From the NCBI RefSeq assembly GCF_964204645.1, contig NC_134027.1, forward strand, positions 26,834,485 through 26,898,484: DNA of 64,000 bases, in the 5' to 3' direction. Shown piece after piece: positions 1-64,000 of the stretch. The notes beneath the pieces are model-generated. The model was not told the origin of the DNA. It did not search any database and saw only the letters and a program-made list of their open reading frames with translations. How positions within the stretch are numbered: position 1 is the first letter of the stretch; each line of letters starts with the position of its first letter. This stretch comes from Tubulanus polymorphus. Its lineage: Eukaryota > Nemertea > Palaeonemertea > Tubulaniformes > Tubulanidae. The position numbers and the translations under genes are program-made.

Positions 1-1370
1 AAATGCAGGGAATGGCACCAAAACCCAGACCTATGTAAACACTTAAAACCAGCTGAATTGAAGTTTTGAGTGGATAAATAATTTCAAACTGAACAAGGTC
101 AGGATTTGTACGTAAATTGTGGGACATTTTTCAATCTTTCAATTACATATTGTTACTCTGATAGTTAGATTGAGGAAAAAGTTGATTTAATGCTGTTTAG
201 TATATAAATCTGGCTTCAGCTAATAAAGGAAAAAGAAGTGTCAAAACGAAAATTTTCAATGATATCGATAGTAAAAATAAAGTCATTAAAGAATTGTGCA
301 TTTTTACAATAATAGTTGTAGTATTCAGTTCTTGCTTTAGATGATTATAAACGCCTTGCTTTAAAACGATTTTGTAACTATCTACTTGTATTTGTAATTG
401 CTGTACTTTTTTTGGCAAATTTCAAAGAATTCATCTAAATGTAAAATAATGACTCTATGATAATAACAATTTGCCAAAGTTTAAAAACTTTTGTCTGACT
501 TAAGAGCTATATCTGAGTTGGATGATATGTAATTCATATATAGCGTCAAAAAATATTCCAACCGACCTCAGTCAGTCTTTCAACTGTTATTTCTGGTTGT
601 TCAGAGCCTTGAATTGCGTGATTATGCGAAACAACTTAGAAATTTAATAATAATTGAACTCTTCCTACATTTTATCGTACTTAGAATATATATTATATAC
701 TATTATATACAAACAATTTTTATTAGGGAATATAGATATATTCATGTATATCCTCGTGCAAGTTTCTTTTTGTTTTCTTACAAATGACAAACTTATAAAG
801 TTAATATTTTGTTATTCAAAGGCTCTTTCTATTTATACAATGTGAGTGTAAATGCGTTAACGCATGGAAATAAAGATATAACTTATCAAAATGTATTAAA
901 AATAACTTTATTTTTGTGTTTCCTAGACTGGATCCAGTCCCTGAAATTACATCAGTAACTCCCTGCAGGTTTCTATGTATTTCCGCCAACGGAGAGAATA
1001 GAGAGAGTGATGTGGTTTTGAGCCTCGTCAAACAATGTTATCCATAACGATAGAGAGAGATGCCCAAACCATGGGCAGAAAGCCCAAACCATAGGCAGAG
1101 ACAGGAGGGAGAGGTCGATTACTTCACAGTCGGGAATGAGCATGGACGATGTACACGCAGCACTCTGATCCACAGTTCTGAGTTTAAGATTCGACTCAAG
1201 ACTTAAAAACTCATTGAAAATTAGATAATATTAACTTAAACTCACAAATGTGGAACTGAACAAAATTCCTATAACAGATTCCGAGGATGACTGAATATCT
1301 CCTGCAACTTCACGGCGAGGACCGAGAATGGACAACGGATTTCTTTAAAATATTCCAGATATTTCTCATG

Positions 1371-1376
1371 TTTATT
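1371..1376 (-). terminator. Candidate polyadenylation signal (AATAAA) of the formin
   Basis: Perfect AATAAA on the minus strand, about 490 bases beyond the formin stop. It is chosen by position only; another AATAAA exists near 906-911. Confidence 0.35.
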
Positions 1377-1642
1377 GTTTCGAACATTTCAACAAAAGTA
1401 AAAAATGAATTACACACATAATTCATCGCGATTTATCACAAAATACTATCACATAATGACTAAAACATTCTCAAATCATTCATCTATATTTCACAGATCG
1501 TGAACATTATTTTTGAATTAAACACAAGGTTCAATTCAAACACAACAAAAACTCCTTTCTTCGAAATAAAAGGAATTAAGATGAATATTGAATACATTCG
1601 TGGTATCAATTACTTAGTTTAAACTTCTTTTCTCCTTACTTA

Positions 1643-1742
1643 CTGGATCCAGTTCCATTCAGTTAACTCTGAATAACTCATTTTCATTAACTCATTTTCG
1701 ATGACTCAAATCCTAACTCACAACTGTGGAACTGGGTCCAGG
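1643..1742. mobile_element. MITE-like element, GGTCCAGTTCCACAGTTGTG family
   Basis: The ends are inverted: CTGGATCCAGTTCCA on the left faces TGGAACTGGGTCCAG on the right, matching at 14 of 15 positions over about 100 bp. No coding capacity. The same terminal motif recurs at about 1162-1180, 26950, 45235-45260 and 45975-46010, so this is a dispersed family. Confidence 0.55.
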
Positions 1743-1859
1743 TTTGAAAAAAATAGCGAAAATGTCTTCAAAGGAGAAAATCGTGAAAACAGCGGGTCGA
1801 AAATCTAAATCTAATTCACTGTAGAAACAACGATATTATAGAAAAAAATACTAACAAGA

Positions 1860-4800
1860 TTATACTTTATCTGTGGGAGTGTTCGGAAGAACGTTATGGA
1901 ACATTGTAGAATGTTGCATCGAAACTCTACGAATTGTATTTTGATAATCATTTTGTTGAGGTGTCGCCGACCTTTCTCTACCAGCATCACATTCTACGAG
2001 ATCTCCCTTCGCTGCCGAGTTTCTCATCGATAAAGAAGCGGAACTCCTAAAAACAGTCGTCGCGTCTTGTTGTTGTTGTTGTGAATCTGATAGAATTGCT
2101 GATGATGGATTCGGTGATGATTTCGAAGATCTCGATGAATCGAGAGATGTATCTAACTCCGATGATGAGGGATTCGCTGTTGTTAGAACCGGTGATCTGA
2201 CTAATTTAGCCGATAGTTTACGTACTATATTATTTCCGCGGGTATTTTCCTCGTATTTCTGAGTTCTAATTTGAGGTTTATGAAGCTCTAAAGCTGGTGG
2301 TTTATGGACCGCGGTTTTACGCTGTATTTGACGATCAGGTTCTGTATTGTTTTTCGTAGTTTCCGAATCGCTGTATAAATTCCCGGTTCCATTTTCGCTA
2401 ACGCGTCGCACAGCTCCCGGCAGAGACTGAGTCGATCCTAAATCAGATGCTCGTCTTTGATTTCTGCTTACTTGATATTTCGATTTCAAAGCCACGAACT
2501 GTTGTAGTTTCTCGGAGAATGCAGCCCTCGGTGGGAGAGGAGGAGGTCGATCTTCGCCTCTTTTATCAAAAATAGCCGCTTGTTTGGAAACGTTTTGACG
2601 CTCATTCGCTGCATTGTTATTTTGACTTCTAATTTCTGGTTTTTTAGCTATGACATTTTCGAATGCGGCTCTAGTTTTGGCTAAACTTTCTTTTCTACGC
2701 AACGTCAGGTTTATATAATTCTCAATGTTTGACGATGCGGTTTTACTATTGGGGGTCAACGGGGTACGATCACGTGGTTTACTGCCCGTTTGTCCGACTA
2801 ACTGATCCAGACTTTCAGAACTTCCAGTTTTCGACTGATCGATTGTATCTAATAAATGAAGTGGTAATGATGGAGGTGGAGGAGGGGGTTCGGTTGAGGT
2901 GGTTTGGTTTGATTGTGGTTCAGTGTTTGATCTCTGCGCGACTGGTTTGAATGCTGATTTCTCTGTATTTAAAGCTAGTTGTTTTAGTGATCGGTGTGTT
3001 CCGCTGATTGTTCGACGTCTTTCTGTTTGCGCGGCGCTTGATCGTTTTGGTGGTGGTTGCACGCTAGCGCGCCTCGCCGTCACGGTCTGCGTACCTTGAG
3101 AGGTCGAATCCAAATCTAAATCATTCACGGTCAGATTATCCGTGGATCTACGATATTGCGAATCAGAATTATTCAAATTCTCCGATGAAATCATTTCGTG
3201 ATTTTTCATCCAACTTTTACTTTCATTTTTCTCAGACTGGACTCCGTTATAACTTCCCACCTGTTTTTCGGCTGTCATGGATGCAAATGTATTTCGGTTC
3301 TGAGATTCCTCCGCCATTTTCGATTCGATTCCGTTGATGCTTTTAGCTTCGATGCGATCGACGCGTCTCCTTAAAACAGGCATAGGTTCTTTGATAGGTA
3401 CTGGTCGAGCTGTGACTACGCGTTTTCGTGGTATCATATTATCCTGACGGGAAAAGTTGTTCGAATCATTTTCTGATGACGATTTATCATTTCTTTCCTG
3501 ATTGAAATCGGAATCCGCGTTTCTCGAATTAGGTTCGACGGTTTGATCTAAGATGGAATCGACTGAACGCACTGATAGCGGTGTTTCGCTTCTCACTGGC
3601 TGGAAATCTTTACTCGGAACTGATTTAGTTTCGTTTTCATTTTTGATCTGTGAAAATCTCTGTTTCAAACTCGGTCGACGTTTTCGTTCGCTCGTATCTT
3701 CACTGCGTAGTCTATCCACCGATGCTGGTCTCACCGCGGATTTTTTAGCCTGAAATATCAACCAGATTTGCTATTGACATGATATCATGATAATTTGTTA
3801 ATTATTTTTTGGAATCTACAAGAAACGGAATCTTTGATTTAACCTTTCTTCTGTTGTCAACACGCTCAAAGTTATCTCTGGCAATTCGACGCTGCTCAGC
3901 TCGCCAAAACCGCCTACAATCTTCTAAGAACACCGCCCACGTTGAAAAGAAACCTTCTGTACTGGTCTGAAAAATTGAAATCACCCTCTAGATACCGGTA
4001 TGATGAAGGGAATTGTAGATGGCCACTGACTTCTATACGTGGGAGAGATTGTTTTTAGGAGTATCGGAGAGGTGGGAGGATGAAGACAGAATTCTCTGCG
4101 TGATGAAGGGAATTAGAATCTCTACCCGGTAGTGTTATCCGTGATGGAGGGAATTAGAATACGCCCGACAAGGTTTTTTTTTATCAGTCATGGAGGGAAT
4201 GATTTCGCAACTGTTCCTACCTTGGTAATGTCTAAAGCTAAATAATCAATTATCTCCTGAAATTTGTTGTGACCGTCGTTGATTTTACTTTGAATTTCAA
4301 CCAATCGATCGTCGGCCGTCATTAGGAATTCGGTCATCTTGTTTTGGAAAGGTTGTTTTCTGTTCTCCTCACATTCTCTCACTACGGCGCCCGCCTGAAG
4401 TCATATACATTCACAATTAGACAGTTGGATATCTGGTGATTGGAAAGGATTAAAGCGAGATTTTTGTTGAATAGCCAGCAGGGAAAGTTGCTCAAAAGTT
4501 GGTTAACTTTTTTATTTCGAAATATAGAGATGGCTTTCGTCTCATCGTCGCTTGATTTGATTTATTTTTATTTGATGTAACTCTTAAAAACCCACGACGT
4601 CACACCTGCCGGGAACGAAACATGGGTTTGATTTGGAAACCGAGAATTGCGGCGTATGCAGATATAGTTTGATGAGTCAACAGAATTTTTCAAAAATCGG
4701 AAGTACATAATTTCGGTGCCGGTTTGTGAAAACAGTCTTCCAACTGGCCTGAACCGGCAAACGATTGTTTACTCTAACCTTGGAGTAGTCAAATGATTAC

Positions 4801-7800
4801 TCCAAGCTCTAACCACCTTCTGGGACACAGATATCTGGAATGGCCAGAGATGACATTTCTCTCATTCCACCAGATTTGATGGCTTTGAATAACAGCCGAA
4901 ATGTTGCAGTTATCATTTCTTGGGGGAATTATCGGTGTCGGTTTTCTATCTAAAGTGATATTCTTACCAGTTTCCTATGGAGCAATAGTTGACTTTTCAT
5001 TCGTGTAATTTCTTTATCGATATTTGAGAAGGATACGTATCCGGCTTGGCGCAGTATTGCTGGATCTGGTAATTTAAACTGAGTTCCATTCTTTCCTGCG
5101 TCTTCGCTTTCATACTTCGTGATATACATGCGAACTGTATAATTCAGCAGGTTCATACTGTTCTGTAGTAGCAAAGAAATAATCATGATTTAATTTGTGA
5201 TATTCGCAAGAAATGATGGAAAATTTGGCCTTGATTTTTCAGAATATATGTACTAATGTACTAATCCCATGAAAGACTAAAAAGTTTATTCAAAATACTA
5301 GAAATATTTCGGATGGTTACTACTAACTTTCTTCAGAACCACCCAAAGTATTTCTAGTATTTCAAATAAATCTTTAGTCTTTCAACAATATTGTGAGATT
5401 TTCCATTGATTGTTTCATCACAGATATTGTGATCTTACAGATTCACACAGAAGTTAAGTTCACCCCAGGATTTCTCTATTTGATCTTAAGTTTATAATGA
5501 TTTTAAACTGCTGCGGGAATATTGGATCTCTACTCACCCCTCCTTTGACATCTTTGATTTTATTGAGTATATCTAAATTGAATCCATCAGCCTGACCCCG
5601 AGCAGTTCCACCGTTCATATAGTTACCACAAACTAAAACTATCTCTAATAAATATCTCAAATTCTCGCTGAAAACAACACAAAAAAAAAACATTATTGAA
5701 ATGATATTGAAACTGAGTCCTTTGTTACCATCTAATTTATTCAAGGATCTATCTATCTTGGGTTGTAGCCATTACATATATGTTTATGAAAAATTAATAC
5801 AACTTAACTTAATACACATGTAGGTCAGAAGAGGCAAAAATAATTGTTTAAGTTGAACAGAAAAATGATTTACCTATTTTTGAGAAGCGAGCATGCCTCT
5901 ATAATGAGATCCGTTTGTTGATCTGAAAAAAACAATAAAAAGGCCAGATGTTAGAATTTTAGGTTTTGATATGAATGAATACTCTTTATTGTCATATAAT
6001 TACCTATAGTGAACATGATCTCTACAAATTTCTCCTTGAACACAATACAATCTAATCTTTCAGCGAAATGCGTAAATTTCGAGATTTCGAACAAGAATTT
6101 CTCAGCTTCGTCCAACGGTTGAGCTTTGTTTGAATCGATGTAGTTTTTGATATCTTTAATTTCGTCGGGTGTTGCGCGGATTTCATTCAAACCTTTCAGG
6201 CTGAAACAAACAACAGAAACATAGTTCTTATTTTCTCAAAAAGAATATGAAAAGGACAAGGAATAAACTAGGAATGAATGTCATACCTTTCGATGCTACA
6301 TTTAGTGAAGTCTAAATTATAAATAGCATTTTCAATATCTTTAATATCGCAATGCATCGATTTCATGCGTATTGAAACAACTCGTGAACGTTTCTCGTTC
6401 AGGATTTTAGCCCCCTGAAAAAAAAACATTATTCAAGACATAATTCAATATACGTGATCAGAATTCAATCATTAAGAAATTGTTACCTCAGATGAATATA
6501 ATTACGACAATAAGAATAAATCAGGGTTCGAAATGTCTCCTTCAGCGATCGAGAAAGCTAGCAGATTTGATTCAATACATGTATTCTAACTATCCTATAG
6601 CTAATTTGTTTTTTCAAGTAATTATCTTAAGTATTCATGAAGATGACTATAGGATATTGTCGAAACGTAAAATAAACTACATTAGCTAAAGAACACATTT
6701 TAGACACTGTTTATTGTTATTGTGCAGGGACTTTATTATATCATCTTTACAACACGACCTCAGGGTGTTTGTTTCATCAAGAGTTATTTTACGCTACCTC
6801 AGATTTACACCAACTTTTTCGTTTAGTCATTGATTCCGCTAAACTGATCGACTGTTTATTAGCATCGCTTATCGCTTTGGTGCTGAAAAAACTGCAACAC
6901 GAATAAAAAACCAAAATGAATATATATTTATTTACAAGATTCTCACGATTTTTATTAGTTTATGGATAATGAGGGTTTGTTTGGCCGTGGACTCTAAAAC
7001 GATTTGTTTTCGAGTCCATGGTTTTACCGGGGGTGACGTGTGTATGGATTCGGGTGAGTGAATCTACGATTAATTCTCCGAAGAGATTATAGAACTATAA
7101 AATTACCTTTCAAATTCATCCGTATTTATTTCAGGTTCCTTAAGTTCATGCCACAGTGTATTCTTTTGTTCATTTTCTAATGAATAAAAGCAATCAATTT
7201 TTATATGTTTTGATTATTTCTGCACAAATAAAAACAAAACCTATCAATCGAATATATTCTAAGAAATTTGAAAAATAACTAAGATTTGAAATCACAGATG
7301 TGTGCGCTGATACCAACCTTTCTTTAGTAGAATCCTCGACCAGAATAAAGTCCGCATTTGTTTTCTAGGTTGAATCGGAGGTTTATTTGGTTTAGCGATC
7401 AGATGAGTTGGAGCTGGAGGAGGAGGAACTGGAGGGGGTGGCGCCGTTTTTGGAGTAGATTCCATTATTCCTATCGTAGAAATGATCTGAATAATCCTTA
7501 CATTATGTATTGTATTCCAGTCACAATTCGAACTAATTGAACACGCTGTAGACAATGGAGTCCGTTTTATTTATTGTTCCCTGACGAACAATTGAAATTA
7601 ATTCCCCGTGATTTTTCGATTAACTGATCCTTGTTGTTACGGGTATAAATGAATACAATTCTAATCACACGTTTTATATAAGAGCATTTACACGAGATTT
7701 AATACAAGATTTCGTTCTGTCGGGTTGGCTCACAGTTATATATATACATGCAGTAAATTAGAATATCGCGTGTTAAAACAGTACGAAAACAATATTCTCA

Positions 7801-9277
7801 CGAAATGTTCGCCTCATATAAGATTAATTTCTAGTACTTCGGGTAAACATGAAACGATTGACTGGAAAAACGAAGAATCGTTGGTTTTTCTGGATCGTCT
7901 ATATACACGTACACACGAAGCTTTACCCGCTATATCTAATTAACAGTATTAGATTGATCGCGGATTTACAAGGTTCCTGCATTTGACTGATAAGGATAAT
8001 TGATTTTACCTTTGATATGTACTAAACATAGATTTAATAAATTAATGTTACCGGCACCAACAGCAGCAGTAAGGTATACACGAACAGACCGTGATCCCCA
8101 AAGAAGCAGTTGTCAGTTCGGATTTGATTCTAGGCTTTAATATTGAAAATGAACCATTTTAAGTCAAGAGTCTCAAATTCAACCAAGATCTGACTGTGCA
8201 ACAAGATCTGTGGACTTACATTTGTTTCATTCAGCCATCTATCAAAAATATTTCTGAGTACCATACATGCTTTTGTAAATTCAAAAACATTGTGGCCTTC
8301 TGGGTCAGGAAAAGACCTGGGTTCTGGTTGTGGATTGCTAAGCAATTTGATTTACATTCATAGCAACTTTTGTTTTTATTGCATGCAAGTGACTTACCTG
8401 GTTCTAAGATCGTTTCATTAGTTGGTAAAAGCTCTGCGTTCGTTGTTGCCGCGGTTTTTTCAGGACGAATTTGGTTATCACTATTTTCCGTTTGTTGTGT
8501 ACTGGAAGATTTATCCAATAATTCCGCTATGTTTTTTAATTCGCTCATTTTTTCCATTAATTCATTAATTCGACTCTCGTACGAGGTAACAACGTTTTCA
8601 TGTTCTTGTTGCATTCGTTTCATATCTTCCAACAATTGTTTCTCGTTGTCCGAGTAACAGTCGTCCTGATCCGCTAAAACCGATAACGACGATCTTTTCA
8701 ACGATTCAGTAACCGAAGACCTCAATTTCTCATTTTCTTTATGAATTCTTCGTAAATCTACAGATCCTAAATCCGCCGCCTTGTTATCAGTTTGATTAGG
8801 ATCACGATCTTTCGACCAAACAATCTGATCGTAACTAATTTCTTGTATCGCATTATCGTCAACTTTACCGTTCGGTGACGGATATTCGTCAGATATATGA
8901 CTATTTAAATTAGGTTTCTCTAACGACCTGGTTAAACTGGCTACTTCATTATCCAGTTCTGTATCAACGAGCTCACTCAGTTTTTTCTCAGTAATATTGC
9001 ACTTCGTCATGTTATTACGAGCTAGTTTTCGTGCATCTTCCAATAAACCTTGATCGCACCATTGATACAAATGAGTCGAATCATCGAACACGATATTTTT
9101 ACTATTTCCCTGAATATCGGTGCTCCTGATGTGGCCCAGACTGATCAGTTTTTGGGCGAAACGCGTCGCGACGGATCTTTCACGAAAACTGCGCGGATAA
9201 TGCTCCATCAACGTTGTTACGAGAACGGATCCTTTGAACACGTTCTTGGAAAATGGACCGAGAGCGTTTTGTTCCAT
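1860..9277 (-). CDS. DEP-domain formin with FMN/cappuccino-class FH2
   Basis: Formins nucleate and elongate unbranched actin filaments. Twelve coding exons join in frame: 9277-8398, 7470-7318, 7176-7107, 6882-6798, 6414-6287, 6200-6004, 5922-5874, 5667-5538, 5162-4968, 4394-4221, 3966-3844, 3749-1860, giving 1357 aa. Residues 9-73 read as a DEP domain (FKGS, LMEHYP, a late [10 protein letters not shown]). A coiled coil follows at about 210-260. FH1 is minimal (304-314, [11 protein letters not shown]). FH2 spans about 332-727 with [20 protein letters not shown] and [16 protein letters not shown] (535 onward). Its sequence is closer to FMN1/FMN2/cappuccino than to FHDC1 or diaphanous types. After FH2, residues 751-765 ([15 protein letters not shown]) resemble the basic formin-Spire interaction tail. 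A disordered tail of about 600 residues contains [10 protein letters not shown] 9277 sits directly on an acceptor; a plausible upstream exon ends at 9777 and has in-frame stops. The exon-2 acceptor (weak, before 7470) and the GTTAAA donor at 3843 are the least certain joins. Confidence 0.92.
5271..5383. mobile_element. Foldback element in a formin intron, hammerhead-like centre
   Basis: Arms of about 40 bases are inverted: GACTAAAAAGTTTATTCAAA on the left faces a near-complement ending at 5383, both containing ATACTAGAAATA. The centre, read on the minus strand, has CTGAAGA followed by CGAAAT, as in the elements at 28829 and 58768. It lies between formin coding exons 10 and 11. Confidence 0.55.
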
Positions 9278-9776
9278 CTGAAAGAGAATATCACAAACAT
9301 ATAATACATATCCGCAATCATTTTTGCAGACACTTGAAAACGTGCGTGGAAAATGTCAAAGAGGTAATTTCACTCTTCATAACCCGGGTATATATAGGAG
9401 CTATGTGAATAAAACATAATGAACCGCTTTCAAATTATACACATTCTTTATTTTGTTTGTTTAATGAAATCGAAGTGTGAATTTCAGAAGTAATTCACGT
9501 CGAAGCGAAAACCCGTGGATTCAATTCATGAAACATTACATTCTTTTCAAAATTCCTCGTGTAAGTTTTATCAAAATATATAATGCATTTCACAAGTCCC
9601 TGCTATGAATAATGTACATAATTCACTATACATGCATTGTCACATAAAAACGGCAAAAATTTGTTTTAAAGAAATTTGGATATTTTCTTCACGGATTCAT
9701 TTAAATTTGTGTTACAGAAATTTTTACATTTTCTTCACGGATTCATTTAAAGAAAACATAAAGAATTTAAACATAC

Positions 9777-9984
9777 CTTTTTGCTAAGCACTGTCACTAC
9801 ACACGGGTAGATCTATCACACTAAAGGCTGTGACTCGGTCATCATACTGATTAAAGGTCGCCAACGACGGTTTATGTTTGAAAACAATTTGAAAATTTCT
9901 GAAACGCAACCAGCCGTGAATAATTACTCTCAACACAATATAGTTTAAACGTGCTGCAAATGGGAATATTCGGTGGCCGACCAC
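9777..9984 (-). other. Possible non-coding first exon of the formin
   Basis: A good donor (AAAAAG followed by GTATGT) ends a minus-strand exon at 9777. The phase that would join to ATG 9277 contains TGA and TAG about 13-14 codons upstream and no later ATG, so the exon would be 5' UTR. Its 5' boundary is not determined; 9984 is nominal. The DEP domain lacks its usual N-terminal helix, so a missed coding exon farther upstream is also possible. Confidence 0.35.
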
Positions 9985-11149
9985 TCTAAATGTAAATTCA
10001 TATCATGCTTTTTTATTTTGAATATATATCGACGAAAACATAAAAGGGTCTCATAATGAATTTATGATAAAGTACTGGGTCAGGAATTTTATTATTTCAG
10101 ATATCAAAAGCAAAGTTCTAAATAGGAAGTTGATTAAATTTCCCCTCGCATTGAGGTTAAATACCTAACTATACGCATATGTACCTACAATAAATATTCT
10201 ACACATTTCATGTATTTAAGCTTAACGCCGAATTCGTGCCACAATTAGTGAGCTTAAGTACATAAAACGCCTGATTTCCCAGCCAATTTTGGCTTGGATA
10301 TTGAGAAATAAAGACGTACCGAAATTACCAATATTCTTGTTCACGCGATATCGTCCAATATCTCTATAAATTCATTGTGAAAACCCCCCAGATATTATAG
10401 CCTAGTCTCCTGTATAATAGTGTCAGTAGTTTAGTGTATTACGCAGCCTATAATTTCATTATGCGAAAGTTGTCTATATAAAAAATGAATCTCTTTCTTT
10501 CAAAACTAGATCGAGTAGATCCCACTTCACCAACTATTCAAACATATCAAAAATAATTCACAGTAAGTAACCTGAATTCTATTGATGCAACCCGGATGAT
10601 GATGACGAAATAGAGTCTGCTTTTGAAGAAATTATAGGCCGGTAAAAAGAAGGTGTAGAATTAATAAAAACATGTAAAAAATTGACCATATTTCACAATT
10701 TAGGCCATAAAAGACGAAAATCATACGAAAATCATCAGAATGGACCCTGTTAGGTTCGAACTACCGGAGAATACTCGATTCCAGAAACCCCCTAGGGCCA
10801 CTACTGGGACAATAGTGCGTGACATATTCCAGACAACTATAACGGAATCTTAAGAGAGTATCTTAAGCGAAATATGATGACTATCCGTTTTAGCTCTATG
10901 CATATTCCAATCTAAACGTGTTCTACGCTGAAATCTCCTAGGAAAAACAAAGCGCCAACCGCGTTATAGAATTTTACATTAATCAGGGATTCGAACCTGA
11001 ACCGGATTCTACCGGATGGGGTCAAACCGACACGCATGCGCACACAAGGCGCAATGGCGCTACGATATGTAGTGGTCGTACATATCGAGTTCCAAATAAA
11101 TTTGAATTCCCGTTCGGTCTAAGCGACAGTTCGAGCTAATTAGATCAAA
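9985..11149. promoter_or_regulatory. Divergent intergenic region between formin and Na+/H+ exchanger
   Basis: The two genes point away from each other, with about 1.2-1.9 kb between their first recognised exons, so both promoters should lie here. I see no clear TATA box or CpG-rich core. A tRNA-like SINE fragment at about 10975-11065 lies just upstream of the exchanger ATG. Confidence 0.4.
10975..11065 (-). repeat. tRNA-derived SINE-like fragment
   Basis: On the minus strand the sequence contains CAGGTTCGAATCCCTG, a Pol III B-box with a T-arm-like stem and loop. I could not pair a 7-bp acceptor stem, so it is not a functional tRNA. It ends within about 100 bases of the exchanger start codon and may lie in the 5' UTR. 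Confidence 0.4.
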
Positions 11150-14100
11150 ATGAAGTGGATATATATGATATGTTTGTGTGTGTTTTTGATATTGATAGTT
11201 GTGAGTGATTTTAATGGAGTTATTGCTGATGAAACGAAAGCGGACCACCATCAACCACATTCTTCAGTTCAAAATCATTCCGATAATATTCGATTTCACG
11301 TGGCTACCGTCAATTTCGGCTATGTACAAACTCCTTATATTATATCAGTATGGATCCTAATCGCTAGTATCGCTAAAATCGGTGAGTAGAATTTACTAAA
11401 TTCTCTTAAAAACAACCTGTAATCAATCAACTGTCAAATTGAGAAATGTCAATTTGAAATTTCACTGATGAATTTATTCTGACAGTATTGTCACCTATTT
11501 GACCTGTTTTAGTTTACTGACTGTATTTTGCTATTGTTAAGTTGTTTTAAGTAGTAATTTTATGAAGAAGTCAAGTCTAGTCTAGTGCTCTGCTGCCTTT
11601 TCGCACTGCAGTGTATGTGCTAGTTAACTGGGGTTGGTTGTGAGTCCAATGTACACACTTATTGATCTCAGGTTCCTATAATTTCTCGGAAATCATTTTT
11701 CAATGTCTGGAGACTGTCACTTAAAATATAATTCATTCATTCTTGAACATTTCATTTCAATTACACTTATTTATATTGACACAATTTCTGGGACTGGGTA
11801 TGATTAAAAAAGAGTTTCTGATTGATTCATTAAGAAAAGAACACATAATCTTTCCCCAATGTTAAATAGGTCATTCTTAATTTATTCATATCTCCTCATT
11901 TCAATAGACTTGATAAAAGTACATATATTGATAGAAAGGCCTGTATGATAAAAGCTCCTCCGTGAATGGTTGAAAAGAAGGCGTTGTAATTTAGAACGGA
12001 CTCTGCTCATGTTTTATTAAAAACACTCGTCACGTGTTGGACTCATGCAGATTTTTTCTATCGCTTGTTTGGTTCTAATTGAGTGAGGCAGTGATAGACC
12101 GTTTTAGAATATCAAGAATCCATGACATTTTCTCGTTTCCATGAAGAGCAAAGAAATGAACTAAACATTTTGGCGAGTTAATTAGATTTATGACAGCAAC
12201 AAGCTCGTTATACCGGGGCAGTAATGATGTTGACGTCATTCGGTACCGTGGGTTACCGAAGACGAATTACTCCCTCGATTCCGTCAGGGAGAAACATGAA
12301 TTCTCAGAATCTGTCGTCACTGACGATGAATCAACGCGCGATGATTCTCGATATTTTTATGCCGGCGTTCAGATATTCCATCGCCCACTTATATCATCAT
12401 TATTACTTCATGTATATTCATTATTTGACTGTGTTTGATTAACTTCAAGCTGTTAAAGCAATCTTATCTTATACTGTTTTTGATTTTCATGAATTTTGAT
12501 TCTCTCGATATAGTTTCAAATGAAGTGCTCAGTATATACACGTAATGTATGGAAAAATACAGAGCCGTCGTTATCTCGTGGTCCGTATAAAAGTAATGAA
12601 ATGTCACTCATAGTTCAGACGTGTTTATATCAGAGATCAGACAGTCCCTGTCCCCCGAGGTAACGACGGCTGATTTATATTCATTTCACGCTTGCAAGAC
12701 CTCAGGTTTTTTACCGTAAATCGATTAGAAAGAACATAATTCAGACAGCGGTATACACTACTATCAACTCTTTCCAGAATATTCCGCAGTTCTTGCACCT
12801 TGAAAAATAGATAGAACATTGCCCATCATTGATATCTATCTTGATATAAAATTTTGCCTTATTTGACATAGCACCTTTGAATGAACGAGGCACTCACTGG
12901 TTTCATCTTCAATGACATTGTTTCCATTTGTTGGGTTTTTTAAGGGGCTTCAATTATTCTTTACTGAAACCTTTTCGACGTCAAATATTAAGCTTTTGAA
13001 ACATTGAAAATGAAACTTCATGATGTGATCTCTCACATTAGTGAATGAAGCAGTTGTCACTGTAAGCAATGGTGAAACATTGACAATTCAATTAATTCTT
13101 TATTGTTCCGTAACGTAGTTAAACATTATAAGATTAAGTACAATAAAGACAGGGGGATAAAATATAACATTTTAAAGATAGAGATAACAAAAACAATAAC
13201 AGTTTAATATACATATATACACAGGTTTTCAGTAAGTGAATCAGTGATAGTTTAATTAATGCCGATAACGGATACTGCGACGTAAAACACTACAGATTTC
13301 AGATAGTTTTTTTTTTTTTCATGAGTTAGACCCTTTCTCGATGTATTTCCCTAAATATTTGGCCATTTCTATAGAGGACATTATAGTTACAAATTTGACT
13401 TTATCATTTACATTTTGACATGAACTCGTGTCAAGGGGCAGCAGATCATTTAACAAGGATTGCAGGTGTTTGAACTGGGGCTGCAGATTTGAATTGATAT
13501 CGGTAGCTCCTCCAGAACGACTGAATTCAGTGATTAAATCAGATATTTCTATCTATATTTTTCAGATTTGAATTGATATCGGTAGCTCCTCTAGAACGAC
13601 TGAATTCAGTGATTAAATCAGATATTTCTATCTATATTTTTCAGATTTGAATTGATATCGCTAGCTCCTCTAGAACGACTGAATTCAGTGATTAAATCAG
13701 ATATTTCTATCTATATTTTTCAGATTTGAATTGATATCGGTAGCTCCTCTAGAACGACTGAATTCAGTGATTAAATCAGATATTTCTATCTATATTTTTC
13801 AGATTTGAATTGATATCGCTAGCTCCTTTAGAACGACTGAATTCAGTGATTAAATCAGATATTTCTATCTATATTTTTCAGATTTGAATTGATATCGGTA
13901 GCTCCTCTAGAACGACTGAATTCAGTGATTAAATCAGATATTTCTATCTATATTTTTCAGATTTGAATTGATATCGGTAGCTCCTCTAGAACGACTGAAT
14001 TCAGTGATTAAATCAGATATTTCTATCTATATTTTTCAGATTTGAATTGATATCGGTAGCTCCTCTAGAACGACTGAATTCAGTGATTAAATCAGATATT

Positions 14101-17100
14101 TCTATCTATATTTTTCAGATTTGAATTGATATCGGTAGCTCCTTTAGAACGACTGAATTCAGTGATTAAATCAGATATTTCTATCTATATTTTTCAGATT
14201 TGAATTGATATCGGTAGCTCCTCTAGAACGACTGAATTCAGTGATTAAATCAGATATTTCTATCTATATTTTTCAGATTTGAATTGATATCGGTAGCTCC
14301 TCTAGAACGACTGAATTCAGTGATTAAATCAGATATTTCTATCTATATTTTTCAGATTTGAATTGATATCGGTAGCTCCTCTAGAACGACTGAATTCAGT
14401 GATTAAATCAGATATTTCTATCTATATTTTTCAGATTTGAATTGATATCGGTAGCTCCTTTAGAACGACTGAATTCAGTGATTAAATCAGATATTTCTAT
14501 CTATATTTTTCAGATTTGAATTGATATCGGTAGCTCCTCTAGAACGACTGAATTCAGTGATTAAATCAGATATTTCTATCTATATTTTTCAGATTTGAAT
14601 TGATATCGGTAGCTCCTTTAGAACGACTGAATTCAGTGATTAAATCAGATATTTCTATCTATATTTTTCAGATTTGAATTGATATCGGTAGCTCCTTTAG
14701 AACGACTGAATTCAGTGATTAAATCAGATATTTCTATCTATATTTTTCAGATTTGAATTGATATCGGTAGCTCCTCTAGAACGACTGAATTCAGTGATTA
14801 AATCAGATATTTCTATCTATATTTTTCAGATTTGAATTGATATCGGTAGCTCCTCTAGAACGACTGAATTCAGTGATTAAATCAGATATTTCTATCTATA
14901 TTTTTCAGATTTGAATTGATATCGGTAGCTCCTCTAGAACGACTGAATTCAGTGATTAAATCAGATATTTCTATCTATATTTTTCAGATTTGAATTGATA
15001 TCGGTAGCTCCTTTAGAACGACTGAATTCAGTGATTAAATCAGATATTTCTATCTCTATTTTTCAGGTTTCCATCTCAACAATAAACTATCGTCGATATT
15101 TCCGGAGAGTTGTATGCTGATCGTACTCGGCGTAATCGTCGGACTCATTTTATTCTTCGGACGTCTCGCGCGATTCGAAGATTACGTCCTCAACAGTTCG
15201 ACGTTCTTCCTGTTTTTGCTGCCACCTATTGTCCTCGACGCCGGGTATTTTATGCCGAATCGAGCGTTTTTCGACAATATCGGCACGATTCTCTTGTACG
15301 CGGTGATCGGGACGCTGTTTAACACGTTCGCTGTAGGATTGTCGCTGTACGCGTTGACAGCTCACGGTTTAGACTGGATGGGTGGATTACAGTTAGATTT
15401 GATGCATTGTTTATTGTTCAGTAGTCTGATATCGGCCGTCGATCCGGTCGCCGTTCTAGCCGTTTTTGAAGCTATTCACATCGACGAGATGTTACATATC
15501 ATTGTGTTCGGCGAATCGCTATTAAACGACGCGGTTACCGTCGTAAGTATATTTCTGCGTTTCCATGGAATCATTCTGTTGTCGTCTAGCAACGTTCGTT
15601 TAACGAAGTTTCGCCGTGTAATTCATACTCTATCGATTCTAATGTTTGATATGTCGGCGTATGATAAAAAGCGATGTCAGGGGGGAGGGAGGGAGGGAGG
15701 GAGGAGGGACAGAGGGAGGAGGGATTGTTCCTACATATTGTCCGCCCTCTCTCTGTCTTACCACTGTTTTGTCTATAAGAATATTATCAATATTGTGTCT
15801 GTCCTGTTTGTAATCAATACCACAGTAAGGATTACCGGTATACGGTATATCATCGACTTAGCCTAAATAGATTACAATGTCTATGTTCACCTTAGCCTAC
15901 GTAGATTACAATGTCTATGTTCACCTTAGCCTACGTAGATTACAATGTCTATGTTCACCTTAGCCTACGTAGATTACAATGTCTATGTTCACCTTAGCCT
16001 ACGTAGATTACAATGTCTATGTTCACCTTAGCCTACGTAGATTACAATGTCTATGTTCACCTTAGCCTACGTAGATTACAATGTCTATGTTCACCTTAGC
16101 CTACGTAGATTACAATGTCTATGTTCACCTTAGCCTACGTAGATTACAATGTCTAAGTTCACCTTAGCCTACGTAGATTACAATGTCTAAGTTCACCTTA
16201 GCCTACGTAGATTACAACGTCTAAGTTCACCTTAGCCTACGTAGATTACAACGTCTATGTTCACCTTAGCCTACGTAGATTACAATGTCTATGTTTTAAA
16301 CATGTATCTCTGATTAAGGCTCGAACCTGCACCACCACATGTCGTGTAGGCCTATTAGAAATCAAATCTGATCTGATTGAAATCAGCTTTTAACATTTCA
16401 ATTCATTAACTACACAAGTTGAAATTCATCGTTCGTTAAAGGCTGGTGGGTATTGAAAAGCGTGACTTTAACGTGGAACTTTCTTAGAATTCCCGTCCCC
16501 TATAACTTCCTCAATGATTCAAATCATTGCTCAGTCCTCTTTACTACAATACAAAGTCACCGCCTACTGCAATCAAATGTGCTCAAGTCGTCAAAGTAGA
16601 AGTCATGACACTTAAGTAAAGTCATCTCTTTTTGAGTCCCAATTAGTATTTCTAATTCATTCTACTAAGTGTAAGTCATCATTTGGAGAAGTTGTCACAT
16701 TAATGAAGTCAATAGCTAGCACTGAAAGGGTTAAATTCGTATTTTGGAGAAGTCATCAAATCACTGAGGCTGTCTCTATTACTGAGTCCCAATTCCTAAT
16801 TCTATTTACTAAGTGTTACACATCAACATGATGATCGTCCTAAATGCTAGGGGCGACTTACTTCTGATTTTCACTGTATTTGCTTTCACCCTGATCATGG
16901 ATGTATAAACTAGATGTTAGTTTATAGTTTATACGTCTATGCCCTGATCTGGTATGTTTAATATGTATTTTCAGGTGCTGTACCACGTATTCGAGAGTTT
17001 CAGTGAAATAGAGAAACATGGAACGATTGTCACAGTGGATATAGTATCGGGATGCGCGTCGTTTTTTGTAATAGGATTAGTCGGGATGGTGATCGGGATC

Positions 17101-20100
17101 GTGTTCGGTTTAATCACCGGATTCATTACTAAATACACGTCTCATGTTCGCGTAATCGAACCTCTGTTTGTATTCGTCATGTCGTATCTGTCGTATTTAA
17201 CTGCTGAAATATTTCACTTCTCCGGAATCATGGCGTAAGTATTTCTGAGTTCATAATTATTTCCACTGTTGTCGTTGCGTAGAGCTTCATGATTTTCAGT
17301 ATTGGTTGAGAAATACTGATTTGTTTGATGCGTACAGAAATATGATATAAGAAATAAGATGTTACTGAGGGTCTTACTGTTGATTACTGATTAATGTGAA
17401 CAGAAATATGAAGGATGTTACTGAGGGTCTTACTGTTGATTACTAATTAATTTGTACAGAAATATGAAAGATGTTACTGAGGGTCTTACTGTTGATTACT
17501 GATTAATTTGAACAGATATATGAAGAATGTTACTGAGGGTCTTACGGTTGATTACTGATTAATTTGAACAGATATATGAAGGATGTTACTGAGGGTCTAA
17601 CTGTTGATAACTGATTAATCTGAGCATTTTCTTTCATATTTCAATATGTTACTGGAAAAAAATTCAATATGTTTCTGATAGTACATTTCAGAGGTTGGCC
17701 GCCCTGGTTGCGCAATATTCTGTGATGTATTCAAGCATGCACTAATGCTAGCGCAGAAAGCTGATATTGGGAATGCTGCCAATTTTTCCAAATCAATTTA
17801 GTCACATTCTTTATAGTGTAATTGAAATACCCACGATATTGATGATTGAAAGTGATAATTAATTACACCGATAGATTAATTCTATCCGTCTTCAGAGATT
17901 TATTTGGAATCAATTAATTTCATTCATTTTAGATACAACTCTTTAAGATGGATAGAAACATTCTATCTGAAACGTTAGATTGACAGTTTAATGAATATTT
18001 GCCATCGATCTTTCATATTTCGAGCCTTTTGTACAGAAATTCACAATCTAGGATTCAGATATATTTGATCTGAATACGTGTTAAAGCAATCTACCACCAA
18101 CCGCCGTATCTTTGATATTGTGGCTTCATTTACACTGCCGGTTTTCTCTATAAAACATAAAATTGGTTTCGTTTCATCTTGTGGCATTTATTGAAATATC
18201 AATTCTGTAAAACTATGGTTTCCTAGCGAAATTACAGACTTTGCTATACCAGTGCACTATTAGTGCAGCTGAATCAATATTAAACCAGACTCGAGTATTT
18301 GTACTGTTATCTATATATCGCGTATGACCTTGTAAATGATCGTTGATATTTTTTCTCCGATTTAAACAGAATCGTATTCTGCGGAATAACAATGAAACAA
18401 TACGTCGAGATGAACATGTCTCAGAAATCACACACGACCGTCAAGTATTTTATGAAAATGACAGCGAATATCAGCGAGACGATAATCTTCATGTTTCTCG
18501 GCACGTCGACCGTAACTGATACGCACGAGTTCAATATCGGATTCATCGGTTTTACTCTCGTATTCTGTCTAGTATATAGAGCTATAGGTGAGTTCACTCC
18601 CTTCCTCCAAAACAGTGAGTCCTGTCCCTTTGATACTCTGGTACAGCGAGACCAGTCCCTCCGGCACAATTAGTCCTGTCCCTTCCTCCAGTACAGTGAG
18701 ACCAGTCCCTCCAGCACAATTAGTCCTGTCCCTTTGATACTCTGGTACAGTGAGACCAGTCCCTCCAGCACAATTAGTCCTGTCCCTTCCTCCAGTACAG
18801 TGAAACCAGTCCCTCCAGCACAATTAGTCCTGTCCCTTTGATACTCTGGTACAGTGAAACCAGTCCCTCCAGCACAATTAGTCCTGTCCCTTTGATACTC
18901 TGGTACAGTGAGACCAGTCCCTCCAGCACAATTAGTCCTGTCCCTTCCTCCAGTACAGTGAAACCAGTCCCTCCAGCACAATTAGTCCTGTCCCTTCCTC
19001 CAGTACAGTGAGACCAGTCCCTCCAGTACAATTAGTCCTGTCCCTTCCTCCAGTACAGTGAGACCAGTCCCTCCAGCACAATTAGTCCTGTCCCTTTGAT
19101 ACTCTGGTACAGTGAGACCAGTCCCTCCAGCACAATTAGTCCTGTCCCTTCCTCCAGTACAGTGAGACCAGTCCCTCCAGCACAATTAGTCCTGTCCCTT
19201 CCTCCTGTACAGTGAAACCAGTCCCTCCAGCACAATTAGTCCTGTCCCTTCCTCCAGTACAGTGAGACCAGTCCCTCCAGCACAATTAGTCCTGTCCCTT
19301 CCTCCAGTACAGTGAGACCAGTCCCTCCAGCACAATTAGTCCTGTCCCTTCCTCCAGTACAGTGAAACCAGTCCCTCCAGCACAATTAGTCCTGTCCCTT
19401 CCTCCAGTACAGTGAAACCAGTCCCTCCAGCACAATTAGTCCTGTCCCTTCCTCCAGTACAGTGAGTCAAGGCATGTCGGGGAATATGGGTTTTTGGTGT
19501 CTTCTCTTTCTGGCTGGTGATGTGTTGTACAACCGTACCTCTTCATAAGAAACGGCCTCCACTAAGGGTATATCAATGAATTCTGACATTTGTTGAAAAT
19601 CAAGGAAAAGTCAGACAATTTGAATAATTTTGGTGTCTCGTTGCTGTTGCTGGTAATGAGTGGCCTAAGAAATCCCTTAATAAGAAACAGACCCCACTGA
19701 TGATATCTTATTATATAATCAGGGAATTTTTGGTTGAGGGTCAGCTAATATCTGGGGATTTTGGATTCCCTGATCTGTAAGAATCCAGGCCCCGGTTCCA
19801 CTGTTCTTGGTTAAATGTGACTCTGAATTAGTTTTTAACTCAGTCCCTTTAAACTCAAAATCTGAAGCCTGATAACAATCTATCATATCTCGTGTAACTA
19901 CTTGAATGATGAATTCAATTTCAGGTGTTGTAATATTAACAGCTATTGCGAATAGATTCCGTCTGGTAAAGTTGAGTAAAGTAGATCAGTTTGTGATGGC
20001 GTACGGAGGTTTACGAGGTGCTATCGCATTCTCTCTCGTTTCACTCTTACCCGCCGATATTATTGTCTATAAACGATTATTCGTCACCGCAACAATCGTC

Positions 20101-23100
20101 GTCGTTTATTTCACCGTTTTTATCCAGGTAACAATTCCTTGTTATTTGTGCCGCAAGTACTAGTAGCGAAGACTGGTATTTTTCATAAAAATCAAGATCG
20201 TCCTATTAAACAATTTGACTGCGATCATTGTTTTATCTCTGATCATTCGGTTGATAAATCACAAAAATAAGTAAGATTGCGTCACTGAATATCTCTGGAC
20301 CGTATTTTTTCACTTATGGCACTTCCATTTGTCACTGGAGGGTAGAATACCTACTTACCTGTGCGTTTGATTAAACTATAATGCGAAAAGGTTAAAGGTT
20401 GATTAGATGAATGAGGGATGATATTAAAGGTCATCGGTGAATGTTTATTAATAGATGAATTGTTGTTTTTTTATTCACACAGGGAATTACGATCAAACCC
20501 CTCGTTTATGCCTTAAAAGTCAAAAGGAGCACCAAACACAAACCATCGATGAATGAACAAATCCACGCCAGGGTAAGTTCTAGTTATTACCTCAACTCAG
20601 AGTTCTTACAGATCAGTGAAATCAGGGAATTCTGATTTAAGAATCGGGGGGTGTTTGTTGTTCTTGCTGGTTATGAGTGGCACAAGGAACCTCTTGATAA
20701 AAAACAGCCCCCATAGAGGATATCTTTCAATTTGATCCGGGATTCGAGTCGGGGATATATCAGAGAATTTTGGATTCGCTAATCTGTAAGAACCCAGTCA
20801 CCTACCCACCTGGAGTTTCTAACATATTTCGGGGTTTTATCAGGTGTTGATATGTGTTTAACTGATGACGTTGTCAATGCCTTGAACTATTTCTTTTCAC
20901 TAGCAACCGTTAATTGAATGAACGCTCTGTTTCAATGGTGGTAATTGAATTAAAATATTTTCAGTTTATCGACCACATTATGGCTGGAATTGAGGACATA
21001 TCTGGACATCACGGGCACCATTTTCTTAGAGGAAAGTAAGTATTCATACTATAATCCCTATAGATCATCAGGTCTACAATCCCTATAGTTCATCAGGTCC
21101 ACAATCCCTATAGTTCATCAGGTCTACAATCCCTATAGTTCATCAGGTCTACAATCCCTATAGTTCATCAGGTCTACAATCCCTATAGTTCATCAGGTCT
21201 ACAATCCCTATAGTTCATCAGGTCTACAATCCCTATAGTTCATCAGGTCTACAATCCCTATAGTTCATCAGGTCTACAATCCCTATAGTTCATCAGGTCT
21301 ACAATCCCTATAGTTCATCAGGTCTACAATCCCTATAGTTCATCAGGTCTACAATCCCTATAGTTCATCAGGTCTACAATCCCTATAGTTCATCAGGTCT
21401 ACAATCCCTATAGTTCATCAGGTCTACAATCCCTCTAGTTCATCAGGTCTACAATCCCTATAGTTCATCATCGATACCTCTAGTGTTAATCATGTAGATA
21501 TTTGATTCATTTCATTGTGTTCTCTAATTGATAAGCCAGTCAGGGGACACTGTAATATGGTTTCGACCACAGCAATGTTATTATCTATATATTCATTGGT
21601 CAAAGAGAAATCAATTCGTAGCAAGAATGAAAACAATGTTAGATTAGATCGGTTTCATCTCTGTTTCATAATTCTGCTGTCTATCTGTCTAACTGCTGTC
21701 TATCTGTAACAGCATTTGATATTTACACGTTGAAGTTGAAGGAGATAGCTTCACGTTTTCACTATTAAAGGTTCCATACGGCATACGCAGGGGGCAGCAC
21801 TGTTTCATACTGTTTTATCGATTTCGTTACAGATTCGAATATTTCAATACGAGATACATCAAACCGTTATTGATAAAGAACGCGCCTAAAACTCGCGAAA
21901 CGGGAATATTTGAAGTTTTCACGAAACTGAACATAAAAGACGCGATGGATCACATTGCGAGACACGGATCGTTTTCCGCTGAACACAATCTACTGAACGC
22001 TTCATCGCTGACGAAAATCATTCGAACAGCTTCAACTGGATCTATGCAAAGGTAAGACTGACGATCTGTTTGATACTGTTAACAGATGCGAATTTATTGA
22101 TTTAGGAATTTAACTATGAAAGAGAAGTCTGTCCCTGTCCCCACAACAGAATTCTGCCCCGCGACAGTACTCTGTGCCCACAACAGAATTCTGCCCCCAC
22201 AACAGAATTCTGCCCCCACAACAGAATTCTGCCCCCACGACAGAATTCTGCCCCCACAACAGAATTCTGCCCCCACAACAGAATTCTACCCCGCGACAGT
22301 ACTCTGTGCCCACAACAGAATTCTGCCCCCACAACAGAATTCTGCCCCCACAACAGAATTCTGCCCCCACGACAGAATTCTGCCCCCACAACAGAATTCT
22401 GCCCCCACAACAGAATTCTGCCCCCACAACAGAATTCTGCCCCCACAACAGAATTCTGCCCCCACAACAGAATTCTGCCCCCACAACAGAATTCTGCCCC
22501 ACAACCGAATTCTGCCCCCACGACAATATTCTGTCCCCACGACAGCAGTATTCTGTCCCCACAACAGCAGTATTTTTGTCCCCACGACAGCAGTATTCTG
22601 TCCCCGTGACAGAATTCTCTTTAAGTAGTTCCTGAATCAATCTACGTACTTACTATTGTAATACTTTTTGTGAAACTGGTCTTCAGACCTGACTACTTCC
22701 AGTAGAACAGTAAAACCTCCCTTAGTAAAAACCTCTCTGTTGTGAATGCCGTTTGCCGGTACCAAAATTTTCTCATCTTGAATACATACATCAGTTGTGC
22801 CTCCCCTCCCTATAGTAAATATTGAATACTTAGACAGAAAGTCAATTCTCTTTCAGAGCTCAAACGCTCAAAATCACAATAGTTTCCAGTTCATTATCGA
22901 TGAAACTGCTATTTTATACGTTAGATTGTGGCGAAAACTACTAAAATGGTAGATACAAAGTTAGTCACAGGTCTGGGCCACTGAACTTTAATGTATACTG
23001 TAACGATTGATACTTTATTTATATCTAGTACATGTCGACTATTGAATCCATCTCCTAATATTGAACGCAGGTATTCATAATATTGTCCTATTTATTATTA

Positions 23101-25085
23101 TTATTCGCTGCTCTGTTCTCTCAATTCTGTTCATTCCTGCTTCATCGTTCTATAATTTCCATGTGTCATGAGATCAGAACCCAATGTATCCTCGCGCGAG
23201 ACTCGAGACTTTTACACTGTAATCTGTTGTAGAAATAACTGCATCAAACAAACAAATGTTTTGTGTCTCACGCGTTCGTTTGGTTCTGGTTTCATCATTA
23301 TGCTCGACTGTGGCAATCAATGATTCTGCTTGATTCCACCAGGTGTCGCTAGTACACAATCAGACAATGATTCCCAAATTTCTTCTCGGATTCAATTCAA
23401 ATCTATCCATGATTTCCCAATTTTTCCTAAATTCTATGAATGATGAATAAAAATCCCGCTGTATTTGTAGCCTAAAGATCAATCTTAATTACTACTCATA
23501 TTTCTACCTGACTAAAATTCTGTAATATTCATTCAATATAAATATAGCGAAAATCTGAAAAAGATCGCCACTTTCAGCTGCACCAAAATATACGCTCACA
23601 TAACTTGACTTAAATGCTATTGATAGGATACGTCATCTAGTAGGATAGCGGCAGCACTGGGTCCTCATTAAAACGATTATAGATATCTATAATAGTGAGT
23701 TAGAACAGGGAGGTGGGAGAGAATATTCCTGTTCAGCTGTTAAAATCTCTCTTATATTTGGTGAATACAATAATTTATACTTTGTGAATATTTTACATTC
23801 ATCATTCAGAAGATTGATTTATATTTCACTTGCAATCATATTTGTTTATGCTGTCACAGCTTGGCATTTGAAACATTAATGTTCGCGTATGTATCACAAG
23901 GGGGCGTTGTTTGGTGTAACCAGTCAGTGAGAGATGGTCGACTCGACTCTTTGGTCGACCTGTTCAGTTGACTAGTTGGTCGATATGTCATGTTTTACCT
24001 GCGTGATGGAAAGAGACACATAATGTTTGTAAGGTTCACCTAGAGTTTACTCTATTTATAGATGAATGATTGCTTTTTGCTTCTACATGTCTCTCCTCTC
24101 TCTCCTCTCTTGATTGGTGTATTCTTATTCTATGTTTCTGTATATATTTTAATTACCTGTCTGTTTGATATTGATTCAATTTATAATGACTGCATATCTT
24201 GTATATAGAGCTGAACTAGTACCTTTCACAATGGGTGGAGGCCACTCCTGTCATTTTCACATCTACCCTTCTGAAAATCGACCTGCCTGGTCCAAAAATC
24301 CTCTACACATTAAGTTGATAATAATGCTCGCAACAATTGTTGTTTGTGTAAAGTAATGAGCTCGTGGTGAAATAACAGATTACACAAAGAATTGAGCTTG
24401 ATTTTGAGGAGACCAAAGGAATCGCTACTTCAGCAGCCACAATCTGTTTGGTCTAAACATTCAATGCAGCTCCTCTAAAACTAACTGCAGTGTTTGGAGA
24501 AACACTGTATTCTTATTCATTATCTGAAAATCTAGTTTAATTTAATCTTGAAAACCAATTCATTGAAGGAGTGTCTGGTAGATTGATATGATTGATAGTC
24601 TGTGTAGGGCCTGTAGTTAAATGGTGTCATCTGGCTTATTATTTATATATATATCGCAGATTTCTTATTCATAAAATCTATGATAGCTCCCAATCCCATG
24701 TATCAGATGTTTGTTACGGCTGAAGGTCACCCTAATTGAAGGCTCTATGAAAAAAAAAACCGATTTTAAACATATACATGTATATAATATGTATATTTTC
24801 AATGATAATTCGATATGCCTTGTTATTGCTATTTATATCATTGTTCGGTACCTGGGAATTTATCGTTCAATCTAAACGGATACAGTTAATACTTTTTACT
24901 GTTTTATTACTATTTTTAGAACAATTCATTAATCGATTAATCCATGTCTGAAAACTAGGTCAAGGTGGCCAGTTAGTAGAGTGGACATTGTGCAGGTCAT
25001 ACACACATGAACACAGTGATCAGGGTGTTATATCACTTGTGTAAAAATCACCTATATAGAGTGCAGTCATTAGTGACTATATCTA

Positions 25086-25132
<47 letters not shown>

Positions 25133-28100
25133 TTGTTTGAAGTTGATTTTAGCGCGTGCCAAGAAAGACCGCGATAAATTCTATTAATATGGAGATGAGA
25201 ACTGGGTGACCTTCAATATCTCAGTACATGGAGGAATCATCGTGAATATATACACAGTGCACTGTGTATGGATCTGTGTGTGTGAGGGGGTAGATGCTGC
25301 TGCTGCTGCTGCTGCTGTCTCTCATCTTAGTAGCCTCTCAGTTCGAGGGGTTTGAGTCAAACTCCTTTAGTCACTAAATTTACACTCATTCATTAGTCAA
25401 GAATTGTGAGAAGAAAAGGGGGTTGATTTCGGGACACTCTTCACCCCCTCGGTCTTTCTCCACTCTCACTCAGCTCGACACGAGATCTTCTCTTATTCCT
25501 TTGTTTCGGTAAAGGTCAGGATTAAACTTAGATGCCTTCGTTTGATTAGTAAGTGCAACCGTGTATTTTTATATGATATTTTCCTGCGTGAATGTATGAT
25601 GAATGATTAGTTTGTGGAGGGGTGGAATGTGTGGGTTGATTGTCAGTGTAGGTGGTCGTCGTCTATATAACCTCCTTTGTTTCTTCATTGTCTTTGTCCA
25701 TTTCTCAGAAACCTCGTATTACAAAAACTCAGAGTGATTTCAGATGAATAAAACAATGTGCATCATTTTTCATTCAAAATGATTTTTTCCGGGGACTGAG
25801 AGAAGAATTATAGTAAATTTGTATGTACCAAAAGTCATCTCTTACGTGCGTACCTTGTCAACACGTACGCCTTTTAAAGTCTTTAGTACTTAACTCGTGC
25901 TCAACTTTTATTCTCGACATTTTTTATATAAGAAAGATACGTCAATGTAAAACCATAATCAGAAAGGGTTTTTAACAGAAGTAGAAAATAACTCCTGGTC
26001 CTTTCACATTTAGATATCGGATGTCTCTAAAAGAAAATTCATGTTTTAAGCTTTGATATCAAACAGGAAAGATATGCCTTGATTTAACGACTAAACAGGG
26101 AAAATAAGTTTTTTGAAGTAGATGAGGTGAATAGCTTATCAAAAGTCTGCAATAGGGTAAAAGTTGACCTGCTGTCTACCTAACTATGGTTAGCTTGTAC
26201 CCTGTTAAGTGTTTTGACATTTCTAGCTGGTAATGGCCTATCCGATATCTTATATGTATCACAAAATGAACATTCTTAATTTATGTTTTGATGTCTAACC
26301 AAAATTATAGCCTTGATATGAAAATCAGAAAAAATTAATTTCATAAAATCATTAGCTGAGGTCTACAGCTTCTCAATGATCAGGATAAGTTTGGCAAGTA
26401 GGGTATGGTTTGATCTGTGTTAGGAGCCGTGGATTTTTGGATTCGGAACAATTCGACATTTTGCCATATTTGACATTTTTCTTAAGTTTAGTGAACAAAC
26501 ACAATGTCACTGGCACCCACACAATCAATTAACATATGTCACACTGTATTATTGTATACAGTGAATCAGCTGATTAAATATAATAACTTCTTTGTTAATT
26601 ACGACCAGCAGATGTCACTACCGGTCAAATGTATGATTATATTGTTGTTTATTATATTTTTCTAGTTACACGAGTTCGAATAAAACAAGTAAACATGCAG
26701 ATGAAGAAATAGATCCTGGCAGCACTGTTCTCGATATGCAATCTCTTGAGGCGCGATTCTCACGTAAAATGGCCGACGACTCGAAAATTCATCACATCAT
26801 CGAAGAAAATATGTTCAATCCTCGTAAAAGAGTAAGTAATGTGTTATAAATATGAAAATCATTTCACGCGTGGAAATGGGTTCAATTAACTCTGAAATAT
26901 GACCCTCGAAATGAACAGTGTAATTAACCAAGAAATGTAGAACTAAATTTAAATCAGGAGCCAGTTCCACAGTTTACTGATACAGTCAATTTGGTCAAGA
27001 TTAAAAAAGCATACAGTACCAGATTTGAGAAACTGAATTCATTACTGAGAGAATTGAGTCCAAAACTGCACTTACTGGCTGCTGGACCGTGGAACTGGAT
27101 ACAGAACTGTGGAACTGAGTCCATAACTGTGGAACTGAGTCCGGAAAATGTGGAACTGGATCCAGAACTGTGGAACTGGTTCCAGAAAGTGTGGAACTAG
27201 ATCCAAAACTGTGGAACTGAGTCCTGATAATGTGGAACTGGTTCCAGAACTGTGGAAATGGTTCTGGAAAGTGTGGAACTGGGTCCACCTCTGATAAAAC
27301 GTTCACTTTTCAATCAACAAAAACTGAATTCTGGTCAAAATGTTATGATAAATTCCAGTTTTTCTGGAGTGAAATCCTGTTTCCTCAGGTTTTACCAATC
27401 GGGGTCATCATTGCTTACAATACACATGCAAGTAGAACACGTGATTTGGACGTTATCCAAAAGTATGGGTGTAGTACAAGACTGACGAGTAACTGTGACT
27501 AATATTCCAGGGTCATCGGAAAATTATCTACCCAGAATTCATACCCACTTATCATTCAATAAAGACCTACGTTTCTCACACACTCAGTTTACTAGGGTAA
27601 AGGATATCGGTTTCTTAGAATAAGTCTTCGTTTACCTCCGTCTGAAAATAGGTGATGTTAAGAAAAATAAACTTCCCGATGGTGAATAGCAGTTGACTGA
27701 TAGTAGCTGCTAACACAAATACCGAATAATCAGAACAAATATTAGGAGAGGAAAACTATTAGAAAAAAACCGGAGAATTGTTAGAAAATGAAAAACCAGT
27801 TAATTGTTAGAAAATAAAAAACCAGTTAATTGTTAGGAGACAATTAAAAACCAGTTAATTGTTAGATAATTAAAAATTAGTTAATTGTTGAAAGATTAAT
27901 TGAGCGCTTTATATCCTGTAACCAGAGTTTACAATGTACCTGATAGATTTAGCAAAATCGGTAATAATGAATGGAACGTAAACAGTTTGAACGATTGTCT
28001 GTGGGTTTTGATAATGTGTGGGTTTTTTGTTCGAGATAAGCTCGATAAATGTAATATTTGATGGAAATTCGTTGTATTGTTTATTGTGCTGCTGTAAGTA

Positions 28101-31100
28101 GTAGTGTGGTGGTGGTGGTAGGATAATTGATCATGGGATAATAGAGAAGAAAAAAAACCAGTCAATATTCGGGTAACCCTAAAAAAACAACCAAAAGTAT
28201 ATTCAGAAGTGATGCGTCTTTTTCATAGAAAGCTTCGGGAACAAAAAAAAGGTCGTAGCGTTTTTCTAGAGGGGTTTTTGTTGTCGACGAACGGGTATTT
28301 AACCTAATTCTAAAATAGAACTCTGCTTCGTGATTGGCTGTCGGTATTATGCGTATATTACTAGCCCACACCGAACAGACGTCATTGTCGTCGGTACACA
28401 TGAAGCCAGCACGTGTGTGTGTATGTATGTGTGTGTTGGATATAAAGCTTGTTACGTACTCAGTCAGCTGCTATTGGTATATACTACGCGTACGGCTGTG
28501 TTGTTAGGTTTGGTTGCCAGCAATACAGTCCCCGACTGCGATTGTCTCAGAGGATTTTTCATATACAACATATGTGACTGCGTGATTGTTGATTTGTGAC
28601 ACTCCTTTCTATGGCTGATTTGGCGTATATTATTGCGGATCCGATGAATGATTTGGTAGGTCTCTATAATTTCATTTCTGTACTGAGTTTGTGTAGTTTT
28701 CGATGGTATTTTTTCTAGTATCACGCGTCCGTACAGCTGATATCACTAAACATTCGTTCGTGTATATTTTGAATTCTATATTTTTCCGTAGAAACCTATA
28801 ATTGGAGTTTTGATTTAAGTATCTCAGTACGACGAGAGAAATCCCACAATAACGAAGCCAAGATTGAAAAATTCTATATCGGAATGATTATATTTGAGGC
28901 GCGATGTTTCGGCTAACAACTGTTAGCCATCATCAGGCCTACTAGTACGCCAGCCGAAACGTCGCTCCTCAAATATCATCATTCTGATATAGAATTTTTC
29001 AATCTTGGCTTCGTTATTGTGGGATTTCTCTCGTTATCATCATACACGGATATTGTGTATCTTCTCGTCTAATCTCAGTACGAACTAGAATTCTAGACTT
29101 TAGATATTTTTAGTACGCACTATAAATGATTTTGAAGTTTCTTTTTTTTTGTTACGCACATTGAAATTATTCATGAAATCATGAATTTGTCGAGTAATCG
29201 AGATTTCTCTTTAATTGCTGTATTTGGTTTGGTTCATGTACAAATGAATACAATGATCATCCTCAGACGTTGTGCGTGCATTCGCACTATGATTGACCTC
29301 ATTCATGTCGTGACCTCTAATAATCCGGCTTTCATGGGACGACTACTTCAATAAGCTTTCATTCGCGAGCCACAGAGGACAAAGTTTAATTAACCATAGG
29401 TCAAGTTATGATTTCAAATATTCCATTTTACGTTTGTTTGAATTTTCAAGGTGCCTTTGAACTTAGAACCTAAGAACATATGGTTCCCTTATCAGGCACT
29501 TATAGCATTCATTTTGCCCTGGCATAATTTTTGATAAAAGAAATAAATGTATATATTAGACTTAGTCATATTGGGTAGTGTTGGGATGGCTTACATTTCA
29601 TTCAGTTGAGAATCAAGGAATTCGGTAGCATTTAGACTGCTGTATTTCACTGAGTTGAGAATCAGGGAACTCGTTAGCGTTGAGACTGCTGTATTTCACT
29701 GAGTTGAGAATCAGGGAACTGGTTAGCATGTTGAGACTGCTGTATTTCACTTGAGTTGAGAATCAGGGAACTCGGTAGCGTTGGGACTGCTGTGAATATT
29801 TCACTGAGTTGAGAATCAGGGAACTCGGTATAGCGTGTTGGGACTGCTGTAAATATTTCACCGAGTTGAGAATAAGGGAACTCGGTAGTGTTGGGACTGT
29901 TGAGTTACGAATATTTCATTGAAGCTGACAATTTTTAGTACTGTAAAAACTGTCCTGATTTGTGCAGTTAAACCGAGCACATTCTATAATGATTCTAAAT
30001 GAATGTATATTATATTGAATTATAGTAATTTGACCGTGATTGATGTTTGAATATATTGTCTATGATTTCAGTGGGTCCAACACAGAAAACATGAATTATT
30101 AGATGTTGAAAATCACGTGCCGTTTCATCACCACCTTCGCACGCATCTACGACATGTGATCAGTACACATCAGGAAAAACATCAACGTCGAAGACAAAGC
30201 CGCAGTCAAGCTAAATTAACGGATCCGGACTGCATGAGAAAAAACGTCAGTTTCGCTTTAATAGAGGATACGATGAATAAAAAGAATGAGGAAAAAACAT
30301 GTAAGTTTATTTGGTCCGTTTGAAATCAATATCAAACAGAAATTCATCATTATTTTGCTATTTCGAGATGAATGTTTTTTATTCCAGTGACGAATGAAGT
30401 GATTGATGAGAATCTGTCGGTTAAAAGCGATCTCTCTGATGAAGATATTGGAATCACATTCACAGCTAGTAAACAGCAAGGTTCCCCTGATTCCGTTGAC
30501 GGAGGTACGTTCCAATCTGAGTCCGTGTATAAAACTCCCCACTCTAAGAGTAAAACGAGTCCGAAATTTTTCCTCGGGCTAGTAGTTTATTCGATGTTTC
30601 AACTATATCCTACTTCTCATCTTCAGGAATAAAGGTCTTGCAGTTAAACACAATAAGTGATTCACATTACAGACCCCTGATTATCTAATGTTTTGTTATG
30701 TATGGCAAGTCTCCAGCACTAGTTAGCGAACAAACTGTCATGAACAAGACCTCTTAGATATTGTGAAGATAATTATCAAAGTTGAAATGCTGAATGAACT
30801 AGGGAAACATTGCAGACTGTTTTACATTCTTATCGGGGAATTATGTATAACACATTTCGATGTCAGTTCAGGATAAAAAATTTGCTTACAAAACCACTGA
30901 ATTTACCGAGATTAACAAACCCAAGGAGTCTTTTGTATTTGGGATATGAAAGTGATGCAGACATTTCTATGAAATTAGAAATATTTCCCTTTAAAACTTC
31001 AAAATATCCAGGAATGACTGAACTGTAGGGACAGGAATGACTGAACTGTTGGCACACTGTGTATCCAGAAATGACTGAACTGTAGGGACAGGTTTGACTG

Positions 31101-32232
31101 AACTGTTGGCACACTGTGTATCCAGAAATGACTGAACTGTAGGGACAGGTTTGACTGAACTGTTGGCACACTGTGTATCCAGAAATGACTGAACTGTAGG
31201 GACAGGTTTGACTGAACTGTTGGCACACTGTGTATCCAGGAATGACTGAACTGTAGGGACACTGATTTACAAATATTCTATTTCAATCATATTTTTATTT
31301 CAGAACCCGAAGACCAAGTGGACGCGATTGAATTAGAGCCGACTGCTGTCGAGAAATCGTTACCCTGGAAACGCGATACCGGTCGGCCGCCGATGTCAAC
31401 GTCATTTTCACATTCCTTACCGAACGACGAGGCTCCACATCTGAGTGAAGCGCCATCTTGGGTGGCGAATCCGCAATACACGGTAACTCCGTTCAGTCCG
31501 ATCGTACCGCGTAAAATCAGCGACGACGTCAACAAAAATGAAGAGGTGACGTTACCGTTTCCGTGGAGGACCCCGGATACCGAGAACTCTAACGTATCGC
31601 CTCATTGGAGGACGAACGATAATATCAACGATAAAACATCATTTAATCTGAAAATATCAAATACAACTGACGAAACGGACGACTCGGTCTTACCTCCTCC
31701 GCTTCCCTGGAGGACTCCGGATACAGACGAATCGACGCTACCTCCTCCGTGGAAGGATTCGTTATCCGACCCGGTACGCGCCTCACCTCGCGACGAAGAT
31801 GCCGATTCATCGCCGGCGCGAACCTGGGCTCCGCACGTTCCATTCTCCGACGAGAACAGTTTAAACGGAAATTCCAAACATTCCGACCACATTAACTATC
31901 CGCACGTGATGGATTTACCGGGACAGAATACGGACGAGACGGCGCCGCCTCAGAACGTCATGTTCGATAAGAACGATTTCATCGGCGGATTCGACCGTCA
32001 CAAACGTCGCCCGTCGTTCATGAAGAACGTGGTGCCGGAATTACCGCGTCGCGCGTCCGACTTCTTCCCGCGCGAAATGAATGAAGAGATCGATCCTCAC
32101 GATCGCATCGCTAACTGGTTGAAGAATAGCCACGCCGACCTGATGCAGTCGCCACCTATAATCGATTTACCCGATATAGCTGTGATGTCGAATGGACGAC
32201 CGAATTCCATCGACCTCGAAACTAATTTATAA
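11150..32232 (+). CDS. Na+/H+ exchanger, NHE3-like (SLC9A2/3/5 clade)
   Basis: Electroneutral Na+-in/H+-out antiporter, expected at the plasma membrane or recycling endosomes. Twelve exons join in frame: 11150-11381, 15067-15542, 16975-17234, 18370-18587, 19925-20127, 20483-20572, 20965-21035, 21833-22051, 26666-26831, 30072-30300, 30388-30504, 31304-32232, giving 1069 aa. Residues 1-26 look like a signal peptide. Family marks are [14 protein letters not shown] (128-141, amiloride-sensitive helix), AVDP (201-204), GESLLND (226-232, transport N231/D232) and GGLRGAIAF (423-431, R426). The regulatory tail keeps NHE3-type features: [16 protein letters not shown], then LDMQSLE and a FNPRKRW segment. 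The last exon is acidic and proline-rich with repeated PWR/PWK motifs. Introns 1-4, 7-9 and 11 contain tandem repeats; the shortest introns (5, 6 and 10) do not. Identity is secure. The paralogue label within NHE2/3/5 is inferred. Confidence 0.96.
12560..12672. mobile_element. Short TIR element (MITE-like) in exchanger intron 1
   Basis: AGCCGTCGTTATCTCG near 12562 is inverted relative to CGAGGTAACGACGGCT near 12656, with about 80 bp between. No coding potential. The size and termini suit a MITE; its superfamily is unknown. Confidence 0.45.
13484..15063 (+). repeat. 79-bp minisatellite, 20 units, in register with a 3' splice site
   Basis: CAG trinucleotides recur at 13484 plus multiples of 79; the 21st, at 15064-15066, is the real splice acceptor of exchanger exon 2. 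Each unit ends in a T-rich tract and TTTTTCAG and also carries the palindrome CTGAATTCAG. Units differ only at a few sites (CTCTAG or CTTTAG, CGGTAG or CGCTAG). The CTTTAG variants recur partly every fourth unit, which points to duplication of blocks of units. Confidence 0.97.
15679..15715 (+). repeat. GGGA-rich simple repeat
   Basis: Short run of GGGA/GGAG repeats in exchanger intron 2. Confidence 0.8.
15858..16299 (+). repeat. 34-bp minisatellite, 13 units
   Basis: The unit begins TTAGCCTACGTAGATTAC and repeats every 34 bp with rare substitutions (TCTATG or TCTAAG; CAATG or CAACG). It starts about 315 bases into exchanger intron 2. The core TACGTA is self-complementary. Confidence 0.95.
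16306..16350 (-). repeat. tRNA-derived SINE-like fragment (B-box)
   Basis: The minus strand has GGTGCAGGTTCGAGCC, a Pol III B-box, directly next to the 34-bp array. There is no full cloverleaf. Confidence 0.35.
17335..17630 (+). repeat. 56-bp minisatellite, 5 units
   Basis: GTTACTGAGGGTCT recurs at 17361, 17417, 17473, 17529 and 17585, exactly 56 bp apart. The array begins about 100 bases after the donor of exchanger exon 3. Confidence 0.9.
18598..19466 (+). repeat. 50/54-bp minisatellite beginning at a 5' splice site
   Basis: About 17 units, alternating a 50-bp form (CCTTCCTCCAGTACAG) with a 54-bp form (CCTTTGATACTCTGGTACAG). The array starts within 11 bases of the exon 4 donor (18587/18588, GTGAGT). 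Most units repeat CAGTGAG, a partial donor-like sequence. Long minus-strand ORFs across it are products of the repeat. Confidence 0.95.
19500..19795 (+). mobile_element. Dispersed TIR repeat, 5'-truncated copy
   Basis: Shares TTGCTGGTNATGAGTGGC, AAACAGNCCCCA and the end GATCTGTAAGAATCC with copies at 20605-20812 and 40292-40520. Confidence 0.5.
20605..20812 (+). mobile_element. Dispersed MITE-like repeat with GTTCTTACAGAT termini
   Basis: It opens with GTTCTTACAGATC and closes with ATCTGTAAGAACCC, a terminal inverted repeat of about 12 bp over about 210 bp. It lies in exchanger intron 6. Related copies are at 19500 and 40292. Confidence 0.6.
21051..21470 (+). repeat. 25-bp minisatellite, 17 units
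   Basis: The unit ACAATCCCTATAGTTCATCA plus GGTCT repeats 17 times, starting 16 bases after the donor of exchanger exon 7 (21035). It is nearly homogeneous, suggesting recent expansion. Confidence 0.95.
22138..22620 (+). repeat. 19-bp GAATTC-rich minisatellite
   Basis: About 25 units of ACAACAGAATTCTGCCCCC with variants (CGACAGTACTCTGTG, CAGTATTCTGTC). Each standard unit contains the palindrome CAGAATTCTG. It starts about 87 bases after the donor of exon 8. Its six-frame ORFs on both strands are repeat artefacts. Confidence 0.95.
22621..25088. other. Exchanger intron 8, unique sequence
   Basis: No exon or recognisable element. Small ORFs here lack family resemblance and proper splice context. 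Confidence 0.4.
25089..25125 (+). repeat. CT dinucleotide microsatellite
   Basis: Uninterrupted CT repeat of about 37 bases in exchanger intron 8. Confidence 0.9.
25293..25317 (+). repeat. CTG/TGC trinucleotide microsatellite
   Basis: About eight GCT/TGC repeats in exchanger intron 8, not in coding sequence. Confidence 0.85.
27060..27295 (+). repeat. Degenerate 18-22-bp array of GTGGAACTGGNTCCAGAA
   Basis: About ten imperfect units of GTGGAACTGGATCCAGAACT lie in exchanger intron 9, about 230 bases after the exon 9 donor. The unit matches the terminus of the dispersed MITE family seen at 1643-1742, so the array probably grew from an element end. Confidence 0.75.
28829..29035. mobile_element. 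Long-armed foldback element in exchanger intron 9
   Basis: Two arms of about 80 bp are nearly perfect inverted copies (GAGAGAAATCCCACAATAAC on the left, its complement ending at 29035) around a loop of about 40 bp. In the centre, on the minus strand, CTGATGA (28936-28930) is followed by a 7-bp hairpin GGCTAAC/GTTAGCC and GAAAC (28910-28906). The terminal motif is shared with 58768-59100 and 55240-55260. Confidence 0.8.
29575..29915 (+). repeat. 49-57-bp minisatellite, about 6 units
   Basis: GAGTTGAGAATCAGGGAACT recurs six times with spacing growing from 49 to 57 bp. It ends about 155 bases before the exon 10 acceptor. Confidence 0.9.
31012..31265 (+). repeat. 57-bp minisatellite, 4.5 units
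   Basis: TGTAGGGACAGG recurs at 31024, 31081, 31138, 31195 and 31252. The array ends 38 bases before the acceptor of the last exchanger exon (31304). Confidence 0.92.
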
Positions 32233-32289
32233 TGGCAGCTCAATTTAGTGTATGTCGTATTTTTATTGTTTATGTAGATATGTTATATA

Positions 32290-32444
32290 CAGCGGAACCT
32301 CGGATATAGATATTTTAACAATTTATTGATTATTATAAACCTAGAATTTTGTCCAAAATAGGAAAGTTTTAACAATATCATACTGATAATCAGTAACGTA
32401 CTGATTTCTGATGCCATGAAGTTCGTTGTGACGAGGTTCCGCTG
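32290..32444. mobile_element. Pogo/Tigger-like MITE in the exchanger 3' UTR
   Basis: Perfect inverted termini CAGCGGAACCTCG and CGAGGTTCCGCTG lie about 155 bp apart, each flanked by TA. The CAG...CTG ends, TA target duplication and AACCTCG motif fit the Tc1/mariner pogo group. Superfamily assignment is from termini only. Confidence 0.7.
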
Positions 32445-34768
32445 TATATAGAAGTTCTTATATTGCATAGAAATATTTTAAGATTTTGACTGTCAATTTA
32501 AACACCGTATTTTCGCTATGGGATATCAGTAAATAATGTCATCGTCAGGCTATCGTGTATTTATCACTGGGAAATGAGTGCAAGTTCACTTGCGCTTTGA
32601 GGAAATGATGTTGATTTAAAATGTGGTGAGTGTGTGTATGATAAACAAATAGTCACAGCAGTCATATCTGCCAGTATACAAGCATAGCTACAGTACATGT
32701 GTGATTTATGGCCGTATTAAAATTCCTAGAATCTAATGTTTTATACTGGTTTTCGAGTTGAGACACTAGCACCAGCTGCTCCTGCTGCACCGCAGGAATT
32801 CAATATCGCGTTGACGTAAACAGTAGTTCACGGAATATAATGACATTATTTATTTTTATTGAACCAAACTGATTTTCCATCTAGTCAACGGTGTCCGTAG
32901 TTTCTTATTTTAAAGAGATGTTTTTGTACATATGAAATCAATCATGCTTCAAATGTGTATTAATTGTAGATAAGGTTATAAATTATTGAATATATGCGTT
33001 GTCCGTTCGTACGAGGAATATTATTTATTCATATTCAGATATGAATGTCTGTTGCAGCCTGCGCCTTTGTACAGTAGATATTTGGATGATTGTAACGTAA
33101 GGTGTGAAAATGCGCACAGATTCTGGTTGAAACGTGATAATAGAAATGTAGAAGACCTCCAGATTTTGTGCGGTTGATATTTTATTTTTTCTCTAAGAAG
33201 ATCGACAGCGGTTAAACGTGTTTAATGTGTACGCAGAATACCGATCATGTTTCCCTGATCTGTTTGATAATGTTGTGATATTTGAATAATCATCGTCGTT
33301 TAGCAATGGACGAATGCTGAATATAGATCTATGATAACAGTGTATGTGGCCCAGTTCCACTCTGGTGAGCTGCAACTCTTGTTCAATCAATTGTGATAAA
33401 TACAAGAAATAATAGTCTATGAATTTTGCTAATTGTGGCAAATACAAACTGCCAATGAATGAAACAATCAAGAATTAAATTTCATTTTTGTCCCGCTTTA
33501 TCTAGAAATTTTTAATGAATTAGTTTAATTCTGATGAGTATGTTATGAGAGAGAGAGAGTTTTAGCGGTATAATTAAATGTATTAGCGTGGAGTGAAAAT
33601 CATTTCGTCAATAACAGTATGTTTGAAACACACTATGAACTAGTCAGATTATTTAAATCAATCATTATGATATTTTACTACTTTTTCTGTGTTTAAAGAT
33701 ACTGAGTCGAATGGTTTTGGTTTTATGTTTGATAATCTATCGCTGGATCGTGTAACATTTTATTTCATCGTTTAATACCGATAAATTCATCTTTACGACA
33801 CACGTTGTTTTTGCTGAATATTCCGTTCTGTGTTTATTGTTTTGTGAGTTTTAGCTATCATAAAAACCGATTGTGAATATTGTCTCAGGGCAAGGCTAAA
33901 AAATATAGTACAAATTATGTGAACTATTTATATGTACATAGATACATATAGCGAGTCAGGGATAAATAACTTCATTTGAATTGTGGTAGTTTGATTTCTA
34001 ATATAGACAGCTGATTTAGTGTGAAATTGGTATCGGTAGAATTGACCAATTTGTTGGTCGTACCATAATAAACCGTAATATGAAATATATAATACAAAGG
34101 TTATGAGCAAGGTTTGTATCTAACGTCTTTAGTTTTCAGTGTTATGTATTACGGTATATGCTGCATACTTGTATGTACAGTAACTACTAAATCTACTCGA
34201 CACACATGTGTGTCAATTGATTCATGAAATACTATTTCAAGTGTTTCCTAATAACATTAAATAGCTGATCTTTCCTGACGCTTCAAATACAGTGTGAAAA
34301 GTAATGATATTACGTGTAAGCTTCAAATATAATGAGAAATGTGACGATTTTACACGAAAGCCTATTTTGCTGTCATATTTGTGAGATCTAGTACTATCAT
34401 ACTGCGTATTCAAAGAGGGCTTCCACGACTAAGTACTAATATTTAGAAAGCCTGCTGATTTTCGGTTTTAATCAGATTTGTGATACTACCGTGTAGGCTT
34501 ACACTGTCGATGTTTTCTATATACATCTCATTGATAACTAAGGCTTTATGCAGTCTGCATCTCGTGTGGCCCAGTCTTAGTTGTTCTAACATCTGATTTT
34601 GGAGAGCTGCGCGAGTTCTGAAGATTTTTGCTTGTATTAAGCGCGTACAATAAGATTGAATATCAGTAGTTAAAGTCTGTGTTTGAAATGCAATAATGAT
34701 TGTATTTCAATCTTCAGTGCATTTTAGCTGTTCACGTTTTTCTTTTGTCATAGCTGATTCAATATTTT

Positions 34769-34774
34769 AATAAA
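34769..34774 (+). terminator. Candidate polyadenylation signal of the exchanger
   Basis: First perfect AATAAA I find after the exchanger stop, 2.5 kb downstream and before the next gene. Confidence 0.5.
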
Positions 34775-35120
34775 ATGTAAAACATGTATAAAGAATTGTT
34801 AGTATTTGATGGTGGTTTGATGGAGGATTGATGTGGTAAGGAATAATTCTGAGTCGAAACCAGCTGGTTAAAATCTACGCCTGCAGCTCAACGTGTCCTA
34901 GTTACTACATAATATTTACTGCTCCAGTTGCTCGTTCAGTCTCATTGACCGTTGCTAGTGTCGCGTATCAACCAATCAAAATCAATAGAATTTGGAAAAA
35001 CCCACTGAAACCAGTTTCATTTCAGAAAATAAGATTCTCCCCGAGGCGATGTGGATTCTTTTTGAGTTTTATGATTTGTTCATTGGATTTACATCAATAA
35101 TTCACTACCGAACATAAACG

Positions 35121-35273
35121 ATGTCGATGTCTAACGTAACAACTAACAACCTAACCGGCACTGATGAATATTCGATCAGGTTAATTCTATTTATTGCAAT
35201 ATTAGTGATCATTTCACTGATTGCTTTTTGCATCAAAAGTCGTTTAAGTCAATGGATAACTAGAATTATGTGA
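35121..35273 (+). CDS. Possible 50-aa single-pass membrane microprotein or upstream ORF
   Basis: ATG 35121 to TGA 35271-35273 encodes 50 residues. They comprise a hydrophilic N-terminus with two N-glycosylation sequons (NVT, NLT), one strongly hydrophobic helix (about residues 20-37) and a basic end. A good donor (GAG followed by GTAAGA) sits six bases after the stop. The ORF could therefore be an upstream ORF in the first exon of the PPxY gene, or an independent microprotein. It does not join in frame: the frame leading into ATG 36042 has a TAG at 35261. No homologue recognised. Confidence 0.4.
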   Translation: MSMSNVTTNNLTGTDEYSIRLILFIAILVIISLIAFCIKSRLSQWITRIM

Positions 35274-35433
35274 GGGGAGGTAAGAAATTTAATTTTAAAT
35301 GATTTGTATGAGAGAGAGCGAGAGAAATTTCCCTGATAGAATTTACAGAGAGATAAAGTGTTCCAATAATATCAAGGATTTAGATAGATTATGATGATGT
35401 GATATAATGGCTATGATTTAATAGTACAAACAT

Positions 35434-35672
35434 TACCGTAAGGTGCTGCCACCGGCCATCTAGACGGCATATGCTGAAACTAATCTCTGAAATAAAGATT
35501 AATAAAAAGAGATTTACACATTCAAACTAAACCTCTATATCATATTAGGCTGTTGTATGTTTGTATTTAGTGAATTCTTGAACTATTAACTGTCTATCGA
35601 TAGCATTCAGATACAGTTTGATTTGTTGAAACTTTTATCTGCCTATTGATGGCAGCACCTTACGGCCATTAG
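35434..35672. mobile_element. MITE with CCGTAAGGTGCTGCCA termini
   Basis: CCGTAAGGTGCTGCCA near 35438 is inverted relative to TGGCAGCACCTTACGG near 35650, about 235 bp overall. It lies in the putative first intron of the PPxY gene. It is non-coding. Confidence 0.65.
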
Positions 35673-36041
35673 TTTACACCGCTGTCAGTTTTACAATTTT
35701 CTATTTACAAATTAATTTCTAGCCGATGAAATGGAGTAATTAATTATAACCGGTATGTGAACTGTATTGTAATCTAATTGTCTTTTAAAATCTCTGCCTA
35801 AATTCCTGTACTTAAGCGATCAAAAGGGCTTTGTGCCAGGGCCGGTTCCAAATCGAACAAACAAAGATCATAATAATACTTTACTTTCGAAAGACGAATC
35901 ATCTACGATTTTGGGCCCTTGAACTATCGTGGACAAGCCCGCTGTGATTTCTTCTCTAGACTCTGTTTCACCATGGCTTTTTCACATCTCTGGCAATGAT
36001 TACTGAAATAGTGCCAGTGAAATATTTTGTATGTTTCAGAG

Positions 36042-37332
36042 ATGAACCATACATTGACGACATTCGCAAATACCGGTACCCTAATGATGACAACTACAAC
36101 TTCTACAACTACGACAAATGCACCACCTCCGAAAGGCTCGAACCCGAAGGAATATTTTACTTTCATAATAATAGCAGTATTGATAGTGATTATATCAGTA
36201 ACAGCAGCTTTAGCTTATTGTAAAGCCCGTTCTAGGAGACGCAGACATGAAACATCAGGGGGTCCTCGAAACTCACAAATACGAACTGTTTCTGGTATTA
36301 TGGGTGTAGGTTAGTATTCCTCTAGTCTAATTATTATCAAGCCTTTGTTCTCCAAACATAAGGAACCACATGGGGAACCCGTAACAACGACTGGTATTCA
36401 GATTAAGTATTCCACAATCTCATACAACTCAAATCCTAATTCCTGGTCAATCAGAGTGAATTGGACAGGGTTTGATTTTGGCAGTATCTGGCCGGTATCC
36501 TACTAGGCCTAATTGAAATAAAACTATCCCGACAGGATACAAGAAGTGTCTGATTTCGCCTGTGTTTTCGCGATAAGAAACTTAAAGTCAAAGGGAAACT
36601 GCCACAATTTGACGCAGCAGGATACTGACTCTCTCGATCCAGAGAGGGTTCTCATACCGGGCACGTAATAATCAGCTCCATGGCAAACAGAGTCTACTGT
36701 ACAATCATTTATTGAAAATCTCGGTGCTTTTGTTGTTGATGTTTGAGAAAACGTTTTGATATTTCAGATGTGAATCAGTTTAATAGAATCCCAGTAGAAA
36801 ACCGTCCAACAGCAGAAATATCAAACATTCATCCGGCCACATCTTCATCTGATATCTACACAGACAATCCGCCTTCATACGATGATGTTATCAAAGATTA
36901 TTATTCCGTAGGAGTTTTAAATCCTGTAAGCTTCAACAACAATGAAAACTGATGATTTTTGAATTAACTTTGAATGCGATTGAAATAATGAGTAAACTTG
37001 ATTTTGTCTCTTTTTAATTTTTTTAGGCATTTACAGCATCACAGTTATCATTAAACGCACCAGTAGGATTCAATCCCGCACCTGTAGGCTTATATCCAGC
37101 ATCTGTAGGTTTACACGCTGCACCTGTACTCGCATCCGTCGGAGACCTACCTTCACCTCCGGCTTATTCGGAAGTCGATGAAAATCGTTTTTCATCTAAT
37201 AATACAATTCATAATACTGATAGACAGGGTACACAGGATTCACCGGAGGATACCACTAATAGCGGTACAGCTCCGCGGACTACACAGGATACCGCTAATA
37301 ATGGTGTAGCTCCACGGACTACACAAGTATAG
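36042..37332 (+). CDS. Single-pass membrane protein with two PPxY motifs and a PDZ ligand
   Basis: Exons 36042-36309 (acceptor at 36039/36040), 36768-36925 and 37027-37332 join in frame to 243 aa. Residues 1-38 form a short Thr-rich N-terminus without a signal peptide. One hydrophobic helix spans about 39-59, followed by the basic stop-transfer KARSRRRR. The cytoplasmic part has PPSY (124-127, then DDV) and PPAY (186-189, then SEV). A repeat of PVGL/SVGL units lies at 153-181, and two copies of APRTTQ lie near the C-terminus. The last residues, TTQV, fit a class I PDZ ligand. PPxY motifs bind WW domains of NEDD4-family ligases. The layout recalls commissureless-type sorting adaptors, but I recognise no orthologue and that role is inference. 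Confidence 0.78.
36415..36645. repeat. Dispersed repeat in a PPxY-gene intron
   Basis: Blocks around TTTTGGCAGTATC, CCGGTATCC and ATACAAGAAGTGTCTGATTTC recur, diverged, at 55000-55425. No termini defined. Confidence 0.4.
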
Positions 37333-38230
37333 GAAACATATGAAGTAACAATGTCTCAATATAATTGGCATAGAAGGCAACGAGGTTACGATTACTTAAA
37401 TAAGTACATTCCATATTTCATTATGTTTTAGTCATATTTAGTGTTATAATTTGTGTTGTATGCTTAATGTTTGTATTTTATACGGTGTTGATATTACTGA
37501 TATGGATATTAATGCTTTGAAATTGATCTTACTCTTATTCTTACTTTGTTTTAGATATTCAACTATCTCTTATCGAGGATAAATATTCATGATTTGTTGT
37601 ATTAATTATGAAGTATCATGACTAGTTTTATTAATTGAATCTTTAAGATTATTGTTGAACATTTCTTCCCCTAACCTTCTGGCTGCTTTCTGCAATATTG
37701 ATGAAAGGCATTTTTCAATGAACCTAAGGTTTGTTCAATATATGTTGCCTTTTTAATATGTCTTTGTTCGATCATGTTTGATATACTGCCAGATTAAGAT
37801 AACCAGTGTCCAGTATTCGCTTAAAAACCTTTGTTTCTTATTTCTGCTGAGCTTTAAAGTTGACCCAGTGGGGTGCGCTATCTACCCTGTACGTATTACT
37901 TAAGAAAAAAATAATGATCAAGCTAATCATAACAGACCCGCTGCTATGGAAATGAACGGATTAGCAATAAATTGCGATAAGAAGCAACACCCGGCCATTA
38001 ATGACCCGGTTTGTTAATGACCCGTCCGATTAGGAGAAACGCAGTATGATTTTTAGCCTGAGACTGACTTGTTGTAACAGGAGTTATTGTAATTGTAATA
38101 AATTATATTTATGTATAGATGTTCATATTTTCACACTTCCAAAGAAAATGGTCTCGGATTTTGAATATAAATATAGCACTTTTATCATTGTTATATTCAA
38201 TTTTAAAAGATGAACTTTTCATTTATGAAT
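37333..38230 (+). other. Probable 3' UTR of the PPxY membrane protein
   Basis: No ORF. AATAAA occurs at 38097-38102 and again near 38227. A dispersed repeat at 37840-37960 has an inverted relative at 40800-40930. Confidence 0.45.
38097..38102 (+). terminator. Candidate polyadenylation signal of the PPxY gene
   Basis: Perfect AATAAA about 765 bases after the stop at 37332. Confidence 0.4.
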
Positions 38231-38699
38231 AAACTTAGTATTCTGAAATATCAGTTGTAAACAAACTTGTGTTTTTAAGTCTTTGTTTTTCTCCTTTTTG
38301 TACGTAGTTGTAAATAGGATTATTTTTCTTCCACCTAATGTGTACAATGGAAATGGTTGGAGATCAAGCTAGGATATGGATCATCTAACTCAAAATTCCA
38401 AGATTGCAGCGTTAATTTTCATAATCCTAATTCATTAATTGATAGTTGTTAACTGAATTTCCACCAGAAGGAGAGAAACTTGAAAAAGAAGCGACCGTCA
38501 GACAAATTTCCTGTGAGCTGAATGTGAGCCGGGCGGTGCGGGCCCGCATCTCTGTTGTTCACTACATCCTAATCCGTGTTTTAGTACCGTGTTTTAGGGT
38601 ATTTCTTTCTAACTCGCGCGATTGTTTCTGACTGTGGAGAATTCAAAATATTCAATTCAATTAATTTAAATTGAGTAAGTGAGGCTTCCTTTTTTAACG

Positions 38700-41600
38700 A
38701 TGAAAATGTGGCAAAGAAAAATGTCGGAAGACGGTTCCACGAAGGCAAAGCCAAGGATTGAAAGACTTGTAATATTTCTGTATATATTGATGTCAATGAT
38801 TTACGAAAGTGAGCTGACAATTAGCGATTATCATCAAAACAATGTCAATGATTTCGGTATCGCTGATGGAAAGAGATCGTACGAAGCGGCTTTAACCGAT
38901 TCCAAATTACCTAAATTCGGCACTTGTTGGAAAAATGCGTTAGCGAAACTAAATTCTTATTGCAAAAAACTGACAGATGATAAACAGCATCGATTAGCTC
39001 TGTATTTTACAAACTGTTTTTTGAAGAAAATCGGTAGCGCTGATTATTCCGACTGCGAAAATGACAACGATTTTTCTGCTTGTACGTCGAAAATGAAAGA
39101 TTCAGACCGCGGAATTTACAGTAATTTCTTCACGCATGCTCAGAATATGTGCCGATTTTTACAGATGAGCGTCTGGCACGAGTTGACCGAGCGCACCATC
39201 TCGAATCTGGCTCAGTCGTCAGAATCGGTCGCCGAACAGCTCTCCGAGAGTGCTCGCGTTCAAGACGAAATCATCGAAAAACAACGCGAATCGTTAAAAA
39301 ACCAACACGGAATAATCACGAGCGGCGAGCGTTTAAACGAAGCGATCAGATCCTCATCGGATAACGTGCATCAGATGTTCGAGGATTATAAACGAACGAC
39401 AGCTGAACAGCGATTAATGATCAGCGAAGTATTTGATCGCGTTAGTTCGTTACAATCGATCGTTTTAGGAGAATTTACCGGGTTTTACTCGTTGATATTC
39501 TACGCTACTTCCATACTGATCAGTTATATACTAACGTCGACTCCGCGGACCTCAGCTGCCAGATTCGGAATGTTTCTCGTTATGACCGGTGATATTATAT
39601 TTGAAAGATTCATCGTTTCTTATTCGTCGCATTCTGCTGATATCAATGACGTTAATGTAAGTTTTTAATCTTTTTCTTTTACAATAATCTTATCGAGTAA
39701 AACAAGAATAACTTTGGTTTCCATCGTCAAGTGACTCTTTATGAGTCAAGTCAAGACAAAAGGCATAATATTGAAGAATCCTAGAAGAGGACTGTACTGT
39801 TTTTGCTTCTATGGATTTTGAATCCTAGAAGAGAAGTGATGTTTCAACTTGCCTGAATCTAAATCGATTGAGTCTTTCTCCACTGCATATGATTGTTTTC
39901 TAGGAAGAGTTGTATCGTAGATTGTGGTTGTGTCGTAAACTGTTTTGGTTGTTCGGATTGAGCGTATTATGCCACGCAGCTTATAATTACACAGATATCA
40001 ATGTGGCTAATAATCAACTATTGATGGAGATCAAGAAAGAAATTTCCGTAGTGAAAAGTAAGTATAGTTTAGCACGACATGAGCTGATGCTAACAGAACC
40101 GGTATTTTTTAGTTGTGTTAGTTGTTTTTAGGTCGAGTGAGTTTAGATGTTGTGACTGATGGTACTTTACCGATTAAACCTGCTTCAATTGGTAATAGAC
40201 CGAATGCTATAATGCCGCCAGTAGAAAATTGTCGAAACATGAGTGTTTGTGCTCCGGATTATCGTAAGTTTACGTAATTCTATTACTCTTCATAATCAGG
40301 GTTCTTACAAACAAGGAATTCTGGCTCTTTACTTAAAATTTAGGGAATTTGAACATTAGGTGTCTTGTTGTTCTTGCTGGTGATGAGTGGCACAAACAAC
40401 CTTTTTAGAAGAAACAACCCCCACTGAGGATACCTTATAATATGATCAGGGAATTTTTTGTCAAGGGTCAGGGAAATATCAGGGCCTTTTTGATTCCCCG
40501 ATCTGTAAGAATCCTGTCAGTCTGTTCACTGTTTAACGATGTTTAATTTCAGATGACTCGTCGAGTAGTGATGATGAGGAATCTGATTTAGACGTCACGT
40601 ATAAACTGTTCTCAGTCAGTGATGATGAATACAGTGATAATGAGAGTATTTGTAGCAATGGAACAGGTAATATTTATTTCACAACAGATACCGCACTCAG
40701 ACTGCAGCTAGATAAGGCTCAAAGATGATATCTTGTTTCTCATAATCAGCCATGTTCTTTACAGTCATGTGAACTGCAATAAAATTTGTGATCAGTTCAC
40801 TTCAATAGCTGCCTCTATAGGGTCTGTTATTGTAAGCTTGATCATGATTTTAAAAAAAATATAGGCGACTGGCCGGGTCAACTTTTAAGCTCAGCAAAAA
40901 TGAAAAACAAGGTATCAATTTTTTCAGCCTAAAATACTTTTAAGGCTTAATTCAACTAGATTGAGATCATCATCTTCATTAAATTGGGACGTAAGTCTGA
41001 CTATAAATCGGGTATGTTTTTCATTGGTTTAGATTTCTCCAGTCATTCTATGTTACTAGAAGAATTGTGCGACCTCAGGGAATCGACACCTATCCGACAA
41101 CTTGAAAGAGGTATTAGAATTATATACAGATTAATTAGAACTAACTTTGGAATGATTCATTTCAATTGTTTATTTGATTTGATATTTCAGAGAAGAAACG
41201 TCAAAGTAGACAGTTTTGGGTAAGATTTTGTATTCAATTCCTTACAAATATACTCACAATGCAGCACGCATTATATAGATAGCCGATTCTTTTACCAAGT
41301 GTAACGCACTTCCTGATGGCATTGGCAACGTGCGTGCGTGGGGCTAGAAACTCAAGAAACCTAACTGAGGACCGAACTCAAATTACAACGAACTCTAGAA
41401 ATAAAATACAATATATGATGTTTATTAAGACGTGATAATTGATTATATAGCAATGAAATATATGATAGCCAATTATTTTACTAAAGGATAGAATCATTTG
41501 AAACCAGTTTGTAAGGTACAGGGCTAATAAACAATGCTGATTTGATTTCATAATTATTTTATTTTCAGTCCGATGAATCATCGAGTCATCAGTATAACCT

Positions 41601-41769
41601 GCGTCGTAGAAGTAACGATAAACCGAATCCGTTGATTTTCTCAGAAACGCCGCGTCGTTTCGCCAAAACGATTAAATCACTTACAAAACACGCAATTAGA
41701 AACCGGTTTGAAATGACCAATAATACATCGTATACTATTGAAAAAACATTCTTATCTATGAAGGAGTAG
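38700..41769 (+). CDS. bmb: Brambleberry-like nuclear fusion protein (KAR5/GEX1 family)
   Basis: Family members act at the nuclear envelope in karyogamy; zebrafish Brambleberry fuses karyomere and pronuclear membranes in early embryos. Seven exons join in frame: 38700-39656, 39904-40057, 40132-40263, 40553-40666, 41033-41110, 41191-41219, 41569-41769, giving 554 aa. An N-terminal hydrophobic segment (about 22-35) looks like a signal sequence. The Cys-rich domain follows (C76, C88, C106, C119, C128, C151) with CWKNALAKLNSYC and FFTHAQNMCRFLQ. Next comes a coiled-coil-like region with EQRLMISEVFDRVSSLQ. Paired hydrophobic helices (about 258-279, 286-306) flank TPRTSAARFG, and a third helix is at about 325-345. 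The tail is acidic, then basic. ATG 38700 is the first Met in the open frame; the frame opens at GTG 38679 with no earlier Met in that stretch. Confidence 0.93.
40292..40520 (+). mobile_element. Dispersed MITE-like repeat with GTTCTTACA termini
   Basis: Starts GGGTTCTTACA and ends GATCTGTAAGAATCC. The interior matches the copy at 20605-20812, including TTGTTGTTCTTGCTGGT. It lies in a Brambleberry intron. Confidence 0.6.
40800..40930 (-). repeat. Dispersed repeat, inverted copy of 37840-37960
   Basis: On the minus strand it reads TTGCTGAGCTTAAAAGTTGA, matching a block at about 37848 on the plus strand, and continues with CAGACCC. Intronic in Brambleberry. Confidence 0.45.
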
Positions 41770-42489
41770 ACATCCATCGACATTGTGCATTTATAACTAA
41801 ATTTTACCTATTTTGCTACCGACAAATTTTAGTGATTTATTTTCGTCAATTGAATGACAATAATATTTATATAGTAGTTTATATAGTATTTAATAGAATA
41901 AACCGTATTATTTTATTTATTTGTTTCTGTATCTCTAGAAAGGAATGTGAAATTGTATCACGGAATGTTTTTATTGTCAACTAAAGCAGCTTTTAAACAA
42001 TCTGATGCTCACATTAACAATAAAAGAACGTCTCGACTCTAGGATATTGCGGGTTCCAGTATCACATGAAGGTTCAACGAGCGGTTTGTACGTCTCGAGT
42101 GAAAGTTCACCGGGCAGGGTTAAATCCTCAGCATGGGTCCAGTTTCATAGACTGGGTATCGACCTGACCCCTACAGGTAAATCCTCAATCCGGGCCCGGT
42201 TTTATGCACCGGGTATCCAAGTTACCCTTAAGGGTATATCCTCAATGCGAGTGACACCGACATAGCAACAATAAGAAACCATGGTAATCACTGAGAAATT
42301 CAGCGATTATGTGGGTAGCATGTCAGGTGTGTGGTAGGTCCTGCCAGTAATTCTAATACTAAAACTCGACTAAATGTGAATGTGTTATGAAGACTCCATT
42401 GATTTTTTTATTCTGGCTGGTAATACATACATGTAGAACAGATTGATTACAATATAACTATAGATAAACACGATGGACCAACTGACAGT

Positions 42490-42520
42490 CCGTCTGTCTG
42501 TCCGTCTGTCTGTCTGTCTC
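42490..42520 (+). repeat. GTCT tetranucleotide microsatellite
   Basis: Short (GTCT)n with one interruption. Confidence 0.85.
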
Positions 42521-42587
42521 TCCATCAGGTTCCGGTAACTATTCAAAACAATGTTACTCTGTAAAATATGCACCATTAAAAATGTTA

Positions 42588-42593
42588 TTTATT
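42588..42593 (-). terminator. Candidate polyadenylation signal of GAS8
   Basis: AATAAA on the minus strand, 184 bases beyond the stop codon. Confidence 0.5.
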
Positions 42594-42776
42594 GGACGGC
42601 AACAACTAAAAATATCATCGACGACGACGACAAACCGACATCAGAGAGAATGAAAATCAATTTCAGTTCCATCCGTTATTTCCATGTATTTTATATAAGA
42701 ACCGTGTTAAAATAATCAGTGCACTCCGCGTAGAAGAGTTCTCAATCTTACATCGAGTTTAATTCTGATTCGTATT

Positions 42777-45700
42777 TTATGACGGTGCGGATACCAGACC
42801 AGCTGGACCCTGACCGAGTACTTGTCCTCCGACTGTACTCTCCAGCGGTTTAAAACCGAGTTCCTCAGTCGGTACTCCGAACTGGTTTAACTTCGCTTCG
42901 TACGTTCTCATCAGATCGTTATGCGCTTTACAAACTCTCGCCAGTTCGTATTGTAAATCTTTAATCGCGCTATTCTTCGAGTCCAATACATCCTGAAATA
43001 CGAGATACGTTTATTAGCATTTCTTTCTTACCACAATTTATCAGGATTTTCAAGAATTTTGAGGAATTGTCATCCACTTTCACATCCCAATTACTGTAGA
43101 CTCCTAAATCGGAACTGTTTATCTCGGTGAAATATTAATTTGTTGGTTTGTCAGGAAGTTTTTATCCTTTACATTAACTAAACTCGTGTTTGTTCTAACT
43201 TGGCAACCACCTGACAGGGTAAAAACAAATTCAAACTGCACCCACCGATTTAGGCGTAGTCTCCTGTGCAACTACAAACTAGGAGTTTGAAGGAGTGTTA
43301 GGCACCTTCAAAAGCATTTTCCGTTTAAAAGCAGGTTTTTAAGGAATCAAGAAGTCATAGGGACCCTGTTCAACCAATTATTGAATTAATCATCCATCTC
43401 TGGGACTTGTCAATGACTAACCTCAAGCTTTCTAGTTACAACAGTCAATGCTGTTGGATCTAAGTTTGAAGCTGAAAGCACTTCGTTGAGTTGAGCCTCT
43501 TTCTTTTCTAATGTATCCGCCAACGCGTTCAATTTCTTCTCGAGTAATAGATTTTTGAAGTTTGATTTCTGTTGCACTTCGTGAATTGCTTTCACGTATT
43601 TTCGATATAATTCATCTCGTTCTAATTGTGTCTGAAATTCATACAACATTCACCGATCAATGATAGGTCCATCTCAAAAGTTGGATATGACTTATATTTC
43701 ATCGAGAGTTGACCAGATGCTGAGAATCTGGAGACATACCTTTTCAAATCTTTGTTCTAATACTTCGTGCTCCCACTGTAGAGCTCGAGTATCTTCATCC
43801 ATTACCTTTAACCTAGCCTTCGCACTCTAAAATATACACACACAATATTTGATCAGTTCATTTCTGTTCAGGCCTGATCCTGATAAAAACGGGTCTACCG
43901 GGCCAGTTTTTCAAGACCAGGATTCAAGGTAATTCAATTGGTTGCCAATTGAGTTAACCCCAGAGTTAATACTTGTCTATAAAACTATCTCGAACATGTA
44001 TTTAAACTTACGGCTAATGATTGTTTATCTTTATCGTAATTCGCTAATTGTTTCCTCAATTCATCGACTTCGTCTCGAGCTTTCTGTAACGGTTCCGTCA
44101 GACGTCTATTCTCAGCTCTTACTTCATTCATTTCTTTCTCCATTCGCTCTTCTTTCTTCTTCATTTCTTCGACTTGTTCCTAAAAATACCAGTTTCATAT
44201 GAAATAAACCTTTTAATTCTGACTAATCAATTCCCAAAAGTGCTGGAGACAATTTGAAAATTTCCAAAAATTCCACCCCAATGTATTGCATAATGGACAC
44301 ACCCACTTAAGTGTGTCTACACCGCAATGCAGTGTACTAGCAATGTTCATCAACGATTAGTATTGCTGAGAAAATCCATCCTAGTGTGTGTCAGGGGCAT
44401 ATACTGCTTAAGTGCCTCTACATTGCTGTGGTATATTGCTTGTTACTAGTATTTCACTGAAAGGTGCTGCCATCTTTCATTAGAGATAATGACAATTGAT
44501 GCACCGCGATGCAGTGTACTAGCCAATTTCATCACCGATTTATACACTGCACTGCGGTGTAGACACATTGAAAGGGTTAAACGATGAAATAGAATGGCTG
44601 CAGGCTGTGATTATCTAACCTTCAGTGTATTGATAAGAGCGAGGTTATTCAGCGTGATATCGTTGTAGTAATTTTTGATATCGCTGAACGCTTTCTCGTG
44701 GTTTTTCATCAGCGTATTAATCTGTCCGTTCTTTCTTTCTTCGATCTCGTGAATCTCCGTTTTACGTCTCAACTCTAACTCGTCTCGAAGAGCTCTCATT
44801 TTTTTCTCGTATTTCGTTTCGATCTCGTGAGCTCGGCGTTCGTATTCTTGTCGTAATTCTGTTATGAATTCGTCGTGTTCCTACAAATAATTCATAAACG
44901 TTGATGATAATGAGAGTGTGTGCAGCTTCTGGGTCTAAACTGAAAGGGGGCAGTGGCTGAGTTCAGGGCAGTGGCTGAGATCAGGGCAGTGGCTGAGTTC
45001 AGGGCAGTGGCTGAGTTCAGGGCAGTGGTTGAGTCTGGTTAAATGGTTGCATTATCAATCTAGGGTTCTAATCCTGGAAGCAGCAGACTTTCTTGGGTAA
45101 AAGTTCTTCTCTGTCTCTTCTGCACCATTTGAAGACATCACAGATTTAACAAATAAACCTTAAACCTGCTAATAATACCCTGATTTGGAAGTTCAGTTAA
45201 AATCAGTGTGTTTAAACTCTTTTAGAGTCAAACACTCACAGACAACTGTGGAACTGGACCCCGAGTGGTGCTCATTGGGTTGAATCTAAAGTATCAAATA
45301 CCTTCTTAATATTTTTAATGATATTCTCATTATTCAGCTCTTGTTCTTTATAATCCACTTTCAACGTTCGTTTATCTTTACGTAACTCGAGTTCGTCACT
45401 TCTGTGTTCATCCTGCGCTAGTTTCAAGGCGACCGTACTTTCAGCTTTCAGTTCAGATATATTGTTCTGATGTTCGTACAGTAAATGCTTGACTTTTTGT
45501 TTGTAAACCTAGAAAAAAACTCCTCTGTCAAACAAAAAGTTCCCGGTACAAGAAGTCAATGAAGAAAGTAGAGAAGTTACCTTTATTTCGATTTGATGTC
45601 TTTCCTCTGCGTCTTCCATTTCGCGATCTTTATTTCTAAGTTCGGCTTTCTTCTCTTCTAGTTGTCGTTTCGTGATCTCCCAGAAAGTGTTCACTTTATC

Positions 45701-46331
45701 GCGTTCCAACTGAAAGTAATTTCTTTCCTCTCGCTCGCGATCTAATTCTTCTCTCAGCCGTACGATGTGTTCCTCCAACTGAAAATCAATCAACACACAA
45801 AGTTTAGACATAACTCCAGGCTGATTGCCCGCCTGCCTGTTGGGCATTTGGCTTATAAGACATAACTCCAGAGGCCGGTTGCATAGTCATGGCTTAGACT
45901 TAAGACCAGTCTAAGACCAATTTAGTTCTATAGTCGGTCGAACAACCTTAGACCAGTCTTATGATTTAAGACCACTTTTGGACTTAAGTCACAACTGTGC
46001 AACTGACCCCAGGCTGATTGCCCGCCCGTTCTGGGCCCTTATGATTTATATTTTACCTGCTCTTTCGACATTTCCTCTGTCGAGACGCCATCAATAACAG
46101 TTGGGGTTTTAGCCTTCGCGGACTTCTTTCCCTTCTTTTTTCCTTTCTTCCCACTTTTCTTTTTTGGTGGCTGAATAAAAAACAATTGATTTTGTTCAAG
46201 AATTTCAATTAATTTAAATTCGTTTATCAAATTCTCTTTTTTGTGCCTAAATTTTAAAGCTTTATCAATTAAACGATGAAATGAGAAGTGAAAACAATTA
46301 AACTGCATTAAAACAGATAAAGAATTACCAT
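42777..46331 (-). CDS. GAS8: Dynein regulatory complex subunit 4 (GAS8/DRC4)
   Basis: Core subunit of the nexin-dynein regulatory complex, which links axonemal doublets and tunes dynein in cilia and flagella. Nine exons join in frame: 46331-46329 (the ATG alone), 46170-46057, 45778-45581, 45508-45302, 44880-44620, 44179-44012, 43826-43740, 43631-43422, 42992-42777, giving 487 aa, close to the vertebrate length. A Lys-rich start ([16 protein letters not shown]) is followed by a near-continuous coiled coil. Highly conserved blocks include [58 protein letters not shown], and the end GFKPLE...LGQGPAGLV. The first exon contributes only the initiator Met before its donor. No defect seen, and the orthology is secure. 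Confidence 0.98.
44275..44590. mobile_element. MITE of the CACTGAAAGGGTTAA family
   Basis: Contains GCAATGCAGTGTACTAGC twice in diverged form and AAAGGTGCTGCC, and ends CATTGAAAGGGTTAA. It is related to 50985-51262 and to a tail at about 16725. It lies in a GAS8 intron. Confidence 0.5.
44948..45033 (+). repeat. 18-bp minisatellite, about 5 units
   Basis: GGGCAGTGGCTGAGTTCA repeats about five times in a GAS8 intron, within about 70 bases of the exon 5 acceptor (exon starts at 44880 on the minus strand). Confidence 0.9.
45870..46012. mobile_element. MITE with GGTTGCATAGT / ACTGTGCAACTG termini
   Basis: Diverged inverted ends (GGTTGCATAGTCATGGCTTA against the complement of TAAGTCACAACTGTGCAACT) and internal AAGACCAGTCTAAGACC repeats. 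Its right end resembles the 1643-1742 family. It lies between GAS8 exons 2 and 3. Confidence 0.55.
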
Positions 46332-47445
46332 TTTGAACAGCTAAGAAACTCGCAAACAGCCTTCAATAAGTATTTTGATCGGTTCAATGTAGGTATCTAC
46401 TGGTTGCTAATGGACACAAATATTCCGTGGTAACACTAAATCCAGTATACGGACAATCACTACATCCCGTAAATGGATTAACACTAAATCTCGTTAATGG
46501 ACTTACAATAAATTCAGTATACAGACTGAAAACTGGAATTGCCGGTGGTGGCCGATTTCATACTAATAGGAAAAAATCATTATTGACTAATTACAGCTTT
46601 CAAGTCTCAGTCTCAGCTTCACCCAGTCCTGTTATATGTAGTGTGGCTGTCTCCACAGTGATCTCCGTCGCTCTACGATCAGTGCAACCACCTGTGGTGT
46701 ACATCAGACACTAACGGGTTTGGCAGTGAAAGTTTACTAAGTCAGCGCGCTATTCCATCAGCAGTTCGTTAGATTCCACTTTGAATGAACAAAACAAAAA
46801 CAAATCTATAGTTTTATCCTAAAACTAACTTAAGTGGGCCTGCCTGTCTGTCAGTTAATCCTAGTTTCTATGAGAATGCATCAAATCTGAATATTTCCAA
46901 CTTGAGTGCAATATGTATTTGAAGATTCCTCCTTTCTCCTCTTTCCCCCTCTTTATTCTCTCATTGTGACTCCTTTAACCTCTCATCCTTTGCTTTCATA
47001 TTTTACAAATGAACTCAAATCAATAACTTTTTCTGCTGTAAATTTCGATATTTTATTAAAAACTTTCGTCACATTTAAATCATCTCTATTTACAATGGAC
47101 TAAAAACCTGAAGAAATATTTATCAACACAACATGACAAAAAGACCTGCATTATGATAGTAACGTTACTGATGTTGTTGCTTATAGTGGCACAAGTGGAT
47201 TCCAGACAATATTTACTGATTAGATAGTGTGAGCATTTAAAGCATAGAAATCCTGTGACATCAAACACTGACCCCAGTTTTAACCATCCAATATACAATA
47301 GACTCAGATATCGGGTGGGGAGGAATTCTGACAACATTGACCCAATCAAGCCTTAAAATATTTAATAGATTATTTATGATGATCCTGAACACCACTTCTT
47401 ACAAAACACCACACAATGCAGTAAAATTGATCAGTTGTTGAACTG
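46332..47445. other. Intergenic, between GAS8 start and DOK 3' end
   Basis: No supported ORF; the GAS8 promoter must lie here. Short degenerate GTAAATGGATTAAC-like repeats occur near 46430-46520. Confidence 0.4.
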
Positions 47446-47451
47446 TTTATT
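47446..47451 (-). terminator. Candidate polyadenylation signal of the DOK gene
   Basis: AATAAA on the minus strand about 670 bases after the DOK stop, placing the 55-bp array inside the 3' UTR. Confidence 0.4.
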
Positions 47452-47645
47452 GATAATCGGTTTAATAATGCCATACACATTATTACCTAATATACATATA
47501 CATAGTTTTCATATAAAAAGAGACATTTTTAATGACTAGTTGATATACAAGTACCACAGGTAAAACACCTTCAACGATGAACGATAATTCTGATTCCAAT
47601 GAAAGCGACGCGGATGTGAAGGCTGACTTTTGTGTGACAGCGTTA

Positions 47646-48028
47646 CATGGACTTCATAGAGTCCGTGTTGTAACTGATATCCCTCAGTGTCACGTTCGCT
47701 GATGGACTTCATAGAGTCCGTGTTGTAACTGATATCCCTCAGTGTCACGTTCAATGATGGACTTCATTGAGTCCGTGTTGTAACTGGTATCCCTCAGTGT
47801 CACGTTCGCTGATGGACTTCATAGACTCCATGTTGTAACTGATATCCCTCAGTGTCACGTTCAATGATGGACTTCATTGAGTCCATGTTGTAACTGATAT
47901 CCCTCAGTGTCACGTTCAATGATGGACTTCATTGAGTCCATGTTGTAACTGATATCCCTTAGTGTCACGTTCAATGATGGACTTCATTGAGTCCATGTTT
48001 TAACTGGTATCCCTCAGTGTCACGTTCG
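47646..48028. repeat. 55-bp minisatellite, 7 units, probable DOK 3' UTR
   Basis: ATGGACTTCATTGAGTCC-type units recur at about 47646, 47701, 47756, 47811, 47866, 47921 and 47976. Each contains the near-palindrome GGACTTCATNGAGTCC. Confidence 0.92.
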
Positions 48029-48120
48029 CCGAACTGATGCACAGTGATTCACATTCCCTGTTGAGATCGCAACAAGCTACGCATTGTTTTTATAACATTG
48101 TTTGGTTTTTATACGCTGTG

Positions 48121-50517
48121 TCATGACGACGAATCTTTACTGATGTGTAAATATTGTCTGAACTGTGATGATAAATTATTACTAGCTTGAGGTATTTCCT
48201 CGTAGTCGTGTTCCTCACCATCAGTTGAAGAATCATCGTAGAAATCGACTTCACAAAAATCATCTGAAACTATAAAACATCACCACATTTAGCACGATAT
48301 TGCACTTTTTTCATATGCTGCACAAAAACATTTATAGTGGGATTCGAACCCAATAGCTCATGATAACCTACACACCTAAGTCCTCGAAATACAAACTTAG
48401 ATTTTACCTCGAATTTTCTGAGGAGTAATTGACACTACATAGTGCAATTCCTGAGTGCTCTAAACTCAACTTGTTGCTTTTCGTCTCTGATGGTGATCAA
48501 ATATTGGTAAAATATATCAAATTTGCTTCAAATTGTGTGTTAAGGGGGGGGGGGATAGCAAAATCAGCAAATATTGCGTTGGAACTTAATAATGATCCAT
48601 GGTACTCACCACAGTTTGTAGCTGGACAAACCGGTTGATGCCATTGAGTATTAGCATTAGCGCTATCATCGCTACATGCATGATCAGGAAAATAGCATTC
48701 AGCACCTAGAAAATAAACATGTCTTATCTATTTCATTCCTGCTAAAATTTTTCAAGAAAAAGCTTCAAATTGCCTGATTCTCAACTCAGTATCCAGTCAC
48801 ATAAAGTTCCAATGCTATCTGTCTAATCGATGAATACTAACCTTTACTATGACCAGATGAAGTATGTTGATTATAAACTCTATTGTGTCCGCGATGTTGA
48901 GGTGTAAAATGTTGTTGCTCTCGTTCTAAATTCGTCTGTTTTTGGCAAATATGATAATTAGTAACGTGTTCATTCTGATTGTATCTCTCCCTGCAATCGT
49001 CGTCGTAGCAATCCTAGCAAAATACATCAATTCCATACAAATACTGGTATCCTTGACTGGTTTACTTTTAAACCTTGAGGTGATTTATTTACCCGATGTT
49101 GTAGTCTTTCCATTGCACGTCGGTGTGATTCTGCTATCGCCAGCGCCGATTGATGAACTTTGTAATAGATATTTTCTCCTTGAGTTGTACTAAATAGGTA
49201 CAAGCCTTCTCCAACTTGACCAACCCTATAATAAACAGTAAAATAATGGTATAAAATCGATCAAAATGGTTACCTAATTAGTAGACACTGTTTGCTACAG
49301 AGCTGATTGCCTCTGATTGTCTCGCGCCCCAAACTCTGCTCCAAATCGCAGCCACGATTGTCTTGATTGTATGCCCTAAATATTCAAATTTTTCCTACCC
49401 CAATTCATGTGGTGATAAAGACCCATGGATATCCGAGGCAAGTGGTAGATTCGTTAAAGGGATCGAACCAGATAATCATAACCCAGTTACACAGATGCGA
49501 TTTAAAATTTATCCAGTAAATATTTGAATATGAACTGATTTCAGTCAAGAATCTAACTCAGAAATGTATAAAACTTTCTGTCGACTAATGCGCCATCTTT
49601 CGTAAAATATTAACATTAAAACAGTGTGTCGTTGAAGCTGATTGATGTTTACCTGGTCGCCTCGAAGGTAAATTTCGTATGGTCTCTGCCGTATCTACGA
49701 AGACTAGTAAGAGGCCACGTCATTAATTTAGCAGTTCGATTTCGTACGTCATAGAGATGAATATTTTCACCAGTCACCTGCATTAAACATTCTCCGTACC
49801 AGTCTAAATTAGGGTTCGGTATTACGTAAACATGGTAACGTTCTGAAAAATCAGGCAATAAAATACGGTTATATTGATATTTGCATCCGTTTACAACATG
49901 CAACTCAACAATTATCATCCTACACGCTGCTGTAACCGATGCCATTTTAGGTGGATTATCGAGTGGTGTGGATGATAGATGGTGGTGGAAAATTGGGGCT
50001 GGTGGATCATCCAGCATAGTGCATATTTGGCAAGGTGGATCATCAATGGCATATGGAACATGGAGGAGATGCTGAATAATGGCAGGTTGGATTTAGATCA
50101 CCACTCCAGTTGACGATGACCTGCGAAAAATCTAGAAATGTTTACCGTCTCCAGATACAATTTCTGAGAGTTTGTGGGGATGTAAAATTAATTTTCTACG
50201 CATTTGAAATACGGGGGTCGCTGAGTATCGCTCATGTGGAGGCTCGGATCCGCTGCTGCGACACAAAAAAATGTAACTTAAATTCAGCTGGTTTTAGTTA
50301 ATAATCAGGTTTTCATAATTTTTGTGGAGAATCAAAGATTATATCGGGATAAATGAAGTGTTGACTGGAACAGGGAATGAATCGACATAAACACACAGCG
50401 AACAACAACAACATTAAACAACATTAACAATAACAACTACACTGAGACAAAACAGGAGTTTAGTGGTTAGAGACTAACTATAATACAAACATACAGGACT
50501 TCCTCCTAGGACCCCAG

Positions 50518-50557
<40 letters not shown>

Positions 50558-53500
50558 GCCAATCTAACACTAGATATGGATGCGATGTAATGATGAATTT
50601 AAGCTCCTTGACCTTTTTACGATTTGAAAACTATCACGTAAAATATATCGACAATCGAGTTTAGGTAAAGAAGCTTTAGATGAATGATTAGGTTATCGGT
50701 TTTTAAGGGGTAGCTCCCTTACCACTCATCTCCCTTTGCCAGCCCGAATCCAGCAGATCAGGCTCACCATTGATTATAGCAGACTTGCCCAAACACTCTT
50801 GATTCAATACTTTTATCCATTCATCGCATTCCAGGTCTGAAAATATACATAACCCATCAGCAACTTATTGCGGAAATGGTTAAATTAAATAAACGTAGTC
50901 TGGCAAAATGGTAGCTAATTAAGGTGCATTTTTTCTCATTTAAGCGAAGTTTCTAAAATAAACTATTTCCTTCGAGATATTAACCCTTTTAGCGCGTCTA
51001 CACTGCAGTGCGGAGTATAAATCAACGATGGACTTTGCTAGGACTTACACCGTATTGTAGTGAATTGATGTAAATAGTAATTAGTTTTTATCTCTTTTGA
51101 AGGATGACAGCACCTTTCAAACATAGTGAAACATTAGTATAACTAACAATACACCGTACTATATCGGTATACCTGTTATACAAAGCAATGGGGTGGAATC
51201 TTTTAAAACTTTCAAATTACTTCCAGCACTTGAGGTATTAATTAGTCAGTACTGAAAGGGTTAATACTAGAAAAAATATTAAACAATGGTTGAATAAAAT
51301 TCCCTATTAAGAATTACCTGATTCACATGAAAATTGCCTGGAAGCTTCATCTTTGAAATAAAGAGTTACGCCGTATTTGCGGACATCAGTCGGTAGACGA
51401 CAAATCGTTTTCACGTCGGAAAGATCAATCATTTTCAAATAGCTCGAATGATTGGCGGCTTTTTCATCGAGAAATTTCTCTAAACGACAAGTTCCTTTAG
51501 AAGATGCGGCTCTTAAGATGATCCATCGTTTTTGCCAAACCTATAAGATGATTGAAACGCATTGTAAAACGGTTATTCTGAACAAAGGTTTACAGAATCG
51601 CCATGGCGTGGAATCGGTCGGATCCAGGGGCAGGCTGTAAACATGAGCACACAGAAATGGAATGGGAATACTGTTAAAAAGGATACACAGAATCTTTGCT
51701 GTAGAGGAAACCAAACAGGACCCAGTTTTACGAAAAAGTTTAAAAGCATAAAACGGTTAAGTTTGAATTGGTGTCCTCATTGAAGATATGAAGTAACCAA
51801 TTGCAATTTCAAAAGGGCTCAGGAAAATTGTGATGGGATCGAGGACTTGCTCTTTGTGCTTCCACGTGGATCAACCCCTTTGTGGAAAGGGACATACCAG
51901 GGGAGGAACCACATAATTTTTCATTTCTTTATGTAATCGGTAGAATTTTGTGGTCTGGTTGAATGAGTCCTGTATATTCATATACAAAAGGCCCGCACAA
52001 TTTTCAATACCCTTTTTGCGAGTAACTTTGAATTTCTAAACGACGATTACATCTCTGTATAGCGAGGTTTATATTGTGTGTAGCAGGTTGGTAAATTCCA
52101 TCATCCTCTACTCAAACTCCTCCATCATCATCATGTGGTTAGAATTATCCAGTTTTGTTTGCAGGCATTCAACAATCGAGTGATAATTCAACATCACGCT
52201 GATAAAAGATCGACCGCGGATCAGCAGTAAATGTAGCCGGATAAGTAGAGATAAAAGCTCAGAGATTATCGATGGAAATGTACAGAGTTTGACCAGCGGT
52301 GAAATAGAAGTTTTAACGGTATACAAACTGCTACTGGTTCAAACTGTTTGAAATCATATACAACACAAATATTTATATATACAAAAACAAACAATGAATA
52401 GTAAATTGTTACTCAAACATATATAAATCCGACACTGAGTTTTACAGCTAAATGAATAAATTGATGCATCCTTTTAGCCCTTTATGCATGAATTATAAAA
52501 ATAACTAAGTCAAATTTCTGATTCTTCTATAGAAAATGCACCAGATACACCAGAAATATAGCTATTAATATATAATGCAGCAGGTGTTGTTTAATAAACA
52601 GGTTGAACACAGGTGGAATGAGTGAGAGTTACTGAAATACAGGAATCCACTCAACTGGAAAAAACATGTTTGAGTAAAACTAACTGTACAATTCACTGCT
52701 GCTGATTGTTTACTCAAATACGGAGAAGTTTCCTCCTATTGATGATAGAACATCAATGGAATTTCATAAAAAGGCAGAGGACTTCAAAAAGTTTTAGAAT
52801 GTCCACTTAAAATGAGAGAAATGACAAAGGAAAAGAGGAGCGGGAGGGAGGAGGGAGATGGAGGATGGGTAGGGAGGCAAGGGGAGAGGGGGAGGAGGGA
52901 GATGGAGGATGGATAGGGAGGCAAGGGGAGAGGGGGAGGAGGGAGATGGAGGATGGATAGGGAGGCAAGGGGAGAGGGGGAGGAGGGAGATGGAGGATGG
53001 ATAGGGAGGCAAGGGGAGAGGGGGAGGAGGGAGATGGAGGATGGATAGGGAGGCAAGGGGAGAGGGGGAGGAGGGAGATGGAGGATGGATAGGGAGGAAA
53101 GGGGAGAGGGGGAGGAGGGAGATGGAGGATGGATAGGGAGGCAAGGGGAGAGGGGGAGGAGGGAGATGGAGGATGGATAGGGAGGCAAGGGGAGAGGGGG
53201 AGGAGGGAGATGGAGGATGGATAGGGAGGCAAGGGGAGAGGGGGAGGAGGGAGATGGAGGATGGAGAGGGAGGAAAGGGGGAGGGGGAGGAGGGAGATGT
53301 AGGATGGAGAGGGAGGCAAGGGGAGAGGGGGAGGAGGGAGATGGAGGATGGATAGGGAGGCAAGGGGAGAGGGGGAGGAGGGAGATGGAGGATGGATAGG
53401 GAGGCAAGGGGAGAGGGGGAGGAGGGAGATGGAGGATGGAGAGGGAGGAAAGGGGGAGGGGGAGGAGGGAGATGGAGGATGGATAGGGAGGAAAGGGTAG

Positions 53501-54869
53501 AGGGGGAGGAGGGAGATGGAGGATGGATAGGGAGGCAAGGGGAGAGGGGGAGGAGGGAGATGGAGGATGGATAGGGAGGCAAGGGGAGAGGGGGAGGAGG
53601 GAGATGGAGGATGGATAGGGAGGCAAGGGGAGAGGGGGAGGAGGGAGATGGAGGATGGAGAGGGAGGAAAGGGGGAGGGGGAGGAGGGAGATGGAGGATG
53701 GATAGGGAGGCAAGGGGAGAGGGGGAGGAGGGAGATGGAGGATGGATAGGGAGGCAAGGGGAGAGGGGGAGGAGGGAGATGGAGGATGGAGAGGGAGGAA
53801 AGGGGGAGGGGGAGGAGGGAGATGGAGGATGGATAGGGAGGCAAGGGGAGAGGGGGAGGAGGGAGATGGAGGATGGATAGGGAGGCAAGGGGAGAGGGGG
53901 AGGAGGGAGATGGAGGATGGAGAGGGAGGAAAGGGGGAGGGGGAGGAGGGAGATGGAGGATGGATAGGGAGGAAAGGGTAGAGGGGGAGGAGGGAGATGG
54001 AGGATGGAGAGAAGAATGTATCACTGATTATTGACAATCAATACACAACGATGTAAGAAATTTACAGATCCCAGAGTTTTATTCGATTCAGAATTCTTTA
54101 GAAAATAAAGCTTTGATCATCTTAAAATTGGCCGATACTTTATTTAAAACGTAATCGAAAAAAATGAGAGTTGAATATACCATCGGTTCGTAGCGTTATA
54201 TTTTGAGAGGAAAATCAAAGAGTTTCCATCAAACTCTTGGAATAAAATACAAGTGACATGAATTGGCAATTCAGTTCACAGGAACGAGCAACATATGAAA
54301 CGTTTTAAGAAGAGTCGCGCGGGAGACGGAGAGAGAGAGAGAGAGAGAAAATCATTAAACATCGGCAGCGAAAAATACAGCACGAAGAGACAAGTAAACA
54401 GTAGATGTACAGATAGACAGCACTGATGACACTATCTGTCCACTTCATCTGCCGTTTATAAGTGCACATTTCGTGGCTTATGTTCGTGTTAAGTATCATT
54501 GAAATCGCTGCTGACATTCATCATACAATATTCTCAAAAAGAAATTACGAGCAACTGTTTTAAAAAAGGAACAGGAGTATAGCGCCCGCCTGAACAAGAA
54601 AGGTTGATGTTCATTTCACGTGTCGGCTATTAGATATCCGTCTTAACAACTAAATAAACATATCTTACACATCCTAAACTCGTCGTGATGGGAAAAGTTT
54701 AAAACAGGCCTGGAAAACTTCTGTCCTGTCTTCAGAATATTTAAATCAGCTTATAGTGGGTTTGATTTCCCCCTGGAAGCTGTATGTATAAAATGATACA
54801 TACCCCGAGGTTTTTACTTTTCATTTTCACGTAACCCTGTTTGACAACATCGTTAAAATCTACGGCCAT
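48121..54869 (-). CDS. Docking protein of the DOK4/5/6 type (PH + IRS-type PTB)
   Basis: Membrane-associated adaptor downstream of receptor tyrosine kinases. Eight exons join in frame: 54869-54804, 51540-51318, 50836-50723, 49842-49653, 49225-49093, 48935-48842, 48705-48610, 48263-48121, giving 352 aa. The start [20 protein letters not shown] and ASSKG...RLEKF place it with DOK4/5/6. The PH domain covers about 8-113, ending in [14 protein letters not shown]. The PTB domain covers about 135-242, with [26 protein letters not shown] (182-196, phosphotyrosine-binding Args) and GEGLYLF. The tail is short, His/Gln-rich then acidic, and includes Y326-EEI, the classic Src-family SH2 target when phosphorylated. 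Intron 1 holds the 44-bp array and the 3' UTR the 55-bp array. Assignment to one vertebrate paralogue is not possible; a single invertebrate pro-orthologue is likely. Confidence 0.95.
48331..48400 (-). repeat. tRNA-derived SINE-like fragment
   Basis: The minus strand contains TGGGTTCGAATCCCA, a perfect T-arm/B-box, inside a DOK intron. The rest does not fold as a tRNA. Confidence 0.4.
49436..49475 (-). repeat. B-box-containing SINE-like fragment
   Basis: The minus strand has TCTGGTTCGATCCC, a B-box-like sequence without a cloverleaf, in a DOK intron. Confidence 0.3.
50521..50556 (+). repeat. TGAT tetranucleotide microsatellite
   Basis: Nine uninterrupted TGAT units in a DOK intron. Confidence 0.9.
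50985..51262. mobile_element. piggyBac-type MITE (TTAA...CCCTTT/AAAGGG...TTAA)
   Basis: Starts TTAACCCTTTTAGCGC and ends CAGTACTGAAAGGGTTAA, about 280 bp, with TTAA at both ends as for piggyBac insertions. No transposase. It lies in DOK intron 2. Relatives are at 44275-44590 and near 16725. Confidence 0.65.
52807..54010 (+). repeat. 44-bp purine-rich minisatellite, about 27 units
   Basis: Units of GGAGATGGAGGATGGATAGG plus GGCAAGGGGAGAGGGGGAG repeat across 1.2 kb of DOK intron 1. The plus strand is almost all purine with many runs of 3-5 G. Three overlapping ORFs of about 360-417 residues on the minus strand ([12 protein letters not shown] repeats) are by-products of the array. Confidence 0.96.
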
Positions 54870-54999
54870 CGTATTCACCATTAGAGCTATAATCCTAATC
54901 CACAGCCTTCATCTGATGATATCTCTGAAAATAGATTTAGAAAATATGAATTCACATCATCAATCAATTCCGGTACCTTATAGTGCATCTTCAAAAACT

Positions 55000-55425
55000 G
55001 AATCGGGGCTTGATTTTGGCAGTATCCCGGTATTCCAAGGGTACTCGATTCTGTTGGTACTTAGTTAATATCATACTTTAAGATGACTCGAAACGTTGAA
55101 TAAACTAAAAGCTCTAGGCTTGATTTTGGCATTATCCCGGTATCCTGAGAGTACTCAATTCTGTGTTTGGATACTAAATGAATATTCCGAAGATGACTAT
55201 TAATTTAACGTTGAATAAACTACAAGCTCTTGGACTTCATTTTTTTCATCTTCATTGTGGGATTCTCGTTATATTACTAAATGAATAATATCTGAACAAG
55301 ATACAAGAAATTTCTAATTTCACCATTAGATATTTCATCTTTTTCTTCCCTGTGTTTTCTCAATTAGAAACTTGAACTAAAAGGCAAGCTGGGATACCAC
55401 ATATTATCCTGGAAAGATACTCTGT
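55000..55425. repeat. Diverged dispersed repeats with foldback-family tails
   Basis: Two copies of a block with TTGATTTTGGCA and ATCCCGGTATCC, each associated with ACGTTGAATAAACTA. The second continues into ATTGTGGGATTCTCG, the terminal motif of the foldback elements at 28829 and 58768. Confidence 0.5.
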
Positions 55426-57218
55426 AATAATCGAACCTCGTGAATGCAGGAAGCGGAAGATGTCAAAATTGTGTGTGAAGTCATCCAGAAACGAAACAAA
55501 TGGTAAGCCATAATATTGATTTATCAATAGTAACCTATCTCGTTCGTTAACAGTTTTCTTGATGGGTAACAACTCGATGCTCGTTGAACCGTCAACGCGA
55601 CAGACCTTTTGAATTAAATTCTTCCGAGCCATTAATGTTTCACACATTAATTACCAACTCCTCGTCACGTCGTGAATGAAGCTTTGAATTTCGCATTAAT
55701 GTTTCACATTTCTTTTCGGCGTCGAACAATTTCATCATTCGCGGTTTGATTGAAAAAGAAGCCGAATTTTATTCCCACGAAAAACGCAGGAAAATTGATC
55801 AGTTTCATGAGTCATAGTAAAGAATTGAATGGACAGATTTTCAAATAAGGTTTCGTTATGTTTGTTAAATGATATCAGGAACTGAGTGATGTAACTCAAG
55901 AGTTTACTATTGTACAACTATTTTAAGAGCTCTCCAATTTTCGAATTGCCTGTAAATGTGTAGTGGAGAGGTGACAGGACAGCAAGAGATACAGCTTTTA
56001 TAAAATAATGCAAGTCAAGTGAATAGATTTACAATTCCCTAAGTGCAATCATTTACATTACAAAGGTGTTGTTATAGGATTGTTATTGAAATCCTCACAG
56101 TTCTCAACGAGGAGTACTTATTGCCGTAATCGGTGAATTCATGACATCGCCAGGATTTCAGTAAAACCCTCCTCAATATTGCGACAATGGTATTTACAAC
56201 AGTGAATCATTTGAAAACAAGATTACAACAATCGGATTCAGCATGATCGAGAGAACAGACATCACTTTCCACACGGCAATGTAGAAAATTAAAAATCTCT
56301 TTCGTACAATCGCATTAGTTCTATTCAGCTACAGTGCAACTGCAGAACAGTCAAAGACGCAGGGATTCGTGTGATATTTCCAGGGATAAAGTGCCAAATG
56401 TCGATAGCCACAAAAAGTTAATATTCAGCGATTAATGAATCTGTTATAAAGCTCGGTTCTCTGACAGACAGATGATGACTTTTAATCAGTTGATTGACAG
56501 ACGGATATTTTGTGTCTGTCTCCTACATTAACTAATCAAATAAATAAACCATTATCTGATCTAAACATCCATTTATAATAGCGAGGATTAATACAGCATT
56601 CTCAATCTCTCTATTAGCACTACGTCCTCTATCCTGTTAAGTTACTTTTTTCAACAGATTTTTAGAGGTTTTTCGCATTTCTTAAAATCAGTTTTATCAC
56701 AAATGGACAGCAGCAAAGCAGAGGCTTAGCCTAAATACAAGCTCATCATTGCTTCTACAGCAAATCTGAAACTGAAGACCACTTTTGGCCCTGTATTCCC
56801 TGTATTCTTTGTATTTCTTTGAGATTCCACTCACTGTATCAGTTTGTACCCTTTCCCCTCGAATAATCTTAACATTTAACTCTGACTCATATTACTAAAC
56901 ATTATGATTTTGAGAAACTCTGATCTCAGGTTTTCACAATAAACAACCTGGCAGATAAATAAGCTTTCACGAGCCTTCACAAACTGTAAACTAACTTAAA
57001 CCAATTTACGCTTAAATAGTTTGCACTTAATCCACTCGAGAATGTCAGCAAAAATACATCTCACCAAAAAATTCAACTGATGATTCCCTGAGCCCTTGAT
57101 GCATCAGAGCCTCTCCTCCCACTGATCACGCAGTCAGATTTGGTAAAATATCATCGTATAAACTTAACATCAAGATAAAATCACTCAATTTCAAAATAAT
57201 ATATATAAATGCATAGAT

Positions 57219-57245
57219 ATACATATATATATATATATATATATT
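57219..57245 (+). repeat. AT dinucleotide microsatellite
   Basis: Run of about 27 bases of AT repeats. Confidence 0.85.
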
Positions 57246-58767
57246 TCTAGGTCAACGAATGTAGATTTTCATTTATAAAGAACGGGAACCAGTTGAAGTA
57301 TCATTGACATACGATTTAACATGTAGTACAAGTGTCCCAACAACAGTCAAACTACAAGTCTCTCATTTACGACTCATATTTTCACTCGGTATTTGCTTTT
57401 ATCTCAATAGCACTAGAACAGTAATTAACTGCTGCACTAATTGGACCCGGCATCAGTAAAATCAGTAATAATCCCTGATCGTGAAAGAGGGAATTGAAAA
57501 CAAGAAGCCACCCACCTAGTCAGCCAGCCAGTCAGTCTGTCAGTTAGGAGACATACCTGGCGTCTGCTTGGCATAATAGTGAAATCCCTACCATAAACCA
57601 AATATTCAATAATTCATTAGTTCATGTGTTACTGTAGGGAATTCAAGGCTCAAGAGATTACAACCTACAACTTACACATATGTCAGATACATTTAACAAG
57701 GCCACGAGCGCAGCTACAGAGATTCCTCGCTTCATCTTAATTCATATTATCAATCTAAAGATGTAAGATGTTCAAGTTGAATGCAGCTCTCTGACCCGAT
57801 ACGGTCAGTATTAAATCAATACGTTCTCCTTTGACTGAGGAGACTGAAGAGACTGAGGATTGATCTTGTCATTCAGAGATCACAAACCGCTGATATATTT
57901 TCACTGTAAACATTCTTATCGTCTTCATTCTGAAATACTCTTAATATTTATTTGTTCTATCGATCAATTATCAGATATTAACCCACACACGATGTAGGCG
58001 AATATAGGTTACAGTTTTTGTCGTGGTTTTGGGTGATATTCTCGAATTAGATTGACTTTAGTTGTCAAACAGAAAGTCAGCGTAAAATGATCCCCGATTA
58101 CAAATATAAAACCAGTTAAAAACTGAAGACTCGTCAGGAAGGAATGCGGACCACTAGAACGGGGTCTATAGCCGATCACAATAGTTGTGTGGAGACAGAC
58201 ATACTGGTCGTGATTGTTCCTATAACAATTCAGTCTACTTGACTATTGATGGTTATTAGTTTAAGAGTTGTTCGCATCATTTTTAGGAGTCGTTTAAACA
58301 GCGGTGTCCCGGTGCAGCGTAGCGGTACACTGCACCGGTGCAGCTACTGCTAAACTGACAACCGGATGAAACGGCTGCCCAAAAAATAACTCGCTCAAGT
58401 ATTCTTATTATCACATCTATGTCTAGCCGTGCTACGTTCTGAAGCTCAGACCATCTTTTTCAGTGCACGTATAAAATCTACACAACTGTTTTGGACAAGA
58501 AATGTGCATCGAATCAGCCGCCGCCGTTAATGGAGCGTGCATCCAGTTGATGAAAACAGCTGATGAAATTTTTGTGGCAGATAATAATGTTGTTCTCAGA
58601 ATTCATGTTGGTTCCCCGTATTCACCATGGCAACAGGTATCGTGCAGTAAATCCATCGAAAATCTGCAGCGTTGCGAGCAGCGAAAAAACTTGTCTCTCT
58701 CGCGCAAACAGCCAAACGATGACAATCTGAGACTAACAGAAATTCTGTTGATAGATACAGATCAAAT

Positions 58768-59100
58768 GTAGAGAGAATCCTACAATGATAAGGAAAAAGT
58801 CCGAAAACGTAACTTTTTGAGATCGTAGTTTATTCAAAGTTTCGACGATATCCTAATAGTCATCCTCAGGAATACTGTATTCCTTGAGCTAGTGTAGTTT
58901 ATTCAACGTTTCGACTTAATCCTAATAGTCATCTTCAGGAATAATGAGATACTACAAAAATTATGAGGTATATATATATACAATCCAGAGACAAAGAGAC
59001 TAATTCAAGTTATCAGAGATGATACAAACTAAGGAAAATGAGCGCTATCTCAAAGTTACATTTTCGGACTTTTTCCTTATCATTGTGGGATTCTCTCTAC
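58768..59100. mobile_element. Foldback element with two hammerhead-like cores
   Basis: Termini GTAGAGAGAATCCTACAATG and the complement ending at 59100 are inverted over about 50 bases (both include AAGTCCGAAAA-type sequence). Inside, on the minus strand, CTGAAGA (58938-58932) with GAAAC (58912-58908), and CTGAGGA (58869-58863) with GAAAC (58843-58839), sit 69 bp apart in the same orientation, forming a tandem dimer. Confidence 0.75.
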
Positions 59101-61140
59101 ATCGCGTCAACACGGATATAGTATCGTGATACAGATAAAATCATGGATGATTTAGTTAATGATGAATGAGTTCAGGACACGTCTAAAGGCGCCCCCCTAT
59201 TCAGACAATACTCGGGAAGCACATTTTAGGATACGTATGCTATATACATCACATTTATCCATTATCAATTTTCTCATCATAAATCTCATGTAAAAACTGG
59301 CCGTAATCTGATTTATATTACCGTTATTTAGTAGACTCTAAGTTGTTCTGTTTTGAGTAGCTTTTTCTGCTATCAATGAAAAAGTGATGATGAAATGTTG
59401 ACAGAATACATGAAGTAATGTTTTAAGTTCATGGCTCCAGGTTTAGGAACAACTGTCAAAACCTATCTACTCGACTAATCAACTGAAGCTCAGCAGAGAC
59501 CTACTTCAAATAACTACACAACTAAATCAGCTTCTCACTGTTTTTAGATATTCAACTAAAAAGACACAATCACAGTTAGAACTGCAGTAAAATGGCAACG
59601 ATTACAAACTTAATTTTTTAAAAATTAAAAGTTCATTCACAATAATCGCTTTTGAAAATGAATCTAATCATTTATTACAGTTCTAAAAATCTTGACGTTC
59701 TACAGAAACTCTAAAGATTCTCCATGTTTTACTAGTTTGTTTGCTATTAAAAAGGTCATTGAATTAATGCTATAAATCTGCAATAAATCTATATCGAGTC
59801 ATTACAATAGATTTATAATAGTAGAAAGATGGGAACATAGTCAGGTGTGCAAGTAAAACAATGTCTGCCGATTGTATATTCAGAAATGAACCCAATCACT
59901 GTAAATATCATTCTTAATAAACATTTGTGATTTTGATATTGAAATATTTCGCGAATTACTCGTTAAATGATAAAGGAAACTTCCGACGCTTACCTTTAAC
60001 TTATAAAACGTTAGAATATCGTTACGTTTACGATTTTGCGAATTAATCCTTGCACTTTAAATCTCATAATGCGTAAAAACAATCCGTTTTATAACTGTTG
60101 CGAATACAGTGAGAGAGAGATGAGTTGAGAACGGAGAGACGAGTTTAGAACTCCTCACTGAAGCTGCTCTCATGCGCTACTGATTCACTACGAATAGCAA
60201 CGCACCAATTTATAAGGGACCGTATCAGCAGCAGAAGCAGCAGAGGACGCGAGAGAGAGAGGGAGAGACTATCGTCAAAAACTATAAACTACACGTAATC
60301 ATTCTTACCTAATACAGTATTCTATAATCGAACTCCTCAAGCTGAAGTCGTTCATGCAGTTTGTGACGATGATTATGTCAACGACTTACACTTAGTAAAT
60401 TGAATTGCGAATACAAATTGTAACTCATAAATACAGACGACTTCAGTAAATGTGACGAGTTTGACTTAATTCTGGTATATATTTAAATGATGTGATATGG
60501 CGGTATATAAATACATATATATCTAGTTGTCTGCGAGGGTTTTTGATAGCGTCAGGTTATTTGTTATGCTCCGGTACGTTCTTGGCGTCTTCGTGACAAA
60601 ATAACTGAATACACGACAAAATACGTGAATACACGTGAATTCACGACGCCGGCTGACGGAGAATAGAAATACAATCTTCAGATCGTGAAATAATGAACAC
60701 GGTGACTCCTCTCGTTTAGAATCAATGACATTATTGAATGAAGGGTCGGTTTATAACTAAACAGTAGATAAATAGCCTACTTGAAGTCATTGACTGTCGA
60801 CTGAATTCCATAAATGTCTAATGAAGAACCCGCTCTTCAGAATAAATAAGTGTTCAGATATCGAGACCTTGTATACAACACAAATAAACAAAATGTTTCC
60901 TTATGCAGAAAGCATGTCTGTATAGGTATTTGAGGGGTTCAATTTCACAAGTGAAATCCTAAAGTGTCCTTTTTCAATGATTCACCAATACAAAATCTTT
61001 AAAAAATGCGTTTGAGGGGTTCACACCAAGTGAAACCCTAAAAGTATCCTTTTTGAAAGTCACCAGTACAATCCGCAAGCTTCGTTTTGCCCATTTTTGT
61101 CTTATCTATACGAAAATTGCCTTTATGGCTAGGTTTGACC

Positions 61141-61262
61141 CACCTGGGGCTGCAGTTGCTCAAAAGTTGGTTAAAGTTAACCGGTGGATAACTGTATAAC
61201 CATGATTTTTGGCCACCAGTTAAAACAACTTTTACGCTCCTGACCCCCCAGAGCTGCAACAA
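61141..61262. mobile_element. Short MITE-like element with GCTGCA termini
   Basis: GGGCTGCAGTTGCTCAAAAG near 61147 and CCAGAGCTGCAAC near 61250 form diverged inverted ends. GTTGCTCAAAAGTTGGTTAA recurs at about 4488-4507 in a formin intron. Confidence 0.4.
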
Positions 61263-63689
61263 GATAAACATTATCTACTAATTGGCAAGAAAGATAATTG
61301 TACAAATACAACCTGTAATACGAAATACAGGTGAATACTGATCGTATGACTCACCACGACTACTGTATCACCTTGGGTTAAATCTCTCTCTCTTGCAGCT
61401 CCTCCGCCTGATGAGCCAGTGTTGTTTGAAATATAAAAATTTTAAAAACTGCACAATTTGCTCAGTCGGTACTCTGAGAGAGAGAGTGATTCATATGACA
61501 TGTATCTATTGAAAGTATATTATCACTCCGACTATACTCGACTAATCAAACACGTTTTAGAGTCAATATTTTTCCTAGTCTCCTGCTGAGTTTGGCGCCA
61601 GATTGGTCGCCCTAGAACAATCAATTCTACAGTGTTTTTATACGGTGTTTTGTTTTCGAGCTGGGTTACGTTATTGTCGATGGCGATATGAAGCCGGTCT
61701 GATCGAAATTTACTATTATCCAGGAATAATTGAGGCTTCATCAGATCATTAACAGCGACAGTGAATATTGAGTATTATACCTCATAATATTGAATCTATA
61801 AAACACAATGATTACCGTATCATCAATCTAGATTACAACGCCACAAGTTCTTGTTAATGATTTGAGCTGCGCCGGATTACACGGGAGACGATTTAGCCCG
61901 ATCTACTGGCCCTGTATCAGGCCCGAGTCGAATTTCGCCCGTGTCTGATAAGAGAGCGCGTTCATACGTAAATCAAATTTCTAAAATGTTATCAAATGCT
62001 ATCTATGCTGTGGCAAGTGAGGTGAGTCATTTCCAGAAACAGTTTCACAAGGAATAATTTGACCTGCGCTAAAATTTGGCACCGGCCAAAAGGCACACAT
62101 TGATATGAACAATTGGCTTGGACCAGGCCCGAACGCGCGGTATAACAGACAATACCCGAATTTTGCTTCAAATCCTGTGTCATTATGGCTTCGGTGTAGA
62201 TTTCGGGGTCACTGAATCTTAATTGCGGAACTGGATGCAGAAAATCGATATTTTGAGTCAAATATAGCCAAATTTTACTTGGATATCATTACGACAATGT
62301 TTTCGAACTTTCACAATTCAATACTACCACAACATACCACTGCAGTATATACAACTTCAAAGAATTTCTGAAGAAAAATTTATAGACCTTTAAAGTGCAT
62401 CATTAAAGTGACCTTTCGTCTGTAAAAAAAGAAGATAAACCAAGACGAGAAAGAGGAAAAGAAGAGAGAGGAAGAGAGAAAGAGAGAACGATCAGATGAG
62501 ACTGATCAATCAGGCTTATATCTCTCCCCTACCCCCAGTGTATACTGACAAGTGCAATGCAGATATCAGGCGATGTACAACTCTTGTGTTATATTTTCTG
62601 AACTTCTCATTGGCGAATGCAATTATCTTCTAGTTTTCAGAAGCGAACGTAAGCACATCGTCAAGTGGTTGAATCAGGAACGGGAAAATACGAGCTCTTC
62701 TCGCAAACTGCGCCTCATCCTCCGAACATTACAGATTAATCTTCATAAAAAAAACTATTGAGCAACACACGTGTATCCGCATGGGAGCATACGAGTTAAC
62801 AAATTACACCCGAAAGCCTCTTAGACAGAAAAACCATCGTCTATTTCAGTTACCGGAGCTTTATCTACGCCTCGCTTTTTTTTTCAATGGAATCGAGAAT
62901 AAAAACGTAATCAATATTCAAAACATGATACTTTGATACCGGCTAAGTCTCGGCGGATAGCCCTGAATTCTAGCAGTATTAATAATGCCACCAATCTATC
63001 ATCACAAAAGCACCGGGACGTTAATTATTCCGTAAAGCCCTTCTACTCAACAGCAACACTGCGCGAGCCACAAAAAATATGATTAGTAATGGCGCCAGGT
63101 CAAAGAAATATAATCATCTAGTTTTACCAGTTCCCCGAGGGCCCAGTGATTAATTCTGTTTCCAATTATTGCAATTATGAGTTTCCTGAATATCATTTTT
63201 CCTTTGAAAGAAAAAACTTGCAAAAAACCATTTTTCTAACGAGTGTAGAATGATATAAACTTCAATAGAAGTTCTTTCTTTCTCTTTCTCTCTCTCTTCT
63301 TATTCTCTGTATTTAGTGCGTTCTCTTTTATTATGGCATTTCCAAATAATTATGCACTACAAACACAGTCACCACCAAGCAGCAGCCACAGCTAGCGATA
63401 TCAGGTATACATGTATAAACATACCCCTAAAGCGGAAATTATCCTTTTTTCTGTTCAGCCTAAAAAATGAAATAGTATTATTATGAATACGGGCCCAGTT
63501 GGAATGCAATGATACAAGACCTGTGTGTGTTCGATTCCTTGTTGTTGGATACTTAACGAAATATATTTTTCTGAGTTGAAAATCTTATTTGTTCTATATT
63601 TCCTAGTTTTGCCTAAAAGGCAATATTTGGTGGAACAACATAATGGCTTCGAAAGAAAACCTACAAAGCTATTAGGTCAACCAAACTCA

Positions 63690-63765
63690 GTGGTGTAGTG
63701 GTAAGCACACTATTTCTATGGTTTCTATGCAAGAGGTCCTAGGTTTGAATCCTAGGAGCGTTAGA
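63690..63765 (+). repeat. tRNA-like SINE head
   Basis: GTGGTGTAGTGGTAAGCAC (A-box-like) is followed about 30 bases later by CCTAGGTTTGAATCCTAGG (T-arm and B-box). The bases where a 7-bp acceptor stem should form (GAGCGTT against AACTCAG) do not pair, so a SINE or tRNA pseudogene is more likely than a tRNA gene. Confidence 0.5.
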
Positions 63766-64000
63766 GGGTTGTGGTTAAAGTTAATACTTTTAACTACCGT
63801 TAAATTCTATTCTTTATATTTTGTGGTCATTGTTACCGGTATATTAATATTTCTGTTCTAATTCTGCATAAAAGATTAAACTTTTAGCGGAAAAGTTGCT
63901 CTGATTGGAATGAATGACTATCCTTGAATATTTCTTCTCTTATTTATTAAGAGAAGAAATAAAGATTTTTAAGTTGAGTAAGCAACGTTTCCCTCGGGGC

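Follow-up and report, generated by a model that had tools for sequence, protein, structure and literature searches.

How the spliceosome chooses among near-identical acceptors has been debated ever since sites were duplicated experimentally in 1983-1986, and the locus described here raises that question in a natural gene. In the nemertean Tubulanus polymorphus, intron 1 of a Na+/H+ exchanger gene ends in a tandem array that carries an acceptor-like site in nearly every unit, so that three things have to be explained: which site is the acceptor of exon 2, how the copies came to lie beside it, and why the last one may win. The window is the whole stretch of DNA analysed, 64,000 nucleotides of contig NC_134027.1; coordinates refer to it unless another locus is named, and a slash within a sequence marks a splice site or an array border.

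An exchanger exon behind an array of acceptors

The gene was rebuilt from 12 exons as an NHE3-like Na+/H+ exchanger whose open reading frame runs without interruption over about 1069 residues, with a Pfam Na_H_Exchanger match of 1.7e-87 and NHE3 (PDB 7x2u, 2.7e-183) as its nearest solved structure. Exons 1 and 2 join in frame, and the CAG at 15064-15066, which the earlier note had named as the actual acceptor, next in register with the array, can be regarded as securely predicted, since the NHE3 alignment passes the exon 1-2 junction without insertion (ASIAKIG-FHLNNK / ASLAKIG-FHLSHK). The features of this region are:

11150-11381, + strand: exon 1 of the exchanger, coding part from the ATG, with donor ATCG/GTGAGT
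11382-15066, + strand: intron 1 of the exchanger gene model, 3685 nt, phase 1
13484-15063, + strand: tandem array of 20 units of 79 bp (Tandem Repeats Finder and unit-by-unit comparison)
13484-13486, + strand: leftmost CAG, lacking a polypyrimidine tract (-3.3 bits) and not an acceptor candidate
13563-13565, + strand: CAG of the first decoy acceptor, with decoys then every 79 bp to 14985-14987 (19 in total, 9.26 bits each)
14985-14987, + strand: CAG of the last (19th) decoy, 79 nt upstream of the real acceptor
15064-15066, + strand: CAG of the real acceptor (11.2 bits), top of the 210 AGs in intron 1
15067-15542, + strand: exon 2, 476 nt, Na_H_Exchanger domain, with donor CGTC/GTAAGT

The 20-fold repetition of a 79-bp unit, as first read from the letters, was recovered both by unit-by-unit comparison and by Tandem Repeats Finder (13484-15070, period 79, 20.1 copies, 98% matches, no indels, score 3097), whose call runs on to 15070 through the likeness of the exon start, GTTT, to the ATTT of the unit. 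Units are 98-100% identical, each with 0-2 differences from the consensus that are confined to columns 20, 29, 30 and 72, and the right end of the array coincides exactly with the exon 2 acceptor. Where the earlier note counted 20 extra acceptors, the copies do recur every 79 bp, but the leftmost CAG is preceded by TTTGAACTGGGGCTG (that is, CTGGGGCTG), without a T-tract, which leaves 19. Complete sites of T-tract plus CAG are thus 20 in all: 19 decoys (ending at 13565, 13644, ... 14987), with CAG and tract intact in 19/19, and the real site ending at 15066, which differs slightly from the copies (TCTCTATTTTTCAG/G in the real site versus TCTATATTTTTCAG/A in the copies).

Functionally, the same note had expected upstream CAGs to bring stops into the transcript, and this proved correct in a uniform way: with intron phase 1, any decoy reads on as G/AT TTG AAT TGA. 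Decoy use should be unproductive, since every decoy adds D-L-N-stop, and only the last of the 20 acceptors should be able to give a working protein. The array holds no AG/GT other than that of the real acceptor (the copies read CAG/ATTT) and no donor above 2.7 bits, so a recursive splice site (ratchet point) and pseudoexons were both rejected on sequence grounds. With these ruled out, the one change to exon structure that a decoy could bring is a longer exon 2, of 555, 634, ... 1977 nt instead of 476 nt.

Origin of the array and its neighbours

The tandem organisation could in principle belong to a dispersed satellite, a transposable element or a structured RNA repeat inserted beside exon 2, and the array does draw weak mir-29-like Rfam matches, at 21-24 bits against a family threshold of 46.7. 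Within the limits of the search tool, however, no match to the 79-bp unit turned up outside the array in the 268-Mb genome, a uniqueness that is meaningful within those limits because a similar search, serving as positive control, recovers dozens of copies of a foldback repeat. No Rfam match rises above threshold, overall folding of the array is no stronger than that of shuffles (z-score 0.05), and the array borders are explained by a short shared motif. A dispersed repeat or transposon and a structured RNA or ribozyme array were accordingly rejected as candidates, and we regard an insertion of any of these kinds as extremely improbable. The foldback repeat itself is MITE-like (28832-29034), with 83-nt arms that are 95% complementary around a 37-nt spacer, and is present in dozens of genome copies.

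The shared motif is CAGnTTT, common to the left border (GGGCTG/CAGATTTG) and the right border (TTTTT/CAGGTTTC) of the array, with the internal copies carrying the left-border version. This anatomy points to microhomology at the very CAG of the acceptor as the start of the duplication. An ancestral CAGATTT would have preceded the acceptor CAGGTTT by 79 bp, and the segment between the two would have been duplicated when the CAGnTTT microhomology mispaired or served for end-joining. A first duplication of this kind would explain why all copies are in register, and each new copy would end in a complete acceptor by construction, since the duplicated segment ran between two CAGnTTT motifs. Growth may then have followed by slippage or unequal exchange, perhaps partly in multi-unit blocks; a lag-4 signal for block-wise growth in 4-unit steps is suggestive only (p = 0.08).

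A different account of the same position is that an ordinary minisatellite came to abut the exon by chance in a minisatellite-rich genome, with splicing context irrelevant to its origin. Minisatellites make up 27% of the exchanger's intron sequence, at least one lies in every intron of about 800 nt or more (15857-31261; periods 19-79 bp) and none in introns of < 400 nt, and at 68 other exon loci the arrays are for the most part distant from exon edges. Against chance, arrays within the exchanger gene lie nearer exon edges than under random placement (p = 0.0005 for the mean log distance and p = 0.02 for exact abutment; one gene), and two further arrays, containing donor-like units, overlap a donor or lie next to one. 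We therefore think chance abutment unlikely, and favour duplication seeded at the acceptor.

Two of the other arrays involve donors. The first follows exon 4 of the exchanger:

18641-19466, + strand: tandem array (unit of ~50 bp) that begins 53 bp downstream of the intron 4 donor

Many of its units carry a donor-like ACA/GTGAG of 4.6-5.6 bits, where the lowest true donor of the set scores 6.9. Splice-site arrays are thus only some of the gene's minisatellites: those of introns 7 and 11 contained no strong decoys, and those of introns 2, 3, 8 and 9 were located by position. The second array lies in another gene, where a myosin exon (locus L048, 1612-1900) ends in the donor GAAAAATCCCG/GTAAGA, which is present three times in register at 65-70 bp spacing, the repeat copying about 20 exon bases along with the donor. 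The real donor scores 8.9 bits and the copies 8.2 and 8.6, all within the true-donor range, and judged by its sequence this locus is a donor-side counterpart with strong predicted decoys. It was the sole clear array overlap among 94 scored edges in the 68 loci: splice-site arrays exist in this genome but are not general.

Elsewhere, a purine-rich 18/27-bp array (L052:1367-1490) begins some 19 bp beyond a myosin exon's donor, the gene lying on the minus strand of that locus. Searches of the genome for lineage markers yielded no mitochondrial COX1 and no match to the mollusc haemocyanin, annelid linker or cellulose synthase families, the haemocyanin and linker searches having no positive control. 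The window also holds a 1.16-kb array at 52846-54008 (44-bp purine-rich unit, 26 copies, 96% matches), which raises the GC skew to 0.70 and keeps long reading frames open; it is probably a non-coding minisatellite.

Acceptor strength and the advantage of the last site

Acceptors were scored with a position weight matrix from 44 acceptors of the same genome, excluding the focal site; 11 came from the exchanger gene and the remainder were taken automatically from the 68 exon-centred loci, whose automatic exon edges are approximate, so that the matrix serves as a guide. On this scale the real acceptor is at about the median of true sites and each decoy lies above 19% of them, and among the AGs of intron 1 the real acceptor ranks 1st and the decoys 2nd to 20th. 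The real site's advantage of ~2 bits comes from its +1 G plus one extra pyrimidine; nearly all of the gap is due to the G after the real CAG, and a decoy given that G would score 10.95 bits. Branch points are not securely callable from sequence, and TGAT-like cores are weakly enriched among pentamers around 43 acceptors; each array copy has a TGAT 32 nt before its AG. The earlier note held that the array repeats the 3' splice-site segment itself, which is supported by the branch-point-like sequence, T-tract and CAG of each unit, and it allowed that a unit devoid of a branch point would speak against recognition of the copies, whereas the motif is present throughout.

From a mechanistic perspective, exon definition, together with the ~2-bit advantage, would be an ordinary and sufficient explanation of why the last site wins. 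The passages on exon definition in PMC9225289, whose numbers are from other animals, have it set in once flanking introns exceed 200-250 nt, with exons of > ~500 nt then included inefficiently and the nearer splice site across the exon chosen over others, a preference tested on 5' sites. Here intron 1 is 3685 nt and intron 2 is 1432 nt, and among the 20 acceptors only the real one gives an exon of < 500 nt. With such long flanking introns, exon 2 would be recognised across the exon, and the acceptor nearest its donor would win by giving the shortest exon (476 nt, versus 555-1977 nt for decoys). The real acceptor is in addition the strongest-scoring AG in the intron (CAG/G, longer tract), and it may adjoin putative exonic enhancers. 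Folding predictions give unpairedness values for tract and exon start of 0.60/0.61 at the real site versus about 0.47/0.26 at the decoys, which would make the real site a little more accessible, although the array as a whole folds like its shuffles.

Low-rate decoy use is conceivable, yielding D-L-N-stop messages that would presumably be destroyed by nonsense-mediated decay. Two considerations point the other way from an exon-proximal choice: co-transcriptional splicing would expose the decoys up to 1.5 kb earlier than the real site, and, in the portions of PMC9225289 dealing with duplicated acceptors, intron definition favours the upstream copy, as did the experiments of Reed and Maniatis (1986) described there.

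Thus, we posit, with reasonable though not full confidence, that the array is a local minisatellite of the last 79 bp of intron 1, tolerated and not functional, and that exon definition favours the exon-proximal acceptor. Of the three ways by which the earlier note let the last site win (exon sequence, branch-point choice or distance), exon sequence would contribute in part, through the +1 G that with one pyrimidine makes up the ~2-bit edge. Its conclusion that selection or a buffering mechanism is implied was too strong: the exon-proximity rule together with that edge could suffice, and comparable arrays in amphioxus are reported to be splicing-neutral.

The same scores admit a regulatory interpretation, in which the 19 decoys would act as a poison switch that diverts a variable share of splicing to stop transcripts, array length tuning expression via nonsense-mediated decay. 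The decoys are strong enough for recognition (9.3 bits), all lead to the same early stop, and 0/19 have lost CAG or tract; recent homogenisation, however, equally predicts intact copies, the longer introns of this gene hold unrelated minisatellites to which no such logic applies, and there is no sign of regulation. A switch of this kind thus appears quite unlikely to us, and the tolerated minisatellite remains our preferred reading.

Splice-site arrays in other systems

The closest parallel is with the amphioxus "mirages", splice-site minisatellites that are reported to leave mRNA splicing undisturbed and to have unstable lengths, and that have so far been found in cephalochordates (PMC3087553, PMC3902484). 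In the exchanger, too, near-identical units with a splice signal follow one another head to tail up to the authentic site, and the array shares with mirages units of a similar kind, the repetition of a signal beside the authentic one (on the acceptor or the donor side there) and a setting in ordinary protein-coding genes. It differs from the amphioxus BflGb6 array in having 20 copies instead of 3-6, and in a unit that stops at the CAG and takes in hardly any exon sequence, whereas BflGb6 units include the start of exon 2; compared with a boundary-spanning mirage repeat, the sequence shared here ends at CAG plus a mismatched nTTT. By analogy, the exchanger array would be the acceptor-side equivalent of a mirage, higher in copy number and with a unit practically free of exon sequence.

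Engineered duplicated splice sites (Lang and Spritz 1983; Reed and Maniatis 1986, as cited in the relevant passages of PMC9225289) offer a second comparison, in which near-identical acceptors compete for one donor, so that position would be the main variable in the constructs as in the array. The exchanger array, unlike the constructs, is natural, 20-fold and set in a long intron, with the real site ~2 bits ahead. Rogers' proto-splice-site model of intron gain (discussed in PMC3087553) also has segmental duplication multiply splice signals at a junction; in the exchanger, by contrast, the copies are confined to an intron that was already there and lack a donor, and no new intron has formed.

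From an experimental standpoint, the array is a natural 20-step ladder with 79-nt rungs, along which strength is nearly constant while position varies, and it could tell "first site wins" apart from "exon-nearest site wins". Evolutionarily, it would show the amphioxus mirage phenomenon in another animal, and it provides a concrete route for multiplying intron ends, microhomology at the acceptor CAG. It is possible, if on balance doubtful, that splice-site minisatellites are recurrent in this animal lineage, with intron ends acting as tandem-duplication hot spots via CAG-plus-tract microhomology and the copies harmless under exon definition. If so, array length would be a fast-changing trait outside lancelets, either silent for splicing or tuning dose.
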